Assembly: GCF_000016665.1 (NCBI RefSeq)
Contig: NC_009523.1
Location: forward strand, 2,666,001-2,730,000
Origin: Roseiflexus sp. RS-1
GTDB lineage: Bacteria; Chloroflexota; Chloroflexia; Chloroflexales; Roseiflexaceae
Reading direction: 5' to 3'
Length of the DNA stretch: 64,000 bases
Notes under the pieces: generated by a model
Databases searched by the model: none
Told to the model about the DNA's origin: nothing
The model's input: only the letters and a program-made list of their open reading frames with translations
Translations under genes and position numbers: made by a program
Part shown: positions 1-64,000 of the stretch, piece after piece
Position numbering within the stretch: position 1 is the stretch's first letter
Layout of the letters: each line of letters starts with the position of its first letter

Positions 1-699
1 GATACGACTGTAGCGATCCATCGAACCGCTGATGTCGCACAGCACGACGAGCGGACGCTGCCGATAGCGCGGCTCGCGGAAGGTCAACTCAATCGGGTCG
101 CCGCCGTGGCGCAGGTTGCGGCGCAGGATGCGGCGCATATCGATCTCGCCGGCGCGCACTGCCGGGCGACGACGACGGGTGCGACGCGGCTCGATGCGCC
201 ACTCGAGTGTGCGTAGCAACTCCTTGCACGCCTGCACCTCTTCGTAACTGAAGTTGCCGAAGTCTTTGGTGCGCAACGTCTCAGCAGCCGTAAAGGTGAG
301 CGTAAAGCCAACCTTCTCTTCCTGCTGTTCTTCATGACGATCCGGCTCATTGTGTCCATCGCCCTGGCTGCGCGGTCGGCGCGGCAGACGCAGCGGTTTC
401 GGCGGCATCTTGACCACCGGGATCGCCAGCATCAACGGATCAAACCCTGACTGCGTGCGCCAGTAGAAATCGAACGCAGCATCGAACATCGGCAGATCTT
501 CGCGTCGGCAGATCAGGGTACAGCGCGCAGCTGCGCGAAAATCCCCACGCGCCACAATCGGCACATGCTCCAGCGCCCGCGCCAGATCGATGGTCTGTTC
601 GCTGCTGACTTTGATGCCGGTGCTGCGCAGCAGGTGCACGAACGCAACCACATGCGTCATCAGGTTCCCGTGGGGAATCAGTGGTTCTAACTCGTCCAT
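1..699 (-). CDS. vWA domain (CoxE-like) protein, C-terminus beyond window
   Basis: Read on the minus strand from ATG at 699; an in-frame TAG just upstream (the stop of the MoxR gene) bounds the start. About 233 residues are visible. The N-terminal part has the helical, basic and charged character of CoxE/DUF58-type vWA partners, with a Glu/His-rich linker near residues 115-130. Near the window edge the MIDAS-type signature DISGSM appears, which in vWA domains binds a divalent metal. It lies 24 bp downstream of the MoxR ATPase, so the two form the common MoxR-vWA pair thought to act as a chaperone or metal-insertion module. The substrate is unknown. The rest of the vWA domain is outside the window. 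Confidence 0.85.
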   Translation of the reverse strand, partial: MDELEPLIPHGNLMTHVVAFVHLLRSTGIKVSSEQTIDLARALEHVPIVARGDFRAAARCTLICRREDLPMFDAAFDFYWRTQSGFDPLMLAIPVVKMPPKPLRLPRRPRSQGDGHNEPDRHEEQQEEKVGFTLTFTAAETLRTKDFGNFSYEEVQACKELLRTLEWRIEPRRTRRRRPAVRAGEIDMRRILRRNLRHGGDPIELTFREPRYRQRPLVVLCDISGSMDRYSRI

Positions 700-723
700 A
701 ACAGCAACGCGAATCCCTGTCGT

Positions 724-1614
724 CTACACGCCCACTTTCTCCAGCAACGAACGCACCCCCTGTCCACGCACCTGCGCAATATCGTCCTGATACTTCAGAA
801 TGGCGCCCAGCGTATCCTCCACCATTTCAGGGGTGAGTTCGCGCGCATCGAGCGCCGTGAGCGCCGTTGTCCAGTCGAGAGTCTCCGCAACGCCGGGGAG
901 TTTGAAGAGATCGAGTTTGCGCAATTCGTGAACGAATGCCACGACCTGGCGCGACAGACGGTCAGACGCGCCGGGAACTCTGGCATTCACGATTCGCAGT
1001 TCTTTGTCGAGCGACGGATAATCGATCCAGTAAAACAGGCAACGTCGCTTCAGCGCATCATGGATTTCGCGCGTGCGGTTGCTGGTGATAATGACTGTCG
1101 GCGGCTGGCTGGCGCGGATGGTTCCGATTTCAGGAATGCTGATCTGCCAGTCGGAGAGCAGTTCGAGCAGGAATGCCTCAAACTCCTCATCGGCGCGGTC
1201 GATCTCGTCGATCAACAGCACCGGCGGGCGTTCCCAACTCTCCTCGATGGCTTGCAACAGCGGACGCTTGATCAGAAACTCCGGGCTGAAGATTTCATTC
1301 AGCGCCGCGTGCGCATCGCTGCCGCCGAGCGCCTCGATCAGGCGGATCTGCAACATCTGCCGGGTGTAGTTCCACTCGTATATGGTGGTGTTGACGTCGA
1401 GACCTTCGTAGCATTGCAGGCGGATCAGGTGACGATCCTGCATACGCGCCAGTGTTTTGGCAATTTCGGTCTTCCCAACCCCTGCCTCGCCTTCGAGCAG
1501 CAACGGTTTCTGCAACTTGAGCGCCAGAAAGATCGCCGTTGCCAGCGGGCGGTCTGCAATGTAGTTGTGCGCGGCAAGCGCCTGCTGTAAATCGTCAATG
1601 GTTGCAAACTGCAT
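724..1614 (-). CDS. MoxR-family AAA+ ATPase
   Basis: A 296-residue AAA+ ATPase. Walker A is GEAGVGKTE at about residues 37-45, Walker B is LLIDEIDRA, and a sensor-1 segment (TVIITSNRT) is followed by the RRCLFYWIDYP element typical of MoxR proteins. I chose ATG 1614 because the protein then begins directly with the conserved N-terminal helix; the longer upstream reading crosses the promoter region. It is followed at 24 bp by a vWA protein. MoxR ATPases usually remodel or load cofactors into a partner enzyme through the vWA protein, but no client gene is visible here. Confidence 0.93.
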   Translation of the reverse strand: MQFATIDDLQQALAAHNYIADRPLATAIFLALKLQKPLLLEGEAGVGKTEIAKTLARMQDRHLIRLQCYEGLDVNTTIYEWNYTRQMLQIRLIEALGGSDAHAALNEIFSPEFLIKRPLLQAIEESWERPPVLLIDEIDRADEEFEAFLLELLSDWQISIPEIGTIRASQPPTVIITSNRTREIHDALKRRCLFYWIDYPSLDKELRIVNARVPGASDRLSRQVVAFVHELRKLDLFKLPGVAETLDWTTALTALDARELTPEMVEDTLGAILKYQDDIAQVRGQGVRSLLEKVGV

Positions 1615-1649
1615 AGGTGTTGATCCTGTCGGACGGGTGTATAGAATTA

Positions 1650-1677
1650 TTGTAGCACAGGCAGCGTGTGCTATAAT
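1650..1677 (+). promoter_or_regulatory. Candidate sigma70-type promoter for the DUF4870-like gene
   Basis: TTGTAG at 1650-1655 and a perfect TATAAT at 1672-1677 are separated by 16 bp. They lie in the 104-bp divergent spacer between the MoxR gene and the rightward gene that starts at 1719, which leaves a leader of about 35 nt. On the opposite strand a TACAAT (1654-1649) could be the -10 for moxR, but its -35 is poor. Confidence 0.5.
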
Positions 1678-1718
1678 CGCCAGTACAACGCATAAATGAA
1701 CGATGAGTGTGTCGACCG

Positions 1719-2633
1719 ATGGCTCTACCCGATGAAGATGAGCGATTGACCGCAGCAATGGCGCACGCCAGCGTCGTTGCCAATGTCGCAGGATTGACCG
1801 GTTTGATCCTGGCGGTTCTGCTCTGGGCGACTCAGCGCAGGCGGTCGCGCTTCGTGCGGGCGCATATTGTGCAGGCGATCGTTTATCAGATCGGCACGCT
1901 CCTGGGCGTTATCGCGCTGATGCTGCTGTGGTCTGGATGTTTGCTGCTATCGCTGCTGCCTGCTGCATTGCGACCAGATCTCTACCGCGACGGCACCCTG
2001 CCGGACACGTTCTGGATTGCGTTGTTCGGGTTGATCCTGCCAATCGGGTATGGGTTCGCAGCCACGCTGTACGCCATCTACGGCGCGTATCAGGTCTATC
2101 GCGGCAACCGCTTCGCCTACCCGCTCGCCGGGCGACTGGTGCAGCGCGATTTGCAGGAACCGCAGTCTCCGACACCAGACTCAGCATCGTCCGTGGCAAC
2201 TCCCGGACAATCGCTCCCTCTTTCTGAACGTCCAATCCCGGCAAACGCTCAACTGCCCACTCAGGCGGAACGGGCAAAGCCGACACCCGCCGATATGCCA
2301 GCATCTGTGGATCAGCATCCAGCCACGGCAGATCCACTATTGCGAACGGAAAGGGAAAGGATGGCAGCGCCTTCGTCCGAACCAGCAGCAACGTCGATCA
2401 GCGGGACGGCATCATCTCCGCCTGTTCCATCGCCGTCCGACCGATCACCGGCGCTCGCCGCGCCGGGTGGTGCGCCCCAGGAAAGCGTCGCAACCACTCC
2501 TTCGCCTGCCGACGATACCACGGTTATACCGCTCCAGGACGCGCTCGATCAGGGCGCCCGTCCGGTCGTCAGCCCGCAACCCGACGAGATCGCAGCAGAA
2601 CGGCGTTCGGATCACCCACCCGATGAGCGGTAG
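1719..2633 (+). CDS. DUF4870-like membrane protein with Pro/Ser-rich tail
   Basis: A 304-residue protein starting at ATG 1719; a GTG four codons earlier is possible. The N-terminal ~140 residues resemble the DUF4870/Tic20-like fold: a start of the type DERLTAAMAHAS, then hydrophobic segments at roughly 20-40, 60-85 and 95-120, and the basic element RRRSRFVRAHIVQAI. The remaining ~160 residues are rich in Pro, Ala, Ser and Thr and look disordered. It is transcribed away from moxR and its 3' end overlaps the convergent carbonic-anhydrase-like gene by 22 bp. Function unknown. Confidence 0.75.
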   Translation: MALPDEDERLTAAMAHASVVANVAGLTGLILAVLLWATQRRRSRFVRAHIVQAIVYQIGTLLGVIALMLLWSGCLLLSLLPAALRPDLYRDGTLPDTFWIALFGLILPIGYGFAATLYAIYGAYQVYRGNRFAYPLAGRLVQRDLQEPQSPTPDSASSVATPGQSLPLSERPIPANAQLPTQAERAKPTPADMPASVDQHPATADPLLRTERERMAAPSSEPAATSISGTASSPPVPSPSDRSPALAAPGGAPQESVATTPSPADDTTVIPLQDALDQGARPVVSPQPDEIAAERRSDHPPDER

Positions 2634-3133
2634 CGCTCTTTCAGCGCCACATAGCGCTGCGCCGTGCGGCGAATCCGTTCGAGTCGCCCTTCGCCGAGCG
2701 GTCGAACCACGCCGGGGATGCCGATCACCAGCGATCCCGGCGGCACGACCATGCCCTCGGTCACCAGCGCGCGCGCCGCGATCAGGCTGCCAGCGCCGAT
2801 CTGCGCATGGTTCAGCACCACAGCGCCAATGCCGATCAGCACATCATCTTCGACCGTACACCCATGCACCACAGCCGCATGCCCGATGCTCACACCATCG
2901 CCAATCGTCAACCAGGCATCGGGGTCGGCGTGCAACACACTGCCGTCCTGAATGTTACACCGCGCCCCAATGCGAATAACACCGTTATCGCCACGGATCA
3001 CGACCATCGGCCACACCGATGAGTCGGCGCCGATGCTGACCGTTCCATGCACATACGCATACGGCGAAATGTACGCGCTTGGATGGATGTCGAGACGGTC
3101 GGTAATGTCGGGGAAATGGAATGATTCGCTCAT
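2612..3133 (-). CDS. Gamma-class carbonic anhydrase-like protein (hexapeptide repeat)
   Basis: A 173-residue protein of left-handed beta-helix type with hexapeptide repeats throughout (for example IGADSSVWPMVVIRGD, VLIGIGAVVLN). Three histidines in the positions expected for the gamma-CA zinc site are present: one in LHADP, one in SIGHA and one in VVHGC. The RGD element is also typical. The length matches the family (about 170-180). Such proteins are trimeric and cytoplasmic; some hydrate CO2 and others only bind acyl or metal ligands, so activity is inferred. It overlaps the convergent upstream gene by 22 bp. Confidence 0.9.
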   Translation of the reverse strand: MSESFHFPDITDRLDIHPSAYISPYAYVHGTVSIGADSSVWPMVVIRGDNGVIRIGARCNIQDGSVLHADPDAWLTIGDGVSIGHAAVVHGCTVEDDVLIGIGAVVLNHAQIGAGSLIAARALVTEGMVVPPGSLVIGIPGVVRPLGEGRLERIRRTAQRYVALKERYRSSGG

Positions 3134-3366
3134 GCACGCTGTCCACCTTTAAGGATTATAGCAGTTCTTATACATATGGACGAAGTTGAACACTCCAGCA
3201 ACGGCTAGACCGCTGATGCGGACAAAGTCGGCGACGAATACTACCCCATCACGTTTGTCTCCGTTCTGATCCCGTCGAGAATTCTGGGGTGATGGCGCAA
3301 TGCCCTGCGACAGTTTGATACAACGGCGCTCTCTGCCACCTTGCCAGCGTTCAACAATGCTCTGTG
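3134..3366. other. Non-coding stretch without recognisable gene
   Basis: Between the gamma-CA promoter and the repeat array I see no supported gene. Short minus-strand open frames cross it but are partly made of repeat-derived codons and show no known motif. It could hold a decayed sequence. Confidence 0.4.
3155..3160 (-). promoter_or_regulatory. Candidate -10 element of the gamma-CA gene
   Basis: On the minus strand a perfect TATAAT lies 22 bp upstream of the gamma-CA ATG (3133). It is followed by AAAGGTGG, a good ribosome binding site about 10 nt before the start. A convincing -35 is not evident. Confidence 0.45.
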
Positions 3367-3516
3367 CACCGCGCAACGTACAATCCGCACCGCGCAACGT
3401 ACAATCCGCACCGCGCACCGTGCACCGCGCACCGTGCAACCTTCAACCTTCAACCTTCAACCTTCAACCCCCAACCCCCAACCCCCAACCTTCCACCTTC
3501 CACCTTCCACCTTCAA
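3367..3516. repeat. Compound tandem array (21-bp, 14-bp and 7-bp units)
   Basis: From left to right: two copies of a 21-bp unit (ACCGCGCAACGTACAATCCGC type), two copies of a 14-bp unit (CACCGTGCACCGCG type), then heptanucleotides CCTTCAA (about 4), CCCCCAA (about 3) and CCTTCCA (about 3). The array runs into the 3' end of the ggt gene: its stop and about its last 18-20 codons are repeat-derived. The same CCTTCAA/TTGAAGG heptamer occurs at 11701 and 27346. Confidence 0.85.
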
Positions 3517-5133
3517 CGCCATACCCGCCCCACCGGGATCGGAAGCGCCGCGCAGTGTGCCGTGTTCGGGATCGATGCTGATCACCTGCACCAACCCGAA
3601 TGACCCATAACTCTGCGGCGCACGAAGAACCGGGTGGCGCGCACGCACATCGGCGCAGACATACTCAGGGATGCGATTCTGCACCACAATGCGATCACCC
3701 TGACAATCGAAACGTGGCGCCTGCACTGCTTCCTCCGGACTCATTCCGAAATCGATGATATTCACAATCACCTGGAGCACGCCGGTAATGATGCGGTTTG
3801 CCCCTGGCGCTCCGATAACCAGCACCGGACGATTGCCGGCATACACGATCGTCGGCGACATACCGGTAGCGCGTCCTTTGCGCGGCGCTATCGAGTTGCG
3901 GTGGCCGGGGATCGGGTTGAAATTGATCATCGAGTTGTTGTACATAAACCCAAGCCCCGGCGTGATGACGCCTGACGACATGCCGAGCGAATGGGTCAGC
4001 GCCACGCAGTTGCCGGCATCGTCTACAACACTGACATGGGTGGTGTCGGGAGGACCGCCCGGCAGTGTCTCGACCGTGATGGGGCGTCCGGCGTCGATCT
4101 GCGCGCGCCACTGTGCCGCGCGTTCCTTGCCGGTCAACCACGCTACCGGCACATTATCAAACGCCGGATCGCCAATGTAGCGGTTGCGATCGGCAAACGC
4201 GGCTTTCATTGCCATTGCGACAGTGAATAGATAATCGGCGCTGTTGTGCCCCAGCGATGGCAGATCATACCCTTCGAGAATATTCAACGCCTCAATCAGG
4301 GTCGGACCGCCATGCGGCGCCTGCGACGAGACAATGGTATACCCGCGGTACGTCCCGATGGCAGGCGATTCTTCGCGCAGCGTATACTCAGCCAGATCTT
4401 CAGCCGTGACAAACCCATCGTTGGCGGCAATATCCTCGCTCATACGGCGCGCCAGTTCGCCGTGGTAAAAATCGTCGGGACCGGCTTCCGCCAGGCGGCG
4501 CAGGGTTCGAGCATAATCTGGATTGCGCAGGATCATGCCTTCGTCGTAGGGTCGTCCGTCGGCTGTCAGGTAGATGCGCCGCGCCTCGGCATTCGCCAGA
4601 ATATAGTCGAGTAACGAACATGCTTCCGGGTAGGGAGATCGCATCTTCCAGCGGTTCGCCAGCACACTGTCCACCAGAAAGCCTTCCTCTGCAACCTGTA
4701 TCGCTGGATCGAGCGCCTGCGCCCAACTAATGTTGCCCCACCGTTCGAGGAGTGTCGCCAGTCCCTTGACTGTGCCGGGCGTACAGATTGCCTGGTACCC
4801 GGCATCATTGACCTTGCCGGTGAGAAAATAGCCCCATCCATCCGGATTCATGCCGATGAATCGGTCAACCCACATATCAGGACGAACCCGCGAGCCAGCC
4901 AGCGCCGGAGCATCCAGCAGGATCGTGTGTGTTGTCGGTTCGCCCGCCAGCCGCACAACAGCCAGGGCATAGCCGCCTATGCCACACATTTGAGGGTTGA
5001 CAACCATTTGCACGAAGGCGCAGGTCACGGCGGCATCGATGGCATTGCCGCCCGCCATGAGCACCCGCGCCCCCGCTTCAACCGCCACAGGTTCAGGCGC
5101 TACGATCATTCCTGCCATAGGAGTCGCTTTCAT
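3457..5133 (-). CDS. ggt: Gamma-glutamyltransferase
   Basis: A 558-residue Ntn-hydrolase of the GGT family, which cleaves gamma-glutamyl compounds such as glutathione. The conserved autoprocessing site is visible as PDTTHVSVVD, the second Thr being the expected nucleophile that starts the small subunit. Further family signatures are GGNAIDAAV near the N-terminus, NNSMINFNP, and the GMSPTIV segment. There is no clear signal peptide, unlike periplasmic GGTs, so it may act in the cytoplasm. Oddly, the last ~18 residues (ending in VEG) are encoded by the heptanucleotide array at 3457-3516 and add low-complexity Lys/Val/Gly/Trp sequence that is probably not part of the fold. Confidence 0.93.
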   Translation of the reverse strand: MKATPMAGMIVAPEPVAVEAGARVLMAGGNAIDAAVTCAFVQMVVNPQMCGIGGYALAVVRLAGEPTTHTILLDAPALAGSRVRPDMWVDRFIGMNPDGWGYFLTGKVNDAGYQAICTPGTVKGLATLLERWGNISWAQALDPAIQVAEEGFLVDSVLANRWKMRSPYPEACSLLDYILANAEARRIYLTADGRPYDEGMILRNPDYARTLRRLAEAGPDDFYHGELARRMSEDIAANDGFVTAEDLAEYTLREESPAIGTYRGYTIVSSQAPHGGPTLIEALNILEGYDLPSLGHNSADYLFTVAMAMKAAFADRNRYIGDPAFDNVPVAWLTGKERAAQWRAQIDAGRPITVETLPGGPPDTTHVSVVDDAGNCVALTHSLGMSSGVITPGLGFMYNNSMINFNPIPGHRNSIAPRKGRATGMSPTIVYAGNRPVLVIGAPGANRIITGVLQVIVNIIDFGMSPEEAVQAPRFDCQGDRIVVQNRIPEYVCADVRARHPVLRAPQSYGSFGLVQVISIDPEHGTLRGASDPGGAGMALKVEGGRWKVGGWGLGVEG

Positions 5134-5202
5134 TCATTGTATGAGAACGAGTACGAGGCAGTATACTATACCTGTTGAGCAGTTAAGACAGGAGAACGCT
5201 CC

Positions 5203-6162
5203 ATGACGAGTTTTCGGCGCCTGGCGCCATTCGTTCTTGGCCTGAGCCTGGGAGCAGCGGTCGGTCCGACGGTCTATCGCGCAGCACAGGCGCAGCGTCT
5301 GATGCTGTTCGGCATGCGTCAACCGTTATGGCGCTACCCTGCCGATCTCCGGTTGATGGCGGAGGATGTTGAGTTTCCGTCGCAGGATGGCGTCACGTTG
5401 CGCGGATGGTTCATTCATCGCGTCAACGATGACGGCACGCCTGCGCCAGCGGTGGTTTTTGTTCACGGATGGCCCTGGAATCGCTGTGGGAACCGTGCTG
5501 GCGCCACGGTGCTGCCCGATCGCACGGTTGATTTCCTTGAACCAGCGTCCGCCCTCAGCAACGCCGGGTTTCATGTCCTGCTGTTCGATCTGCGGAACCA
5601 CGGTCTCAGCGATGCCAGTCCGCCGGTGACCTTCGGCGTCAACGAGGCGCGCGATGTCATCGGTGCGGTGACGATGCTTCGCACGCGAAAGGATGTGGAC
5701 GGCGCGCGCATTGGTCTGATCGGATACTCGATGGGGGCGAACGCCGCGCTGCGCGCTGCTCCCGACTGCGCCTCCATCCGCAGCATCGTCGCAGTGCAAC
5801 CGACGAGCGCGAACGTATTTGCGCCGAATGCCGCGCGTGACGTCCTCGGTCCTGCCGGTCCGACTCTGATCCGGATGGGGGGATTGATCCATCGGGCGTT
5901 TGGCGCGCCGCCATTTGCTGCGATTGCGCCTGCCGCCTGGACGCCGCGCCTGCAAGACACCGACGTGCTGTACATCCAGGGCGCTGGCGACCGCTGGGGG
6001 TCGCTCGCCGACGTCGAAGCAATGGCAGCGAACACGCCCCGCGCACGTCCGGTGATCGTCGCGCCGTCGAGCGAACGGTACGGCGGCTACCTGTACGTCG
6101 TCGAGCATCAGGCGGAGATCATCGCGTTCTTCCGTGAGACGCTGGGTGGGGAGAGTGGTTGA
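5203..6162 (+). CDS. Alpha/beta hydrolase with N-terminal membrane anchor
   Basis: A 319-residue protein with a hydrophobic N-terminal segment (about residues 8-25) and an alpha/beta-hydrolase domain. The oxyanion region is VVFVHGW, the nucleophile elbow is GYSMG, and a catalytic His is likely in VVEHQAE near the C-terminus. The start is backed by AGGAGA about 9 nt upstream. It is divergent from ggt across a 69-bp spacer that contains TATACT-like sequence. The gene ends in GGT-TGA-AGG, the same context as the heptanucleotide arrays. Substrate unknown; an esterase or peptidase-like role is possible. Confidence 0.88.
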   Translation: MTSFRRLAPFVLGLSLGAAVGPTVYRAAQAQRLMLFGMRQPLWRYPADLRLMAEDVEFPSQDGVTLRGWFIHRVNDDGTPAPAVVFVHGWPWNRCGNRAGATVLPDRTVDFLEPASALSNAGFHVLLFDLRNHGLSDASPPVTFGVNEARDVIGAVTMLRTRKDVDGARIGLIGYSMGANAALRAAPDCASIRSIVAVQPTSANVFAPNAARDVLGPAGPTLIRMGGLIHRAFGAPPFAAIAPAAWTPRLQDTDVLYIQGAGDRWGSLADVEAMAANTPRARPVIVAPSSERYGGYLYVVEHQAEIIAFFRETLGGESG

Positions 6163-6238
6163 AGGTGCGGGGGTGCGGTGTCGCGCTCCTGACCGGTGAC
6201 ATTCAACCGAAGAGCTGAACATAAAGTGCTGGTGACGT

Positions 6239-6901
6239 CTATTGCTTTACCCCGCCACGGCGTTTAATGCCCAGCCCGTGGAGAAACAAATCCGGCACAT
6301 CAATCCGGTCGTCCGGGCGTGTGCGACAGACGCCCAATTCGAGCAAAAAGTCAAGAAATTCAGCCGGGGTTGTGCGCGGCGGGCGCTGCTTTTCCTGTGG
6401 ATCGTTGCGCCAGGCCGACCAATCCTGGGACAGGATCTCTTCCCACTCCTGGCGAGTCATCGGCACTTCGCGTTGCAACAATCGTCTGGTCAGCGCTTCT
6501 AACCAGGGCATCTCACGACTCTTGAGCAACCGTACATACTCATCCGACACCTGATCCAGCGCGTGGCGCAACGAGGTGGGATGTAGCAGGTGCTGCTCGC
6601 CAGCCCGCGCCGCATCCAATTCCTGGGCAGCCGCATAGCCCCACAGGCTAACCAGATTGCGCGGCGTGATGTGCCCCCGCCCATCACGCAGATGATCCAG
6701 AACCCAGGTAAATGTGCGCCCCTTCTTGATAGTGCATCCCATAAACGGCCCGACAATCTGTTCAATCAGCGGCTGGGCTGCCTCCACATTGGGCAGACGA
6801 GGGATCGAACCCAACCGTTCGTCGTGGTCAAAACCCAACCCGGCGTTCCGACAGTAGGTCAGCCAGGACTCGCTACTATTGGCCATGCGTTTGATGAGCA
6901 T
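6239..6901 (-). CDS. C-terminal part of a P-loop ATPase, cut off by an in-frame TAG
   Basis: 220 residues if translation restarts at ATG 6901. It is in the same frame as the upstream P-loop ATPase, separated only by a TAG at 6923-6925 and seven codons, so it is best read as the C-terminal half of one ~494-residue protein. The segment is helical and charged, without its own catalytic motif, and probably forms the C-terminal regulatory or winged-helix part. No good ribosome binding site was noted before 6901, which suggests the product is not made independently unless the stop is read through. Confidence 0.7.
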   Translation of the reverse strand: MLIKRMANSSESWLTYCRNAGLGFDHDERLGSIPRLPNVEAAQPLIEQIVGPFMGCTIKKGRTFTWVLDHLRDGRGHITPRNLVSLWGYAAAQELDAARAGEQHLLHPTSLRHALDQVSDEYVRLLKSREMPWLEALTRRLLQREVPMTRQEWEEILSQDWSAWRNDPQEKQRPPRTTPAEFLDFLLELGVCRTRPDDRIDVPDLFLHGLGIKRRGGVKQ

Positions 6902-6922
6902 GGCGTACAGGTTGCGATCAGT

Positions 6923-7723
6923 CTAGGTCAATTCCACGCGACTGGCCGCCAGTTTGGCCAGGTCGGCGGCAAAGATGTGGGTATTGGTGTATAAATCGCT
7001 GCGCAAAAAGATTTTGGGCTGTATGCGTTGCCAGCGGCGCGCGTATTCAGACCAAAAGGTCAACAGCCCCCGAATCAGGGCAGCCATCAGTTCCCAATCC
7101 ACCCCACCCAGGGTATCCAGTTCATCGTAATTGATGAACACCCAGCGATTTTCTCTTTTCAGGCGAGTATCCAGCGCATCTAACGCCTTGATGACTGTGG
7201 CGCGCTGGACTTGCAACGTGTCGTAAATCAGTTTGACTTCCGTTGCGGCCAGTTCAAACAGCGGTTGAAGATCGCTCACGTTAAGTTCCTGGCGCAACAA
7301 CCGCGCCAGATACGCCAGCCACAGATCGGCCAGCGCCTGCGCATTGTCGCATCCAGCAGGAAGGTGTTGAACGAACTGACGCAACGTGCCAGGATCCGGA
7401 AAGGCGGCGCCCATTGGGTAGCCTGCCAGCCAGGAAGCCTTCTCCTCTGCGAGGGTGTGAAGAAACAAGTCGCGCCCTGGCAGCATGCGGATCATTTTGG
7501 CAGACAACTGCTGCTCGACGGCGGCTTTGAAGAGCATGCTTTTGCCAGCGCCGTGATAGCCGATGATCAGGTTGACGTTTGGCTCAAAGACGCGCAGATG
7601 TTCGGCGACCGGGTAAAAGGCGCGTTGAAACTGCTTCCCACTTTCCAATTCGGCGCTGGAGGCGCGCCCCATCTCGCGCAGTTCTGTCAGTAATGTTTGT
7701 CGTTGGGCATCGGTTAATGTCAT
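6923..7723 (-). CDS. P-loop ATPase, N-terminal part, truncated by nonsense codon
   Basis: 266 residues with Walker A GYHGAGKS at residues 55-62 and Walker B WVFINYDELD at about 194-203; a later KIFLRSDLY segment looks like a sensor region. The pattern recalls the Sll1717-type P-loop ATPases (resemblance only). Its ATG overlaps the stop of the ParA-like gene (ATGA), so it is translationally coupled. It ends at TAG (6923-6925), and the frame continues open for 227 more codons after it. A Trp codon TGG changed to TAG fits the flanking sequence (VELT, stop, TDRNLY). Confidence 0.75.
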   Translation of the reverse strand: MTLTDAQRQTLLTELREMGRASSAELESGKQFQRAFYPVAEHLRVFEPNVNLIIGYHGAGKSMLFKAAVEQQLSAKMIRMLPGRDLFLHTLAEEKASWLAGYPMGAAFPDPGTLRQFVQHLPAGCDNAQALADLWLAYLARLLRQELNVSDLQPLFELAATEVKLIYDTLQVQRATVIKALDALDTRLKRENRWVFINYDELDTLGGVDWELMAALIRGLLTFWSEYARRWQRIQPKIFLRSDLYTNTHIFAADLAKLAASRVELT

Positions 7724-9042
7724 GTTGACCCCCTGAGAAACCGCGCGGTGATCCGTTCGCCGAGTTTCCGATAATCTTCTGCTGCCAGACCATAGTCAAC
7801 CAGGTCCTCCAGGCGGGTAAAGAAAGCTATCCGTTCGCTGTAGAACAAGGAAACAGGAACATGTGGCGCATCACGGCTCTCCATATCACGAAGATACCAG
7901 AAAGAGTCCTCTGCTGGATCGTCAGGGTCAGGCAGATAATACTCTTCTTCAAAGGTCTTCTCGGCGCGCCGCAGGAATTCTGCTTCCGCCAGTCGGGCCG
8001 TTTGGGGATTGGCCGGCGCCATGCTATGGATCAACAGGCACTCTGCCTGGGGGAAGTTGCGCCGGACACGTTCTGCACCCAGGCGGCGCACCGCCAGACG
8101 CAACCCACGCCAATTGGACTCAGACGTGCCCCCAAAGAGCAGATTCAGATGCGCCAGCCCCCCAAAGACAAAACCGGTGGCTTCCGAGAGACCAGCACGC
8201 GCATCGAGCAGGATCCAATCCGGGTGCAGTTCGTTACGAATATGTAGGAGCAGAGTTTCCAGAGGATGTTTCCCCTCGGTTGGCGGAGCGAAATCCAGCC
8301 GCGCCAGTTTAGCAAGATACCCCTCATCGAAATTTCCGGCCGGGAAGACGAGGATCTCCCCCGAACCGATCACCGCCGGTTGACTGACCCGGAAATAGTA
8401 ATCGCGCAGGTCGAGATGCTCGCCAAGCAGGGGTTGTTCAAGCCAGTAATCCACCACGCCAGCCTGCGCTACAGCGGGATCGCCGAGCAAAACGCCGACG
8501 CCTGGCGCCGCCAGATCGAGATCAACCACAACCACGCGCTCACCAGCATGCGCGCGCTGCGCGGCGAAAATCGCCAGTGCCGTGCTGCGACCGGCGCCGC
8601 CTTTGAAGGCGTAGAACGAGAGGATTGGCGGACCGCCTGCGTCGGCTTCTGGATCGGTCGGCCAGGGTGGACCGGGCAGTGGGCGGAGCCAGACGCTCAG
8701 GCTGCGATGGCGTTCGTTGATGCGGATGGAGACGCTCGCTGCGTGCGGTGCGCCCTCCTCCCACAGCGACTCCAGCAGTGCGCGATCGGCGTTCGAGGTT
8801 TGAGCAGCGGCAATCCACAAACCGCCCCAGAACGGGCCGGTCGCAGCGCTGAGCCGACCTTCCAGCTCGTTGCGTTGGTCTGACGACGGAGCATCGGCAA
8901 ACCACAGCGCCACACGGATGCGGGCAAAAATGTCGGGTGAAAGCAGGGCCCGTTCGACCCGCTGCTGGCGGACAAGATCTTCCAACACGTGGAGCGCCGC
9001 TTGCCGCGCCTGGTCAAAGTGGCGTATGGGAGCACTATTCAT
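7720..9042 (-). CDS. ParA/MinD-like ATPase with KGGAGR motif
   Basis: A 440-residue protein. An N-terminal region of ~130 residues of unknown fold precedes a SIMIBI-type ATPase core. The deviant Walker A is FKGGAGRST (K147, R152 in place of the usual Lys), followed by VVVDLDLAAPGVG and WILLDARAGLSE, the expected Walker A' and switch-like elements. ATG 9042 overlaps the stop of the HEPN gene (ATGA), and the stop overlaps the next ATPase in the same way. The longer reading frame upstream lies inside the HEPN gene and was not used. The Arg in place of Lys marks the KGGVGR-type group often found in bacterial conflict or regulatory operons (inference); no partition role is indicated. Confidence 0.85.
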   Translation of the reverse strand: MNSAPIRHFDQARQAALHVLEDLVRQQRVERALLSPDIFARIRVALWFADAPSSDQRNELEGRLSAATGPFWGGLWIAAAQTSNADRALLESLWEEGAPHAASVSIRINERHRSLSVWLRPLPGPPWPTDPEADAGGPPILSFYAFKGGAGRSTALAIFAAQRAHAGERVVVVDLDLAAPGVGVLLGDPAVAQAGVVDYWLEQPLLGEHLDLRDYYFRVSQPAVIGSGEILVFPAGNFDEGYLAKLARLDFAPPTEGKHPLETLLLHIRNELHPDWILLDARAGLSEATGFVFGGLAHLNLLFGGTSESNWRGLRLAVRRLGAERVRRNFPQAECLLIHSMAPANPQTARLAEAEFLRRAEKTFEEEYYLPDPDDPAEDSFWYLRDMESRDAPHVPVSLFYSERIAFFTRLEDLVDYGLAAEDYRKLGERITARFLRGST

Positions 9043-9470
9043 CGAATCACTCCATCCATCCACATCTGCTGCACCGTTTGTCGGTACACACGTTCGGCTT
9101 CTGTGAGCCAGTCCTGCGCCTGCTGCCATGTGAGGTCGCCCGGCGCGCGGTAGCGCATGGTCTCTTTCCAACCGGCAGGCGGGTTGGCGTAGGCGATGCC
9201 CGGTGGCGGATTGGGGATGTAACGCGCCGTGTGCGGACTGCCGCCGGTTGCCAGCGCCGCAACCTGGACGCTGATCGCGCTCAGGTCGTGCCCCCACCGC
9301 GGAGCGCTGCCAATCTGCAACAGCGTTTTGAGCGCACACTCAACAACATAGCCTGCGTGATACCCGGAGCCGTCGTAGCGGGCGGTTTCCAGCAACGCCT
9401 GCGCATCGTCCAGGTGTTTACGCGCCGCTTCGGGATAATCATCGCCATTGGGTTGACGCAAGTTAGACAT
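9039..9470 (-). CDS. HEPN domain protein
   Basis: 143 residues, all helical. The HEPN-like signature is visible in the segments ARKHLDDAQALLETARY, HAGYVVECALKTLL and GHDLSAI. ATG 9470 is preceded by AGAGGGG at 4 nt; the longer frame would run through the tRNA terminator and was rejected. I do not see a clear R-x4-6-H ribonuclease motif, so it may be an adaptor rather than an active RNase. It is first in a three-gene operon with 4-bp overlaps, and its start lies 125 bp beyond the 3' end of tRNA-Asn. Confidence 0.75.
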   Translation of the reverse strand: MSNLRQPNGDDYPEAARKHLDDAQALLETARYDGSGYHAGYVVECALKTLLQIGSAPRWGHDLSAISVQVAALATGGSPHTARYIPNPPPGIAYANPPAGWKETMRYRAPGDLTWQQAQDWLTEAERVYRQTVQQMWMDGVIR

Positions 9471-9540
9471 AGCCCCTCTTGCGAAAATTATACTGCTACC
9501 AGACCATCTGCGGACGTGACACCAGGGAAGATAGATTTGA

Positions 9541-9571
9541 ATGGCAATAAAATACCCGGCGGTGTGCCGGG
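9541..9571 (-). terminator. Rho-independent terminator of tRNA-Asn
   Basis: Stem CCCGGC/GCCGGG (9566-9571 with 9555-9560) with a 5-nt loop, followed on the minus strand by TATTTTATT. It lies 24 nt after the CCA of the tRNA gene. Confidence 0.75.
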
Positions 9572-9594
9572 CATTCATTGGATCGTGTTATTAC

Positions 9595-9669
9595 TGGCTC
9601 CCCGACCAGGATTCGAACCTGGAACCTACTGATTAACAGTCAGCCGCTCTACCGTTGAGCTATCGGGGA
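9595..9669 (-). tRNA. tRNA-Asn (anticodon GTT)
   Basis: 75 nt including an encoded CCA. The acceptor stem is TCCCCGA (5') with TCGGGGA (3'), discriminator G. The T arm contains GGTTCGAATCC, and the anticodon loop reads CTGTTAATC with anticodon GTT, which decodes Asn. The D arm contains AGCTCAACGGTAGAGC. All four arms fold as expected. Confidence 0.97.
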
Positions 9670-9719
9670 TCATCTATCCCAATGTGAGATTATACACGCG
9701 CCCCGTCAGTCTGTCAAAC

Positions 9720-9749
9720 TTGACTCGCGCGTTTGCTGTGTGCTACGAT
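9720..9749 (+). promoter_or_regulatory. Candidate promoter of the amidase gene
   Basis: TTGACT (9720-9725) and TACGAT (9744-9749) with an 18-bp spacer. Transcription would start near 9757, which excludes the GTG at 9740 as the amidase start and supports the start at 9803. Confidence 0.55.
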
Positions 9750-9802
9750 GCTCTCTGTTCCGGATCCGGTTATCGCCTCCGCTCCGACAGAGAGGTGTTG
9801 GG

Positions 9803-11704
9803 TTGACCACACAAGACGCTACGACCGGCATGCCCCCAATGATCGGACGCTGCCTGACGATTCCACAATGGCTCGACTATGTCGCCCGCTATCAGTTCGG
9901 GCAGTTGACTCCATCGAAGGTGGTGCTCCACCACACCTGGCGCCCGACGGTGCAACAGTGGCGCGGGCTTGCGTCTATGCAGGGCATGCAACGCTACTAT
10001 GCTGGCAAGGGATGGACTTCCGCGCCCCACATTTATGTTGCCCCCGACGGAATCTGGCTGTTTACGCCGATGAAAGACATCGGCATCCATGCCGGTCCCG
10101 GCAATGGCAGCCTGAAAGCAGGATGGTACTCGATCGGCGTCGAAATGGTTGGCGACTACGACCGTGAGCGACCGTCCGGCGCGGTATGGGATGGAACGAA
10201 AGCAGTACTCGGCGGGCTTTCACGTCGTCTGGGGATCGCCCCCGCGACACTGATCGCTTTCCACCGCGACTACAGCAAGAAGAGTTGTCCGGGATGGGCC
10301 GTCACCAAAGAATGGGTGATCGGCGAGGTCAACGCCTGGCTGAACAATGTCGCGCCGCCGCCCCCTCCGCCACCTGGTCCGATCGGTCCGATCCCGCCTG
10401 ATGTCGAAGAACTCGCCGAGGCGTTGCTCGACCAGAGTTACGCCCGTCGCGGTGAGGGGTACAACAGCAGTTGGGCGTTTCATCAGTTTGCGGTTGAGAA
10501 CAATCTGGGCTTCCCAACCGCCAAAAGTCAGCGGTTGACGCACGGCGGGAAGACGTACAATTACCAGCCGTTCGCGCGGGATACGCTCTTCTGTGAAGTG
10601 CCGAACTGGGGTGAGGTGCAACGACTCTCACAATTGCTCGCCGGTTCCATTCCGCCTCCCGGAACCCTCGGGCGTGCATTGCTCGATGCGACCTACGCGA
10701 CTGGCGGTTCGCCGTTTCGCCCCGATTGGGCATTTCACCAGTACGCGATTGCCGGTCAAACGCTAGGTCCGCCGCTGGAACCGAGCAAAACACTGGTTGT
10801 GGATGGGGTTTCCTACAGTTACCAGGTCTTCGCCACCGATACGATTTTCAACCGCGGCACAGAATGGCAAAACATTCAGCGTCTCAGCGCCCTTGCCAAC
10901 ACCACAAACCCGACGCAGGCGAAGGTGCGCGATGCGCTGCTCAACGCCACCTACGCCGCTGCAGGACAGCAGTACCGTCCCGATTGGGCGTTCCATCAAC
11001 TGGCGCGTACATGGAACCTGGGTGCACCGCTCGGCAAAACCGATCCGATCACGGTTGGCGGCAAGCAGTACAACGTTCAGGTGTACGCTACCGATACGCT
11101 CTACAACATCGTGCCGAACTGGAGCGACGTGAAACGCCTCAGCGCCATTTTCAGTCCGCAGCAGACGCTGCTTGCTGCGCCGACGCCGGTTGCGGCGCTC
11201 CTTTCGCCCGGCGCGGTTCTCGCGCCGGAGTGGGACACATTCTACATCCGGCGGTTTACAGTCGCCGGGCGCGCGCCGAGCGCGTATGGCAGTCGCAGCG
11301 GCTCGAAGATCCGCCTGATCGTGCTGCATGGCGATGAAGGACCGGCGCTCCGGTCGCTTGAACAGATGGCGATGCCCGGCGCAGCCTCGATGACGCACTA
11401 CTATGTCGCCGCCGACGGCGCGATCTATCAGTTGCTCGATGATGAGTTTGCCGCGTTTCACAGCGGTATCGCGTACTGGAATGGCGCGCGCCGCAACATC
11501 AATCGCAGCAGTATTGGCATTGCCCTCGAGCGCCCGAACCATGGGTATACCGACGCATCACGCCGCGCTCTGGCGTGGCTGATCGCTCGTCTGCGCGCAC
11601 GGTACGACATCCCGCCATCCGGCGTTGTTCGTTGGGGAGATATGGCGCCGTCTGCGGCGAACGATCTCGCCGATCTTCCCAGGGATTGGTATCGAGGGGA
11701 TTGA
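9803..11704 (+). CDS. N-acetylmuramoyl-L-alanine amidase with two amidase domains and three internal repeats
   Basis: 633 residues from a TTG start at 9803, chosen because AGAGG lies 7 nt upstream and the promoter at 9720-9749 excludes earlier starts; ATG 9829 is an alternative. The N-terminal amidase_2/PGRP-like domain has candidate zinc ligands H43 (VVLHHT), H154 and C162 (the FHRDYS...SCPG segment). A poly-Pro linker (about residues 178-190) leads to three ~75-residue repeats, each with WAFHQ, a tyrosine-rich middle and a DT-[LI]-[FY]...RLS ending. A second amidase-like domain closes the protein, but where a zinc His is expected it reads VRWGDMAP, so it looks inactive. No signal peptide is obvious. 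The stop codon lies in the first unit of a heptanucleotide array. Confidence 0.88.
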   Translation: MTTQDATTGMPPMIGRCLTIPQWLDYVARYQFGQLTPSKVVLHHTWRPTVQQWRGLASMQGMQRYYAGKGWTSAPHIYVAPDGIWLFTPMKDIGIHAGPGNGSLKAGWYSIGVEMVGDYDRERPSGAVWDGTKAVLGGLSRRLGIAPATLIAFHRDYSKKSCPGWAVTKEWVIGEVNAWLNNVAPPPPPPPGPIGPIPPDVEELAEALLDQSYARRGEGYNSSWAFHQFAVENNLGFPTAKSQRLTHGGKTYNYQPFARDTLFCEVPNWGEVQRLSQLLAGSIPPPGTLGRALLDATYATGGSPFRPDWAFHQYAIAGQTLGPPLEPSKTLVVDGVSYSYQVFATDTIFNRGTEWQNIQRLSALANTTNPTQAKVRDALLNATYAAAGQQYRPDWAFHQLARTWNLGAPLGKTDPITVGGKQYNVQVYATDTLYNIVPNWSDVKRLSAIFSPQQTLLAAPTPVAALLSPGAVLAPEWDTFYIRRFTVAGRAPSAYGSRSGSKIRLIVLHGDEGPALRSLEQMAMPGAASMTHYYVAADGAIYQLLDDEFAAFHSGIAYWNGARRNINRSSIGIALERPNHGYTDASRRALAWLIARLRARYDIPPSGVVRWGDMAPSAANDLADLPRDWYRGD

Positions 11705-11756
11705 AGGTTGAAGGTTGAAGGTTGAAGGTTGAAGGTTGAAGGTTGAAGGTTGAAAG
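11701..11756. repeat. TTGAAGG heptanucleotide array (8 units)
   Basis: Seven perfect TTGAAGG units and one TTGAAAG in direct tandem, beginning at the amidase stop codon and ending 51 bp before the CHAT gene start. The array is the reverse complement of the CCTTCAA units at 3367-3516 and 27346-27390. Confidence 0.95.
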
Positions 11757-11807
11757 TGCGAAGGTTGAACGTTCAACGCTGAAAAGGCGAGAAGAAGGAG
11801 CAACCCT

Positions 11808-14234
11808 GTGCCTGTTGATTTCAACAAACTCTCTCTGGCGCCGATCAACGCCTGCGTTGTCGCTGAAGAGACGGCATCGCTCTGGCAGATCTATGCGATG
11901 CTGCCGCCGAAGCGCGATGATCGTCTCTACCGCTTCGTCGTCACGCCGCTTGCCGATGGGACGTTCATTGTTGCACGCTGGATCGAGGTCGAAGAGATCG
12001 TCCATCGGTTGCTGCGCTACGATGATGTGCGCGACTGGACGCTCGTCGATCTGGCGAACTACACACCGCCGTCCGACTACGTCGAGCCGGACGACCATAT
12101 TGCCGCGAAACTGGCAACCATTCCGCTTGCGAACCTGATCCAGCGCCTGAAACCTGCGCCCGCTCTGGATCGCCAGGCGCACACCACCCACCAGGCGCGC
12201 ACCGCACGCGACGATCATCCCGGCAGGCGCGTTGTTGTGCTGGACAACAGCGTCATCTACGGCGTTGTCTTTGAAGAACCACTCATGTCTGGCGATGTCG
12301 CTGCCGATCCATTTGCGCAACCAGCACTCAGAATGGCTGCTCCGAGCGACGAACCGACATATCTGCCTGAAACGGCTGACATGATATATGCGGAAGCGGC
12401 GCCTCCTGAGTCGCAGGTTGATGGTATTGGGGGAGAAACGGCAGACGTGAGCGAACCGGAGCGCTCCGCTTCAGCCTTGCTGAACACTCTCGGCGGTTCA
12501 GGGTCGCAGGATGATCGGGTGTTCAATCTCTGGATCGAACAGCGGCTCGTGCAGGAAGCGGAGATTGTCGGCGGCGGCAGGACCCTGACGCGCGTCGTGC
12601 CGCCCAACGAGGCGCTGAGCGTTGGCGGTATGTACACGGTCAACGTGAATGTCGCCGCGCCGCTTGCCAGCGCCCGCGTGCGATCAGGAGGCGTCGAGCA
12701 GGCGGAAGAGATGACAACCGCACCACAGATCGAGGTGGATGTGCGTCTGGTCGCCGATGTCGGATACTTCAAGGTGTACGGCATTCCGCAACAGAAGATC
12801 ATCTTCCCGCGCGGCGGCGTCTCGAAGAACCTCGCCAGTTTCACAATCGAACCGCTGAAGCAGGGGGTTGGCGAGATTACCGCAATCCTTTCACTCAATC
12901 AAAAGCCATTTCAGAAGATCGTTGCGCAGGTGGCGATTGGCGATACAGCCCTGGCAGCGTTGCCTGCCGAACCGGTGCGCGCCAGCGGGCTGACCCTCGC
13001 CGCCGCCGCAACGACGATGAGCAATCCTCGCGCCTATCCCCCGGAGACCGATGCAAGCCTGGTTATTATTCGCGAGACTACCGGCTATACCTTCCTCCTT
13101 TCGCTGGGAAGCGGGTACACCGTTGCGCGCCTGAACCTGGCGGAAAAAGAGATCGTCGATGCAATCCGCCGGGCGCGCGCCGGTTTTCTCGACAAAATCG
13201 TCAAAAAACTCGATCCATCACGCAACGTCTATGCCTATCAACTCAAAGATACGACGATCCCGGAGGCGATCCATCAAGAGGTGCTACGCGATCTGCGGCA
13301 GATCGGCGATCTGCTGTTCCGCGCGCTGTTCTTCGCCCCCGGCAGCGGCGATCAGGGGCGCGAGATGGGGCATTTGTTGCGCGCCACCACCGCCGAACGC
13401 GAACTGCGCATCAACGTGATTGCTGAACGCTTCGCCTTCCCCTGGTCGCTGATCTATGCCCTGCCCTTCAAGCCGACCGATCCGGTCGATCCGAACGGCT
13501 TCTGGGGGTACCGCCACATTATCGAGTACACACCACAATTCAGCGCCCGGCAACCAACCGCATTCGCACCCGAAATCAGGGCAGGAGACCGGCTCCATTT
13601 TGGTTTCGTCTTCGATCAGACGATCGACGCGCAGTTCAATGCGCCGATTATCGGCGAGCAACGTCAGACTCTGCCCGGCATCGGCGGGGTGACCGTCACC
13701 GAATACGATACCCGTGATAAGTTCCTCGATCTCTTGAGCCGTTCCCAGGACGTGCCCCACATTATCTATTTCTACGGGCATGCCGTCAGTCGTTCACCGG
13801 GAGAGAAGGACGCAGCCACCGGCATCGAGTATGGGTTGGGCGACTCCTACCTGAGCATTAACGGCGAAGCGGTGACGCTCGACGAGATGAACCTGTACGC
13901 CGGACTTGACCTCGACCGGTTCGACAGCGCGCCGCTGGTGATCCTCAACGCCTGTGAGAGCGCCGAATTATCGCCAGAACTGTACAATGGTCTCGTTCCC
14001 TACCTGATCGGGCGTGGAGCGCGTGGCGTCATCGGCACGGAAGTGTTGATGCCCGCCTACTTCGCCGCCGAGTTCGCGCCTGTCCTGCTGCGCCGCTTTG
14101 CTGCTGGCAACACGCGCCTCGGCGATCTGCTCCGCGATCTGCGGCGCGAGTATTTGCGCGAGAAACGGAATGTGTTGCCGTTGATCTATGCTCTGTACAG
14201 CAACGCAGAACTGATCGTCACACGTAACGGGTAA
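11808..14234 (+). CDS. CHAT-domain (caspase-like) protease protein
   Basis: 808 residues, GTG start with AAGGAG about 9 nt upstream. The C-terminal ~230 residues form a CHAT domain: catalytic His in FYGHAVS (H658) and Cys in LNACESAE (C716), followed by RGARGVIGTE as expected. The N-terminal ~110 residues are a small alpha/beta domain of unknown type. Between ~245 and 390 a beta-rich segment looks Ig-like, and the region after it is helical. CHAT proteases act as effectors cleaving protein partners in conflict or programmed-death pathways; the target here is unknown. The gene is 6 bp from the following HTH/NTPase gene, so the two are probably coexpressed. Confidence 0.87.
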   Translation: MPVDFNKLSLAPINACVVAEETASLWQIYAMLPPKRDDRLYRFVVTPLADGTFIVARWIEVEEIVHRLLRYDDVRDWTLVDLANYTPPSDYVEPDDHIAAKLATIPLANLIQRLKPAPALDRQAHTTHQARTARDDHPGRRVVVLDNSVIYGVVFEEPLMSGDVAADPFAQPALRMAAPSDEPTYLPETADMIYAEAAPPESQVDGIGGETADVSEPERSASALLNTLGGSGSQDDRVFNLWIEQRLVQEAEIVGGGRTLTRVVPPNEALSVGGMYTVNVNVAAPLASARVRSGGVEQAEEMTTAPQIEVDVRLVADVGYFKVYGIPQQKIIFPRGGVSKNLASFTIEPLKQGVGEITAILSLNQKPFQKIVAQVAIGDTALAALPAEPVRASGLTLAAAATTMSNPRAYPPETDASLVIIRETTGYTFLLSLGSGYTVARLNLAEKEIVDAIRRARAGFLDKIVKKLDPSRNVYAYQLKDTTIPEAIHQEVLRDLRQIGDLLFRALFFAPGSGDQGREMGHLLRATTAERELRINVIAERFAFPWSLIYALPFKPTDPVDPNGFWGYRHIIEYTPQFSARQPTAFAPEIRAGDRLHFGFVFDQTIDAQFNAPIIGEQRQTLPGIGGVTVTEYDTRDKFLDLLSRSQDVPHIIYFYGHAVSRSPGEKDAATGIEYGLGDSYLSINGEAVTLDEMNLYAGLDLDRFDSAPLVILNACESAELSPELYNGLVPYLIGRGARGVIGTEVLMPAYFAAEFAPVLLRRFAAGNTRLGDLLRDLRREYLREKRNVLPLIYALYSNAELIVTRNG

Positions 14235-14240
14235 CCGGTC

Positions 14241-15824
14241 ATGAAAACCGATCTCGAACTTCCCCGCCTCACCAGTGCTGATCTTGCTGAGCGCTTCGGC
14301 AATGATGAGGCGGCGTTGCGACGATACCGGATGCTTGTGGCACTGCTGCGTGAAAGACGTTCACCGGGAGAGGTGGCGCGCACCTTTGGCGTCAGCCGCG
14401 AAAGCCTGCGTCGGTTGCGCGAAGCGTTCCGGCGTGGCGGTCTGGCAGCGCTGAAGAGTCGCAAGCGCGGTGGAGGACATCTTGTGCGCGGCAGCCCGCT
14501 GGCGCGTGCCTTGCGCCAGGAACTCGCCGCTGAACCAGGGTTACCTGCGAATGTGCTCTGGAAGAGAGTGCAGGCACGGTTGCGCGATGAAGGAGTCGTC
14601 GATGTTCCGCGCAGCACCTTTTATCGACTGCTGGCGCGCCTGCGTGATGAAGAGAGCGACACCGGATCGAGCAGTGCCACTGTGCGTCTGGTGCGTGAGG
14701 CGCTTGGCTCGCTTCCTGAAGACCCGCCGCTTACGTTGGGACGTAGCGACCTGGCGAAGTTGGTGCTGGCGGACGAGACCGATGTGCAGCAACGTGGGCG
14801 TCGCTTGCAGACGGCACTGCGCGCAGCGATCGAACAACTCCGCCCATCAGACGATGCCGGTCCGGTTCTGAACGATCCGCGCTGGCGACACTACCTGATC
14901 ATCGCTGGTGAATACGAAGCAGGAGAGACGCGCACCGATCTCCAGGAAATGCTGGCATTGAGTGCCAGCACCTATAGTCGCGCGAAACGCGAGGCGCTGG
15001 AACGACTGGCAGCGCTGTTGCCGTCCGCAATCGAAGCATTACCGCCGCTGGCGCCACCGGTTCACCTCTACACCCCTCCGTCCGTATCGGTTCCCGGTTA
15101 CGAAGACGAGATCGACCTGTACGTGTCCTCCTTGCGACGTGACGGTCTGGCGCTCATCTGGGGCGATCCGGACGAGGCGTACAACCTGGCTGCCACGCTT
15201 GCAGCGCATTTGCAGAGCCGGGGGCAGAAGGTCATCTGGCACGCAGCTGCACCGCTCGACACCGAACCACGACCGGGATTGCGTCTGTTGCAAACCCTTG
15301 CAGCTGCGCTGGCAGCGGAAGGCGATGATGAACTGTGGCGGTACCTGGCAGCGCCGGACGCGACCCCGCTCGTCTGGCATCTCGACATACTCGCCAATAC
15401 GATTGGCGGGCGACGCTGGGCGGTTGTTGTGGCGAACACGCACTGGCTGACCGATAGCGACGCCATTCAAACGCTCGACGTATTGACAACGGCATATGAA
15501 CAGCGCGAGATCCGCCTGACGCTCGCCGGGCGCGATCTGCCGCTGTGGGCGGATACAGAGCGCTGGCCCCCGCTGCCGGGTTCGACCGATCAGGCGGCTG
15601 TCAGAGAATTTCTTCAGCGCCTGACGCGGCGCCCATCAACGGCCAGCGCGTTGCCCCTTTCCGATGTGGTGCGCGAACGCACGATGCAGTTGCTGGAAGC
15701 ATTGCCGATTGATCAGGTCGCCTTCCTTTCGCCCGATGAACGCGACCGCCTGATCGCGGCGCTCGTCCCGATTGAGCGGTTGCTGGCAACGCTTCGTGGT
15801 GCAGCCGGTCATATACCGCCGTGA
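14241..15824 (+). CDS. Transposase-type HTH protein with degenerate STAND-like NTPase region
   Basis: 527 residues. The N-terminal ~140 residues carry two helix-turn-helix units of the homeodomain/transposase type (VARTFGVSRESLRRLREAF and a second with RSTFYRLLARL). There is no DDE catalytic core after them. The middle is helical. Residues ~290-460 resemble a STAND/AAA NTPase: the strand LALIWGDPDEAYNLA sits where a P-loop would be but lacks GK[ST], and VVVANTHWL may stand for Walker B. The protein could be a regulator or sensor that recruits or restrains the neighbouring CHAT protease. Assignment is by pattern only. Confidence 0.65.
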   Translation: MKTDLELPRLTSADLAERFGNDEAALRRYRMLVALLRERRSPGEVARTFGVSRESLRRLREAFRRGGLAALKSRKRGGGHLVRGSPLARALRQELAAEPGLPANVLWKRVQARLRDEGVVDVPRSTFYRLLARLRDEESDTGSSSATVRLVREALGSLPEDPPLTLGRSDLAKLVLADETDVQQRGRRLQTALRAAIEQLRPSDDAGPVLNDPRWRHYLIIAGEYEAGETRTDLQEMLALSASTYSRAKREALERLAALLPSAIEALPPLAPPVHLYTPPSVSVPGYEDEIDLYVSSLRRDGLALIWGDPDEAYNLAATLAAHLQSRGQKVIWHAAAPLDTEPRPGLRLLQTLAAALAAEGDDELWRYLAAPDATPLVWHLDILANTIGGRRWAVVVANTHWLTDSDAIQTLDVLTTAYEQREIRLTLAGRDLPLWADTERWPPLPGSTDQAAVREFLQRLTRRPSTASALPLSDVVRERTMQLLEALPIDQVAFLSPDERDRLIAALVPIERLLATLRGAAGHIPP

Positions 15825-15868
15825 CGAGTGGCGCGAGGACCACGCATCGTGTTCTACCAGATGTGATC

Positions 15869-16711
15869 TCAGGGGGTGCGAGGAACGACCAGATCCAGCC
15901 AGGACTCTGGAGCACCGCCAGGATCGGGCATTTCCGCACCAGTTGATGGCGGCACTGGCTCAACGGCGCCCGATAATGCAGCTGCGGCGCGTGATAACAA
16001 TGGTGGAGCCGCAGTTGGTGATTGGGGAACAGTGGACGGCGCCGTTCTCATCTCTCTGCGTGTATGAGCAGGGGGTTCCGGCGCAGCCGGCTGATCGGGC
16101 GTCCTTTCGGCAGGTGCTGATGCACTGTCGGGCGGCACTGGCATCCTGGGGACTGGCGCTGATATGACGGGGGGCGGCGCGACAACCTGGACTGCGACAC
16201 GCTCGGACGCTGCGGTAAAATTGAGGTCGTCCTGCGCCAATGCCTGACCGATCAACCAGGTGTTGGGCGCCACGTTGTTGCGCGCTCGCACGACTATCGT
16301 GATGACGGCGGGTTTGCTCGCGCCCGCCTGCACCGTGCATATGACCATGCTGGCAATCGAGCATGAGCCTGTGCTACTGTCGGTGCTGACGATCTCGATC
16401 CCCGGATCAGGCATGTCGCGCACTTCGACGCGCGCCTGTTCGCGGTTGGCGGTAACGTGGAGCGTGTAGGTGAACGACTGACCAGGAATTACGGTGGTGG
16501 TTGAGGCGCTCTTCGTCAGCACTAATGGCGCCGGTCCAACCGGGACGTCTGTTCGTTCGGGCATTACTGCTGGGGTCGCTGTCGGCACGAGCGGCGGTGG
16601 CTCCTGATCCGATGCCGTCACACTTCGGGCGATAATGACGAGACAGATGAACAGGAATGGTGCAAGCAGTCCGACAAATCCGGGTTTGATCAAGGAGCGT
16701 CTTTCCAGCAT
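15869..16711 (-). CDS. Membrane-anchored DUF11-type protein with Pro-rich tail
   Basis: 280 residues. A hydrophobic segment at about 12-30 is a signal peptide or anchor. Residues ~60-170 form a DUF11-like beta domain (starting LVLTKSAS, with SFTYTLHVTANRE) containing a Cys pair. The C-terminal ~110 residues are rich in Pro, Ala and Ser. ATG 16711 has better spacing from GAGGTG than ATG 16714. It is convergent with the HTH/NTPase gene, 44 bp apart. Probably an exported surface protein; role unknown. Confidence 0.75.
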   Translation of the reverse strand: MLERRSLIKPGFVGLLAPFLFICLVIIARSVTASDQEPPPLVPTATPAVMPERTDVPVGPAPLVLTKSASTTTVIPGQSFTYTLHVTANREQARVEVRDMPDPGIEIVSTDSSTGSCSIASMVICTVQAGASKPAVITIVVRARNNVAPNTWLIGQALAQDDLNFTAASERVAVQVVAPPPVISAPVPRMPVPPDSASAPAERTPDQPAAPEPPAHTRREMRTAPSTVPQSPTAAPPLLSRAAAALSGAVEPVPPSTGAEMPDPGGAPESWLDLVVPRTP

Positions 16712-16844
16712 CATGTCACCTCACCATGGATCCGCGCCTGAGTTGCTGTTGTCTGAAGGGCGCATGGGCGCAAACCTCGGAGTGTGTTGGAGGATTGAGA
16801 GCGTACCCTTCACTGCAAAAATGCACAGCGGTGGGGATATAGTA

Positions 16845-16873
16845 GCACCGATAGTGCGCTACCATATCGGTGC
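16845..16873. promoter_or_regulatory. Inverted repeat upstream of the glycosyltransferase gene
   Basis: Perfect 9-bp inverted repeat GCACCGATA (16845-16853) and TATCGGTGC (16865-16873) with an 11-nt spacer, 36 bp upstream of ATG 16910. A TATAGT at 16838-16843 directly precedes it and could be a -10. It may be an operator or a leader hairpin. Confidence 0.4.
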
Positions 16874-16909
16874 GTACATGACAGATCGCTCTCAAAACAA
16901 CCGGTGTTT

Positions 16910-18076
16910 ATGAAGATTGTGCTGCTGAGCGCCGAATACCCGCCGATGCCCGGCGGTGTTGGCGACTATACCCGCAATCTGGGGACGGCGCTCCTTCAGC
17001 GGGGGCATGACGTAACCGTACTGACCGGCGTCGGGGGCGATCCGGATGGGCAGCAGAAGGTGCAGGTCGTCCGATTGCCGTTGCGCAGGTGGAACTGGCG
17101 CTGCTGGTATGTTGTACGCCGTGCGCTGGTCGATCTGAAGCCGGATATTCTGCATATTCAGTATCAGACCGGAGCATACGGCATGCATCCGGCGATCAAT
17201 CTGTTACCCTGGCGGTTGCGCTCATGGACGAATCGCCCGCGCATTGTGGCGACGGCGCATGATCTGCTGCCCCCCTATCTGTTTCCGAAGGCTGGTCCGA
17301 TCCGCAATTGGGTTACGCGACGGCTCCTGATCGACGCCGATGCCGCAGTTGCGACGAACGAGGTTGACGCGGCGCTGCTACAGGGCTGGGGCGCGGGACA
17401 GGGACGTCATGTGCTGGCAGCCATCCCTATCGGCGCGAATGTGACCGTTGCGCCGCCGCCCGCCTATGATCGCCAGGCGTGGCGCGCACGTCTGGGCATC
17501 ACACCGGGGAAGACGCTGATCGCCTATTTTGGTCTGATCTCGCGGAGCAAGGGGATCGACACGCTGGTGCAGGCGTTGACGCATCTGCCGGACACCTTTC
17601 GCCTGCTGGTGATCGGTGGTGAAGCGACAGCGCCCCACGACCGCGCCTTTGCCGGTGAGGTACTGAAGCAGATCGCTGATGCGCGGCTGGAAGATCGTGT
17701 TCACACAACCGGGTACTGCGATGAAGCGACGGTTTCAGCACACCTGCTGGCGTCTGATCTGGCTGCGTTGCCGTTCGTCGATGGCGCTTCGTTTCGCCGG
17801 GGGAGCCTGCTGGCGACGCTGGCGCACGGCGTGCCGACGATCACGACGCCCGGCGCCGCTGCTCTCATTGATAAAACCCATGTTCTGCTGACGCCTGCGG
17901 GAGATGCTGCGGCGCTGGCTGATGCCATTGCGCTGCTGGCGAGCGACCCGACGTTGCGGGCGCGTCTGAGCGCCGGTGGCGCAGCGCTGGCAGCACAGTT
18001 TTCCTGGGAAGAGATCGCCCGACGACACGAGGAGGTGTACAGGGAAGTGGTCGAGCGGAAAAAAGCGCCCCGGTGA
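16910..18076 (+). CDS. Glycosyltransferase family 4
   Basis: 388 residues with a GT-B fold. The N-terminal domain begins KIVLLSAEYPPMPGGVGDYT, typical of GT4 acceptor-side domains. The C-terminal domain has FGLISRSKGIDTLV and the ELR-type donor region VDGASFRRGSLLATLAHGVP. Such enzymes transfer a nucleotide-activated sugar to a lipid or polysaccharide acceptor with retention, but the substrates cannot be read from sequence. The start ATG 16910 was preferred to a GTG two codons earlier. It stands alone between divergent and convergent neighbours. Confidence 0.9.
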   Translation: MKIVLLSAEYPPMPGGVGDYTRNLGTALLQRGHDVTVLTGVGGDPDGQQKVQVVRLPLRRWNWRCWYVVRRALVDLKPDILHIQYQTGAYGMHPAINLLPWRLRSWTNRPRIVATAHDLLPPYLFPKAGPIRNWVTRRLLIDADAAVATNEVDAALLQGWGAGQGRHVLAAIPIGANVTVAPPPAYDRQAWRARLGITPGKTLIAYFGLISRSKGIDTLVQALTHLPDTFRLLVIGGEATAPHDRAFAGEVLKQIADARLEDRVHTTGYCDEATVSAHLLASDLAALPFVDGASFRRGSLLATLAHGVPTITTPGAAALIDKTHVLLTPAGDAAALADAIALLASDPTLRARLSAGGAALAAQFSWEEIARRHEEVYREVVERKKAPR

Positions 18077-18087
18077 ACCTTTGCTTT

Positions 18088-19521
18088 TCACCCTTCCACC
18101 TTCACCGGGCGCACCACGTCACGCTGCTGCTCCCCGGAGTGTTGCCCACGCACCAGTGTCGGCACAATCGCCAGCGCCGCCAGGAACGCTGCGACCAGCA
18201 TGGCATCGTGCATACCGGCGACCAGCGCAAACGGCGGAGCGGCGGTGATCGGTTCGTACTGCTGTCCGGCTGCCGCAGTTACCCGTATTGCCCAGATCGC
18301 TCCGGCAATCGCAACCCCGGTTGTCTGCCCAAGCGTGCGCATAACCGCCAGCAGGCTTCCCGCAACGCCCAGGTTCGCCCGCGCAACGCTTCCCATGATC
18401 AGACTGTTGTTCGGCGATTGGAACAGACCGAAACCGGCGCCGATCAGCATCAGGCGCAGCACCACATCCATTTGTGAACTGTCGGTCGTGAGGGTTGCCA
18501 TACTCAACAAACCGGCAGCAGTCAGCGTCAGACCGATGATCCCCAACCAGCGCGCGCCGAACCGATCCGACAATCGCCCGCTGATCGGCGATACGAGGGA
18601 CAGGATCAGCGGTGAAGCGATCAGGGTCAATCCGGTTGTTTGCGGCGAATATCCGAGCGCCTTTTGCAGATAGTAGGGGATCAGAAGGAAATTGAAAGCG
18701 CCTGCCAGAAAGATCAGAAAGGCTGCCATCAAACTGAAACTGAAGGCTGGCGTGCGAAAGAGGCGGAGGTCGATCATCGGCGCCGACGCGCGATATTCCC
18801 ACCACACAAAACAGACCAGCAACGCGCTGCCGCTTCCCAGCGCCGCCAGTGTGCGCCAGTCATCGAAGCCCCAGACCTGCCCCTCGGTCAATGCCAGCAG
18901 CACGAGCAGCAGCCCGATACCCAGCAGCGCTGCGCCGACCAGATCGAACCGTTGCGTGGTATGCGTGCGGTCGGAGGGAAGCGCGTACAATATCAACGCA
19001 ATTGCGGCAATGCCGATTGGGATATTGACGAAAAAGATCGCCTGCCACCCAACTGCATCGATCAGCGCGCCGCCCAGCACTGGACCGGTCAGGATGCCGG
19101 CAGCAACCGCCGTGCCGATATAACCGAGCGCCTGTCCACGTTGAGAGGGCGGGAAAGCTTCCACCAGCAGCGCCGCGCCAACGCCCTGGATCATTGCAGC
19201 GCCGATTGCCTGCAACACGCGAAACCCGACCAGTGCGCCGATGCTCCACGCCAGACCACACAACGCCGAACTGATGGTGAACACGACGAAACCGATCAGG
19301 TAGACGCTCCGTTTGCCGATCATATCGCCCAGACGCCCCATACCCGGCAGCAAACAGGTAATTCCCAGCAAATATGCCAGCACCACCCATTCGACTTCGT
19401 GCAATCCGGCGCCAAACGACTCCTGCAACGTTTTGAGTGCAATGTTGACGATCGAGCCATCGATCGTACTCATGAACACGCCAGTCGCCACCGCCAGCAG
19501 CGCCCACCACTTGCGTTCCAT
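18088..19521 (-). CDS. MFS transporter, DHA2 (14-TMS) family
   Basis: 477 residues, very hydrophobic, with about 14 transmembrane segments. Signatures are the D in MSTIDGSIVNIAL in TM1 and GRLGDMIGKR in the loop after TM2 (motif A), with LGYIGTAVAAGILTGPVLGG as the antiporter motif C region. It belongs to the EmrB/QacA-like drug:proton antiporters; the substrate is unknown. The start lies 11 bp after the era stop, so it is probably cotranscribed with era. The C-terminal residues KVEG plus stop fall in a CACCTTCCACC-type remnant of the heptanucleotide repeats. Confidence 0.92.
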   Translation of the reverse strand: MERKWWALLAVATGVFMSTIDGSIVNIALKTLQESFGAGLHEVEWVVLAYLLGITCLLPGMGRLGDMIGKRSVYLIGFVVFTISSALCGLAWSIGALVGFRVLQAIGAAMIQGVGAALLVEAFPPSQRGQALGYIGTAVAAGILTGPVLGGALIDAVGWQAIFFVNIPIGIAAIALILYALPSDRTHTTQRFDLVGAALLGIGLLLVLLALTEGQVWGFDDWRTLAALGSGSALLVCFVWWEYRASAPMIDLRLFRTPAFSFSLMAAFLIFLAGAFNFLLIPYYLQKALGYSPQTTGLTLIASPLILSLVSPISGRLSDRFGARWLGIIGLTLTAAGLLSMATLTTDSSQMDVVLRLMLIGAGFGLFQSPNNSLIMGSVARANLGVAGSLLAVMRTLGQTTGVAIAGAIWAIRVTAAAGQQYEPITAAPPFALVAGMHDAMLVAAFLAALAIVPTLVRGQHSGEQQRDVVRPVKVEG

Positions 19522-19532
19522 CGCAGTGCTTT

Positions 19533-20888
19533 CTATTCAGTGTATCCGAGCCAGCGAAGCGCATTCGGGTCATCGCGCCAGTGGTCGCGCGCTTTGACCC
19601 ACAGATCGAGATAGACGGGTCGTCCAAGCATGTCCTCAATGGCGAGGCGCGCACCGCTGCCAATCTTCTTGAGCATACTGCCGCCGGCGCCGATCAGGAT
19701 GGCTTTTTGCGACTCGCGTTCAACCAGGATGGTCATCCGAATGTAGGTGATCTTTTCTTTCTCTTCCCACTCTTCGACTTCGACCGCCACGCTGTGGGGC
19801 ACTTCCTGCTGCGTATGGCGCAAGACCTGCTCGCGCACCAGTTCGGCAGCCAGTTCGCGTTCGCTCTGATCGGTCACCTGTCCTTCCGGGTAGAGGGGCG
19901 GACCTTCCGGCAGCAGGCGCACAATCTCGTCCACCAGGGCATCGAGACCCTGACCGCGCAACGCCGAGACGGCGACTTCCATATCCCATGGGGCAAGGGC
20001 ACGGTACGCTTGCAGGTGTTCATTCCCGGATCTGGTGGGGAGGTCGATCTTGTTGAGCACCAGCATGCGACGCGCCTGCGCTTTGCGCACCAGCGCGGCA
20101 ATCCGTTCATCGAGGCTTCCCGGCGGGCGCGAGATATCCACTACCATGCAGACCACATCGGCGTCGGGGATGGCGCGGCGTGCCTGTTTGACCATATACG
20201 CGCCAAGGCGGTTACGCGGCTCGTGGATGCCGGGTGTATCCACAAAAACGATCTGGGCATCAGGACGACTCAGAATCCCGCGAATGGCAGTGCGCGTTGT
20301 TTGCGGCTTGGGAGAAACGATAGCGACCTTTTGCCCGAGCAGCGCATTGAGCAGCGTCGATTTGCCAACGTTGGGGCGTCCGACCAGCGCAACGAACCCG
20401 GAGCGATGGGGACCTTCGGGCATCATCGGGCGCGTGGCAGGCGGCAGAGCGGTTGCCGGTTCTTCCCCGTCGTCCTGACGCTCCTCGTCGCGTTGAACCA
20501 GGAAATGCGCCAGGCGTTCCAGGCGATGTTCCAGTTCGAACTCATCGGCTGGCAGCACCTCGAACCCCAGCAACTGCTCGTCCGGGTCGAAATCGAGGAT
20601 GGCTGGCTCCTCCAGCGGTTGCACCGACGCCGGTTCTTCACCGACGAGGTTGACGGTCAGCGTGCGTTCCGACGCATCGAACGACACCTGTGGATGCGCC
20701 AGCGCCTGGGTCAGGTCATCATCGTTGATCGATTCGTCCAGGGCAAGTTCGATGCCGATAATCTGCCCCTGCGCATCGAGCAGGAGCGTGGCATCGCATT
20801 CACTTTCGAGCGAGGCGTCTTCTTCGGCGGTTTCGATGAAGCGCCAGAAGAGAGTCCCGGCGTCCGGGTCATAGAGAAGAGTGATCAT
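19533..20888 (-). CDS. era: GTPase Era with N-terminal DUF2283-like extension
   Basis: 451 residues against about 300 for usual Era. The GTPase begins at ~residue 163: G1 is GRPNVGKST (170-178), G3 DTPGIHEP, G4 NKID, followed by the Era KH region with GAGGSMLKKIGSGAR and LDLWVKARDHW. Era binds 16S rRNA and assists 30S maturation. The N-terminal ~115 residues contain two similar units (about 2-50 and 66-112), each with a stretch like LLDAQGQIIGIEL, which resembles DUF2283; a disordered acidic linker follows. There is no ribosome binding site noted at an internal Era start, so the fusion seems real. Confidence 0.93.
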   Translation of the reverse strand: MITLLYDPDAGTLFWRFIETAEEDASLESECDATLLLDAQGQIIGIELALDESINDDDLTQALAHPQVSFDASERTLTVNLVGEEPASVQPLEEPAILDFDPDEQLLGFEVLPADEFELEHRLERLAHFLVQRDEERQDDGEEPATALPPATRPMMPEGPHRSGFVALVGRPNVGKSTLLNALLGQKVAIVSPKPQTTRTAIRGILSRPDAQIVFVDTPGIHEPRNRLGAYMVKQARRAIPDADVVCMVVDISRPPGSLDERIAALVRKAQARRMLVLNKIDLPTRSGNEHLQAYRALAPWDMEVAVSALRGQGLDALVDEIVRLLPEGPPLYPEGQVTDQSERELAAELVREQVLRHTQQEVPHSVAVEVEEWEEKEKITYIRMTILVERESQKAILIGAGGSMLKKIGSGARLAIEDMLGRPVYLDLWVKARDHWRDDPNALRWLGYTE

Positions 20889-20919
20889 GGTGTATAACTT
20901 TGCGGATCAGGCAGGAGTC

Positions 20920-21843
20920 TTAGCACAGATTGTCTCTCCATAATTTTTCGACCAGTTCCATGATTTCAAGGAATATCTCGCTTCTTTCTGAACAGTCTTC
21001 TCTTGTTTGAACTTTTTCTTTTATTGCCCTGATCTTTCTTTCTATCTCGATATCTGCACTTGTATCCGATACGGCTTTAAGAAACTCTATCCAATGAGAT
21101 ATTTTGATACCAAGATAAGATCTGTCCTTTAGTGAGTTGATGTATTGATTGATAATATTTGTTCTTGCTATCCTTCCGAAATTTCCTCCTTTATCCTCCT
21201 CTGCCTCGTCAGCTGCCTCCTGTCTGATGTCAGGATGGTGTTTTGTGTCTTTGGGAGTGCGAATGTTTGGGTTTTTATTTCTTTGCTTTCTCGATTCTTG
21301 CCAGTAGAAATTGCGGTACTCCGCAACATATCTTGCAGATTCAATCCATGGTTGAAATAGTTTGGGGGCTCCTGATACCACATCAGAGAGAATCCAGGGA
21401 ACTATCACGAGCAAGTCAGCATCGGCGCATGCAGCTGGGGTTATCTGATACCTGAAACTTGGTTCGCCTTCCTTGCTAAGAATATACCACGATTTGAGTT
21501 CTATCCCAAAGAGGATATCTTTACTCTTAGGTTCTTCTCCACCCGCCGTTCTTATAAGCAAAACGTCAGGGAAATTTTGGGGTTGTCTGACGAAGGAGTA
21601 AGGAAAGTATTTTGCATCCTTGTCCCATATTTCTCTCATCCTGTTCAAGGTTTCAACGATCTGTGTTTCCAGAATGCCAGAAAAAAGCGCGCCTACTGAA
21701 AATATTTCGGTTACATTTACTCCTCTAATTGACAGATCAGACTGGAAGTGGTTTGGAATTGAGTACAGTAGAGACTTTGTCGAGTCCCAAACATCAAAGT
21801 ACCGCCAACTTGTATCAGGTATAACTCGCTGTGGTATTTCCAT
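20920..21843 (-). CDS. Type II restriction endonuclease (PD-(D/E)XK)
   Basis: 307 residues. The PD-(D/E)XK signature is visible as FPDVLL (D93) and GIELKSW (E115, K117). The rest shows no known subfamily motif. The gene overlaps the methyltransferase stop by one base (TGATG), so it is translationally coupled to it. Base composition is clearly more AT-rich than the flanking genes, with codons such as AAA, AAT and ATA common, which points to recent transfer. The recognition sequence is unknown. Confidence 0.8.
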   Translation of the reverse strand: MEIPQRVIPDTSWRYFDVWDSTKSLLYSIPNHFQSDLSIRGVNVTEIFSVGALFSGILETQIVETLNRMREIWDKDAKYFPYSFVRQPQNFPDVLLIRTAGGEEPKSKDILFGIELKSWYILSKEGEPSFRYQITPAACADADLLVIVPWILSDVVSGAPKLFQPWIESARYVAEYRNFYWQESRKQRNKNPNIRTPKDTKHHPDIRQEAADEAEEDKGGNFGRIARTNIINQYINSLKDRSYLGIKISHWIEFLKAVSDTSADIEIERKIRAIKEKVQTREDCSERSEIFLEIMELVEKLWRDNLC

Positions 21844-22889
21844 CAGTTGACCTCATATTGAGTCAGATGTTCAAGTAGGAGAGGTTGTTGTCTGGCTTTT
21901 TGAACTTGCTCTTCCATCCTGGAAACCGCCATTTTGAAAATATGTTCATCAATTTCTGCACAATAGGCTATTCGGGACATCAGGCAGGAAACCAACCCTG
22001 CTGTGCAAAGACCGCCAAAAGGTTCCCATATAACATCTCCTGGATTAGAAGAGGCTTCAATGATAAGTTCAATCAACTTGATTGGCTTTTGATTCAAGTG
22101 AGCATACTTCCCTGATCCTCGTATTCTAAGTCTTTCTTCGTTATGGAGAGGAGGATGATTCCAGACATTAGTTACTCCATATCTCCCTTTGAATGTAGGG
22201 AATATTCTTTTATATTCATCCTGATTTGCTGGTCTTTTTCCGTCAAATGAAAAATAAGGCCTTCCTTTGGGGTTGCCGTATTTGTTGGCGTATTTGACCA
22301 TTCGTTCGAATATTTCAGGTGGAGGAGCGTACCATAAATGATCTCGTGTAAAATACTTTCTCGATGCGGCATTTATTACCCCGCAAGCCTCATTGGTTTT
22401 GTACATTGGCAAACCTGTTCTTTCCCATTCATTTCTCAGCCATTCTTTCAAACTTAATAATTCTCCTTCATGGTAAAATTCTGCACGTCGAACATATTGT
22501 ACGCAGACCTCTGTAACGACCGGAAAACCTTTCAAGACCGGCAAATTACAATTGCCGGCAATATGTTGAATACCCTTATTCCAGATATTGCACCCAACAT
22601 ACTCCCAGCCATGCTCGTCGAGCACTGGATGTACGATCGCCCATCCAATCTCGGTGTTCCAGAACCAGAGCGTTGTGCCGGGTCTGGAGTAGCGCGACCA
22701 CGATTGGATATGACCGAGATACCACGCTTTCAGTTCCGCAGGTTCTCTGGCGTCGCCCTTAAACCCTGACACCCCATATCCGCCATCAGAAATAATGACA
22801 TCGGGAGTTGGCCAATCCTGGTAAACGAGAGCAGCGTCTTGATGGTAGATGGTAACATTTTCTAATGTGAATATGCGTTGTTCAGCCAT
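21843..22889 (-). CDS. DNA methyltransferase, beta-class, with DGGY catalytic motif
   Basis: 348 residues. Motif IV comes first as ISDGGYGV (D35-Y38) and the SAM-binding motif I near the C-terminus as WEPFGGLCTAG; motif X is HLNQKPIKLIE. This order is the beta-class of amino-methyltransferases. Motif IV is usually DPPY or SPPY; here both prolines are replaced by Gly, yet the flanking segments (ELKAWYLGHIQSWS, LWFWNTEIGWA) are well formed. Whether it modifies adenine N6 or cytosine N4 cannot be told. It precedes the restriction endonuclease. AT-rich like its partner. Confidence 0.88.
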   Translation of the reverse strand: MAEQRIFTLENVTIYHQDAALVYQDWPTPDVIISDGGYGVSGFKGDAREPAELKAWYLGHIQSWSRYSRPGTTLWFWNTEIGWAIVHPVLDEHGWEYVGCNIWNKGIQHIAGNCNLPVLKGFPVVTEVCVQYVRRAEFYHEGELLSLKEWLRNEWERTGLPMYKTNEACGVINAASRKYFTRDHLWYAPPPEIFERMVKYANKYGNPKGRPYFSFDGKRPANQDEYKRIFPTFKGRYGVTNVWNHPPLHNEERLRIRGSGKYAHLNQKPIKLIELIIEASSNPGDVIWEPFGGLCTAGLVSCLMSRIAYCAEIDEHIFKMAVSRMEEQVQKARQQPLLLEHLTQYEVN

Positions 22890-22897
22890 GTCCTGCC

Positions 22898-22912
22898 TTT
22901 GATACGATCAAA
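22898..22912. promoter_or_regulatory. Candidate operator upstream of the R-M operon
   Basis: Inverted repeat TTTGAT-ACG-ATCAAA (22898-22912), 8 bp upstream of the methyltransferase ATG. R-M systems are often autoregulated at such sites; no separate C-protein gene is present, so the methyltransferase itself would be the candidate binder. Confidence 0.35.
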
Positions 22913-22961
22913 TAGGAGCGACAACGACATTCATTGCCGCAAAATGATTATAGGAGCATCT

Positions 22962-23846
22962 TTACCGCTGTTCAACAACGCACGGTCCCGGCGTTGCAAT
23001 CACGGTGATCTGCTCGAATTCGAGCAGGCGGAGAAACTGCTCCATCGAGCGTTTGGCTTCATCGGCGGCGCGCTGCATGATGCCATTTTCGCATGCCGCT
23101 GCCAGAATCTGGCGTTCCGCCTCCTGGCGCGCCTGCGTCTCCAGGTTCGGATCCTGTCCGCCGGTCAGTTGGGTGAGCAGGCGTGTCTGGCGGTCGTAGA
23201 CGCGGGTGCGTTCGTTGTTCAGGCGCGCGCTGAAAATTTCGGAGGCGGGAAGGGTAAGCGTGACGCTGGCGCCATCAGGCGAAATGATGATGTCGCGCTC
23301 GGTCAGTTTGCTCAGATCGACCCCGGCAACCACATCGCCGCTGGCGATCAGCAGCAGGCGCTCGCCAAGGAGCGCGTCGAGCGGATCACCCCGCGCTGTT
23401 GAAGCTTCGACCACCCGCTCGATAGAGAAACGCTGCGTTTCCAGGCGGTTGAGGTTCTTCATCTGCTGAATCGCGCCGCCCCGATCACGGATTGTCGGCG
23501 TGGGGGTTGCAATCACCTGCAAGACCTGCTGCGGCACATTCGGCGCAAATGTCGCAACGACCTGTTGCCAGAAGAGCATAAGCAGCAGCACGACGGTGAT
23601 GGCGCCGAGCGCCACGTACAGCGCCGTCGCCGCGCATCCTCCTCCCGCCAGCGGCACACCGTAGCGAACCGTTCTGACCGGGTCATACGGGAGATACAGC
23701 GGCTCCTCTTCGATTACATCGTCCACATCTTCACCGCGCGCGCGGCGCAGGCGACGCTCCATCAGCGACTCGCGGCGCAGTTCCCGGCGGCGGAGCGGAC
23801 GCGGTCGTTCCTCCTCTTCTTCGGTTTCGTCATCGTGGCGAGGCAT
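22962..23846 (-). CDS. DUF4230-like membrane protein
   Basis: 294 residues. The N-terminal ~80 residues are strongly charged (acidic and Arg-rich), then a transmembrane segment at about 72-96, then an extracytoplasmic domain with LNRLETQRFSIERVV and IASGDVVAGVDLSKL, which match the DUF4230 pattern. The last ~80 residues are helical (TQARQEAERQIL...). Function of the family is unknown. It is the last gene of the coaX-ubiE-DUF4230 run, 18 bp after ubiE. Confidence 0.8.
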   Translation of the reverse strand: MPRHDDETEEEEERPRPLRRRELRRESLMERRLRRARGEDVDDVIEEEPLYLPYDPVRTVRYGVPLAGGGCAATALYVALGAITVVLLLMLFWQQVVATFAPNVPQQVLQVIATPTPTIRDRGGAIQQMKNLNRLETQRFSIERVVEASTARGDPLDALLGERLLLIASGDVVAGVDLSKLTERDIIISPDGASVTLTLPASEIFSARLNNERTRVYDRQTRLLTQLTGGQDPNLETQARQEAERQILAAACENGIMQRAADEAKRSMEQFLRLLEFEQITVIATPGPCVVEQR

Positions 23847-23864
23847 AGCGACCTCCGGGCAGTG

Positions 23865-24581
23865 TTACCCGCGTTTGATGCCGGTATGGATGGCGGCCGC
23901 CCCCAACCCCACCAGGCGGTACGTCACGTCGCTCCAGCCGGCTGCGCGCATGATCTGCGCCAGTTCTTCCGGCGGCGGGAAAATGCGCGCCGACTGCGGC
24001 AGGTAGGTGTAGGCTTCAGGATCGGCGCCGAGCGCGCGCGCCATCAACGGCACAATCCGCTGGAAATAGAACCAGTGTCCTGCTCGCAGCAGCGGGTGGC
24101 GCGGGCGGGCGACTTCCAGGCACGCGACGGTTGCACCGACACGCGCGACCCGCCACATTTCGCGGAATGCTGCGGCAATGTCGGTCACATTCCGCAGGGT
24201 AAAGCCGGTTGTGATGGCGTCGAAACTCTCATCGGCGAACGGCAGCTTCAGTGCGTCACCCGCCACAAACACTGCGCGTCTGTCCCTGATCTTGGGGAGA
24301 CCAGCGCGCATCATCGGCACGGTAAAATCCACCCCGACCGCCAGTCCGTCCGGCATCCACGCCGTCAGTTCCACCAGGAAGTCGCCGGTGCCGGTGCCAA
24401 TATCGAGCGCGCGACCGCAACTCGGCGGCGCGGCAAGGGCAACCGTCGTCGCGCGCCACTCCCGGTCCAACCCCAGGGTTATGATGCCGTTCATGGTATC
24501 GTAGCCGGGCGCAATCCGGCTGAACATCCGCTCGACATATTCGGCTTTTTTGTCGGGCGGCGGTAACACTGTTGTGCTCAT
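23865..24581 (-). CDS. ubiE: Demethylmenaquinone/ubiquinone methyltransferase UbiE/MenG
   Basis: 238 residues, close to the family length. Signatures: YVERMFSRIAPGYDTMN at the N-terminus, SAM-binding ALDIGTGTGDFL, and the C-terminal-half GFTLRNVTD. The enzyme C-methylates the quinone ring in the last step of menaquinone synthesis, which is the likely role in Chloroflexota. Its ATG overlaps the coaX stop by 4 bp, so it is translationally coupled. Confidence 0.95.
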   Translation of the reverse strand: MSTTVLPPPDKKAEYVERMFSRIAPGYDTMNGIITLGLDREWRATTVALAAPPSCGRALDIGTGTGDFLVELTAWMPDGLAVGVDFTVPMMRAGLPKIRDRRAVFVAGDALKLPFADESFDAITTGFTLRNVTDIAAAFREMWRVARVGATVACLEVARPRHPLLRAGHWFYFQRIVPLMARALGADPEAYTYLPQSARIFPPPEELAQIMRAAGWSDVTYRLVGLGAAAIHTGIKRG

Positions 24582-25345
24582 GAGCGATTCATTTCGTAGA
24601 TCAGTCGCAATCCTTCCAGCGTAAGATACGGTTCAACCGTGGTAATGGCTTCAGTTTCGGCGGCGATCAATTCCGCCAATCCCCCCGTAGCCACCACCGG
24701 GCAGGATGTGCCCAGTTCAGCCTGCATTCGATTCACCAATCCCTCGACCAGCCCGGCATATCCCAGGATGACACCCGACTGCATATGATGGATCGTATTC
24801 TTCCCGATAACACTCGGCGGACGCACCAGTTCGACCTGATAGAGCTTCGCCGCCAGGCGGAAGAGCGCATCGGCGGAAATGCCGATGCCGGGAGCAATCG
24901 CACCGCCGATATACTCGCCATCGGCGGTGATCACATCGAAGGTGGTGGCCGTGCCGAATGCCAGCACAATGACCGGACCGCCATACCGGCGGAAGGCTGC
25001 CAGCGAGTTGGCGATCCGGTCGGCGCCAAGCTCAGCAGGCGTATCGACGTTGTAGCGCAGCCCGGTTGGCGTTGTTGCGTTGACCATCAGCGGCTCGACA
25101 CGGAAGTAGGTGCGGCACAGCGTGCGGAACTCACCGGTCAGCGGCGGCACCACGCACGAGATGGCGCACCCATCAATCTCACGCGGATCGATGCCGCCAA
25201 GGTCGAACAGATTGTGCAAGAGCACCAGGTATTCGTCAGCAAGCCGATGGCGTTCCGTCGTAACACGCCAGTGCGCCGTGAGACGCTCATCCTGATAGAC
25301 GCCGATTTTGATATTCGTGTTGCCAATGTCGATCGTGAGCAGCAT
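24578..25345 (-). CDS. coaX: Type III pantothenate kinase
   Basis: 255 residues. The ATP-binding DIGNTNIKIGVY at the start, the ELGADRIANS motif and FGTATTFDV are the signatures of CoaX, which phosphorylates pantothenate in the first step of CoA synthesis. The length is normal. It is the first gene of the coaX-ubiE-DUF4230 run. Confidence 0.96.
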   Translation of the reverse strand: MLLTIDIGNTNIKIGVYQDERLTAHWRVTTERHRLADEYLVLLHNLFDLGGIDPREIDGCAISCVVPPLTGEFRTLCRTYFRVEPLMVNATTPTGLRYNVDTPAELGADRIANSLAAFRRYGGPVIVLAFGTATTFDVITADGEYIGGAIAPGIGISADALFRLAAKLYQVELVRPPSVIGKNTIHHMQSGVILGYAGLVEGLVNRMQAELGTSCPVVATGGLAELIAAETEAITTVEPYLTLEGLRLIYEMNRS

Positions 25346-25432
25346 AGATCACCAGTTCTGCATTCATTGCACTATGCCATTCTGTGACGCGCTCATTGTT
25401 CGGCGCTCCATCGTGGATCGGGCAACGATACC

Positions 25433-26395
25433 CTACGGGAACCAGACGCGCACATCCTCCGGACGGCGCACCGCGCCCAACGCCAGCATCAGTTTGATCC
25501 GCGCTTTTGGACCGTTCAGGTGATGGGCGAACAGCACTCCCAGGCGGGCAAGGTCATGGTAGGCGCCAACGTAGCCGTACTCATCGTACAGAACACCATT
25601 ACCGGTGCGCGTCGCAATCACGACCATAATGCGTTGCGCAAGCGCTTCCTGAATGGCGGGCAACCACCAGGGAGGCACGCGACCGCTGCCAAATGCTTCG
25701 ATGACGATCCCGGCTACGCGATCGGCAATTGCATGGCGCAGCAACCGGTCGTCACTTCCCTGACCGAGGGTGATGAGATCGACCCGCTCTTCGAGGTGCA
25801 TACAGGGAATGTGCATCCGCTGCGCCGGACGGTGACGCAACCAGATGCGATCTGCCACGATCCAGCCGATCGGACCCGATCCGGGCGCGGCAAACGCCTC
25901 GATGGATTGATTGTATATCTTTTGCACGTCGGCGGCAGCGAAGATCTGTCCGGCAAACACAACCAGCACGCCAGTCTCGCGCACTTCCGTTGCTGCCGCG
26001 ACATGGATAGCGCTGGCGAGATTGGACAAACCATCGTAGCCAGGGGTCGTTGGAGGACGCGCAGCGCCGGTGATGATCACCGGTTTGTCACGGCTGATGG
26101 TCAGATCGAGGAGATATGCCGTCTCTTCCAGCGTATCGGTTCCATGCGTGACGACGACGCCAGACACCGTCTCGTCGTCCAGGAGCGTATCAATCTGGCG
26201 CGCGAGTTCCAACCCCTGAGCTGGAGTAATGTGGCTGCCCGGCAGACTGCTGAATTCGCTGAATTCTGCCGCAATGCCGCTGTTCATCAGTTGGGCGAGC
26301 ATATCCTCGCCATCGATTGGAACGATGGCGCCGGTTGCTGCGTTGCGTTTGAATGCAATACTCCCGCCGGTTGTGACAACAATGACCTTCTTCAC
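25433..26395 (-). CDS. Asparaginase family protein
   Basis: 320 residues. The first catalytic Thr lies in VTTGGSI and the second in VVTHGTDTLEETA; both match L-asparaginase. GAARPPTTPGYDG is the usual third conserved region. There is no signal peptide, which suggests the cytoplasmic type I. It hydrolyses Asn to Asp and ammonia, though glutaminase activity or another amide substrate is possible. It starts 6 bp after the upstream methyltransferase gene, so the two are probably cotranscribed. Confidence 0.92.
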   Translation of the reverse strand: MKKVIVVTTGGSIAFKRNAATGAIVPIDGEDMLAQLMNSGIAAEFSEFSSLPGSHITPAQGLELARQIDTLLDDETVSGVVVTHGTDTLEETAYLLDLTISRDKPVIITGAARPPTTPGYDGLSNLASAIHVAAATEVRETGVLVVFAGQIFAAADVQKIYNQSIEAFAAPGSGPIGWIVADRIWLRHRPAQRMHIPCMHLEERVDLITLGQGSDDRLLRHAIADRVAGIVIEAFGSGRVPPWWLPAIQEALAQRIMVVIATRTGNGVLYDEYGYVGAYHDLARLGVLFAHHLNGPKARIKLMLALGAVRRPEDVRVWFP

Positions 26396-26401
26396 AGGCG
26401 C

Positions 26402-27247
26402 CTACCGCTTCCGGGCAACCCATACAATGCGCTGCGTGCGCTCGCTGATCGGTTGCGTGGTGAAACAATCATACACTGCTTCGATCATCAACCCGGCGCC
26501 GGTGATCAATGCTGCGACCGTTTCTGGCGGATAGGCGCGTTCGACATGGATCTCCTCGAAGCGTTCGTACCCGTCATCGTCGTTACCGACAAACCCGATC
26601 AGGCGCATTGTCGAACAGGCGGTTTCCGGGTCGAAACGACTGCGATTGATCTGAATGAAACCGGGCCGTTCGATGATCTCAACCTCGCCCCACTCATGCT
26701 CGAGAAAGTGGCGCGTGTTCATGTCTCCAAGGAACAATCCTCCTGAAACCAGTGCTTTGGCAGCGGTTGCGAAGCACGCCGCCAGGTCTTCTTCGGTCAG
26801 CATATAGTTGAGGCTGTCGTAGGTGCAGGTGACCAGATGAAAGGAATCTGGCTGCACCTGGTTGAACCACTCGCAATCAATGCCCCGGTCTGCTGTCTGC
26901 CAGAATCGTCGCATATCCGCCTCGATGAAGCATGGACGGAAGGCGGGTTCCACTGTTTGCGCGCGGTTGCGTGCAATTGCGAGCATTGCTGGCGATCGGT
27001 CGATGCCGATGACCTGCCATCCGGCGTCGGCAAGAACGAGCGCCAGGGTTCCCGTGCCGCAGGCGAGATCAAGAACCCGGCGCCCGGCGACCGGATGCCG
27101 GGGCAGGATGTCGCCCAGGAGGTAGTGAGCGAACAGGACTGCAAATCGGATCTGACCACTCCCGTCGTAGAAGGGCGCATAAGCGTGATAAATATCGGAT
27201 GTTTCACCGGGCATATGCTCGGTTGGGACGCCTTCTTTAACTTCCAT
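26402..27247 (-). CDS. Class I SAM-dependent methyltransferase
   Basis: 281 residues from ATG 27247. Motif I is VLDLACGTGTLAL followed by GIDRSPAMLAIA, and post-motif regions DSLNYML and GGLFLGDMN fit small-molecule methyltransferases. The longer open frame upstream encodes repeat-derived KVGRLKVGR and was not used. A TACAAT lies only about 8 bp before the chosen ATG, so the mRNA may be nearly leaderless; a later ATG (MPGETS) is an alternative. Substrate unknown. Confidence 0.88.
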   Translation of the reverse strand: MEVKEGVPTEHMPGETSDIYHAYAPFYDGSGQIRFAVLFAHYLLGDILPRHPVAGRRVLDLACGTGTLALVLADAGWQVIGIDRSPAMLAIARNRAQTVEPAFRPCFIEADMRRFWQTADRGIDCEWFNQVQPDSFHLVTCTYDSLNYMLTEEDLAACFATAAKALVSGGLFLGDMNTRHFLEHEWGEVEIIERPGFIQINRSRFDPETACSTMRLIGFVGNDDDGYERFEEIHVERAYPPETVAALITGAGLMIEAVYDCFTTQPISERTQRIVWVARKR

Positions 27248-27345
27248 CCCGCGTATTGTACCATACCGCGTTTTGTGCGAAGGCACAGGGTTTGCCCTGT
27301 GCCTGGGACGGATCAACCAGGAATGGCGCGGGTGTCGCCGGAAAA

Positions 27346-27390
27346 CCTTCAACCTTCCAACCTTCAACCTTCCAACCTTCAACCTTCAAC
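27346..27390. repeat. CCTTCAA/CCTTCCAA array
   Basis: About six units alternating between the 7-mer CCTTCAA and the 8-mer CCTTCCAA. It covers the end of the oxidoreductase gene and its stop codon (27379-27381) and lies between it and the methyltransferase gene. Confidence 0.9.
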
Positions 27391-28395
27391 GACACGAACC
27401 GATGCGCCGCCGCGCGCAGCCGACGCCTGGATGGCATCCCACAGACGCGCCATCCGCAGTCCCACTTCCGGCGGGCATGGGTTCTCCTGTTTGCCGGCGC
27501 GTACCGCCAGGAACTGTTCCCATACGCCGCGCGATTCGGGCACAGGGATCGCAGCTGGCGGTTTGTCGCCGTTGTACTGCACCTCGAGCCGCTCGCCCCA
27601 GACCCCGGTGTACAGAATGGCGCGCTCGCAGAAGACCCGCACGTCCGAATGGCACGACGGAATGGCTTCGCCACACGCATGCAGCGTGATCAACGCCCCT
27701 GACCGCAAGCGTGCAATGACGGTGCCCAGCGTTTCAACCGGACGCCCCTGATTGTCCAGGTATGCCGCAACCTCGGCGATATCCTCGCCTGCCAGATCGA
27801 CGACGGTGTTCAACAGGTGCGCGCCGGTATCGAACAGGAACCCGCCGCCGGACAACTCTGGTTGCTGTCGCCATGAACCGACGGTCATCGGTCCCCAGTT
27901 CTGCCAGACGACGCCGCTGATCGTCAGCAGACGACCGAATGCGCCGGAACGTAGCAGTGCGACAGCGGTACGCACATTGGGCGAGAGGCTTCCAGGAAAC
28001 GCGACCACCAGCAATCGTCCGGTGCGATCACGGGTTTCGATCAGGCTGAGCGCCTCGTCGGCGTTCATGACCATTGGTTTTTCGAGCAGCACGTCGAGAC
28101 CGGCTTCCATGCATACCTTTGCCTGATTGTGATGATAGGCATGGGGCGTGATGATGAACGCTGCGTCCAGTTTGCCGCGATACTCCGCGAGGAGTTTCTC
28201 CAGGTCCGGCTCGTTGGGCGGCGGCGCGACGCCAGCCTGCTCGAAGAGGGCAGCAGTGGCTTCATAAGCGGATGGCGACGGTTCGCATACGGCAACAATC
28301 TGCGTGCTGCCGCGTAGTTCATACATGGTGCGCAGATGGTAACGCGCCATGCCGCCACATCCGATCATCACCGTGCGTACAGGTTGGGGAGCCAT
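27379..28395 (-). CDS. Gfo/Idh/MocA-family oxidoreductase
   Basis: 338 residues. The Rossmann motif is [12 protein letters not shown] near the N-terminus, and the conserved LLEKPMVMN carries the EKP signature; [10 protein letters not shown] is the usual active-site segment with the His. Such enzymes oxidise sugars or related polyols with NAD(P). The start has GGAGG 5 nt upstream. The last codons (VVEG) and the stop lie inside the heptanucleotide array. No sugar-metabolism neighbour indicates the substrate. Confidence 0.92.
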
Positions 28396-28417
28396 GAGAA
28401 CCTCCGGCGAAAATAAG

Positions 28418-28438
28418 GCGGAGGTCGCAGACCTCCGC
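28418..28438 (-). terminator. Terminator downstream of the A2M-like gene
   Basis: A perfect 9-bp stem GCGGAGGTC/GACCTCCGC with a 3-nt loop, followed on the minus strand by CTTATTTTC. It lies 45 bp after the A2M stop and before the oxidoreductase. A TATAAT at 28467-28462 sits upstream of it, so it could also work as an attenuator. Confidence 0.65.
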
Positions 28439-28482
28439 TTGTGCTGTGCTGACAGAACCTGATTATACCGCTTTTTTAAGAC

Positions 28483-31400
28483 TTACCGCGTGATGGTGAA
28501 CAGTTGCCCATCCGACCTTCCGAACACTTCGGGGAAGAAACTCTCCTGCGCGATAGTCGGAATAACACGATATTCGCCGGGTTGCACGGCGCGGAAGGTG
28601 TAACTGAAGAGGTAGGCGCCACGCGGCAGGTAATCGGCGAACAGTGCAACCTTTTCGTCGCGCAGTTCAATCCGGTCGTACCAGCGCCACCACCACCAGA
28701 AGTACGGCGTCGTAGCGTCCGGCGCCGGTTGGAGTGTCGGTCCGACATGTGTGGCGATCGCGGTTGTCGCCAGGGTCGGGTCGATGGCTTCGCCACCGGC
28801 GGGGAGTGGGTCTGTCACCTGCACGTAGGAGAGATCGCGCTCTGCAACGATGGAGAGTTCGACCCGCACGGTGTCGCCAGCTTTGACGCTGGTCAGCGTG
28901 GGGCAACGCGGTCCGTCGGTGCAGTCTGCCGCCACATAGCGGCGTGTCACGGCAATGCCCCGGTCGAGCGCCTGCACCTGATCGGCTGGCAACGCAAGGT
29001 TCAGGTGCGCGGCGTAGTACAGCCGCCCCGGTCCTTCGCTGCGCCCCACTGCCACCAGCGATGGATCGCCGGTCAACAGGTCGGTCGTCGGGATGCGCAC
29101 AACCGTCGGCGACATGACGTTGGTGGCGTCGATGCGACCGGCGATGCGTTCGTTGCCGTTCAGCCAGACGGCATAGTCGTAGTCGCCGCTGAGTTCGCCG
29201 GTCAGCGCCATCCAGTCGGTCAGCGCCAGCAGCGCCCACGTCGACTCCTGGGTTGAGAGCCAGGCGTCGCCGCGGCGAGCGACCATGAGCCAGCGCACGG
29301 CGTTGGGGATGATCTGGTTCTGCGGGTCGAGCCGCACGAGCGCCTGGAGCGCAATCGCGCTACTGCACATGTCACTGCTGAACGCCCAATAGTCTCGCCC
29401 GGCTTCTTCCCAGTGGACCCCGGTCGCGCTCACAATTGCAGAATTGTTCAGATCGGAAAGCAGGGTTTTCAGGCGGGCATCGCTGGCATTGACGCGGTGG
29501 ATCGCCAGCGCCAGCAGCGCTTTGCCATACACGCCCAGGCGCTCGCGGTTGTTGTAGAGCGCATCCATCCGTCTGCCGTCCGGTCTGCCGCCATCGGCAA
29601 GCACGTAGAGCAGCCATGCCTGCCGGTTCGCCTGCTGCACAGTGCGCACATCGGCGTCGTCGGCGAGTTGCGCGACGAGATACTCCATCCCGCGCGCCAG
29701 TGTATCATCACGCACGGTGAAACCTGCTTCGCGCGCGCGCAGCATGCCGAACACTACATACGCGCTCATATACGGATTGCTCTCATCCTCCGCCCACCAG
29801 CCCCATCCGCCGTCTGCGTTCTGCCACAGGGAGAGCCGGTCGAGCGCATCGGTCACCAGCGCTGGCAAACGCGCCTCCAGTTCGGCATTCGCCACGCCCA
29901 ACTGACGCAGCGCCCGCAGCGCAGCCACACTCGGCACGAAGCGCGACACGGTTGCATCGACCGACTCATACGGGTATTCCTCCAGCGCCCGCAAGCCGTC
30001 GAGCACGCCGGCTGCCAGCGAGGGATCGATCCGAACGCGCAGTTCTCCCAGGCGCGCATCGACATTCGGCGGCAATGCCACCGCCTCGACCCGCGCGCCT
30101 GCCGTGTCGATCTGCCCACCGGTCGCAACCGTCTGCGGTGCGCTGTAGCGATAGACCGGAATGCGTCCACCTGGCGCGCTGGCGATCCGCGGTCGCGCCG
30201 CATCGCTCAGCTGACCGGATACTACGCTGAACACCAGATCGACCGCCTCGACATCGAGGACGGTCACCTGCCAGGTCGCCGACGCCTCGCCGTTCGCCGG
30301 AACCTGGATCGTCTGCGTGATTGGCGCGTTGACCGTCACCCCATCGGCGCCCAGTGTCACCTCTGTCGCCAGTGGCGCATTCGTGCGATTACTGACATTC
30401 GCCGTCAGCTCCACCACATCACCGACGACGAAGAAACGCGGCGTGACCGGACGGATCAGCAGCGGTTTGGTGCTAATCAGTTCGCCGGTCCCTTCGCCGA
30501 CGCGCGTATCGGCGGTGAGCGCCACGCCGCGCATCACCCACGTCGTCAGGTTGTCGGGCAGCGTCACCTGCACGCTGGCGCGCCCGCTGGCATCGGTCGC
30601 CACAATCGCCTGCCAGAATGCGGTATCGGCAAACTCCTGGCGGATGGTCAATCCCTGTTGAAGTGCGGCGTCTCCTGCGCGCGCAGGCATTGCCGCTGCC
30701 GGCGCTTCTGTCGGCGCTGCCCCGACCATCGGTACGGCAGCCTCCGGTCCAGCCGCGCCCGCGCCCGGAGGCGCATTGCGTTGCGCCTCGTCCAGCAACC
30801 GCTCGAATCGCTCGGCGGCGACCGACAGCCCGGCGCCGGTAAACACCCCCAGCGGACGACGACCGTAGAATGCCTGCACGATCGCGTCTGGCTCGCGCGG
30901 TTGCAGCGACAGCACCGCTTTGTCGACCAGGTCGAGCGACAGTTCCGCCGCCACCGGCGCGCCTGTCACATCAGTGACGCGCACCTCAAACTGCACCGTG
31001 TCGCCAGGCGCTGCCTGTGGCGTTGTGGTTGTCACGGCGACCTGCAAGGTTTGCAGGACGGGTGTCACGCTCAGCGGCAGGATGCCGACCTTGTAATCCG
31101 CCGGTGCGCCATTGCTGTCGGGCGGCGCGAACAGCACCGCCGAGACGAAAATGTTCGGCGCGTGCTCTGGGGTGATCGGCAGTTGATAGACCAGGCTGCC
31201 GCCGCTGACCCGGCGCACCTCGTGGCTCAGCACACCGCCGCGCTCGACGGTCAGCAGCGCCCAGTGCGGTCCGGTGAACGGCGAGGGGATGAGGATGGTC
31301 GCCGTCTCGCCGGGGCGATACTCGCCTTTGTCGGCGATCAGGTTGATGCGGTCGTTATTCTCGCGCAGCCAGAGCGCATCGCCGCCGTACACCCAGACGT

Positions 31401-34400
31401 AGAGCGATGAACGCGCCTCGCGCCCGCCAGCGTCGCGTGTGCGCGCCAGCACCAGATAAGCGCCGCCTTTGTCGGGGGTAAACGAAATGACTGCATCGCC
31501 ATTCCCGTCGGTCGTGACCGTCTGCGTGCTGGCAGGCTCGCGCACCTCGCGCGATTCCCACCGTCCGCCAGCGTCATCCTGCACGAAGCGGTTCTCCCAC
31601 GTGGTGCGCACCAGTTCGATTTCGACCGTGCGGTTTGCCAGACGATTGCCGCGTGTGTCGATCGTCACCAGATCGATCTGCTGCGCAACGCCTGCCCTGC
31701 CGACATACGCGCGCGGCGCCAGACCGACGTACAGGTCGCTGGCATGCACGATGACGGTGCTGCGCCCGCTGATCGCCTGATTGTCGCGCCCGGTGACGGT
31801 CGCCTCGACGGTGAGGCGCACGCTGCGCGTGATGACATTCCCTTCCGAGTCGCGCAGTTCACCCGGCAGACTGATGATCGCCTCCCCCTGCGCATCGGTC
31901 GTCGCGCTGCCGGAGAGGATCGGTTGCGGCGGAGGCGATGGAACCCACCAGCAGAAACGGCAAATCCACAGATCGCCATATTCGCCGAAGGTGTACCTGC
32001 CTGCCCAATCGGGCGCAGGCGCGAACGGTTCCGCCAGCGCATTCCACTGCACCGGCAGGTTCGCGGCTGGCGCGCCGAAGAAATACCCGGCGCGCACCGT
32101 CGCATCGGTTGGCGTGCCGCGCACAACCTCAGCAGCGCGCGGCGTCACCGTGACTTCGATCTCCGGCGGACGGTAAGCGGCGACCTGGAAGGGGAAACGG
32201 AACACCTGACCGCCGATATTCAGACTGATAGCGTACTCACCAGTCGGCGCGCCATTCGCCAGCGTGAACCCGCCGTCGAAGGCGCCGTTCTGGTTCAGAT
32301 TCACCGCCTGCTGGAAGACCGCTTCGCCAGCGGCATCGTAGACCGTGACCTGCGCCGCGTTCAACCCCTGCATGAGGGTGTAGCGCACATCGTTATCGGC
32401 GCGCACTGCGCCCTTGAACCACACCCGCTGACCGGGACGATAGATCGGGCGGTCGGTGTAGACATAGGCGATGACTTCTGGCAGATCGAATGATGCCGGG
32501 AGGCTGAAATCCCATGGGCTGACGCCGGCGCTCCAGTCTGCGCCGAAAATGGCGAACGGTTGCCGCGCCACTGCGATCATTCCACGGTATTGGGTGCGGT
32601 TGAGCGTCGCCGTCGCCACCCCATTCGCGTCGGTGGTCGCCGTTCCAAGCGAACCGCCCTGCTCATCGAACAACTCCAGCGTCAGACCGGAAACCGGCGC
32701 GCCGGTCGTCAGGTCATTCGCCCACACCAGCGCATTGCGTTCCGCCGCCTTCAGTGTCAGGTGCAGCGGCGACACTGCCAGCACTCGCGCCTCAGGATAG
32801 CCGGAGGGAAGATCCAGCAGCAGCAGGTACAGTCCAGGATCGAGGCGACCACCCCCCTCGACCAGATCGACGCGCACCGGCGTCGGTTCATCACGCGGCA
32901 CGCTGAACTGCTCGCGCCAGCTGCGCACAAGCGTCGCGCCGGAAGCAGGGGATGCACCATCGGGTCCGAGGATGTCGCGGCGCAGCAGCGCCTCGATCGG
33001 CAGACGGTAGAGCCTCAGCGACGCACTGGTGACATTGGTTGCCATCAGCGCAATCCGGGGCGCGCGGTTAGCGTCGAACGTCGTGATGAAACCGGGTGTC
33101 AGCGGATAGACCCATGGATCCAGCGGCGCAGTGCGGAAGCGCACCGTCAGGGACTGACCGGTGCGACTCCCGTAAGGATCGGCGATATCCGGTCCGATCG
33201 CAATCGTATACGCCGTCGAAGGGCGCGTGTCGAAACTGATGAAGAACGTATTGTCATACTCATTGAAATAGGTGTACACCTCCGTCGGCTGTGGCGTGAT
33301 CGCAACATTCGGCAGCACCGTCGCCGGATCGACCGGCGCATTGAACCGGATCGTCAAACCGCCGCGCCGCGCATCCGTCTCGCCATCGCGCGGATCGGTC
33401 TCTAGAATGCGCAATCGTGGAACCGTTTGCAGGGTTGCGCGAAAATCGTTTGCCATGCCGAGACCGCCGGAAACACCCGTCAGACCGGCAGCCACTTCGA
33501 CCGTGTAGCGCGTCTCGAAGTCCAGCCGCTGCGACGGCGTGAACACCAGCGTCTCACCGTCAATCTGGAGATCGCCAGGAATAGGGGCGCCATCCGGCTG
33601 ACTCAGACGAAATGCGGCGCGCGCCGATGCAGGATCGACCGGCACATTGAAGCGCAACGTGATGCGTGGTTGCAGTGGCACAAGGGTTGCGCCATCGGAT
33701 GGGTCAATCATCACCACCTGCGGACGGGCGACGGTGAAACGCCAGGTGTACTCCGACTGGAGCGGATTGCCGGTCACATCGGTCAGACCTGCGGCGATGC
33801 GTCCGGTGTAGGTCGCGCCGCCGGCAAGCGGCGCTGCCGGGACGAACGTATAAATGGCGGTATTCAGCCATTCCCCGCGCCCCGCGATCGGCGGGTCGAA
33901 TGTCACCGGTTGCGGCAGGTTCGCCTGCGACTCGATCGCCGTGAGCGGCACAACCGGACGGTTGAAGAAGACCGTGATGGTCGAATTGGGCTGCACATCA
34001 GCCGCGCCGTCAGCAGGGATCACCTGCCCGACCTCGAGGAATCCAGCAGTGGCGAAGCGGAAGCGCACCGGCGCCGCGAGTGGCAAGCCGTCCGCGCCTT
34101 TCGCCGTTTCGCGCAGGAACACCTCATACGTGGAAGCGCGTTGCAGTGGCGCGGACGGAACGAAGCGCACCGTGCGCGCATCGCGCCATTCAATCGCGCC
34201 GGTCACCCCGGCGATATTCAGCGCCGCCGCAACCGACGCGCGATCCATCGGACGGTCGAAGACCAGTTCAATCGGCGCGCCCGGATCGAGCGCCTGTCCC
34301 GGTTCGGGCGAGCGGGCGACCAGGATCGGCGCCGCGCGATCCGGCGGTGGGGGAATATCCCGTTGCGGGGCAACCGGAGTGGGTTGCGCAGTCACCGGGG

Positions 34401-34491
34401 TTGGGGTTGGTTGCGGGCGCGGTCCGCCGCATGCGGCGAGAGTCACCGCAAGTATCAACAGGATCGCAAACCGGCGGTAGAGCGGAGGCAT
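28483..34491 (-). CDS. Alpha-2-macroglobulin-like lipoprotein with N-terminal Ig-like domains
   Basis: 2002 residues from ATG 34491 (AAGGAG about 10 nt upstream). The signal peptide ends in a lipobox, LAVTLAACGG, so it is a lipoprotein. After a Pro/Thr linker come about five Big_5-type Ig-like domains (recurring patterns like DGATLVPLQPRITLRFNVPVD), then MG-type domains with RPIYRPGQRVWFKG, a long central region and the C-terminal alpha/alpha barrel with DGGWGWWAEDESNPYMSAY. The position of the thioester motif (usually CxEQ) reads YPYESVDATVS at about residue 1505, so it lacks the reactive Cys and Gln. The family traps proteases at the cell surface; this would belong to the thioester-free group. 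Confidence 0.92.
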   Translation of the reverse strand: MPPLYRRFAILLILAVTLAACGGPRPQPTPTPVTAQPTPVAPQRDIPPPPDRAAPILVARSPEPGQALDPGAPIELVFDRPMDRASVAAALNIAGVTGAIEWRDARTVRFVPSAPLQRASTYEVFLRETAKGADGLPLAAPVRFRFATAGFLEVGQVIPADGAADVQPNSTITVFFNRPVVPLTAIESQANLPQPVTFDPPIAGRGEWLNTAIYTFVPAAPLAGGATYTGRIAAGLTDVTGNPLQSEYTWRFTVARPQVVMIDPSDGATLVPLQPRITLRFNVPVDPASARAAFRLSQPDGAPIPGDLQIDGETLVFTPSQRLDFETRYTVEVAAGLTGVSGGLGMANDFRATLQTVPRLRILETDPRDGETDARRGGLTIRFNAPVDPATVLPNVAITPQPTEVYTYFNEYDNTFFISFDTRPSTAYTIAIGPDIADPYGSRTGQSLTVRFRTAPLDPWVYPLTPGFITTFDANRAPRIALMATNVTSASLRLYRLPIEALLRRDILGPDGASPASGATLVRSWREQFSVPRDEPTPVRVDLVEGGGRLDPGLYLLLLDLPSGYPEARVLAVSPLHLTLKAAERNALVWANDLTTGAPVSGLTLELFDEQGGSLGTATTDANGVATATLNRTQYRGMIAVARQPFAIFGADWSAGVSPWDFSLPASFDLPEVIAYVYTDRPIYRPGQRVWFKGAVRADNDVRYTLMQGLNAAQVTVYDAAGEAVFQQAVNLNQNGAFDGGFTLANGAPTGEYAISLNIGGQVFRFPFQVAAYRPPEIEVTVTPRAAEVVRGTPTDATVRAGYFFGAPAANLPVQWNALAEPFAPAPDWAGRYTFGEYGDLWICRFCWWVPSPPPQPILSGSATTDAQGEAIISLPGELRDSEGNVITRSVRLTVEATVTGRDNQAISGRSTVIVHASDLYVGLAPRAYVGRAGVAQQIDLVTIDTRGNRLANRTVEIELVRTTWENRFVQDDAGGRWESREVREPASTQTVTTDGNGDAVISFTPDKGGAYLVLARTRDAGGREARSSLYVWVYGGDALWLRENNDRINLIADKGEYRPGETATILIPSPFTGPHWALLTVERGGVLSHEVRRVSGGSLVYQLPITPEHAPNIFVSAVLFAPPDSNGAPADYKVGILPLSVTPVLQTLQVAVTTTTPQAAPGDTVQFEVRVTDVTGAPVAAELSLDLVDKAVLSLQPREPDAIVQAFYGRRPLGVFTGAGLSVAAERFERLLDEAQRNAPPGAGAAGPEAAVPMVGAAPTEAPAAAMPARAGDAALQQGLTIRQEFADTAFWQAIVATDASGRASVQVTLPDNLTTWVMRGVALTADTRVGEGTGELISTKPLLIRPVTPRFFVVGDVVELTANVSNRTNAPLATEVTLGADGVTVNAPITQTIQVPANGEASATWQVTVLDVEAVDLVFSVVSGQLSDAARPRIASAPGGRIPVYRYSAPQTVATGGQIDTAGARVEAVALPPNVDARLGELRVRIDPSLAAGVLDGLRALEEYPYESVDATVSRFVPSVAALRALRQLGVANAELEARLPALVTDALDRLSLWQNADGGWGWWAEDESNPYMSAYVVFGMLRAREAGFTVRDDTLARGMEYLVAQLADDADVRTVQQANRQAWLLYVLADGGRPDGRRMDALYNNRERLGVYGKALLALAIHRVNASDARLKTLLSDLNNSAIVSATGVHWEEAGRDYWAFSSDMCSSAIALQALVRLDPQNQIIPNAVRWLMVARRGDAWLSTQESTWALLALTDWMALTGELSGDYDYAVWLNGNERIAGRIDATNVMSPTVVRIPTTDLLTGDPSLVAVGRSEGPGRLYYAAHLNLALPADQVQALDRGIAVTRRYVAADCTDGPRCPTLTSVKAGDTVRVELSIVAERDLSYVQVTDPLPAGGEAIDPTLATTAIATHVGPTLQPAPDATTPYFWWWWRWYDRIELRDEKVALFADYLPRGAYLFSYTFRAVQPGEYRVIPTIAQESFFPEVFGRSDGQLFTITR

Positions 34492-34663
34492 ATCATCATC
34501 TCTCCTTGCGTCACAGAGCATCTGTACTCTCAAGACGCCGACAGGATAGCAGGAGTTCCGCATCGCCGCCTGCGACAGCGGTGCGTCCTTCCAGTGTGTT
34601 ATCATACCCTTCAGCACGAGAGCAGGTTCCGGTTGTCAGTGTTCAGTTCTGGTGCGTACTCTT

Positions 34664-34999
34664 ATGCGCGCATCGCCGCAGCGCCGCGAAACATTACTGA
34701 ACGAAGCCCGCCGTCTGGCGGAACAGATCGGCGCGCTCGGCGCCGTCAGGGTTATTCTCTTCGGTTCGGTGGCGCGCGGCAATATCTCGCTGTTCAGCGA
34801 CATCGATCTGCTGGCGCTGTTCGATGATCCCCGCTCGCCGCGCGAGTTGACGCGCTGGGTGTACAGTGTCATCGACAGCAGCGAAGGCGTTGATATTCTG
34901 GCGTACAGCATAACCGATTTCGAGCGCGCACGACAGAGACCGTTCTGGAAACACGCGCTGCACCACAGTCAGGTGATCTATGAACGACCCACAACGTGA
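34664..34999 (+). CDS. MNT-type nucleotidyltransferase
   Basis: 111 residues from ATG 34664 (GTG 34652 is possible). The nucleotidyltransferase signature is LFGSVARG...SDIDLL, with GS and the DxD acids present. Such minimal NTases adenylylate partner HEPN proteins. It overlaps the following HEPN gene by 20 bp, the normal arrangement of MNT-HEPN antitoxin-toxin pairs. Confidence 0.88.
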   Translation: MRASPQRRETLLNEARRLAEQIGALGAVRVILFGSVARGNISLFSDIDLLALFDDPRSPRELTRWVYSVIDSSEGVDILAYSITDFERARQRPFWKHALHHSQVIYERPTT

Positions 35000-35402
35000 A
35001 TCCGACCGCTGGTGGCGTCAGGCGAGCGCCGATCTCGCCTTCCTTCCCATTGCGGCGCAAGCCGGGAAGTATGACACGTGCTGTTTTCTGGCGCAGCAAA
35101 CGGCGGAAAAGGCGCTGAAAGCGTATCTCTTCAGCCAGGGAGAAGAACTCATCTTCACCCATTCAATCTTCAAACTCTGCGACCTCGCCGCGCGTTATGA
35201 CCCCTTTTTTGCCGGTCTGAAGGAAACCGTCAAGACACTGGACTACTATTACGTCGAAGCGCGCTATCCCAATGCGCTCCAGGACGTTATCCCCGCCGAG
35301 TTCTACAGTGCGCGCGATGCAGAAGAAGCGATCCGCATGGCGACCGATGTGCATCGCGCCGTGGGAGAACGCCTTGCGCCGCCCGATCCGTCCGGATCAT
35401 AA
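34980..35402 (+). CDS. HEPN domain protein, partner of the MNT gene
   Basis: 140 residues, helical. HEPN signatures are ASADLAFLPIA, CCFLAQQTAEKALKAYL, FTHSIFKLC and the Tyr-rich EARYPNA. It lacks an evident R-x4-6-H catalytic motif, unlike HepT-type toxins, so ribonuclease activity is uncertain. Overlaps the MNT gene by 20 bp. Confidence 0.87.
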   Translation: MNDPQRESDRWWRQASADLAFLPIAAQAGKYDTCCFLAQQTAEKALKAYLFSQGEELIFTHSIFKLCDLAARYDPFFAGLKETVKTLDYYYVEARYPNALQDVIPAEFYSARDAEEAIRMATDVHRAVGERLAPPDPSGS

Positions 35403-35435
35403 AACCCCTGGAACCATCGCCAATCGCGAAGGCAT

Positions 35436-36689
35436 TTACTGACTCTGAACACCCATCCCGTCCCCCTCATTCAACAGTTCATCGGCGGCAGCGAGGAGCG
35501 CGGCAATTCGCTCTTCGGCAAGCGGGGGCGTCTTCTGGCGCAGGTACAACTCCAGCGCGCGGCGCGGCGTCAATCCATCGAGCACGCTCGTATCGTCACG
35601 CGCCAGGCGTCCGCGCGCACTGCGTTCAACTTCAACCGCTACGGCCGCGACAAACGATGCGCCTGCCTCCTCAATCGCCTGCCGGATCGCTTCCGTTCGC
35701 ACCATGCCTTCCTGTTCGGGACGCGCCTCGATCTTCAGCCGCACCACCGCGCCGCGCAGCGAACGTCGTCCAATCGCGCTCAACACCGGTTCCATCGGGT
35801 CGCTCACGCCACGCACGTCGACCGCAATCGTGACAAACGGGCGCGCCGACAATTTGTGGAAGCGCCACTGCGTCTCACCCTTCGCGCCCAGATCGACGAT
35901 AATGCATCCCTTGTCTTCCCCCTCTTCCCCAAAATCGATGCGCTCGATGCTGCCGGGATACACAATCGGCGGATGGTCGCCGAGCGCCTGATGACGATGG
36001 ATGTGCCCCATGGCGACATAATCGACATTCGGCAGCGCCACCAGGCTGCGCGGATACACCAGATCGCGTCCCAGCAACACCTGCCGCTCTGCGCCGAACG
36101 TCGCGCCGTCGATAGTCCCATGGACGGTCAACACGGTCGGCAGGGTCGGATCGACATCGTCGGCCGCCTGGCGCAAAAATCGTTCCACCCGCTCGATCAG
36201 CATCGTTTCGACCTCCAGAAACGATGCCATGCGCAATTCCTCCCTGGTCAGCAGCGCGTGGCGCGTCACCCAGGGCAGCGCAATCACCTGAAGCGGACCG
36301 GATCGGGTGTGCAGGGTGTGGATGCGCGGTCTATCGGCGATGGTCACCCCATCGACCGCCAGCGTGTCAAAGATTTCGACTGCGTGGGCGCGCCCGGCTG
36401 CTGGCGATACATCGTGATTGCCGGTGAGAATGAGCACCGGCAACCCAAGCGCGCGCAGGCGATGGATGCGCCGGGCAAACTCGCGCTGCTGCGTGGGATT
36501 GGGGGTGCGGTTTTTGTAGACATCCCCCGCGATCAGAACCGCATCGACCCCCGCATCAAGCCCGATATCGATCGCCTCATCCAGGCGTTCCAGATAGTCG
36601 CGCAGGCGGCTGTGCAATCCGGTCGCCGGATCGACGCGCCCATAATTCTCGATGCCGATGTGCAGATCCGCGAGATGGAGCAGGCGCAT
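35436..36689 (-). CDS. sbcD: DNA repair exonuclease SbcD/Mre11-like
   Basis: 417 residues. Calcineurin-type metallophosphoesterase motifs occur in order: LADLHIG, AGDVYKNR, LTGNHD, VHGTIDG and MGHIHRH. SbcD with SbcC trims hairpins and double-strand ends. The C-terminal ~120 residues form the capping/DNA-binding part. No sbcC gene is within the window; it may lie elsewhere. The gene is convergent with the HEPN gene. Confidence 0.9.
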   Translation of the reverse strand: MRLLHLADLHIGIENYGRVDPATGLHSRLRDYLERLDEAIDIGLDAGVDAVLIAGDVYKNRTPNPTQQREFARRIHRLRALGLPVLILTGNHDVSPAAGRAHAVEIFDTLAVDGVTIADRPRIHTLHTRSGPLQVIALPWVTRHALLTREELRMASFLEVETMLIERVERFLRQAADDVDPTLPTVLTVHGTIDGATFGAERQVLLGRDLVYPRSLVALPNVDYVAMGHIHRHQALGDHPPIVYPGSIERIDFGEEGEDKGCIIVDLGAKGETQWRFHKLSARPFVTIAVDVRGVSDPMEPVLSAIGRRSLRGAVVRLKIEARPEQEGMVRTEAIRQAIEEAGASFVAAVAVEVERSARGRLARDDTSVLDGLTPRRALELYLRQKTPPLAEERIAALLAAADELLNEGDGMGVQSQ

Positions 36690-37329
36690 AGAACCACGGT
36701 ACCACGTACTCTCGCCAGTTGTGAAAAACCGGCGAACAATAAACCCGAACGATTGTACGCCGTTGCAATCGTTGCGTCAAGCCATCCTGCCACAGAATCG
36801 TCACCTGATCTGCTTTGGAGATTGCACCGGGCATAGTACCAATGTCGCATTCCTGCCGGTACAAAGGTGGGAGATGGTTGGTCTTCTCATTTCGGCGCTC
36901 GGCGGCTATACTATCGAACAGAGTAAACCAGACACGCAGCAGGGAACCAACCCCCAGCCGCGACCTGCAGACGGCGTTCGTGCGCGAAGCTGCGTCTCCC
37001 GCGCACCGGACGCCGTTTGCGTGGTTGGCGGATCGCCCTGGTCAGCGAGACTTCCGACGCGATGCAGCGCCGGCGCAACGGGACGATGCCAGTGCCACGA
37101 GATACCACGCAGCAACTGCTGACAAGACGCCTGCCTGTAACGCGGCGTGCGGCGCCGGATCGGATGCCGCATCCGCCCCCCCGTCCCCCGCCCGGCGGCG
37201 GGACACGTGGGCGGTTCAAATGTTTGCCGCCGACGAGGGCGTTGTGGTCTGTTGGATTGTCGAACAGGAGAAACGCGCGGCGTGCGTCCATAGCAATCGT
37301 CGCCACATCGCACCAGAAACGGAGATGCC
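36690..37329. other. 640-bp stretch without recognised gene
   Basis: GC-rich spacer upstream of the long rightward block. It contains a TATACT (36907-36912) that could be a -10 for the block, and a short GC hairpin at 37185-37200. Open frames on both strands show no motif and look like composition effects. A leader or small RNA cannot be excluded. Confidence 0.4.
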
Positions 37330-38010
37330 ATGCTGACCCTGACCCTGCTTGTGCGCCGCAACCTCGGCGTCATCGCCTTTGCACTGATCGTCGTCGCTTT
37401 CGTCGTCGTCATCGCGGGCGTTGCGCTCACGCCCGCTCGCAGCGCCACGCCGCTCGGCGACCCGAACGCCGCCGTGATCGAACCGACCGTCGCACCGCCC
37501 GACTCGCTGCCCCCTGTGTCGCGTCCCGCCGCCGTTCCCATATCGTCCACCGAGCGCATCGATACATCCGGCGGCGTCGTCGAGATCGATCCCGCAACGC
37601 GCCGCCCCGACGCCAGCGTTGCGTCGCGCTTTCACGCCGCCATCGCTTGCGTCGCTGGACGCGACCTGACCTTCGATCCCGCCCTCGACGCCGCCGCCGC
37701 CGACTTCTGGTACGTCGAAACCGTCTACGGCGGCGACTTCAATCGCCTGGAGCGCGTCGCCCGCGAACGCAACCTGATTCCGAAGTTGAAGCGTTCCATG
37801 CTTGTTCCCGGCGTCGTCGCCGCCAATCTCAACCACGGCGACCCGTGCATCGTCGGCGACGTCGACCTGCGCCGCATCCTCGACGCCGACGATTTTGAGG
37901 GCATCGACGCCGCAGGCGTCGCCTTCTTCCCCATGCCGGGGTTTGAACAGGAACCCGTATCGTCTTTTATGCTCATCCTGCTCGATCTCGATCCGCCGTC
38001 AACGAAGTAA
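37330..38010 (+). CDS. Secreted or membrane-anchored protein of unknown function
   Basis: 226 residues, ATG preceded by GGAG at 7 nt. A hydrophobic N-terminal segment (about 13-33) acts as signal anchor; a Pro/Ser/Thr-rich stretch follows to about 75. The C-terminal domain has two Cys (IACVAG, DPCIVG) that may form a disulfide, and it contains FDPALDAAAADFWY and an FFPMPGFEQEP segment. I do not recognise the family. First gene of the rightward block and noticeably GC-richer than genes further along. Confidence 0.7.
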   Translation: MLTLTLLVRRNLGVIAFALIVVAFVVVIAGVALTPARSATPLGDPNAAVIEPTVAPPDSLPPVSRPAAVPISSTERIDTSGGVVEIDPATRRPDASVASRFHAAIACVAGRDLTFDPALDAAAADFWYVETVYGGDFNRLERVARERNLIPKLKRSMLVPGVVAANLNHGDPCIVGDVDLRRILDADDFEGIDAAGVAFFPMPGFEQEPVSSFMLILLDLDPPSTK

Positions 38011-38049
38011 GCGCTGCTATCAATGAACCAACGCAAAGGACAACGAACC

Positions 38050-38721
38050 ATGCACCGCACTGCACCACGCCGCGCCATCGCGCTGCCGCTGGCAGCGATC
38101 TTGCTCACGCTCATGCTAAGCGCCGTCGCCGCCGCTCAGGACGCGCCGCCGCTTGATCCGATCCCGACGCCAACCGGCACGTCTACGGCGCTGCGCCCCG
38201 ACGCCGCGCCGCCCGCCGACGAGATCGCAGGCGCGGACGCCGCCGCGTTTCGCGTCTACCTGCCGCTCGTCGTCCGCCCGGAGCCGTACCCGCCGGTCAA
38301 CCGCCAGTGGGAACTGGAGTTCATTCGCCTGCTCAACGAGGAACGCGTCCGCCACGGACTGCACCCGCTCCGCGAGCACCCGCTCCTCACCCTCGCCGCC
38401 CGCCGCCATGCGTATGACCTCGGCATCAACAAGGTGCCGCGCGGCGATTGCGGCGGCGGACGCGGGCACCGGGGCACCGACGGCACGGAGCCAGGAGACC
38501 GCGTAGAGTGGGCCGGCTACCCCGGTCACTACAACGGCGAGGCGGTCAGTTGCGGCAGTCACGAGGTGTACTACGCCGTGCAGGGACTGCTGAACAGCCC
38601 GCCCCACCGCGCCATCCTGCTCAACCCGATCCCGGTCGAGATCGGCGTCGGCGCGCATCCTGTGCTAGATGAGTTGGGCGGCTACAGCACCGTCATGCTC
38701 AGCGGCACGCCGCGCCCGTGA
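38050..38721 (+). CDS. CAP (SCP/PR-1) domain secreted protein
   Basis: 223 residues from ATG 38050, chosen because AAAGGA precedes it and the signal peptide (ending near AAAQD) then sits at the N-terminus; ATG 38023 is possible. After a Pro-rich linker comes FRVYLPLVV, a motif common in exported Chloroflexota proteins. The CAP domain has LLNEERVRHGLHPL, GHRGTDG and LLNSPPHRAILL, with conserved His residues. Two Cys may pair. Role unknown, likely extracytoplasmic. Confidence 0.87.
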   Translation: MHRTAPRRAIALPLAAILLTLMLSAVAAAQDAPPLDPIPTPTGTSTALRPDAAPPADEIAGADAAAFRVYLPLVVRPEPYPPVNRQWELEFIRLLNEERVRHGLHPLREHPLLTLAARRHAYDLGINKVPRGDCGGGRGHRGTDGTEPGDRVEWAGYPGHYNGEAVSCGSHEVYYAVQGLLNSPPHRAILLNPIPVEIGVGAHPVLDELGGYSTVMLSGTPRP

Positions 38722-38773
38722 CGCGCACGCGGCGGCGCGGCGCATCGTTGTTGAACCATACGGAGGAATCATC

Positions 38774-41674
38774 ATGCCCGAACATTCCAGTCGCTCCGCC
38801 GTTCCGCGCCGCCGCGCGGTCATGCTCGCGCTGCTCCTGCTCGTCCTCGCCGCGCTCGGCGCCGCTGCGACCGGCATTGCGCGGGCGGACGGCAGCACGA
38901 CGCCCGGACCCGGATGGGTCGCGGCGGACGCCATTGTGTCATCGGAGTGCGTGCCGTCCGGTCCCAACCGCAGCGACTGCTTTTCGCGCGTCGTCCGCGC
39001 CGAAGGACTGTACGAGTTCGTCCCGCGGCGCATCCCGGTCGGCGCATCGACTGACCCGCAGCGCCCATCATCCCCGCCCGTCGTCATCGACCGCCCGCAG
39101 TGCCGCGTCAACGGCGAATTCATCTTCTATCCGCCGGGGAACTGGCATTACGGGCAGCGGTGGGTGAAAGCCGTCAGAGTCACCTATGAGGTCGACCCTG
39201 CCTATGCCGATCTTCCAATCCAGTACCGTCGCTATAAAGTAGTGATCACATCGGAATGGCGCCCGACGGCAGGACCGACCTACGCCTTCTACGCCACAGA
39301 GGGGTGCGAGAAAGTTCCGTCCTGGGTTCCCACCGCGACCCCGGCGGGCGGCGGGGGAACCCCCACCCGCCCGCCGGGCACGCCCCCGCCGGGCACGAGC
39401 ATGACGACCACGCCGACGAGACCCGCCGATCCGGGGACGCAGACGCCGGTTCCGACGGCGACGGCGACGCCGCCGCTGTGCATTCCTGCGCCGATCGACC
39501 CCGTGCCGCTGACGCTCTTTGCGGGGAACACGAACCACTACAACAACAACGGGCAGCCGTTCACGCCGTACAGCGGGCGCTACTCCGGCGCCGACGGGTC
39601 GAAATACTATGACGGCGCCGCGTGGGGGCAGATGCTCCACGGCGACCTGACTGACCTCAACGGCATGGCGCAGGAGCGCCGCCTCTGGACGCAGGTTCCG
39701 GCGAACGCCGTGGCGGAGGCGCGCTATCACTTCGAGTTCGGGCGGCGCATGTTCGACGCCTCGGACGTAGCCCGTTCCCGCGGCGCGATGGTCATTCTCC
39801 AGGACCTCGGCGCCGACATGCAACCGGGCAGCGGCGACGACCGCCTGCTGGCGTTCCTGTCGATGGGCGACGCAAACTTGTTCGATAACCCGGCGAACCG
39901 CCGCTTGCGCGTGCACGGGTCGCGCCTCGACGCCTACCCCCGCCTCAACCTGCCCGGACGCCCGTCCGGGTGGCAGGCGGCGCTGGCGCCGGGCGTGCAG
40001 GTCTGGAGCAACGCCTTCTTCTCCTGGCAGGGGAACCGGACGCCGCCGTACGCCTGGCGTTCGTGGCCGCAGCCGGAGCAGCGCGACGCCAACGGCAATC
40101 TGACGCGATTCGCCGAAGACTGGCTCTATACGGACGAGTACGGAACCAACCACGGACCGCTCATGCTGCGCTTCATCACGGAACGCGGACGGGCGTACCG
40201 GATGGTGATGCTCAACACCGTTCCAGGGTGCAACACCGATATGCTGTCCACCATCTCGCAACTCTACTTCTTCACCGACCCCGGCGCGAACGTGGCGGTG
40301 GAGAAGCAGGCGCCGGAGCGCGCGTCGCGCAACCAGATGGTCGGCTACAGTCTGACGGTGCGCAACACGTCGCAGACGACGGTGAACAACGTCGTGCTGA
40401 CCGACACGCTGCCGCTCGGCATGCCGTTCGGCGGCGCCGATCTGACGCTGCGCGACCCGAACACGGGCGAAACGACCACCGAGCGGGTGACGGCGACGGT
40501 CAGTCTGGCGCCGTCGTGGACCGACGGACGGACGCTGGTGTGGAACCTCGGCAATCTGGCGCCGGGCGAGGTGCGGACGATTGATCTGACCGTTCCGGCG
40601 ACCGACGCGGCGCCGGATGCAGCGACGAACGTTGCGGTCGTCAGCGCCGCCAATGACGGCGACCCGAACGACAACCGCGCCGAAGCGACGACGGTCTTCG
40701 TGCGCACGAACGTCAGGGTGCGCATCACGACGCCGCGCATCGTGCGACCCGGGCAGGAGTTCGAGACGGTGATCTCCTACGAGAACACCTCGCCGGAGGA
40801 CGCCACGAACGTGCTGCTCGACTATCAGGTCGTCCCCGACGTAACGATCGTCGGCGCGACGCCGGGACACCAGGAGATGAACAACGAACGCCCGGTCTGG
40901 CGGTTGGGGACGGTCGCCGCCGGGCAACGCGGAACGGTGCGCGTGCGCGTGCAGGTTCCGCCGGCGGACAGTCCGGCGCTGCCGGTGGCGGTGCTGCACC
41001 TGGCGCGCATCTCTGCGGACGCGGACGCAGACCCGATGGACAATGCGGCGCAGGCGACGACGACGGTGCTGGTGGTTCCGCCGCCGCAGCGCGGCGAAGA
41101 GCGCCTGCGCATTCACTCGGAGTTCGACCCGGAGCGCGGGGTGTACCTGAGCGAAGGGACGACGGTGACGTGGCCGGCGGGCGAAGTGATGGACTTCACG
41201 CCGTTCATCGCGCCGGACAACCGTCAGGTCGGACTGCCGTACTACCGCCTGGATCGGAAGGTCGTGGCGTGGAGTTTCGTCGGAACAGGGAACCTGAACC
41301 TGATCGGCGCGACGTGCAAGGCGCGTGAGGAGCCGACTGCGGAAGACGTGCAGCACGCCGACCTGTCGCGACTGAAGGGATGCATCTATCGCTATCACGT
41401 CAGCCCGTCGTCGGCGCAGATGCGCTGGCAGGGGCATCTGTTCTGGGGGCAGTACGCGCCGGAGCGCATGCGCCAGGACGTGTACGTGCGCACGCCGTTG
41501 CCGACGCGCGGAACCGACCTGCGCATCCAGTACGCGGTGCTGACGGAAGCCGTGGAAACAGGGTACGAGGACGTGGACGGCGACGGGCGCACCGACAGCG
41601 TGCTGGAGCGACGCACCGACGTGTTTGAGGCGACCTATCGGGTGGAATTCGTCGTACCACGCGACGCGCGGTAG
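38774..41674 (+). CDS. Large secreted DUF11-repeat protein
   Basis: 966 residues from ATG 38774 with GGAGGA 6 nt upstream. Signal peptide at about 14-38 (LALLLLVLAALGAAATGIARA). A Cys-containing domain is followed by a Thr/Pro linker near 195-235. Central ~250 residues are unassigned. From about 515 on, two DUF11-type domains (VEKQAPERASRNQMVGYSL; VRITTPRIVRPGQEF) and a C-terminal unassigned domain. It has no sortase or anchor motif. It is 28 bp before the Tad-like genes and could be a surface component or substrate of that machine. Confidence 0.82.
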   Translation: MPEHSSRSAVPRRRAVMLALLLLVLAALGAAATGIARADGSTTPGPGWVAADAIVSSECVPSGPNRSDCFSRVVRAEGLYEFVPRRIPVGASTDPQRPSSPPVVIDRPQCRVNGEFIFYPPGNWHYGQRWVKAVRVTYEVDPAYADLPIQYRRYKVVITSEWRPTAGPTYAFYATEGCEKVPSWVPTATPAGGGGTPTRPPGTPPPGTSMTTTPTRPADPGTQTPVPTATATPPLCIPAPIDPVPLTLFAGNTNHYNNNGQPFTPYSGRYSGADGSKYYDGAAWGQMLHGDLTDLNGMAQERRLWTQVPANAVAEARYHFEFGRRMFDASDVARSRGAMVILQDLGADMQPGSGDDRLLAFLSMGDANLFDNPANRRLRVHGSRLDAYPRLNLPGRPSGWQAALAPGVQVWSNAFFSWQGNRTPPYAWRSWPQPEQRDANGNLTRFAEDWLYTDEYGTNHGPLMLRFITERGRAYRMVMLNTVPGCNTDMLSTISQLYFFTDPGANVAVEKQAPERASRNQMVGYSLTVRNTSQTTVNNVVLTDTLPLGMPFGGADLTLRDPNTGETTTERVTATVSLAPSWTDGRTLVWNLGNLAPGEVRTIDLTVPATDAAPDAATNVAVVSAANDGDPNDNRAEATTVFVRTNVRVRITTPRIVRPGQEFETVISYENTSPEDATNVLLDYQVVPDVTIVGATPGHQEMNNERPVWRLGTVAAGQRGTVRVRVQVPPADSPALPVAVLHLARISADADADPMDNAAQATTTVLVVPPPQRGEERLRIHSEFDPERGVYLSEGTTVTWPAGEVMDFTPFIAPDNRQVGLPYYRLDRKVVAWSFVGTGNLNLIGATCKAREEPTAEDVQHADLSRLKGCIYRYHVSPSSAQMRWQGHLFWGQYAPERMRQDVYVRTPLPTRGTDLRIQYAVLTEAVETGYEDVDGDGRTDSVLERRTDVFEATYRVEFVVPRDAR

Positions 41675-41702
41675 GGGGCGTTCTGGCAAGCGAGGAAGAC
41701 CG

Positions 41703-42686
41703 ATGAACCATCGTTTTGAAACCGGACGAACGGATCGCGCCGTTGACGTTGAAGCCTGGATGGGTCTCTTCGGCGCGATGGCTGGGGTCGGCGGCTGGGT
41801 ACTGCTGGCGGATGCAGTGGAAGCGATTGCGCGCGCCGGTGACGCCAGTACTCCGGCACTGGTCGGGTTGATCGGCGCTGGCGCCGTGACCAGCGGCGCC
41901 ACGGCGCTGGCGCTCCTGCATGTCGTTGCAGATGACGAAGATAAGAGATCGCTGCCGATCAATGCGTTGCGCGCGCTGGCACTGATCACCATCGGCGCGG
42001 GTGTGGCGGCATTGACCCTGGCAACCGATCGTGCAGCAGGTGCTACGGCATCCTCCGCAGTTCTTGGTCGGGTGATGATCGGCGTGGCGCTGATCGTCGG
42101 AGGTTTTGGCGTTGCCCTGCTATTCATCTGGAAGATGCGAAGGGATATGCGCTCCGCAAAAGGTGGTGAGGCTGGCTTGACAAAAAACGATGCGAAAGGA
42201 GCGGCGATGATGGAGGACACATATCGCGCTGCCAGCATACCGATCAAGAACCATCGCAACGGACAGGCGCTCATCGAGATGGCGCTCGTGCTGATGGTTG
42301 TGCTGGTTGTCATTTTCGGCGGCGTCGCGGCGGTGCAGGCGGTTGGCGCTCACTACACCGTAAGCCAGGCGGTGCGGGTTGCGGCGCACCAGGCAGCGGT
42401 GCGTGGATCGACCGGCGGCTTGATGGACGACCAGGAGTATCCGCTGGCATCGGCGCCGGGACCGGTGGCGGAAGCAGCGCGAACGGCGTTTGTCGGCAGC
42501 GTATTTGCGGAGCCGCAGTATGCCACCATTCGGGTGCGCTGTGCAACAAACCCGTGCCGACGCTACAGCACGATCACCGTCACCATCAGGTACACAGCCG
42601 AAGTCTGGACCCCTGTTCCAGGACTGAGCGACATCCGGATCAACCGGAGTGCGACGCGCGCAACCGAACAGGATACAGACGACTGA
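41703..42686 (+). CDS. Four-TM membrane domain fused to a TadE-like pseudopilin
   Basis: 327 residues, ATG with GAGGAA upstream. Residues ~20-140 hold about four transmembrane segments without known family. After a linker, residues ~175-325 are a TadE-like pseudopilin: NGQALIEMALVLMVVLVV, with Gly before the cleavage point and Glu at +5, as prepilin peptidases require, then a periplasmic domain with a Cys pair. An AAAGGAG and ATGATG at about 42190-42210, in the same frame, would allow a separate TadE product. No prepilin peptidase gene is in the window. Confidence 0.8.
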   Translation: MNHRFETGRTDRAVDVEAWMGLFGAMAGVGGWVLLADAVEAIARAGDASTPALVGLIGAGAVTSGATALALLHVVADDEDKRSLPINALRALALITIGAGVAALTLATDRAAGATASSAVLGRVMIGVALIVGGFGVALLFIWKMRRDMRSAKGGEAGLTKNDAKGAAMMEDTYRAASIPIKNHRNGQALIEMALVLMVVLVVIFGGVAAVQAVGAHYTVSQAVRVAAHQAAVRGSTGGLMDDQEYPLASAPGPVAEAARTAFVGSVFAEPQYATIRVRCATNPCRRYSTITVTIRYTAEVWTPVPGLSDIRINRSATRATEQDTDD

Positions 42687-42706
42687 ACATCGTGCAGGGA
42701 GGCGGC

Positions 42707-43240
42707 ATGGAACAACAATGCAGCAAACAACGAACCGGGCGTCCATATGCGGCGTATCGCCGGGCGGAACGCGGGCAATCACTGGTCTTCATTGCGCTGG
42801 TGCTGGCATTTCTCACACCATTCATCTTTACGGTGATCGAGTTCAGCGAACGGCAGATGGAAGTGGCGCAGATGGAAGATGCATTACAGCAATCGATCCG
42901 CTCAGCCGTACAGTCGTTCGACTATGCGCACCTGGCACGCAACGGGCAACGCATCGATCAGCAGCGCGCCCTCCAGACAGCCCGGAAGACATTTGTCCAG
43001 AACCTGAGCACTGTCAGCGGACTGGCGGAGCGTCCAGAGGCGCTGGCGGAGCGCGTGACGTGGCGGGTGTTGCCGGAAGGCGGAACCTGTTCGTTCAGTG
43101 ATGGACAGGCGCAGACGTTCGACCGCCCTGCAATGTGCGCTGAAGTACGCCCGGTGATGACCGGTTTTGGACTTCTGGGATACGCGCCGTATCGCCCGCT
43201 CATCACGGCGGCTGCGACGCTCGATGCCCTGGAACAGTAG
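42707..43240 (+). CDS. TadE/TadG-like pseudopilin
   Basis: 177 residues, ATG 42707 with GGGAGG upstream. The N-terminal type IV pilin-like segment reads RGQSLVFIALVLAFLTPFIF; the +5 position is Phe in place of Glu, so processing or assembly may differ. A periplasmic helical domain follows with two Cys. It sits 20 bp after the TadE-fusion gene and before the CpaB-like gene, which supports a minor-pilin or TadG role. Confidence 0.78.
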   Translation: MEQQCSKQRTGRPYAAYRRAERGQSLVFIALVLAFLTPFIFTVIEFSERQMEVAQMEDALQQSIRSAVQSFDYAHLARNGQRIDQQRALQTARKTFVQNLSTVSGLAERPEALAERVTWRVLPEGGTCSFSDGQAQTFDRPAMCAEVRPVMTGFGLLGYAPYRPLITAAATLDALEQ

Positions 43241-43288
43241 GACTGGCAGCAATCGTATCAACCTTCATCAAAGAAACGGAGCACAATC

Positions 43289-44203
43289 ATGTCCTCAAGC
43301 CTCTCCGCACCGCTGAGCAGCGCCCTCACACCAAAGAAATCGCAGGTGGCGCCAATGCTGTTGCTCATCGTCGGGATTATGACATCACTCGCCGCTGCGG
43401 CATATGGCTACATCGAGAGTCGTCGCACCGAGCGCGTAGTCATCGCAGCGCGCGACATTCCATATGCGGCGCAGATCACGGTCGACGATCTCGCGGTCAT
43501 CGAATTGCCACTGCACCGTCCGGTGCAGGTTGCTGGCATCACCGATCCGCAGGCAGTCATCGGGCAGTATGCAACACGGCAGATCGGCATGAACGATCTC
43601 CTCAACCCCGGCATGCTGGCAGCCAGCCCGCCTGATGAGCCGGTCTATCCAAACGGACGCAAACTGGAGCGCAATATGGTTCCTGCACCGTTTGCGCTGA
43701 CCGGCGTCGGTCCGGTGACCGACCGCGACCGGTTGAATATCGGGTTTATCGCCAGTGATCCGTCGTTGTGCGACCGGGAGCGCGCGGATGTGCCTTTGGG
43801 GACGATCCTGGATGCACCGGCAACGCTTCTGGTGATGTCGGAAGGATCGCGGTCGTATGCCTGCCGCTGGATGTCGGGGATTCCGATCCTGTACATCGAA
43901 GGCGAAATCGCCTATCTGGAGATGACCCCCGCGCAGGCGCATGCGTTACGGGCGTTACAGGCGGCAAATGTGGCGCTGTGGGCGGAACGCTACGGCGCCG
44001 CCAGCGATCCGTTGCAGTACATGGATCGCCTCGATGCGGCGCAGGTGATACTGCCCGATCTGACGCGCCCGATGACCGAGACGCTGCGTATCGAGCCACA
44101 GGTCATACCTGGAGCGACTCTTCCGGTTCCCGGTGCACATGCGCCAATCCCCGGCGCACCGGCACAACCTTCCTCCGACGCTGCACCCGATCCATTGCCC
44201 TGA
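43289..44203 (+). CDS. CpaB/RcpC-like SAF-domain protein
   Basis: 304 residues. One transmembrane segment at about 22-45, then the SAF domain with VVIAARDIPYAAQITVDDLAVIELP and the later QYATRQIGMNDLL. The Pro-rich C-terminal tail is likely disordered. CpaB/RcpC proteins sit in the inner-membrane periplasmic part of Tad machines. It is 48 bp after the TadE/G gene and 36 bp before a CpaF-type ATPase. Confidence 0.87.
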   Translation: MSSSLSAPLSSALTPKKSQVAPMLLLIVGIMTSLAAAAYGYIESRRTERVVIAARDIPYAAQITVDDLAVIELPLHRPVQVAGITDPQAVIGQYATRQIGMNDLLNPGMLAASPPDEPVYPNGRKLERNMVPAPFALTGVGPVTDRDRLNIGFIASDPSLCDRERADVPLGTILDAPATLLVMSEGSRSYACRWMSGIPILYIEGEIAYLEMTPAQAHALRALQAANVALWAERYGAASDPLQYMDRLDAAQVILPDLTRPMTETLRIEPQVIPGATLPVPGAHAPIPGAPAQPSSDAAPDPLP

Positions 44204-44239
44204 TCGCTGACTGTCCGTTGTCAAGAGGAGACCCGTTCA

Positions 44240-45481
44240 ATGTCAGAGTTTTTTATGAACGGTCATACAGAAAAACCGGAAATGTGCGTGCACGACCCTC
44301 CCGATGTCGCGCCCACTCCAGCCGAGCGCCTGGCAGAGTTGCGGTTTTGTCAGGACACCGGACGGTTGAGCAACTGGCAGCGTCCGGTGGCGGAGACATT
44401 GCTGCGCGCCGGTCTTGGCGAGGGATACACCGCTGCGGAATGGGCGGAAGTTGCCTGGTACGGTCCGCTCGACGCATGGGTTCGCGCTGGCTCGCGCGTC
44501 TCGGACATGTTCATCGACGGACCTGATCGAACGATTGTGGTCGTCGAAGAGGGCAATCGAAGCGATACCGGGATTCGCGTCTGCAATGAATGGCTGCGCT
44601 GGACGCAGCGCCAGTTGCTGCTGCGGGCCGGATTCGTCACTCCTGATGACCCGGACGACTGGCGCAACGCCGATGGGCAGATCGTCCACGCGCTCTACGG
44701 CACCGCCGACCGGCGATTGCGTTTTGCCGTCACCCGTCCGCCGTACACCCCGGACGGCGCGACGATTGCGGTACGCGTGCTTCCTGCTCGCTGGAAAACG
44801 ATCGATGATCTGGTTCAGCACGAAGGAGGCGTGCTTTCACGTGAAGCCGCCGACCTGTTGATTGAAGCCATCCGGCGCGGCGTCACCCTTCTGATTGCCG
44901 GAAGCGCAGGCAGCGGCAAGACGACCCTTACTGCCGCCTTGCTCCAGGCAATCGCTGCTGAGAAGCGCGTCATCATCATCGAAGACGCGCGCGAACTGCC
45001 GCTGCCGCCGGACGGGATGGCGGTAGAAGTGCTGCGCAGTCGCAGCAGTTTTGCACACTGCGTCCGGCTAACGCTCCGGCAGCGTCCCGACCTGATTGTT
45101 CTCGGAGAAGTGCGCGGACCGGAAGCGCTGGCGATGCTCGAAGCCGCTGCCACCGGGCATCCCGGCATCTGCACGATCCACGCCCCCGATACGCTGACCG
45201 CGCTGCGCAACCTGGAGCGATTCGCCACGCTCGATGGGCTGGCGTCACCGGGCGTGGTGCGCGGCATGATGACAAGCGGCGCTGTACCCCTGATCGCGGT
45301 GCATATTGGCATCTATGGCGGGCGTCGTCGTGTCGGGCAGATCGTCGAGGTCATTGTTACGAGCGGCAGTCAGGCAGGTGATTCGCTGCCACACAACCCA
45401 TTGTTCGCATTCAATCACGCCACGAACCGCCTCGAACGGAAATATCCCGTTCAGGGCGCATGGGGCAAAGGTCGGCTGTAA
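44240..45481 (+). CDS. CpaF/TadA-type secretion ATPase (first copy)
   Basis: 413 residues. Walker A is AGSAGSGKTTL (K227), the Asp box region IIIEDARELPL, Walker B-like DLIVLGEVRG (E290), and the His box TGHPGICTIHA are all intact. The family forms hexamers that power Tad pilus assembly or other type II/IV secretion. N-terminal ~200 residues carry the usual CpaF N-domain. A second, longer CpaF-like ATPase is encoded at 46912. Confidence 0.93.
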   Translation: MSEFFMNGHTEKPEMCVHDPPDVAPTPAERLAELRFCQDTGRLSNWQRPVAETLLRAGLGEGYTAAEWAEVAWYGPLDAWVRAGSRVSDMFIDGPDRTIVVVEEGNRSDTGIRVCNEWLRWTQRQLLLRAGFVTPDDPDDWRNADGQIVHALYGTADRRLRFAVTRPPYTPDGATIAVRVLPARWKTIDDLVQHEGGVLSREAADLLIEAIRRGVTLLIAGSAGSGKTTLTAALLQAIAAEKRVIIIEDARELPLPPDGMAVEVLRSRSSFAHCVRLTLRQRPDLIVLGEVRGPEALAMLEAAATGHPGICTIHAPDTLTALRNLERFATLDGLASPGVVRGMMTSGAVPLIAVHIGIYGGRRRVGQIVEVIVTSGSQAGDSLPHNPLFAFNHATNRLERKYPVQGAWGKGRL

Positions 45482-45514
45482 TGAGGATAGAGAACATAAA
45501 CGGGTATTCGTGCT

Positions 45515-45570
45515 TGCCGTGGGACTAAAGTCCTCGGCTAGACGGGACAAAGCCCGCCTGCGCGGGCTAT
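45515..45570. repeat. Short intergenic element with two hairpins
   Basis: Two inverted repeats: GGACT-AA-AGTCC (45522-45533) and AGCCCGC-CTGC-GCGGGCT (45551-45568). The pattern of an ACTAAAGTCC box followed by a GCCCGCCTGCGCGGGC box matches a dispersed intergenic element I associate with Chloroflexota and cyanobacteria (recollection, not checked). It lies in the only long gap (152 bp) inside the Tad-like block and may affect transcription through it. Confidence 0.6.
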
Positions 45571-45633
45571 AGTGGAATAAATGTTCAATAACCATGTAAA
45601 CAACCGGTTCCCCCGGATGATAAGGAGGCGTCC

Positions 45634-46884
45634 ATGGCAATCGAACTCTTACTGGTCACCAACACAACAGGTCTGGTCGAAGCGCTTGGGTGCTACAACG
45701 GCATTCTTCCTTTCCCGGCGCCGAACCTGGCGCGCGTGCGCAGCCTGGTCGCAGGCGATCAACCGCCGCCGGTGGTGTATCTGGAGGATACACGCGGTAC
45801 CATCGCCGACCTGTGGGAAACCATTCACGTGGCGCAGGCGCATGGCGTGCGGGTGCTGGTCGGTCTCCAGAGCATTGGGATGGTTCACGCCAGCGACTTC
45901 ACCGACGCCGGGCTGTCGGTCACAACCATACGCGAGCCTGAAGCGCTGGCGGGCTGGATCGCGCAGCAACTCGGCGTTGGCAGGCGTCTTGCCGCTCGCC
46001 AGGTGACGATTGCCGTCGCCGGGGCGAAGGGCGGCATCGGGAAAAGCCTGGTGGTCGCGTCACTCGCTGAGGGAATGCGCCGACGCGGGTTACGAGTGCT
46101 GGTGGTTGATGGCGATCTCTCGAATTCGGGGCTGGTGCCGGAGTTTCGCATCCCGGCAGGTTTTGGCTCATTTCTGACCCTGCGCCAGGAAGGGCGCGGG
46201 CATACTCAGTTTACGCCGTCCAACGTCGCGCGCCTGATCTGGCGACACGCTCCCAGCGGCATCGATTTCCTGCTTGGCGCCGATGAAGCGGCGCTTGCTG
46301 CCGACTTCACCCTGCCCGACTGGCGCGCGCTGATGCAGGCAGTTGGCAGTCTGGGCGAGGTGCTCGAACAGGATTACGATGTTGTTCTGATCGACACCGG
46401 TCCTGATATGAAAAAGCGCCCCTACGCGCTCGAAGCGGCGCGCAACGGCGGATGGGTCGTGTTGCCGGCGCCGCCGGGACGCAAGGAACGCGCGGGGGTC
46501 GGCATTGCGCTGCAACAGTTCGCTGCCCATCAACCCGATCTGACCGACCGCTGCATGCTGATACTGATGGAACCTGAGCGCGGCGTAACGGTTGGATTGC
46601 GTCAGGTTGCGCCGCTGTTCGCCCGCCACTGGCCCCGGGCGCGCGTCATTGGCACGCTCCCGCGCGATCCGTACCTGGTCAGCCTGGCAAACGAAGAGTC
46701 GGATCGCTACGTTTCGCCACTGGATGTCGGGCGATTTCGCCCCTTCTCGCTCGCAGTCCACAACATTGTCGAAGAGATGTGTCGCATCATCGGGCTGTCA
46801 CTTCCACAACCAAAGCCGTCTGTGAGCCTGTTCCGGCGCTGGTTTCCCGGCAGGCCCGCGCTGGTCGTGAACGGCGCGCGGTGA
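45634..46884 (+). CDS. CpaE/TadZ-like MinD-type ATPase
   Basis: 416 residues, ATG preceded by AAGGAGG. The N-terminal ~120 residues resemble a receiver-like domain as in CpaE; the MinD-type ATPase follows with deviant Walker A AGAKGGIGKS (K137) and switch segments VVDGDLSNSG and VLIDTGPD. CpaE/TadZ localises the Tad pilus at the pole or assembly site. Position between two CpaF-like ATPases supports this role. Confidence 0.87.
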   Translation: MAIELLLVTNTTGLVEALGCYNGILPFPAPNLARVRSLVAGDQPPPVVYLEDTRGTIADLWETIHVAQAHGVRVLVGLQSIGMVHASDFTDAGLSVTTIREPEALAGWIAQQLGVGRRLAARQVTIAVAGAKGGIGKSLVVASLAEGMRRRGLRVLVVDGDLSNSGLVPEFRIPAGFGSFLTLRQEGRGHTQFTPSNVARLIWRHAPSGIDFLLGADEAALAADFTLPDWRALMQAVGSLGEVLEQDYDVVLIDTGPDMKKRPYALEAARNGGWVVLPAPPGRKERAGVGIALQQFAAHQPDLTDRCMLILMEPERGVTVGLRQVAPLFARHWPRARVIGTLPRDPYLVSLANEESDRYVSPLDVGRFRPFSLAVHNIVEEMCRIIGLSLPQPKPSVSLFRRWFPGRPALVVNGAR

Positions 46885-46911
46885 AGGTGCATTATGAAAG
46901 GTGGAAACGCC

Positions 46912-48981
46912 ATGAATCATCCAGGTCCATCCAATTCGGGAGGTCCGCCGCCACTTTCTATTGAAGAAGACGGCGGTCTGGCAACCCTGCTCGGCGGGCC
47001 AACCGATACGCTGGGGCGCGAAGCAGTGTTGCGCGAGGCGGCGATCCTTCAGGCAGCCCGCGACGAACTGCAACACGCATTCAGCACCGACGAACGACGG
47101 CGCCTGCTGAACCCCTTCGCGCCAGCTGGCGAGCGGAATACTGAAGTCATCACTGTGTTGCGCCGGGCAATCGGGCAGCACCGGACGCGCGGCGGTCCGC
47201 TGGCGCGCGTCCCGACCGATGATGAAACATTGCTGGCGATCTTTGCTGCGACCATTGGATGGGGACCGGCGCAACGCTATCTCGACGATCCGCGCGTCAA
47301 CGAAGTCAAGATTATTGGGCGTCGCATTCGCGTGCAGGAGAGCGGCAAACCGTTCCTCACCGTCGCAGAACAGTTTGCCAGCGCCGCCGAAGTGCGGGAT
47401 CGCGCAATGCTCCTTGCATCGCTCATGGGTGTTCACCTCGATGCCCAAAATCCGCAGGAGACATTGCCTGCCGATCATGGAACACGCATTCACGCGACCA
47501 TTCCGCCACGCATCCCCACCGATGACGGCGCACTGATCTGCATCCGTCGCGGGCGGCGCGTCGCCTGGGACGTGCACGACCTGATGCAGCGCGGCGCGTT
47601 CAACCAGCAGATCGCAGATCTGCTCCTGCTGCTGGCGCGGGCGCGCTGCTCCTTCTTGATCGCCGGACGCACCGGCAGCGGCAAGACGGCGCTGCTCGAA
47701 GCGCTCGCCAACTCCTGGCCCGGCGACCCGCACATCCTTACCATCGAAGACCACATGCAGGAGATCCATATCCGCCGCGCCGATCTCTGGACGCGCGAAC
47801 AGGTGAACACGCAGCGCGATCCCGACGCCTTTGGTCGTGTCGCCAGGGAAGCGCTGCGCCAGACGCCCGATCTTCTCTGTCCGGGCGAAATCCGGGGCAA
47901 TGAGGCTGGCGCCGTTCTGGCACTGGTTCTCTCCGACCATCCGGTGATCACCACACTGCACGCGCGGTCGTGCAGTGAAGCAATCGAGCGCTTTGCCAGT
48001 TTTGCCGCCATGCCAGGAGCGTATATGTATGAAGGTCGGCGTGGTGATGCGCTCCGTGATGCCGCCAGTGGTTTCGATGTGGTGATTAAACTCGATAACT
48101 GGGAAGAACTTGGTCTGCGCCTGATCACCGATATTGCGCTCCTCGACGGCGCTGTCGTGGATCAGGGCGTGCTCCGCCCGGCGCTGGTACCGCTGGCGAG
48201 GGTCGATGTGCTGCCCGACGGGAGGATTGACTGGCGCTGCCGGGCGACTGTGAGTGCTGGCGGGTTGCTGGAATGGGACGAAGGCGACCCGACGCCTGAG
48301 TCGCTGCGTGAGAAACTGGTGCGGGCGCGCGCGCTGGCGCAGGTGCGCCAGACCGCCACATCCCTCGATGCGGTTGCCGATGCGATTTCTCGCGCTCAAA
48401 CCCACACACTGGCGGGTGAACCGGAACGCGCGCTCGCCACATTGCGCACTGCCTGGTTGCAACGCCGCGATCCGCGCCTGATCGGCGCAGCGCAGGATGC
48501 GCTGAATCAGGCGCCGGGCATGTTTGCCAGTCTGATCCAACAGGCAGATACGGAAAGCGCCGCCCTGCAACGCCTCATGGCGTCGAACCGCTGGCGCGAT
48601 GCGCGCCTGGCGTTCGATGCGATCATGACCGATCTGGCGCTTGCCGCGCACGCTGCCCCTCCCGGTGGCTGGGAAGCGGTTGAAGCGCTGATCCGCCAGG
48701 GAATTGCAGCGGAACTTGCCGCAGAAGAAGCGCGGATCGAGGCGGAACGCGCCCTCAATCAGGGGCAGGCGCGTCTTGCGGTAGATATGCTCGCCCGATT
48801 CACCCCTTCGGATCTGCCGCTCTCCATTGCGTTACCGCTGATCCGTGTGCGCGAACAGGCAATGGAACAGTTGGTGAAGGCGGGTCAAGGTTCGGCAGCG
48901 GCGCTGGCCACCGTGCGCGCGCAACGGGGTGCGCTCGAGGCTTCCGGTGAGCATCACGTCTCAGCCACCACCTCTGCATGA
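46912..48981 (+). CDS. CpaF/TadA-type secretion ATPase with long C-terminal extension (second copy)
   Basis: 689 residues from ATG 46912 (AAAGGTGG upstream); ATG 46894 is also possible. Walker A AGRTGSGKTAL (K258), ILTIEDHMQEI, DLLCPGEIRGNEA and a His box VITTLHARS are intact. Residues ~430-690 form a helical, Ala/Arg-rich extension absent from usual CpaF (about 450-500 residues). It is followed at 15 bp by TadB-like gene, so it is probably the ATPase that drives the TadB/TadC platform, while the first copy may have a separate job. Confidence 0.88.
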   Translation: MNHPGPSNSGGPPPLSIEEDGGLATLLGGPTDTLGREAVLREAAILQAARDELQHAFSTDERRRLLNPFAPAGERNTEVITVLRRAIGQHRTRGGPLARVPTDDETLLAIFAATIGWGPAQRYLDDPRVNEVKIIGRRIRVQESGKPFLTVAEQFASAAEVRDRAMLLASLMGVHLDAQNPQETLPADHGTRIHATIPPRIPTDDGALICIRRGRRVAWDVHDLMQRGAFNQQIADLLLLLARARCSFLIAGRTGSGKTALLEALANSWPGDPHILTIEDHMQEIHIRRADLWTREQVNTQRDPDAFGRVAREALRQTPDLLCPGEIRGNEAGAVLALVLSDHPVITTLHARSCSEAIERFASFAAMPGAYMYEGRRGDALRDAASGFDVVIKLDNWEELGLRLITDIALLDGAVVDQGVLRPALVPLARVDVLPDGRIDWRCRATVSAGGLLEWDEGDPTPESLREKLVRARALAQVRQTATSLDAVADAISRAQTHTLAGEPERALATLRTAWLQRRDPRLIGAAQDALNQAPGMFASLIQQADTESAALQRLMASNRWRDARLAFDAIMTDLALAAHAAPPGGWEAVEALIRQGIAAELAAEEARIEAERALNQGQARLAVDMLARFTPSDLPLSIALPLIRVREQAMEQLVKAGQGSAAALATVRAQRGALEASGEHHVSATTSA

Positions 48982-48996
48982 AAGGAACGTTATCCT

Positions 48997-49947
48997 ATGG
49001 ATCCGACGTCGATCATCACGCCGCACACGACCCATCCCGAAACTGCATGGCTGGCGGACCTGACGCCGCTGGCAGCGACGATCGCCGCAATCCTGATCGT
49101 GACATTCCTGATGCAGAGCCGCCTGGGATCGGCGCTCGATGCCTGGCTTGCGCGACGATTCGCTCCTTCCGGCGCAGATATTGTCGATCCGGCGCTGCGC
49201 TGGCGCCCGCCGGTTATTGCCGCGTCGCGTCTGCTTGCCGTTTGTGTGATTGCAGCACTGGTCATCCTGGTGATCCTGAGCCGGGTGGGACCGTTGCTCG
49301 TCGCCGTTGTGCTGGCAGGACCGGCGACTGCACTGCTCGTCTGGGCATTGCTCTGGTTTGAAGAACAACGCTATATCGCCCGGATCGATGCGGCGCTGCC
49401 AGCATTCGTCGGACGGCTGGAAGCGCAGGTGCGCGCCGGTAGCGGTCTGCAACCTGCGATCGAAAAAGTCATTGCCGACATGCCCGCGTCGCCGCTCAAA
49501 GCCGAGTGGTCATGGTTTCTGGAGCGATTGGGGCAACCGATCGCCAACGGATTCCTCGCCACAGCAGCGACCGTGTGCGCTGCGTTGCGCGCTCAGACGC
49601 CATCGCGTCGCCATGCCACGTTTCTCAGCCATCTGGAAATTGCCATTGAGCAACCGCATGCCGCGCTGGTGCAGCGGATTCGCGCTGCATACGAAGCGAT
49701 GCAGGCGTCTGACCGCCGCGCCAGTATGCTGGCGACGGAACTCTCCCAAATGCGTAACACCGGCATCGCCCTGTTCCTGATCAATGTCGGCATCACCCTC
49801 TACCTGTTCGTCGTCCAGAACGAACGGTTTCTGACAGCATACCGCAGCGAACCGGGCTTGATCGTGGGCGCAGTGCTGGCGCTGGTCGTCAGTCTGCCGC
49901 TGGTCGGCGGTTATCTGCTCGGACGCGCCGAAGACGTGACGTACTGA
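48997..49947 (+). CDS. TadB-like inner-membrane platform protein
   Basis: 316 residues. Transmembrane segments at about 24-40, 70-110 and two at the C-terminus (ALFLINVGITLYLFVV and GAVLALVVSLPLVGGYLL). The cytoplasmic middle has the T2SF pattern: LEAQVRAGSGLQPAIEKVI. TadB and TadC form the platform turned by CpaF. The next gene is a TadC-like protein, which supports the assignment. Confidence 0.8.
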   Translation: MDPTSIITPHTTHPETAWLADLTPLAATIAAILIVTFLMQSRLGSALDAWLARRFAPSGADIVDPALRWRPPVIAASRLLAVCVIAALVILVILSRVGPLLVAVVLAGPATALLVWALLWFEEQRYIARIDAALPAFVGRLEAQVRAGSGLQPAIEKVIADMPASPLKAEWSWFLERLGQPIANGFLATAATVCAALRAQTPSRRHATFLSHLEIAIEQPHAALVQRIRAAYEAMQASDRRASMLATELSQMRNTGIALFLINVGITLYLFVVQNERFLTAYRSEPGLIVGAVLALVVSLPLVGGYLLGRAEDVTY

Positions 49948-49969
49948 AGCAAACAGAACGAGGTAACCA

Positions 49970-50761
49970 ATGAGCGACATCTTCGTCCTACCGGGGGTCT
50001 GGACAGCGTTTATCGGCATTGCGGGGGTTCTGATCGCTGCTATCGGGATGATGCAGATCGATCATGCCCGTGCACTGGCGAGTGGATTGCGCGCCCTTCC
50101 GTCGCGCTGGGGAATGACCGGTCGGTTCGTGCTGGGGCACCTTGCGGCGCTGCCGCTGGCGGCGGTTCCTGTGCTTCTCATCGCTTCTGCTGGAGTTGAT
50201 GGCATGCCGCGTTTGCTGCTCGCAACCACTGCGCTCGGCATCTACCTCTATGTCGGGATCGTCATTCCGCGCAAGCCGGTGACGAATAGACAACGGGAGC
50301 AGAAACGATTGCGACAGTTGACCCCTTCCTTTGTTGCATATGTGCGTGTGGCGCTTGCCGGGTACGACGCGCCGCCGGTTCTGCTCGAACGCTACCTGAT
50401 GCGACCGGATGACCGTTATGCCCCGATGCAGCGTGTGGTTGCCGATGCCCTGCATCTGGTGCACGATCGTGGCATCTTGCCGTTCGATGCGTTGCGACGC
50501 ATTGCGCGCGACCGTGGGTGCCAGGAGTTGATCGATGTCACCGAGGCGCTGGCGCAGGCTGAAGCGGAGGGGTCCGATCCGCAGGCGGCATTGCTGGCGC
50601 AGGAGACGACGCTCAATCAGGTGCTCCACGATGAGTTTCGCCGCATGATCGAGCGACGCAAACTGTACCTGCTCGCGCTCGCAGCGCTCGCGGTCGTCAG
50701 TGTGCTGGTGCAGATCATTTTTGTGATTGTGATGGGCAGCGGTGTTATGGAACGTTTCTGA
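49970..50761 (+). CDS. TadC-like inner-membrane platform protein
   Basis: 263 residues. Hydrophobic segments at about 8-26, 48-66, 72-88 and a strong C-terminal one (YLLALAALAVVSVLVQIIFVIV). Cytoplasmic helical region between resembles T2SF proteins (FVAYVRVALAGYDAPPVLLE). Shorter than typical TadC, but the position right after TadB supports the call. Confidence 0.75.
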   Translation: MSDIFVLPGVWTAFIGIAGVLIAAIGMMQIDHARALASGLRALPSRWGMTGRFVLGHLAALPLAAVPVLLIASAGVDGMPRLLLATTALGIYLYVGIVIPRKPVTNRQREQKRLRQLTPSFVAYVRVALAGYDAPPVLLERYLMRPDDRYAPMQRVVADALHLVHDRGILPFDALRRIARDRGCQELIDVTEALAQAEAEGSDPQAALLAQETTLNQVLHDEFRRMIERRKLYLLALAALAVVSVLVQIIFVIVMGSGVMERF

Positions 50762-50774
50762 AAAGAGACCAGCA

Positions 50775-51485
50775 ATGAAACCCTTTCGCCGTCCCCGTTT
50801 GCGACATCGTTATGCACCGCCGCAGCGCGCCGCTCGACGCCGGAACGATACCGTCAGTCCGCCGCTGAGTGACCGCCTGGCATCCATCATCCTCGCCTGG
50901 CAACCGCTCGACCGGTTGCTGACAGGAGCGATGCGCTACCCTCGCGCGCTTATGGGTGTTGCCGGTGTGTGTGGCATTGTGATCGCCATCTGGTCTCTCA
51001 CCCGCTTCGGGAATGCGATCCAGGATGCGGAATATCGAGACTCATCATCCGCGACTCAGAGCGCTTATACGCACTTATCTCCAATACACCCGCTCTCGCC
51101 TGTGCCAGATGATATGGTTCGCTTGCTGACGGCGTACAACCAGGCGAGTGCGCTGGCAGCGATGCAGGGCAGGGCGGACGTGCTCAGTCCCTACCTGACG
51201 CCCGACGGACCTGCGTGGCAGGCGGTGATTCGGGAGTATGCACGGCGCGCGGAGACCGGCGAACGCCACCAGGCGACGCTGGTGCGTTGGGGGGTTCTGG
51301 CGAGCGACACCACACCTGAAGGCGCGTGGGTCGATACCCAGGAGCAGTGGGACGTGATCATCACCATCGGCGAACGTATCGTCAGCAGCAGACGCGGCAT
51401 TCTGACGCGCAACCGGTATGTGCTGCGTCGGGACGACGATGGGTGGCGGATTGTTGATATAGCAACAACAATGCTTATCCGGTAA
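50775..51485 (+). CDS. Membrane protein with NTF2-like/IMS-like C-terminal domain
   Basis: 236 residues. Basic N-terminus with PPQRAARRR, one transmembrane segment at about 60-82, then a ~150-residue domain containing YNQASALAAMQGRADVLSP, WQAVIREYARR, a beta region, and RYVLRRDDDGWRIVDI. This resembles ARC6-type IMS or NTF2-like domains. In T4SS, VirB8 has the same plan (one TM and an NTF2-like domain), so a VirB8-like role is possible. It stands just between the Tad-like and the VirB-like genes. Confidence 0.6.
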   Translation: MKPFRRPRLRHRYAPPQRAARRRNDTVSPPLSDRLASIILAWQPLDRLLTGAMRYPRALMGVAGVCGIVIAIWSLTRFGNAIQDAEYRDSSSATQSAYTHLSPIHPLSPVPDDMVRLLTAYNQASALAAMQGRADVLSPYLTPDGPAWQAVIREYARRAETGERHQATLVRWGVLASDTTPEGAWVDTQEQWDVIITIGERIVSSRRGILTRNRYVLRRDDDGWRIVDIATTMLIR

Positions 51486-51584
51486 AAAAGTTCAGGATCG
51501 GGGAACTGATCTGCACCTGCGGGCAGGCGCACGACCCGCGTCGATGACCGTAACCCGGACATCATATGCAGGGGGGCGCTGCCA

Positions 51585-53774
51585 ATGACATCGCAGAACA
51601 ATAGTGCAGATACCACGGCGCAATCTGTTCCTCATAGCCCGACAGCAGGCACACTCCACGCTCAGACGCGCCTTCTTTCCGCCTGTGCATATCCGGCTCC
51701 CTGGCAGGTTGGGCGATACGTCCTGCGCGTGTGGATGGTGCTTCTGGCGCTCGCGCTGTGTCTCCCTCTCCCGGCTTATGCCGATGCCCCCGGTACCCGC
51801 GGCGATCCACCGCTGCCGGAAGGATCGACCACCCAGAGCAGCACCGACGCATCGTTCTGGCAGGGTGTGCATCCGCTGGCGCCGCCAACCGCAGTGCAGC
51901 CACGGAACCGGCACGACATGGTTCCTTCGTCCGAACCTTCGTCCTGGTTTTCACGCTCACTCAATCCGGGCATGTGGGTGCTCGACGCCGGCATGGGCGT
52001 CTTTGCCGGGGTGATTCTCACCTTTGGCGAGACGATCCAGCGTGTGGCAGCCGCTCTGATCAAGGCGGGTGAGAATGTTCAATCGTGGACGATCATTCCA
52101 TCGAGTTGTCGCGACAACGCTGCAACCAACTTCGTCTTCTGCACGCCTTCCTCGCTCACCTACGATCATCCGGGCATGCAGGCGATCTGGAGCGTGATGC
52201 GCGCCGTTGCACAGTTGCTGGTCACGCTCCTTTTTGTGGTGCGGATGAGCCGGTTGCTGGCAGAAGGACAGCCAGGCTTCGTCACCGAAGGGAAGGGGTT
52301 GGTGCTGACGTTCCTGGGTGTTTCACTGTTCGTCAACTCGACCCAGGCGACGCTTCAATTGGTGATCGATCTCTTCAATGCCATCAGCGATGAGTTGCTG
52401 ACCAGAGCCTCCTTCGAAATGCCGACGCCGATCGGGCATGAGTTGAACGCAGGTGCGGCGCTGATCTATGCCCTCTTCTGGGTGGCGATGGCTTGGTTGA
52501 TTATCAAAAACGCCTTTCGGGTTGTTCACATCATGGTGCTGGTCGGACTCGCGCCGCTGGCAGGCGCATTGCTGATGGACCGCTCGACGGCGCCACGGTT
52601 CTATGGGTGGCTTGGTCGTCTCTTCGATCTGCTGATCGAGCAGGTCGCGCTGGCAGCGACGATGATCGTCGCCGTGGGAATGATGACGCCGCTGCGCGGC
52701 GGAGCAGACCAGGTGTTCACCGGTTATGTGCTTGGTCTGCTGACGTTGCTGGTGACGGTGCTCGGCTCTGAACGGTTGACCGGCATGGCGCAGTCGGTCA
52801 CGCAGGGCATGCCCCTGGTGTCGCGGATTCAAGGCTTCATGTGGCGGCACGGCAAGAACGCGGTTGTCACGAGAGCAGCCGGAGCGGCAGACAGAGTTGC
52901 TTCCGCCGGCGGCAACTTCCTGGCGCGACGCGGGGTCGATGGCGGATTCAAGCGAACGGCGCGCGAAGTCTTGAAGCCTGATGGGAACGGGCGCTCAGCC
53001 GCTGCACCCCGCACGCTCGATGGTCGGGTTCCCTTCCGCATGCCCGTCGCCGACAGTCGCACCCGACGTGAGTACGACCGCCTGAGAGTCCAGGCGATTG
53101 CCGGGGATCGACCTGACGAAGCGCGGCGGAAGATGGCGACGATCCACGCGCGCGGTATGCGTGTTCAGGCTGATGAAATCCGGCGCGGCATCGGGTTCAG
53201 AACACCCGGCGATGAGCGTCTGGCGAAAACGCGGAGCGCTGCCGATCTTGAACGAAGAGCCGGGCTTCAAGAAGCATTCGCAGATGGTCACCTTCGACCG
53301 CGCCCCTCGCCGTGGAGCGCCGATCAGCAGCGTCGCCGCCGCGATATTGCTCGCGCCGCGCTGCTCGAAGCGCAGGCTGAGCACCGCATCGAGCGCGAAG
53401 AGACAATGGCGGCGCTGCAACGCGATGAGCGCGACCTCCCCGCCGCTCCGCCCGATCAGCGCGCAGTGATCATGGCGCGCATCCAGGAGCGGCAGGCGCG
53501 GGTGGCTGCGTTGACCCCCGCGAAAGGAATGACCGTCGCCGCCGCGACCCGCGCACACGCGGCCGCACTGATGCGGCAACGACTGGCAGCCGAAGGTCTT
53601 GCCACACCACCCCGCATACGCGAACCCTGGGGCATGGAAAAACTATCGTCGCCGGTGCGTCGTCCCGTCGTCGTGGTAGAACGTCGCATTCCCGCCAGGG
53701 GTCTGCGGTCTCTGTCACGCTCCCCGGTCACACCGTCAGTGCATGCTTCGGCCGAACAGGAGCGCAACTCATGA
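51585..53774 (+). CDS. VirB6/TrbL-like polytopic membrane protein
   Basis: 729 residues. A signal peptide-like segment at about 43-66 precedes a short loop with a Cys pair (SSCRDN, FVFCTP), and about six transmembrane segments follow between 125 and 400 (including ALFWVAMAWLIIKNAF and YVLGLLTLLVTVLG). The last ~320 residues are charged and partly coiled, likely cytoplasmic. This plan fits VirB6/TrbL inner-membrane channel proteins of T4SS. Its stop overlaps the hydrolase start (ATGA), and the PrgI and VirB4 genes are downstream, which supports the call. Confidence 0.72.
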   Translation: MTSQNNSADTTAQSVPHSPTAGTLHAQTRLLSACAYPAPWQVGRYVLRVWMVLLALALCLPLPAYADAPGTRGDPPLPEGSTTQSSTDASFWQGVHPLAPPTAVQPRNRHDMVPSSEPSSWFSRSLNPGMWVLDAGMGVFAGVILTFGETIQRVAAALIKAGENVQSWTIIPSSCRDNAATNFVFCTPSSLTYDHPGMQAIWSVMRAVAQLLVTLLFVVRMSRLLAEGQPGFVTEGKGLVLTFLGVSLFVNSTQATLQLVIDLFNAISDELLTRASFEMPTPIGHELNAGAALIYALFWVAMAWLIIKNAFRVVHIMVLVGLAPLAGALLMDRSTAPRFYGWLGRLFDLLIEQVALAATMIVAVGMMTPLRGGADQVFTGYVLGLLTLLVTVLGSERLTGMAQSVTQGMPLVSRIQGFMWRHGKNAVVTRAAGAADRVASAGGNFLARRGVDGGFKRTAREVLKPDGNGRSAAAPRTLDGRVPFRMPVADSRTRREYDRLRVQAIAGDRPDEARRKMATIHARGMRVQADEIRRGIGFRTPGDERLAKTRSAADLERRAGLQEAFADGHLRPRPSPWSADQQRRRRDIARAALLEAQAEHRIEREETMAALQRDERDLPAAPPDQRAVIMARIQERQARVAALTPAKGMTVAAATRAHAAALMRQRLAAEGLATPPRIREPWGMEKLSSPVRRPVVVVERRIPARGLRSLSRSPVTPSVHASAEQERNS

Positions 53775-56587
53775 ATGACGATGCAGACAATCGCCGGTCG
53801 CCATCACCGGTGCGTGATGCAGCAATCAGCGCGAGTCGCGTTGCCGGGCAACGTGCGCTGCGGGCAGTCGGGTCGGCGCTGATGAAAACCGGCGCAGCCG
53901 CCGGTGGAAAGGTCATTGTCGTTGCGGCGCTGGTTGTGCTGACGATCATCCTGATCGGCGGACTGATCCTGATCATTGTGGGCGCGCTCGGCGCCGTCTT
54001 TCAGCACACTGCGCTGCCCTGGCCCGTGCCGCCGGACGTGCTGCCCGACGGAACCTATCGCGCAGGCGGTTGGGCCATCTCCAGTCGCTTCGGCTGGCGT
54101 CGTCATCCGATCACTGGTCAACCGGAGTTCCACGATGGCATTGACATCATCAACCCGACCGGCGCATGCCCGTTCGGATACCGCTGCCTCCTACCGGCAA
54201 TGTTCGACGGGATGGTCACCCACGTTGGGTGGGACCTGAACGCACCGCGTCGTCCGGCGCAGGAAGGCGGCGGTCAGACTGTCATTGTCGAAAGCAGTCG
54301 CGGCGCATATCAGACGATCTACGCCCATCTGGAACCATACCGCTTGTATGTGCAACTCCAGGGGCGGATCGTCGATGAGTATGGGCGCTACGACGAGTAT
54401 GCCGACTACCAGCCGATCGGCAGCGGCGAACTGGTTCCTGATGTGGACGAAGGATCGATTGCGATCTGGTGTCAGGGAGATATGCCGGTCTTTGTGCCGA
54501 CACGCGACGGCGGGACGATCACCTTTCTCTATGACCGCCCGGCATCCTGCCAGACAGGTGTGATCTGGGGGGAACGCGGCAATGGCTGGCGCGGCTGGAT
54601 TGCCGACGATCCCCCAGCGGATGCGCAGGGACGGGCCACGTTGCGCTGGCAAACGCCGCTGAGCGGTGTGCGTGGTCAACGCCGCGCCGGGGATGTCGCG
54701 CTCCGTTTCCGCGCGCATCTCGTGCCGCCGCCGCCCCCGCCGACCGCAACCCCGACGCCGGGAGCGCAAACCCCAATCGCAGGCGGACACGCGCCGGACA
54801 GGATCGATCTCGCAGCGCACCAGGGCAGCCAGCGAACCGGTGAACCCTGTCAGCCATACGGCACTGGCGTGTACTGCGTGTGGCGACTGGCGGACATTCC
54901 GGTTGCGCCGCGTCAGGATGCCCGTCGGCGAGTTATGTCCGGCGTGGGAAGCCTGGAACGTGAAGCGCAGACCGGTCTGTTCTCTCGCCCGCCTGACGCA
55001 CCATCATCTGCCGCGACACCAACCCGACAAATCTCTTCCTTTCTCACACTCAGCATGAGCACAGTCGGCGCCCCTCATCTGCCGGTGGGTGGACGTCGCC
55101 GGGTCGCCCTGTCTGCCACCAGTAGCGACTGGCCCCTGACGGTTGATGTCGATGTTGGCGCGAACCTGATGGTGTTGGACATCACCGATGTCTCCGGCGA
55201 CGTGCGATGTACCTCTACAGCGCACACCGTCCGATGCGAAGGGGGTGGTCCGTATGTTCTCTTTGCCGGGTTCGTGGTGGAAGTGTTGCCAGGTGCAGCA
55301 ATGGATAGTATTCAGACCCTTCGCAGCGTGGCTGCATCACCGGTGCAACAGCAGACAACGATGATACATCTGCTCATCGAGCCATACGCGGTCACACCTG
55401 GACCCTGGCCCCCGCCAACTCCGCTGCCGACCACCACACCGGCGCCTTACCCTGCGCCGGTGACGCCAGCAGTTCCCCCCGCGCCACCCCTGCCGGGAGT
55501 GACACCCATCGCAGGACCTTCCCCAGGACCCGGACGGGGACCGGGAGACTCGCCGCTGGTGTGTCGGGTGCAGGCGCTCGTTCCCCTGCCCGGCGTTGTG
55601 AACGCCGCTGGTACGACGACAAACATGCTGCTCGCCGAAGATGCAGCGCGCAGTTTTGCCGCAGTGCGCGCCGAGATCATCGCTGCAACCGGGCACGATC
55701 CGCTTGCACGGCTTGCCGATGCGCTGCGCCAGCCGGAGTTCCGCTCAAACAAGCCGGGGGTTGCCCTGATGTCGTGGCATATGACCGGTCGAGCCATCGA
55801 TGTGGACACCGGCTATTCCTGGCGGCGGGTGCGTGAAGGGCGTATGTGGCGGTTGTATCTCAACCTGACCGATGTGACTGCGATCTTCGAGCGCCACGGC
55901 TGGAACCGCATCCCGGATCGCGCCGATTCTCAGGAGTGGTGGCATTACGAATACCACCCGAATGGCATCAGTTGGGCAAGCGCCATGCTGGAGGTCTGGA
56001 GTATGCAGCGTCTGCAAGCCGCATTTCCGCAGATCAACTGGAGCAGTATCGGTTGCCAGGCGCCGCCGCCGGGTAGCGATACCTTCCCCGAAGGCGATAT
56101 GCACGAACGTTGCGTGGCAGGTATTCCCTCGTTTGCGCATCCCGTCGAAACACTACCGGGATGCGGACCACCAGTGCGTCCTGGCGATCGGGTGTATCAA
56201 CTGGAGTCGCCGGTGGGATTCGTCGGGCTGACGGGGCTTACCACCGGACCGCACCTGCACCTGGGGATGCGGCAGCGCGATTACACCGGCAGTTTCCCGA
56301 TGATCAACATCTGTACACCCGAATGGTTGCAGGGTCTCCAGCCGCCGCCGGAAACAAACTGCTGGACCGATATGGTCGATCCGCTGGCATTTCTGCCGCT
56401 GGCGCCACCGGACAACCCGGCAGGCTTACCCGAAGGAGCGCCCTATCAACTACCACCGCCGAACTACCCCGGTTCGCTCTATCGTGAGCCGCGTCCCGGC
56501 GAACCACCGGTCGGGCAGTACTGGTCGCCCGACGCTGACGGTGGACAGTACGGCGGCGGCAAAGCAGGCAGATCGACATCGAGGTGA
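53771..56587 (+). CDS. Membrane-anchored peptidoglycan hydrolase: M23 domain split by an M15 (VanY-like) insert
   Basis: 938 residues. Transmembrane segment at about 52-77. The M23 (LytM) zinc and catalytic residues are separated: HDGID (H121, D125) and YAHL (H186) near the N-terminus, but the HxH motif, GPHLHLG (H828, H830), only after ~640 more residues; normally they are about 30-40 apart. The insert carries Pro-rich linkers, a beta domain, and an M15 domain with SWHMTGRAIDVD (H670, D677) and EWWHYEY (H725). Both active sites look intact. Such hydrolases open the wall for T4SS (VirB1-like role). Its start overlaps the VirB6-like gene. Confidence 0.8.
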   Translation: MNDDADNRRSPSPVRDAAISASRVAGQRALRAVGSALMKTGAAAGGKVIVVAALVVLTIILIGGLILIIVGALGAVFQHTALPWPVPPDVLPDGTYRAGGWAISSRFGWRRHPITGQPEFHDGIDIINPTGACPFGYRCLLPAMFDGMVTHVGWDLNAPRRPAQEGGGQTVIVESSRGAYQTIYAHLEPYRLYVQLQGRIVDEYGRYDEYADYQPIGSGELVPDVDEGSIAIWCQGDMPVFVPTRDGGTITFLYDRPASCQTGVIWGERGNGWRGWIADDPPADAQGRATLRWQTPLSGVRGQRRAGDVALRFRAHLVPPPPPPTATPTPGAQTPIAGGHAPDRIDLAAHQGSQRTGEPCQPYGTGVYCVWRLADIPVAPRQDARRRVMSGVGSLEREAQTGLFSRPPDAPSSAATPTRQISSFLTLSMSTVGAPHLPVGGRRRVALSATSSDWPLTVDVDVGANLMVLDITDVSGDVRCTSTAHTVRCEGGGPYVLFAGFVVEVLPGAAMDSIQTLRSVAASPVQQQTTMIHLLIEPYAVTPGPWPPPTPLPTTTPAPYPAPVTPAVPPAPPLPGVTPIAGPSPGPGRGPGDSPLVCRVQALVPLPGVVNAAGTTTNMLLAEDAARSFAAVRAEIIAATGHDPLARLADALRQPEFRSNKPGVALMSWHMTGRAIDVDTGYSWRRVREGRMWRLYLNLTDVTAIFERHGWNRIPDRADSQEWWHYEYHPNGISWASAMLEVWSMQRLQAAFPQINWSSIGCQAPPPGSDTFPEGDMHERCVAGIPSFAHPVETLPGCGPPVRPGDRVYQLESPVGFVGLTGLTTGPHLHLGMRQRDYTGSFPMINICTPEWLQGLQPPPETNCWTDMVDPLAFLPLAPPDNPAGLPEGAPYQLPPPNYPGSLYREPRPGEPPVGQYWSPDADGGQYGGGKAGRSTSR

Positions 56588-56650
56588 CGTTCCACCCGGC
56601 ATCCCGTGCCGTCGTGCATGTTTTCTCATCAACTGAAAGGAGTTGGCACA

Positions 56651-56950
56651 ATGGAACCTATCATCACCGCAATCGGCGCACTCGGAACCCATCTCCCGGC
56701 AGATCTCTGGCAGATCGTCGCCGATCCGCCAAAATTCGACGGACTGTTCAAGGCGCTCTTCGACTGGCTGAAGAACATCATTACCGTTGCCGGCGGTTTC
56801 TTCCTGCTGATCGATATGGCAAAGCATATCTTCTCATCCCCGCGCGACCTGCGCAGCGCCGGAATCGATCTGGCAGTCTTCGTCATCCTGCTGGTGGTTG
56901 CCAACCAGTCGTCGAGCATTGTGGCGTGGGCAATGGGATTGACCGGATAG
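56651..56950 (+). CDS. Small two-TM protein, VirB2/TrbC-like
   Basis: 99 residues, AAAGGAG upstream of ATG 56651. Two hydrophobic segments (about 38-58 and 76-95; IITVAGGFFLLIDMAK and GIDLAVFVILLVVANQ) separated by a short polar loop, the plan of VirB2-like pilins or their monoderm equivalents. No clear signal peptide. Position before the PrgI-like gene fits. Confidence 0.55.
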   Translation: MEPIITAIGALGTHLPADLWQIVADPPKFDGLFKALFDWLKNIITVAGGFFLLIDMAKHIFSSPRDLRSAGIDLAVFVILLVVANQSSSIVAWAMGLTG

Positions 56951-56969
56951 ACCGGAAAGGAGCATGTGC

Positions 56970-57365
56970 ATGAGCGATTACCTGACTGTGGCGCCGCCAC
57001 GACGTTTGCGGCTGCATGCGTCGGTGCAGATTGCCGGCATGCGCCTGCCTGCCCGCGCATTTCTGATGAGCGTCGGCATACTGACGGCTGGAGGGATCGC
57101 CATAACGCTCGGCGCCGACATCGAGCGCACGATCTGGGCGAGCGGTTGCCTGATCTTCCTGGGGTTGGCGCTGCTGGAAGGGCGTGTTTGGGGACGTTCA
57201 TCGCGAGAGGCGGCTGGCATCGTGTGGCGACATCTCAAACGTCCGAAACGTCTCCGCCTGATCCAGCCGCACATGGCGCTACCGCCTGAAGAAGCATTAT
57301 CACCCGTGTTGAAGCCGCGTCGTCCGCACTGGCACTATCAGGAGACTGCTGATGAGCATGACTGA
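56970..57365 (+). CDS. PrgI/VirB3-like membrane protein
   Basis: 131 residues from ATG 56970 (AAGGAG at 7 nt; the ATG at 56964 is too close). Two transmembrane segments near 27-46 and 52-68 follow a short N-terminus, and a basic C-terminal tail contains WRHLKRPKRLRL. PrgI proteins, the monoderm counterpart of VirB3, have this plan and lie just upstream of VirB4 genes, as here. It overlaps the next gene by 14 bp. Confidence 0.65.
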   Translation: MSDYLTVAPPRRLRLHASVQIAGMRLPARAFLMSVGILTAGGIAITLGADIERTIWASGCLIFLGLALLEGRVWGRSSREAAGIVWRHLKRPKRLRLIQPHMALPPEEALSPVLKPRRPHWHYQETADEHD

Positions 57366-58014
57366 ACTGCACCGTGCGATTCCGCAGCGTATCGTGCGCG
57401 GCGCGATCCTGCGTTCCGACGGATGCGCTGTCGGACTCGTTACCGGCGGCGCACCCGCCTGGGATTTACGGTCGCGTGAGAGCAAAGCGCGCCTGGCGGA
57501 AGCGTACCACCGCACCCTGCTCGCGCAGGATGCGCCTGTCGATATCTACATCATCGACGGACCTCCTGATCTGGAGCGGGAGATGACCGAACTCTACCGC
57601 CGCAGCAATCAGGCAGGGCATCCAACGCTGACCGCCGTCCTGGACGATATGGCGGCATACCTGGAAGAATGCGCTGGTGCAACCGCCAGTCGTCATCGAC
57701 AAACAATTTGGGCTATCGCCTGTAGCGACGGACCGGCAGGCGCCAGACCGCGGACGATTGGAGCGCTCTGGAGCGCAAACAATGTCGCCGGATCAACGCC
57801 GCGCGCTTCTGCATTGCTCACAGAGGCGGTCGAACGGGCGCGGCGACTGGCGGATGCGCTGATGGCGCTGGGCGGTTCACCCCAACCCCGCCTGCTCGAA
57901 GCTGAAGAGATCGCGCGACTCTGGTTTCGTCTGGTCGATCCGGTGCGAGCGGCGCGCTACCCGTTGCAGGGCGTATTGCTCGAACGAATCCGCTCCGTGG
58001 TGCGAGACCGTTGA
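57352..58014 (+). CDS. Protein between PrgI-like and VirB4, TraC/VirB4 N-domain-like
   Basis: 220 residues, no transmembrane segment. The pattern VRGAILRSDGCAVGLV, a segment with LAEAYHRTLLAQDAPVDIYII, and the later YLEECAGATASRHRQTIWAIA recalls N-terminal domains of VirB4/TraC ATPases. In minimal T4SS such a domain may be encoded as a separate protein next to VirB4. It overlaps the PrgI-like gene and lies 19 bp before virB4. The relation is weak. Confidence 0.5.
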   Translation: MSMTELHRAIPQRIVRGAILRSDGCAVGLVTGGAPAWDLRSRESKARLAEAYHRTLLAQDAPVDIYIIDGPPDLEREMTELYRRSNQAGHPTLTAVLDDMAAYLEECAGATASRHRQTIWAIACSDGPAGARPRTIGALWSANNVAGSTPRASALLTEAVERARRLADALMALGGSPQPRLLEAEEIARLWFRLVDPVRAARYPLQGVLLERIRSVVRDR

Positions 58015-58033
58015 GTGCTGAAAGTGAGGTTGT

Positions 58034-59890
58034 ATGTCTCTCCGCGAAGCGCTATCCAAACCGATCATCGAGCCGGCGCGTCATCGTCGCAGTCCACATG
58101 CGGCGCTGATCTCCGGCGCGACCACGCTCACCACGTTGCTGGCGCCAGACGGCATCGACCGGCGCTGGAGCCATATGGTGCAGATTGGCGATTCGTTTAT
58201 GACCACCCTGGAAGTGCGCGCATTCCCGCCGACACTCTCGCTGGCGTGGCTCGATGATCCGGAGTTGGGTCTCGACACCCCTGGCACGACCGTCCACCAA
58301 CGCCTGGTTCCCATTCCCGACGCACTGGCGCGTCGGGTGCTGGCGCGCAGTGAAGACGCGGCGCTGGGCACGCTGGCAGGTGATGCGCAGGCGGGTACGC
58401 ACTTCGACATGGAAGCGCAACAGGGGGTCGAAGCGACGGCGGCGCTGCGCCACGATCTGACCGCAGGAACGGATCGCCTGTTCCAGGTAGCGGTGACGAT
58501 TACACTTGCTGCCGCGACACCCGAAGAACTGGCGGCGCGCGTGGATCGCGTGCGTCTGGCTGCGGCTCAGCAGGGCATCCTGCTGGGTGTTGTGCAATTT
58601 CAACAATGGGAAGGGTATCTGGGCGCTTTGCCGCTCGGATATGATCAACCGGGACTGCTGCACGACACCAGCGGGCGCGCCGCTGCGATGGGGTTGCCAA
58701 CCGCTGCGCCAGGGTTGACACGTCGCGGCGGGCTGCCCATCGTGTGGGGAGAACATCCCCGCAGCGGCGCGCCGATCGTGTATGACCGCTGGCAGGCGAC
58801 CAATCCGCATATGCTGATAGTCGCCGAGTCGGGCAGCGGCAAAACCTACACCATGGGCGGATTGCTGGCACAGGAACTGGCGCTTGGCGAAGACGCCCTG
58901 CTCATTCTCGACCCGAAACGACAGGAATACCGCTCGCTGACGACGGCGCTCGGCGGGGCGTACATTTCGCTCTCCGGTCGCGCCGGGTACCATATCAACC
59001 CCCTGGAACTGCCGCCGCTCGCGCCGGAGCGCGCCCGCGCCGTCGCTGCGCTGGAGGAGGACCTGCTTGGACAGCGGATCAGCGTTGTCAAAGCGCTGAT
59101 AACGCGCGAACTGAAAGCGCAGGGCGCGGCGATCGACGCAGTCGGCGCAGCGGCGATCCAGGATGCCATTGCTGCCGCCTATGCAGCACGCGGGATCAGC
59201 AGCGATCCACGCACCTTTACCCAACCGATGCCCACCTTCAGCGATGTGCAGCAGTACCTGGCGGAAATTGCTCCTGAACTGGCGCGCGCATTGACGCTTT
59301 TCACGCGCGGCACGATTGGCGACCTGTTCAACCATCCGTCGAACGTGCCGACCGACAACCCGCTGCTGGCGCTCGATCTCTGGTCGTTGCTCCAGAGCAA
59401 CGACGAAACGCTTGCGCGCCTGTTGCCGGTGATTGTCATGGATTTTTTTGTAACCACCGCGATCAACCGTCCCACCGGTCGCCGCAGCCATCTGGTGCTC
59501 GACGAAGCGCACGCCCTGCTCCACTCGGAAGTCGGGGCGCGCACCCTGCAAATGATCTTTCGCATTGGGCGGAGTTTGCAGTTCAAAGCGACTGTTATCA
59601 CCCAGAGCCTCGACGATCTGGACGAAAGCGATCAAACGCGCGTGTTGCTGGAGAATGCGCGCACCAAACTCATCCTCGGATTGAACCGCGACTCGGACGC
59701 CGTCAACCGGGCAACCGCCATTCTGCGCCTGAATGAAGAGGAAGCGGCGTATCTGGCGACCTGTCGGATCGAGCGGGGAATTGGCGCAACGGCGTTGCTT
59801 CTGGCGGACGGTGAACGCACGCCGCTCTTCATTCCAAAGTGGCCCGAAACGATCCATCGCATCGTTACGGGCACAGGGGGCGACCGATGA
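58034..59890 (+). CDS. VirB4-family T4SS ATPase
   Basis: 618 residues. The N-domain carries LEVRAFPPTLSLAWL and QWEGYLGALPLGYD, typical of VirB4 in PrgI-type systems. Walker A AESGSGKTYT (K270) is followed by ALLILDPKRQEYRSL, Walker B HLVLDEAHAL (D490) and the TQSLDDLDES motif. All are intact. VirB4 powers T4SS assembly and substrate transfer at the inner membrane. Stop and next start overlap (ATGA). Confidence 0.93.
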   Translation: MSLREALSKPIIEPARHRRSPHAALISGATTLTTLLAPDGIDRRWSHMVQIGDSFMTTLEVRAFPPTLSLAWLDDPELGLDTPGTTVHQRLVPIPDALARRVLARSEDAALGTLAGDAQAGTHFDMEAQQGVEATAALRHDLTAGTDRLFQVAVTITLAAATPEELAARVDRVRLAAAQQGILLGVVQFQQWEGYLGALPLGYDQPGLLHDTSGRAAAMGLPTAAPGLTRRGGLPIVWGEHPRSGAPIVYDRWQATNPHMLIVAESGSGKTYTMGGLLAQELALGEDALLILDPKRQEYRSLTTALGGAYISLSGRAGYHINPLELPPLAPERARAVAALEEDLLGQRISVVKALITRELKAQGAAIDAVGAAAIQDAIAAAYAARGISSDPRTFTQPMPTFSDVQQYLAEIAPELARALTLFTRGTIGDLFNHPSNVPTDNPLLALDLWSLLQSNDETLARLLPVIVMDFFVTTAINRPTGRRSHLVLDEAHALLHSEVGARTLQMIFRIGRSLQFKATVITQSLDDLDESDQTRVLLENARTKLILGLNRDSDAVNRATAILRLNEEEAAYLATCRIERGIGATALLLADGERTPLFIPKWPETIHRIVTGTGGDR

Positions 59891-61200
59891 TTATCGCAGG
59901 GTATCGCATCAATCTCGACGCGCTTCTGGCGCGGATCGTCTATCGCTGGCACTGGAACATAGCCGTCGTCGCGCTGGTTGCTGGCGCACTGATCGGCGTC
60001 ACAGGCGGATTCATTCCACCTATCTGGCGTGGACGCGCCGGACTCATCATTCAGACCGTCCCAGGCGCATCCATCGATGTCGATGGGCGACCCTGGACTG
60101 GCGAGATGTACGCAGGCGCGCACACTGTTGCGGCGACCCTGCCGGATGGGCGTCGATCCTGGGCGCATCTCACGCTTCGGTCGGGAGAAACCGCAACTCT
60201 CTCTCTTCCCCCTGGACTTCCGGCGCCGCGTGTGCGTCGGATGCCCTCCGCCGCGCCCGGTATGCCTGTCGCCGCGATCTGGCGTGCTGGCGATTCGTGG
60301 CGGGTACAGAGCGTGGAAGCGCCCCCCACCGAAACCAGGGAGAATGACGCCGACCGTCGCGATCTGGCGACGCAGACGATCGCTATCGGTTCACGCGGGG
60401 TTGAACGATTGATGACCATTGATGCCTACCGTGGGCGCGCCGACGTGTTAACTGTCGGCAGCGTTCGCTACGAGGCAGTGTACGAACCCGCCCGACCCGG
60501 CAGCCAGCAGGAGAATCAGGTCGTGGTGCGCGGCTGGGATCGCGTGATTGCCACAAGCGTCGGCAACGTATCGCTGCTGCGATTTGCGCCGGATGGTCAG
60601 GCGCTGCTGCTGGCGGAACGCACTGTGGCAGGCGAACAGATCCGGTACATGACCCCCGAATCACCACCGACTCCAGTAGTTGCCATTCCCGGCAGGATCA
60701 CCGGGCTTGCCTGGCATCCAGCAGGAAGCGCCGTGCTGATCGCCAGCAGCGAAGACAAACGACGGGCGCTGACTCTGGCGCGCCTGCGTCCAACACCGGT
60801 TGCGACTGTCATTGCCGAGCCTGCCGCAGATGGGTTGCCGCCCTATGCCTGGGGTGGCGACAGCATTATCTGGATCGCACCCGACGCAGAAGGAAAATTG
60901 CATATGTGGAGTGCAAGCCTGGACGCCCTGCTGCCGGAGCGTCACGTTGCTCTCGATGCGCGGGCAATCACGCAATGTGCGAATGGGATGCTACGCCTGG
61001 TTACGGTTCAGGAAAGGCAGGTCATCATCGGGCGGCTGGAAGGCGACCTGATCATCGGTGAAGCGGTCCTTGCAGAGATACCGGCGCACCCCGATCTGAC
61101 CGGTGAGTGGTACGGTGATGAACTGCTGCTGCGGAGCGGCGATAGCGCCTGGTTGATAACGATCGTGGAAGGAGAGCAGGATGCGTGCACCACGGATTGA
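59887..61200 (+). CDS. Membrane-anchored PEGA and beta-propeller-like protein
   Basis: 437 residues. Transmembrane segment at about 23-45, then a PEGA-like domain (about 52-105: LIIQTVPGASIDVDGRPW). The rest is beta-rich with repeated strands such as LLRFAPDGQALLLAE and ITGLAWHPAGSAVLIAS that look like WD/TolB-type propeller blades. It probably sits outside the membrane with the secretion machine. Translationally coupled to virB4 by a 4-bp overlap and overlapping the next gene by 20 bp. Confidence 0.7.
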   Translation: MIIAGYRINLDALLARIVYRWHWNIAVVALVAGALIGVTGGFIPPIWRGRAGLIIQTVPGASIDVDGRPWTGEMYAGAHTVAATLPDGRRSWAHLTLRSGETATLSLPPGLPAPRVRRMPSAAPGMPVAAIWRAGDSWRVQSVEAPPTETRENDADRRDLATQTIAIGSRGVERLMTIDAYRGRADVLTVGSVRYEAVYEPARPGSQQENQVVVRGWDRVIATSVGNVSLLRFAPDGQALLLAERTVAGEQIRYMTPESPPTPVVAIPGRITGLAWHPAGSAVLIASSEDKRRALTLARLRPTPVATVIAEPAADGLPPYAWGGDSIIWIAPDAEGKLHMWSASLDALLPERHVALDARAITQCANGMLRLVTVQERQVIIGRLEGDLIIGEAVLAEIPAHPDLTGEWYGDELLLRSGDSAWLITIVEGEQDACTTD

Positions 61201-63067
61201 AACGCTGCTGATCAGCCTGGTGCTGCTGGTTGCCGCCGGGGTCGCGCTGGCGGCAGCCTATGCGCCTTCGATTGCTCCGCCGCAGCATGCTGACCCTGGG
61301 CTGGAACAGGCGCACAAAACGCCGCCCTCTCCAGGAACGAACACGCCGGAACGTCCCGGGAGCGCTCTTCAGGAAGCAACGCACGCCAGCAATGACGGTA
61401 TTCCACCACTACCGGACATCAGTATCGATGCGCAGCGCGCGACTGCCAGCGTGACCATCGCAGGCGGAATAGTGACGCTTGTTCTGGTCATCGCTATCAC
61501 AAGGCAGCGAATCGGCAAAGTGGCACTGCCACGCTGTCGCACAACCGGACCGGGCGTGCCTGCCGATCGATGGCATGCAGATATGCGCGTGTTTGGACGG
61601 AACGCACAGCAAGCGGTGTTATCCGTCGTCGTGCGTGGCGGCGCTGCGCTTCAGAGCGCCTGGATCGCAGCACAGCATGCAGCGTCTGCCGCCTTTGCGC
61701 GTGCGAGGCGCGTCCCCGATCAACTTGATATGCACGACGATCAGCATCCACTCGTGCCGTGCGAACAGTGGACGCCGCGTATCGAACACGAGTATCCCGA
61801 CGTACAAACATGCTCGTCGCCGACCGACGACTATGCTGTGAACCCGGTCGCCGATACCGCAGACGTGCCGGGCATAGCGGGAAGGATCGTCCCGGACATC
61901 GCCTCTGATGCTCAGGATCGGATTGCCACAACAACTCACGCGCCAGCGGATGATCCGGGCGACAGTCAACTGAAGGATGCCTGGCACGCGACCGACGTTC
62001 GGCAGAACCCGGCAGCGCCACTCCAGGGGGTTGAAGGCACAATTGACACCGGCGACTTAGACGCGCCGCTCTCGATTGATGTGATGACGGAGAGAGCGGC
62101 AATGGTTATTGCAACGATCCTCGACATCGGTGAGCGACAGGGAATGACCCGCAGCGTGGTCACATTCGGCGAAGCGTCCATCGATCACCGACGTGCACGG
62201 GTGCATCTGATGATCGACGCTCATCCTGGTGAAACCGAACTGCTTGCAGCGTTGCCCGAAAGGGTGAAGACCGCGTTGCCGGGAGCGCAGGCGCAGTGGC
62301 GGCAGACCTCCCATGCCCAGGCAGTGCTGACATGCGTGATCCCCGGCAACCTTCCAACGACGCAAAGCGGGCGACTTCTCCTGCCGGTTGGGCAGCACGA
62401 ACCCGTCTCGCGTCTCCCGACGATTCACCGCGGCGCGCCGGCAATCTCGTTCCTGCCATTGCGCACCTGGCGACACATCGGATTCTACGGCGGCAAAGCC
62501 ATCGATACCGCCAGTTCCGCGCTGGTGAACCTGTTATACGCCGAGGCGCCAGCGGCGCTGGCAGTGACGATTATCGACCAGGGGCAGATCAGCGCATATT
62601 ACAAAGGCGCGCCACACCTTGTTCCAATGCCCGGTTCTGCGACGGAGTCGCTGATCGCTCTTGGTCGTGCAATGCGGCATGTTGCTGAATCGGATGGCGC
62701 CATTCGACCATTGCTGATCGTGCTTGTCGAACCAGATGCACCAACGTTTGCGGCGTATGACGACCTTATCGCCCGCCTGGCGTGGTATCCTGCTGCGCCT
62801 GTCTACACGCTTCTGGTGCAGCGCCGTCTGCCGGAAACCAATCGATGGCGATCTGCGAGTGTCATTACGCACGATGGCGACCCGCAGCGCACGGCAGGCG
62901 GCAGAAGGTCATCATCAGAAATGCTGCGCATCGTTGCACCACACCTGCGCATCGAACGGCGAGCCTGCGCCTGTGATGCAACATTCCTGACAGTCATGAC
63001 AGCATCGTTGCGCGGCATCTCAGGTGCACAGGGGAAGCCTTCGGCATGGAACCTGGTCAGGGTGTGA
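61181..63067 (+). CDS. FtsK/coupling-protein-like membrane protein with degenerate NTPase
   Basis: 628 residues. Two N-terminal hydrophobic segments (about 8-28 and 90-107), a long low-complexity linker to about 280, then an FtsK-like region: a domain with VVTFGEASIDHRRARVHLM, and HIGFYGGKAIDTASSALVNLLY where the Walker A of FtsK would lie. It lacks GxxGxGK[ST]. The strand LAVTIIDQGQISAYYKGAPHLV matches the Walker B and the KGIPHL-type element. It could be a pseudo-ATPase remnant of a VirD4/FtsK coupling protein, used as a substrate receptor. Assigned by pattern. Confidence 0.6.
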   Translation: MRAPRIETLLISLVLLVAAGVALAAAYAPSIAPPQHADPGLEQAHKTPPSPGTNTPERPGSALQEATHASNDGIPPLPDISIDAQRATASVTIAGGIVTLVLVIAITRQRIGKVALPRCRTTGPGVPADRWHADMRVFGRNAQQAVLSVVVRGGAALQSAWIAAQHAASAAFARARRVPDQLDMHDDQHPLVPCEQWTPRIEHEYPDVQTCSSPTDDYAVNPVADTADVPGIAGRIVPDIASDAQDRIATTTHAPADDPGDSQLKDAWHATDVRQNPAAPLQGVEGTIDTGDLDAPLSIDVMTERAAMVIATILDIGERQGMTRSVVTFGEASIDHRRARVHLMIDAHPGETELLAALPERVKTALPGAQAQWRQTSHAQAVLTCVIPGNLPTTQSGRLLLPVGQHEPVSRLPTIHRGAPAISFLPLRTWRHIGFYGGKAIDTASSALVNLLYAEAPAALAVTIIDQGQISAYYKGAPHLVPMPGSATESLIALGRAMRHVAESDGAIRPLLIVLVEPDAPTFAAYDDLIARLAWYPAAPVYTLLVQRRLPETNRWRSASVITHDGDPQRTAGGRRSSSEMLRIVAPHLRIERRACACDATFLTVMTASLRGISGAQGKPSAWNLVRV

Positions 63068-63121
63068 CGTAAGACAGCCAGAAGTAGAACGGGGCGGCTT
63101 TCGCTGTTCCAGTGCAATCCA

Positions 63122-63150
63122 GAAGATGCAATCGCCCTGGTTGCATCTTC
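63122..63150. terminator. Stem-loop at the end of the rightward block
   Basis: Perfect 10-bp inverted repeat GAAGATGCAA/TTGCATCTTC with a 9-nt loop, 54 bp after the FtsK-like stop and 64 bp before serC. It has no T-tract, so its role as terminator is a guess. Confidence 0.4.
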
Positions 63151-63213
63151 GCGCACAAACGAAGCGACTGCTGTGCTACACTGTGATCTGTTCAGCAGAA
63201 GAGGAGGCGCTTT

Positions 63214-64000
63214 ATGAGCACCATCTACAATTTCAACGCCGGTCCGGCAATCCTTCCCGCATCCGTGTTGGAGCAGGCGCAGCATGAATTGCGCGACTAC
63301 CAGGGGCGCGGGATGTCCATCCTGGAGATGAGTCATCGCTCGCCGGAGTACGAGGCGATCAACGCTGAGGCGGCTGAGCGTCTGAAACGTCTGCTCGGTG
63401 TCGGCGACGAGTACCATGTGCTCTTCTTGCAGGGCGGCGCCAGTTTGCAGTTTGCCATGCTGCCGCTCAATTTTCTGCCACCGGGTGCGTCGGCGGATTA
63501 TCTCGTCACCGGTGCATGGGCGGAAAAGGCATACGAAGAAGCGTTACGCGTCGGTCAGGCGCGAGAGGCTGCCAGCTCCGCTGCAAACGGCTACCGCAGC
63601 GTGCCATCGCAGGCGGACATTGCACTTGATCCAGGCGCAGCATACGTCCACATCACCAGTAACGAAACGATTCAAGGCGTCCAGTGGCATACCTGGCCCG
63701 ACGTCGGCGATCGACCGCTGGTTGCCGACATGAGCAGCGATATTCTTTCCCGTCCGCTTGAGACGCAGCGTTTTGCGCTGATCTACGCCGGTGCTCAGAA
63801 GAACCTCGGTCCTGCCGGGGTGACTGTGGTGGTCATCCGCGATTCGTTCTTGCAGAGCGCATCGTCGAACCTGCCGACAATGCTGCGCTATGCGACGCAT
63901 GTGAAGAACCGATCACTCTACAATACGCCGCCGGTGTTTGCTGTGTATATGGTGAATCTGGTGTTGGGCTGGATCGAAGAACAGGGCGGACTTGTCGCGA
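63214..64000 (+). CDS. serC: Phosphoserine aminotransferase, 3' end beyond window
   Basis: The visible 262 residues begin MSTIYNFNAGPAILP and contain LFLQGGASLQF, TSNETIQG and the PLP-binding Lys in YAGAQKNLGPAG, all signatures of SerC. GAGGAGG lies 7 nt before ATG 63214. It makes 3-phosphoserine in serine synthesis. The gene is cut by the window edge at about two thirds of its length (usual 360 residues). Confidence 0.96.
   Translation, partial: MSTIYNFNAGPAILPASVLEQAQHELRDYQGRGMSILEMSHRSPEYEAINAEAAERLKRLLGVGDEYHVLFLQGGASLQFAMLPLNFLPPGASADYLVTGAWAEKAYEEALRVGQAREAASSAANGYRSVPSQADIALDPGAAYVHITSNETIQGVQWHTWPDVGDRPLVADMSSDILSRPLETQRFALIYAGAQKNLGPAGVTVVVIRDSFLQSASSNLPTMLRYATHVKNRSLYNTPPVFAVYMVNLVLGWIEEQGGLVA

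Follow-up and report, generated by a model that had tools for sequence, protein, structure and literature searches.

PADLOC-DB 2.0.0 lists PDC-M28, a system of three genes, as a candidate defence system. In a 2024 preprint, Payne et al. reportedly derived the PDC candidates by 'guilt by embedding'. A literature search, with bioRxiv preprints outside its scope, returned no paper on PDC-M28 and none on KGGVGR or Sll1717. For HEPN proteins, excerpts of PMC3710099 describe an alternative active site in which the motif Arg is kept, a conserved His located between helices 2 and 3 takes the place of the motif His, and helix 2 carries an acidic residue. We analyzed a 64,000-nucleotide stretch of the Roseiflexus sp. 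RS-1 chromosome (the window) carrying a minus-strand operon with the gene order A-B-C, coding for a HEPN protein, a KGGAGR ATPase and a P-loop ATPase. An operon of this kind is already catalogued as PDC-M28. We consider it rather probable that the window operon is a damaged member of PDC-M28 and that the intact systems are ATPase-gated HEPN RNases acting in antiviral defence.

The operon and its interrupted third gene

The operon and the ends of the variable site in which it lies, as defined by comparison within the genus, comprise the following features.

9595..9669, minus strand: tRNA-Asn(gtt), adjoining the operon and forming one end of the variable site
9039..9470, minus strand: gene A (PDC-M28A), HEPN-T protein of 143 aa, assigned from PF05168, PDC-M28A, the family alignments and a structure model
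7720..9042, minus strand: gene B (PDC-M28B), ParA/MinD-like KGGAGR ATPase of 440 aa, assigned from AAA_KGGVGR and PDC-M28B
6239..7723, minus strand: gene C (PDC-M28C), one frame of 494 codons for a predicted Orc/Cdc6-STAND-type AAA+ ATPase, interrupted by TAG
6923..7723, minus strand: N-terminal half of C (266 aa), carrying the Walker A motif GYHGAGKS and a Walker B motif (PDC-M28C, 1.9e-20)
6920..6922, minus strand: in-frame TAG, codon 267 of C
6239..6901, minus strand: C-terminal half of C, 220 aa (PDC-M28C, 4.5e-34, profile positions 296-477)
5203-6162: alpha/beta hydrolase gene, opposite end of the variable site

The coordinates agree with the sequence-only reading of three genes joined by 4-bp ATGA overlaps at both junctions (A/B at 9042-9039 and B/C at 7723-7720). 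That reading also listed a P-loop NTPase gene, which does begin at 7723 but has no clean end, since the TAG at 6922-6920 interrupts a frame that stays open to 6239. All three genes matched the PDC-M28 models in one operon (3.6e-14 for A and 5.9e-49 for B, with the values listed above for the two halves of C), and the PDC-M28A, B and C models matched all 31 aligned members of the respective families. The neighbors of the operon are the alpha/beta hydrolase gene, the tRNA-Asn gene and an amidase gene; neither pglW, pglX, pglY nor pglZ lies beside it, and the window locus is thus not a BREX-2 locus. Where it could be computed on whole genes, dN/dS against relatives was 0.13-0.19. Combined with the recurrence across phyla of the A-B-C order, mostly with overlapping genes, this value indicates that the operon is more than a chance arrangement.

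The TAG at codon 267 is the only in-frame stop splitting C, and its position is occupied by sense codons in all six aligned relatives. The segment 6239-6901 was considered as a fourth gene and rejected, because the open 494-codon frame and its PDC-M28C match identify it as the remainder of C. The window operon is therefore not a PDC-M28 copy with all three genes intact, and because C is cut in two it is probably inactive or impaired. Alternatively, the split C might function as two polypeptides, the C-terminal half having an ATG of its own just downstream of the TAG at which translation could re-initiate.

Predicted properties of the three proteins

The protein encoded by gene A matched Pfam PF05168 with 35.7 bits (cut-off, 22), in keeping with the earlier assignment to the HEPN superfamily. 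PF05168 was matched at E 0.001 by 7 of the 31 family members and was the only Pfam HEPN family that the A family matched; membership in the MAE_18760 HEPN family was rejected on this ground and on the absence of the canonical Rx4-6H motif. Conserved residues in A are E44, K48, H61, W101, R106 and Y107. Across 34 aligned sequences R106 was invariant, H61 was present in 33 (the remaining one is cut off), E44 and Y107 each in 33, and K48 in 32, and no conserved His was found 4-6 residues past R106. The statement that the HEPN protein lacks an obvious RNase motif thus held for the canonical motif, but an invariant set of other residues (E, K, H and R-Y) is present.

In the structure model of A, H61 was placed between the predicted helices 32-53 and 64-73, and E44 fell inside helix 32-53. 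A thus shows the kept Arg, the inter-helix His and the helix-2 acidic residue of alternative-site HEPN-T proteins of the AF0298/AbiV type. The model resembled 1wol, 1o3u, 1ufb, 2hsb (AF0298) and AbiV, with VIA-align Z scores of 7.6-9.6 for the AF0298/AbiV-type fold; a sequence search of solved structures with A returned nothing credible. The model is of moderate confidence (pLDDT 71.8) and, because residues 106-108 have pLDDT below 50, it cannot place R106 relative to H61. Judging from residue conservation, A is probably an RNase effector that acts via an alternative active site, and this prediction revises the earlier view that the effector of the operon was unclear.

Gene B encodes a member of the ParA/MinD superfamily, according to its profile matches. 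It scored 138.4 bits against NCBIfam AAA_KGGVGR (NF047398; cut-off, 90), confirming the proposed SIMIBI ATPase whose Walker A Lys is replaced by Arg. The replacing residue is Arg152, and the K147-G-G-x-G-R152 motif was kept in 31/31 sequences. KGGxGR ATPases other than B have other partner genes, and related ones follow MqsA-antitoxin-like genes. A search of phages with B of the second RS-1 locus (L040, see below) gave no match.

The N-terminal half of C scored 52.8 bits against ATPase_Sll1717 (NF047389), under the cut-off of 75, and the C-terminal half was unmatched, the gene being split. GxxGxGK and D-x-LD are invariant in the C family. A sequence search of solved structures with C gave weak P-loop matches only. 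The fold was assessed on a model of C from an intact relative (L038; pLDDT 84), which matched 1fnn, 7jgr and 2qen with Z 13.2 and resembled the ATPases of BrxC, Cdc6, ORC, PABY2304, NLR and CED-4. Walker A and B motifs in a P-loop core and an ORC/STAND-like predicted fold support the prediction that C is an Orc/Cdc6-STAND-type AAA+ ATPase.

Distribution, gene order and association with BREX-2

A second, diverged and intact A-B-C operon is present elsewhere in the RS-1 genome (L040), and another intact copy lies on a Tistrella plasmid (L055). Besides the window, the A-B-C order was read in 7 loci from Chloroflexota, 12 from plasmids and 12 from viral contigs. A start codon allowing a 1- or 4-base overlap was found at 27 of 33 A-B junctions and 17 of 30 B-C junctions, and B and C are naturally fused in seven loci (L007, L008, L049, L051, L068, L101 and L103). 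The 31-row alignments leave out L007 and L008 (A trimmed, B fused), L047 (A cut off), L076 (a near copy of L074) and L095 (on the same contig as L075); L007 and L008 are absent from alignments A4 and A5 and kept in A6.

The sequence-only reading would have been undermined had the genes mostly occurred separately. On plasmids, B accompanied C in 14 of 20 records carrying C, and all 12 of those 14 that were read had the order A-B-C. The other six records had C without a B match, with neither A nor B in the four of them that were read; conversely, locus L043 has A-B without C. Family search PDLC04559 (158 genomes) also matched all 14 control genomes, likely through ordinary ParA/MinD proteins, and full-length or very strong matches alone were used. 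Full-length C occurred in 4 of 400 Chloroflexota genomes, RS-1 included, in addition to two remnants and four distant matches. In two Roseiflexus the syntenic site lacks the operon, and a sister species has a 2.2-kb deletion and has lost the conserved His; together with the RS-1 stop, this suggests that the Roseiflexus copies are a defence candidate in decay. At the DNA level, the Enterobacter operon found no match in E. coli genomes.

On 3 of the 14 plasmids carrying B and C, the A-B-C module lies inside a BREX-2 locus: BREX-2 genes flank it on both sides in L056 and L057, and L060 reads pglW-A-B-C-pglX. BREX-2 PglY was detected on 7 of 72,556 plasmid records, three of which are among these 14 (P about 2e-10, in a post hoc test whose PglY query was drawn from one of the three loci). 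In nine Chloroflexota loci (the window, L036-L039 and L040-L043), some on short contigs, the listed neighbors included no recognised defence system; defence profiles were run on two window genes. The PDC-M28A/B/C matches, the order conserved on plasmids, viral contigs and chromosomes, the B-C fusions and the BREX-2 embedding lend support to the earlier suggestion of a multi-gene immune or conflict module.

A possible mechanism, its alternatives and known systems

We infer RNase activity of A, sensing by C, gating by B and an antiviral outcome, and assign the sensor and inhibitor roles in the same way. A would be an HEPN-T ribonuclease with an AF0298/AbiV-type alternative site, composed of a helix-2 Glu and Lys, a His after helix 2 and a later Arg-Tyr. 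C, the Orc/Cdc6-STAND-like AAA+ ATPase, would sense a phage product or invading nucleic acid. B, the KGGxGR ParA-like protein, would be a nucleotide-dependent coupler that keeps A inactive and frees it once C is triggered, and the freed A would cleave RNA, stopping translation or phage growth.

The operon could instead be a toxin-antitoxin-like module, in which B directly neutralises the HEPN toxin A, C is accessory and the main role is maintenance of a replicon or island, not phage sensing. Anantharaman et al. 2013 proposed the same for MAE_18760 HEPN and ParA/Soj pairs, according to excerpts of PMC3710099, and the occurrence of the module on plasmids, the A-B locus without C and the MqsA-antitoxin-like genes preceding related KGGxGR ATPases are consistent with it. 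It is nevertheless unlikely in our judgment, considering that C was kept in 12/12 plasmid A-B-C loci read and is fused to B in several loci, and that BREX-2 embedding better fits defence. A role in partition or another housekeeping process appears highly improbable. B does belong to the ParA/MinD superfamily, but the distribution is patchy, as the few full-length C genes among Chloroflexota and the two Roseiflexus sites without the operon show, operon loss and decay are tolerated, and the Walker A lysine is replaced in every aligned B; ParA partition function was rejected on the distribution and the altered motif.

It is also quite unlikely that A is a non-catalytic HEPN, an RNA- or protein-binding adaptor, while C acts on DNA like BREX or ORC-like ATPases. 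The canonical motif is missing from every aligned A and C resembles BrxC and Orc/Cdc6, which speaks for this explanation; against it, the invariance of the E, K, H and R-Y residues points to a retained active or binding site, profile searches recognised no nuclease domain in B or C, and AbiV, which has the same fold and also lacks the canonical motif, is an RNase by the title of PDB 9bj6. If the ATPase-gated RNase reading is right, a listed and apparently uncharacterised candidate gains a concrete mechanism, that of a HEPN enzyme lacking the standard motif and controlled by two different ATPases, one of them ParA-like with an altered Walker A. More speculatively, KGGxGR ParA-like proteins might be a control hub common to bacterial immune systems, with interchangeable effectors such as TIR proteins, alternative-site HEPN RNases, STAND modules and MqsA-like regulators. 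PDC-M28 would then be the branch whose non-canonical HEPN RNase is triggered by an Orc/Cdc6-STAND ATPase, frequently as a fusion with the hub, and which occurs both alone and as a BREX-2 insert.

The window operon resembles PDC-M28 in that its three genes match the models in the right order, and BREX-2 embedding was found independently here, but its C is split by a stop. The MAE_18760 pairs, as described in excerpts of PMC3710099, likewise combine a HEPN gene with an adjacent gene for a ParA/MinD-like ATPase, as a suggested toxin and regulator; unlike them, the operon has a PF05168/HEPN-T protein without Rx4-6H, a KGGxGR motif in B and a third ATPase gene, C. With AbiV/AF0298-type HEPN proteins, A shares the fold, the loss of the Rx4-6H His, the kept Arg and a different conserved His, located between helices 2 and 3 (excerpts of PMC3710099), whereas it matches PF05168 alone among Pfam HEPN families and is tied to two ATPases. 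BrxC structures came first in Foldseek with the model of C, and A-B-C lies within BREX-2 on three plasmids; compared with BrxC/BrxD, the Orc/Cdc6-type ATPases of BREX, identity is about 12%, C occurs mostly outside BREX and it is no BREX core gene. PrrC/RloC differ in that A, B and C are separate genes, that ParA- and ORC-type ATPases replace an ABC ATPase and that A lacks the canonical HEPN motif, but they would be alike in their working as NTPase-controlled HEPN RNases, PrrC being tied to a restriction system in the excerpts of PMC3710099.

The operon and its fate in Roseiflexus

The sequence-only reading had described three coupled genes for a HEPN protein, a KGGAGR ParA-like ATPase and a P-loop ATPase (A, B and C), and this description holds, with an ATGA overlap at the A-B and B-C junctions alike:

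9470-9039, minus strand: gene A (HEPN)
9042-7720, minus strand: gene B (KGGAGR ATPase)
from 7723, one frame to 6239, minus strand: gene C (P-loop ATPase)

Codon 267 of the window C is TAG, the sole stop within the frame, and divides C into parts of 266 and 220 aa; this position is read through in 6/6 relatives aligned to it. The same operon site is present in a MAG named Roseiflexus. The dN/dS values of the window genes were 0.19 (A), 0.15 (B) and 0.18 (C) against locus L036, 0.13-0.14 against L037 and 0.14 against L038, where only B was computable. Because synonymous sites are near saturation, these values are evidence of past constraint only.

In the sister Roseiflexus genome G065 (locus L091, same site as L039), 2,205 bases are missing between B and C, and the A gene carries a premature stop and a 4-base deletion, with a Gln codon in place of H61. 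In two other Roseiflexus (L092, L093) the interval from the hydrolase gene to tRNA-Asn lacks the operon and measures 1.3 and 2.0 kb. Across Roseiflexus species this site (6163-9594 in the window) holds the operon, a remnant or an unrelated 1.3-2.0 kb. Elsewhere in the order, L107 has C and only the end of B, and L108 only the end of C. Gain and decay of this kind would be common for accessory genes that are costly.

The genome that contains the window has another A-B-C operon, which is intact though diverged (L040:7520-10682; 2.5555-2.5587 Mb). Its proteins are ~24-29% identical to the window copy, and its C has an unusual Walker A, GARGVRKS.

The heptamer CAACCTT, or its complement, forms three arrays in the window (3437-3517, 11701-11773 and 27344-27390), two of which bracket the region around the operon. 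At 11808-15824 two genes separated by 6 bases may form a further regulated protease module: the first encodes a CHAT-domain (caspase-like) protein without a PADLOC match, and the second a protein whose N-terminal helix-turn-helix resembles that of IS630 transposases, for which PADLOC gave only a weak mad1 match.

Co-occurrence of A, B and C

The A-B-C order was found at seven Chloroflexota loci besides the window (L036-L038, L040-L042 and L047, the A of L047 being cut by the edge of the fetched stretch), at 12 plasmid loci from Pseudomonadota, Actinomycetota and Cyanobacteriota (L055-L066; C of L066 extends past the record end) and at 12 viral-contig loci (L070-L080 and L094, a count that includes the almost identical L074 and L076). 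A start codon giving a 1- or 4-base overlap is available at the A-B junction in 27 of 33 loci and at the B-C junction in 17 of 30, and the nearest gaps at these junctions are all ≤28 bases.

Plasmid records matching B of L040 numbered 28 and those matching C 20, with 14 matching both; 12 of these 14 were examined in detail, and in the other two, from Burkholderia glumae, the B and C hits are adjacent. Six of the 14 B-only records were examined: a HEPN gene accompanies a B-C fusion in two (L101, L103), an MqsA-like gene accompanies another KGGxGR ATPase in three (L102, L104, L105), and the remaining one (L100) encodes a TIR protein. In L106, an additional record, a short B and a HEPN gene adjoin a mercury-resistance transposon. 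No A or B was found at four examined of the six C-only records (L096-L099). One set of 16 viral-contig loci comprised A-B-C in 11, A with a B-C fusion in one (L068), other KGGxGR proteins in L069, L081 and L082, and a partial B in L067. These plasmid and viral-contig counts indicate that in most cases A, B and C occur as a set, though there are exceptions; mostly separate occurrence, which the first reading had named as evidence against its proposal, was not what we found (14 of 20 plasmid records with C also have B).

Related arrangements were seen as well. L069, L081, L102, L104 and L105 have a gene for an MqsA-antitoxin-like HTH protein followed by a KGGxGR ATPase with a long C-terminus, a different two-gene module of plasmids and viral contigs. 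On a Sinorhizobium plasmid (L100:4394-7190) the TIR protein adjoins a KGGxGR-TIR fusion, and in L096-L099, on plasmids of Streptomyces and Kitasatospora, relatives of C stand alone.

Features of the three proteins

Among 34 sequences of A, R106 is kept in 34, H61 in 33 (the remaining one is cut off), E44 and Y107 in 33, and K48 and W101 in 32; E44, K48, H61, R106 and Y107 are invariant in a 31-row alignment. HEPN-T proteins such as AF0298, and AbiV, are described as missing the His of Rx4-6H and keeping the Arg, with another conserved His between helices 2 and 3 and an acidic residue in helix 2, and an alternative active site has been suggested for them (PMC3710099). In the predicted model of A (pLDDT 71.8; 15 rows), helix 32-53 contains E44 and K48 and is followed by H61, while prediction is poor around R106. 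The top Foldseek matches were 1wol, 1o3u, 1ufb and 2hsb (AF0298), with E 0.09-0.36, and lower rows included sacsin and AbiV. VIA-align Z values of 9.9 (1ufb), 9.6 (2hsb) and 7.8 (AbiV, 9bj7) are, for a helical protein, only suggestive support for a HEPN fold, and the assignment follows from the Pfam match rather than from them. The PDB title of 9bj6 describes AbiV as an RNase in a two-component antiphage system.

In B, K147-G-G-x-G-R152, D174, D280 and other residues are kept in 31/31 sequences. Arg stands where the P-loop Lys would be expected, which suggests that B binds nucleotide with altered or absent hydrolysis; MinD/ParA-like domains of other conflict systems have been predicted to be inactive (PMC7159879). 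For C, the L038 protein gave a model with pLDDT 84.2 and pTM 0.85. BrxC (9zll, 9zdx) and Cdc6 (1fnn) were within its first four Foldseek rows, and VIA-align Z was 13.2 for Cdc6, an ORC chain and PABY2304 and ~12 for plant NLR and CED-4. On these structure matches, C fits best among the AAA+ ATPases of the Orc/Cdc6-STAND group.

Relation to BREX-2 and PDC-M28

On plasmids, A-B-C lies between pglX and PglY-like and pglZ genes in L056 and L057, and between pglW and pglX in L060. The name PglY was given from gene place and size, the record's own label being 'phage resistance protein'. With PglY of L057 as query, 7 of 72,556 plasmid records matched, three of them L056, L057 and L060; the overlap of PglY with the 14 B+C records has a hypergeometric P of ~2e-10, in a test that was post hoc (the loci were seen first), took its query from one of the three loci and counted records that are not independent. 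Other plasmid loci of the module adjoin tyrosine recombinases, and no neighbouring defence system was recognised in the gene lists of the Chloroflexota loci looked at, window included. A paper on BREX diversity mentions stand-alone HEPN genes near BREX, and the passages of it covered here do not describe the A-B-C module (PMC12839542).

The window proteins match the PADLOC models of PDC-M28 (A, 3.6e-14; B, 5.9e-49; the halves of C, 1.9e-20 and 4.5e-34), as do the family alignments (31/31 for each of A, B and C). PADLOC 'PDC' entries are described as putative systems put forward by a guilt-by-embedding approach, for which a preprint by Payne et al. is cited, and experimental validation is said to be absent for most (PMC12988326). 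The general reading of the operon as a multi-gene immune or conflict module was, in our judgement, right, its antiviral effect being presumed; the mechanism of PDC-M28 and any effect on viruses are ones that we infer. This kind of system is already catalogued and, as far as the open literature searched shows, uncharacterised. What the present analysis adds is the alternative type of HEPN site in A, the placement of C with Orc/Cdc6-STAND ATPases, the fusions of B to C, the observation that KGGxGR ATPases swap partners, and the disruption of the window copy.

Follow-up and report, generated by a model that had tools for sequence, protein, structure and literature searches.

A membrane-anchored protein of Roseiflexus with an M15 peptidase domain nested in a two-piece M23 domain, encoded beside VirB6- and VirB4-like genes

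Results

We identified a gene for an unusual 938-aa protein in a 64,000-nucleotide stretch of Roseiflexus sp. RS-1 DNA (NC_009523.1, positions 2,666,001 to 2,730,000, hereafter the window). The protein is probably (we put this at about 0.78) an anchored, wall-facing hydrolase that takes the VirB1/PrgK place in a monoderm-type T4SS apparatus, and that consists of a two-piece M23 domain with an M15 domain nested inside it. Sequence, profile comparison, structure prediction and selection support the two-piece M23 domain, the M15 domain, the conserved catalytic sets and the linkage to VirB6- and VirB4-like genes. What is new is the architecture and, in some relatives, its division over two genes; the enzyme families themselves are known.

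The ATG start of the gene overlaps the stop of the VirB6-like gene by 4 nt, and close relatives of the protein are found in Roseiflexus MAGs (91% best-segment identity). The basic N-terminus is predicted to lie on the inside, followed by a single membrane helix that the structural model places at residues 46-80 (pLDDT 92-95 at 51-70, and 73-74 after the helix). A single predicted anchor combined with wall-facing hydrolase domains is the arrangement of the VirB1/PrgK-type T4SS hydrolases. The coordinates of the gene, its domains and its neighbours are given in Table 1.

Table 1. Coordinates of the nested hydrolase gene, its domains and neighbouring genes in the window.
Feature	Position in window	Strand	Basis
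Tad/Cpa part: CpaB-like SAF protein, two T2SSE ATPases, ParA/TadZ-like, two TadB/TadC-like	43289..50761	+	
Possible VirB8-like protein, one TM	50742..51485	+	weak SnoaL/NTF2-like match, E 0.025
VirB6/TrbL-like membrane protein, adjacent	51585..53774	+	PF04610 sub-threshold, E 0.001; conserved synteny
938-aa membrane-anchored M23 protein with nested M15	53771..56587	+	whole ORF
Transmembrane helix, residues about 47-80	53909..54010	+	hydropathy and model
M23 N-terminal piece, residues 95-192, H121/D125/H186	54053..54346	+	Pfam M23 profile 2-56
Insert domain 2, beta-rich, residues 196-330	54356..54760	+	conserved; gene A end in split-gene relatives
Ig-like/adhesin-type beta domain, residues 423-538	55037..55384	+	model pLDDT 81-97; Z 15.5 to 9ifr
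Proline-rich linker, residues 541-594	55391..55552	+	sequence
M15 (VanY-like) domain, residues 596-760, H670/D677/E722/H725	55556..56050	+	motifs, profile comparison
M23 C-terminal piece, residues 797-877, H828/H830 (GPHLHLG)	56159..56401	+	Pfam M23 profile 57-90
Small membrane protein in VirB3/PrgI position	56964..57365	+	position and synteny; family matches: none
VirB4-like ATPase	58034..59890	+	NF045971, E 5.7e-57; PF19044

An M23 domain in two pieces

The Pfam M23 profile matches the whole protein with an E-value of 3e-9 (37.4 bits, cut-off 28.7). Residues 95-200 by themselves match profile positions 2-56 (E 1.4e-5), residues 785-880 by themselves match positions 57-90 (E 7.9e-4), and joining the two pieces without the insert yields a single unbroken match to positions 2-90 at 46.7 bits. 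The same two stretches match the solved M23 proteins 3slu and 6muk, in order, by phmmer. The zinc/catalytic set of the family (HxxxD, H, HxH) is complete, with H121, D125, H186 (YAH), H828 and H830 all found where a preliminary description of this DNA had placed them. That description had also stated that these motifs normally lie tens of residues apart. In 56 other M23 domains drawn from viral contigs, 29-38 residues indeed separate the YAH histidine from HxH, as compared to 642 residues in the Roseiflexus protein.

Forty-five of these 56 uninterrupted domains were aligned with five full-length proteins (MAFFT, 50 rows). The 45 domains bridge the gap, with 0 residues placed at the central 569 positions (216-784), and the columns invariant in all 50 rows include H121, D125, G147, G168, H186, G819, G822, T825, G826, H828, H830 and P871. 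Complementary profile pieces, phmmer, this alignment and the fold match given below bear out the earlier proposal of one LytM domain split around an insert, and support an M23 (LytM) domain built from two distant pieces of the sequence. The best explanation is that the loop joining the YAH strand to the GDxV hairpin has accepted about 600 residues. Judged by its residues, the domain would be a zinc-dependent peptidoglycan endopeptidase.

AlphaFold run on five Roseiflexus-type sequences only returned a pLDDT of 33.6 and no usable M23 domain. A second model, which was partly guided because its 50-row alignment included the 45 M23 domains, has a pLDDT of mostly 82-89 in ten-residue blocks of residues 101-190 (61-65 in three blocks) and of 72-76 at residues 811-840. 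VIA-align, whose ranges give the first and last aligned residue only, matched the LytM domain of DipM to model residues 80..877 (Z 15.0, 127 residues, 30% identity), lysostaphin to 79..883 (Z 14.4) and a gonococcal M23 protein to 79..877 (Z 13.8, 38% identity). The N-terminal piece is too short to supply 127 residues alone, so the DipM alignment spans both pieces. The match to DipM in this M23-guided model agrees with the prediction of the preliminary description that residues 110-190 and 800-850 fold into one LytM domain. Since M23 rows guided it, the model is supporting rather than independent evidence for the fold; the profile partition, the phmmer matches and selection are independent of it.

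A composite insert with an M15 domain

An insert of about 640 residues carrying an M15 peptidase had been described. The M15 domain is present, but the insert is not M15 alone: its other parts are a beta domain, an Ig-like domain and two proline-rich linkers. The Ig-like domain, bordered by the linkers on both sides, resembles those of adhesins and pilins, and this stretch is missing from three relatives (G058, G059 and G060).

The M15 residues listed previously (H670, D677, H725) are all in place, and the list lacked one, E722 of the ExWH motif (EWWH). In the Roseiflexus protein the two motifs read SWHMTGRAID and EWWHYE, and S668, H670, D677, E722, W724 and H725 are invariant in nine homologs (SxHxxGxAxD and ExWH). 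The PF13539 score of the domain is 21.3 bits, under the Pfam cut-off of 25, and comparison of its profile with VanY-type proteins of related genomes by hhalign gave a probability of 94.8% (E 5e-8). The M15 region of the second model is poor (block pLDDT about 25-66). A profile search of solved structures with the M15 domain returned no convincing match, and no M15 relative that could deepen the alignment was confirmed among viral contigs.

The nearest M15 relatives are Chloroflexota domains that stand alone, are SH3-linked or lie behind a TolB-type-propeller-like repeat region, and propeller-plus-M15 proteins of this type across the Chloroflexota may have been the source of the inserted domain. 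The M15 family comprises endopeptidases as well as carboxypeptidases. With both catalytic sets intact and constrained, the Roseiflexus protein may be a bifunctional endopeptidase and carboxypeptidase. Elsewhere in the same genome (L097:4343-6073, C1 about 2379342-2381072) a secreted protein carries N-terminal repeats that appear by eye to be of the TolB-propeller type, with an M15 domain of this kind behind them.

Relatives with the protein split over two genes

Two neighbouring genes, A and B, together encode the protein in G016 (L041) and on contig C702 of G060 (L039). Gene A encodes an N-terminal membrane helix, the M23 N-terminal piece with H, D and YGH, and then the beta domain; gene B encodes its own leader, the M15 domain, the M23 C-terminal piece with HLHLG and a C-terminal tail. 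The leader of gene B is a clear N-terminal hydrophobic stretch in G060, while that of G016 falls below the same hydropathy threshold, its first 40 residues looking signal-peptide-like by eye. The stop of gene A and the start of gene B are 17 bases apart and in different frames in L039; in L041 the genes are 417 bases apart with several stops between them. The catalytic residues are intact in both M23 halves of these genes. Pfam M23 recognized the split genes neither singly nor joined, and they were assigned by their conserved motifs and by their homology with the fused proteins (gene A to the window protein E 6.5e-16, gene B E 2e-60). Between the G060 and G016 split genes dN/dS is 0.074 for the M23 N-terminal piece, 0.107 for the C-terminal piece and 0.098 for M15, indicating that these are not decaying genes. 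G060 has an estimated contamination of 5%, and its two systems, one fused and one split, may stem from different organisms.

The same gene pair occurs in G003, with gene B ending after M15. Unrelated sequence follows directly after this M15 domain (L042, around 3174), a candidate truncation or misassembly. Common ancestry of a DUF11 domain in gene B of G016 with the Ig-like domain in the window protein was considered and is unsupported by hhalign.

Decayed gene B fragments are present in G033, G029, G041 and G001, and two split loci have tyrosine recombinase and primase-like genes close by (L041:16243-16728, L042:8576-11959). These observations suggest that the split-gene systems may be mobile, perhaps carried by a mobile element in the order. 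Searches of plasmid and phage collections found no homolog except one M23 match of about 100 residues.

In the M15 tree the fused and split proteins fall on opposite sides of one branch (94/98), so the tree is compatible with either state being older. We favour a nested state that came first and a later fission in the linker, because insertion into an M23 loop would give a working intermediate. A more speculative reading, which we rate as less likely than not, is assembly of the M23 site in trans: in G016 and the second G060 system, and perhaps in the original state of G003, two polypeptides, each exported and anchored on its own, would together form the site, and the nested Roseiflexus protein would be the fused form. 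Gene A would give H, D and the YGH histidine, and gene B HxH and M15. The wall-cutting site would then form only once both subunits meet at the secretion machine, making it an assembly-gated hydrolase.

Conservation and selection of the two catalytic sites

Full-length homologs were found in 6/6 Roseiflexus genomes searched and in G061, and shorter nested versions in three more genomes, G058, G059 and G060, in the last across a contig break; ten genomes have the nested architecture. Purifying selection is strong on the M15 domain and on each of the M23 halves, with dN/dS values of 0.07-0.12 (M23 N-terminal piece), 0.09-0.10 (M23 C-terminal piece) and 0.06-0.10 (M15). The value for the linker plus the Ig-like region is 0.28-0.29.

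G058 and G059, which belong to another genus, have lost M23 residues in both halves (D125 to E, H186 to G, H830 to R), and their M23 C-terminal piece has a dN/dS of 0.41 as compared to 0.078 for M15. That the two sides of the insert lost residues jointly supports a single M23 active site shared between them. It also indicates that M23 activity is not universally needed and that M15 can be retained alone. Together with the fused copy of G060, in which H828 is missing, and with PrgK of the Enterococcus plasmid pCF10, whose LytM domain is degenerate and regulatory and down-regulates its active muramidase (PMC11323569), these proteins fit a reading in which only M15 is catalytic and the split M23 domain serves as a scaffold, either structural or regulatory, for binding peptidoglycan or controlling the M15 site. 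For the Roseiflexus protein we consider this rather unlikely: Roseiflexus, G061 and the split-gene relatives keep every M23 catalytic residue, and both M23 halves are as constrained as M15.

A hybrid Tad/Cpa and VirB operon

The gene lies in a Tad/Cpa and VirB hybrid run at window positions 42554-63067 (+) that is conserved in ten genomes. The run encodes, in order, a CpaB-like protein, a T2SSE ATPase, a ParA/TadZ-like protein, a second T2SSE ATPase and two TadB/TadC-like membrane proteins, the last two assigned by position and weak matches; it continues with a possible VirB8-like protein, the VirB6/TrbL-like protein, the M23/M15 protein, two small membrane proteins and VirB4. The order VirB6, M23/M15 gene, VirB3-like, VirB4 is the same in ten genomes, in one of them across a contig break. 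A PF03432 relaxase was found in 0/12 genomes, and the genome of the window has no separate coupling-protein match (PF12696, TraG-D_C), the sole match being VirB4 itself. DNA transfer is therefore not indicated, and from its gene content the hybrid locus resembles a machine for secretion or pilus formation more than a conjugation element.

The CpaB-like, TadA-like, TadZ-like and TadB/TadC-like genes of the operon, and the lack of a PF03432 relaxase in the 12 genomes, would also suit a role of the protein in building Tad pili or in some other envelope process, the VirB-like genes being mere operon neighbours. We regard this as unlikely, as the split-gene systems of G016 and G060-C702 keep TrbL/VirB6 and VirB4 neighbours with no match to Tad-like genes, and the M23/M15 gene of the window directly overlaps the VirB6-like gene.

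Upstream of the run is a 1001-aa DUF11-repeat surface protein with a CAP-domain protein before it (window 38023-41674, +). The window also encodes an Amidase_2 protein followed by a CHAT-domain protein (9740-14234, +) and a 2044-aa bacterial alpha-2-macroglobulin with four Big_5 Ig-like matches (28483-34617, −).

Discussion

The idea of an end-to-end fusion of two hydrolases, in which the two M23 motifs would come from two domains, incomplete or unrelated, with no nesting, draws on a motif distance far beyond the usual range and on the separate genes of some relatives, and is largely refuted and highly improbable given that the M23 profile pieces are complementary without overlap, degenerate together in G058 and G059, and align as one LytM domain in the guided model.

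The nested hydrolase is like other M23 domains (LytM, lysostaphin, the LytM domain of DipM) in profile, in its HxxxD / H / HxH set and in predicted fold; it differs in the insert of about 600 residues between the YAH strand and the next hairpin and in its division over two genes in some relatives. Its M15 domain has the SxHxxGRAxD and ExWH motifs of the VanY / M15_4 type and resembles VanY-type proteins by hhalign, but it is an inserted domain from a divergent Chloroflexota branch that scores under the Pfam cut-off. A review of M23 proteins reporting over 1,000 architectures has 0 occurrences of M15 in its main text, and in open-licence papers, a weak guide to precedent, we found neither an M23 domain with an inserted enzyme nor M15 combined with M23.

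All known Gram-positive VirB1 homologs are membrane-anchored, and the described classes employ SLT, muramidase, CHAP and LytM domains (PMC12857230). In PrgK the LytM, SLT (muramidase) and CHAP domains are wall-facing and consecutive (PMC11323569), and VirB1 homologs containing M23 occur in T4SS loci of Patescibacteria (PMC12102498). The Roseiflexus protein is like PrgK in being membrane-anchored, wall-facing and multi-domain, in having a LytM/M23 domain, which is degenerate in PrgK and in some nested homologs, and in being encoded beside VirB6, VirB3 and VirB4 homologs. Unlike PrgK, it has as its second enzyme an M15 domain nested inside M23; Pfam and NCBIfam scans of the 938-aa protein found no glycosidase (SLT or muramidase) and no CHAP domain. 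It would thus be VirB1-like in working, yet, having no SLT, muramidase or CHAP domain, it is outside the described ALPHA, BETA, GAMMA and DELTA classes. The locus shares with monoderm MPF-FATA-type T4SS loci a set of the VirB1-VirB3-VirB4-VirB6 type without outer-membrane parts, but here the set is joined to Tad genes and two T2SSE ATPases.

For an anchored VirB1/PrgK-type hydrolase, we infer two activities, their order and a role in the machine as follows. The M23 site probably cleaves cross-bridge peptide bonds, and the M15 site would trim stem-peptide ends, so that both catalytic units on one anchor could open the wall locally at the machine. Division of the M23 site by a long flexible insert, or in relatives by the border between two genes, points to a possible control step in which the M23 domain is completed.

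If this is correct, an M23 domain tolerates a peptidase-bearing insert of 600 residues, and even division over two genes, which would be a simple way to hold a wall hydrolase inactive until the machine is assembled. The protein would also provide a VirB1-type enzyme open to direct tests, in a phylum whose wall enzymes and secretion systems have received little study, together with a naturally split M23 domain whose reconstitution can be assayed.
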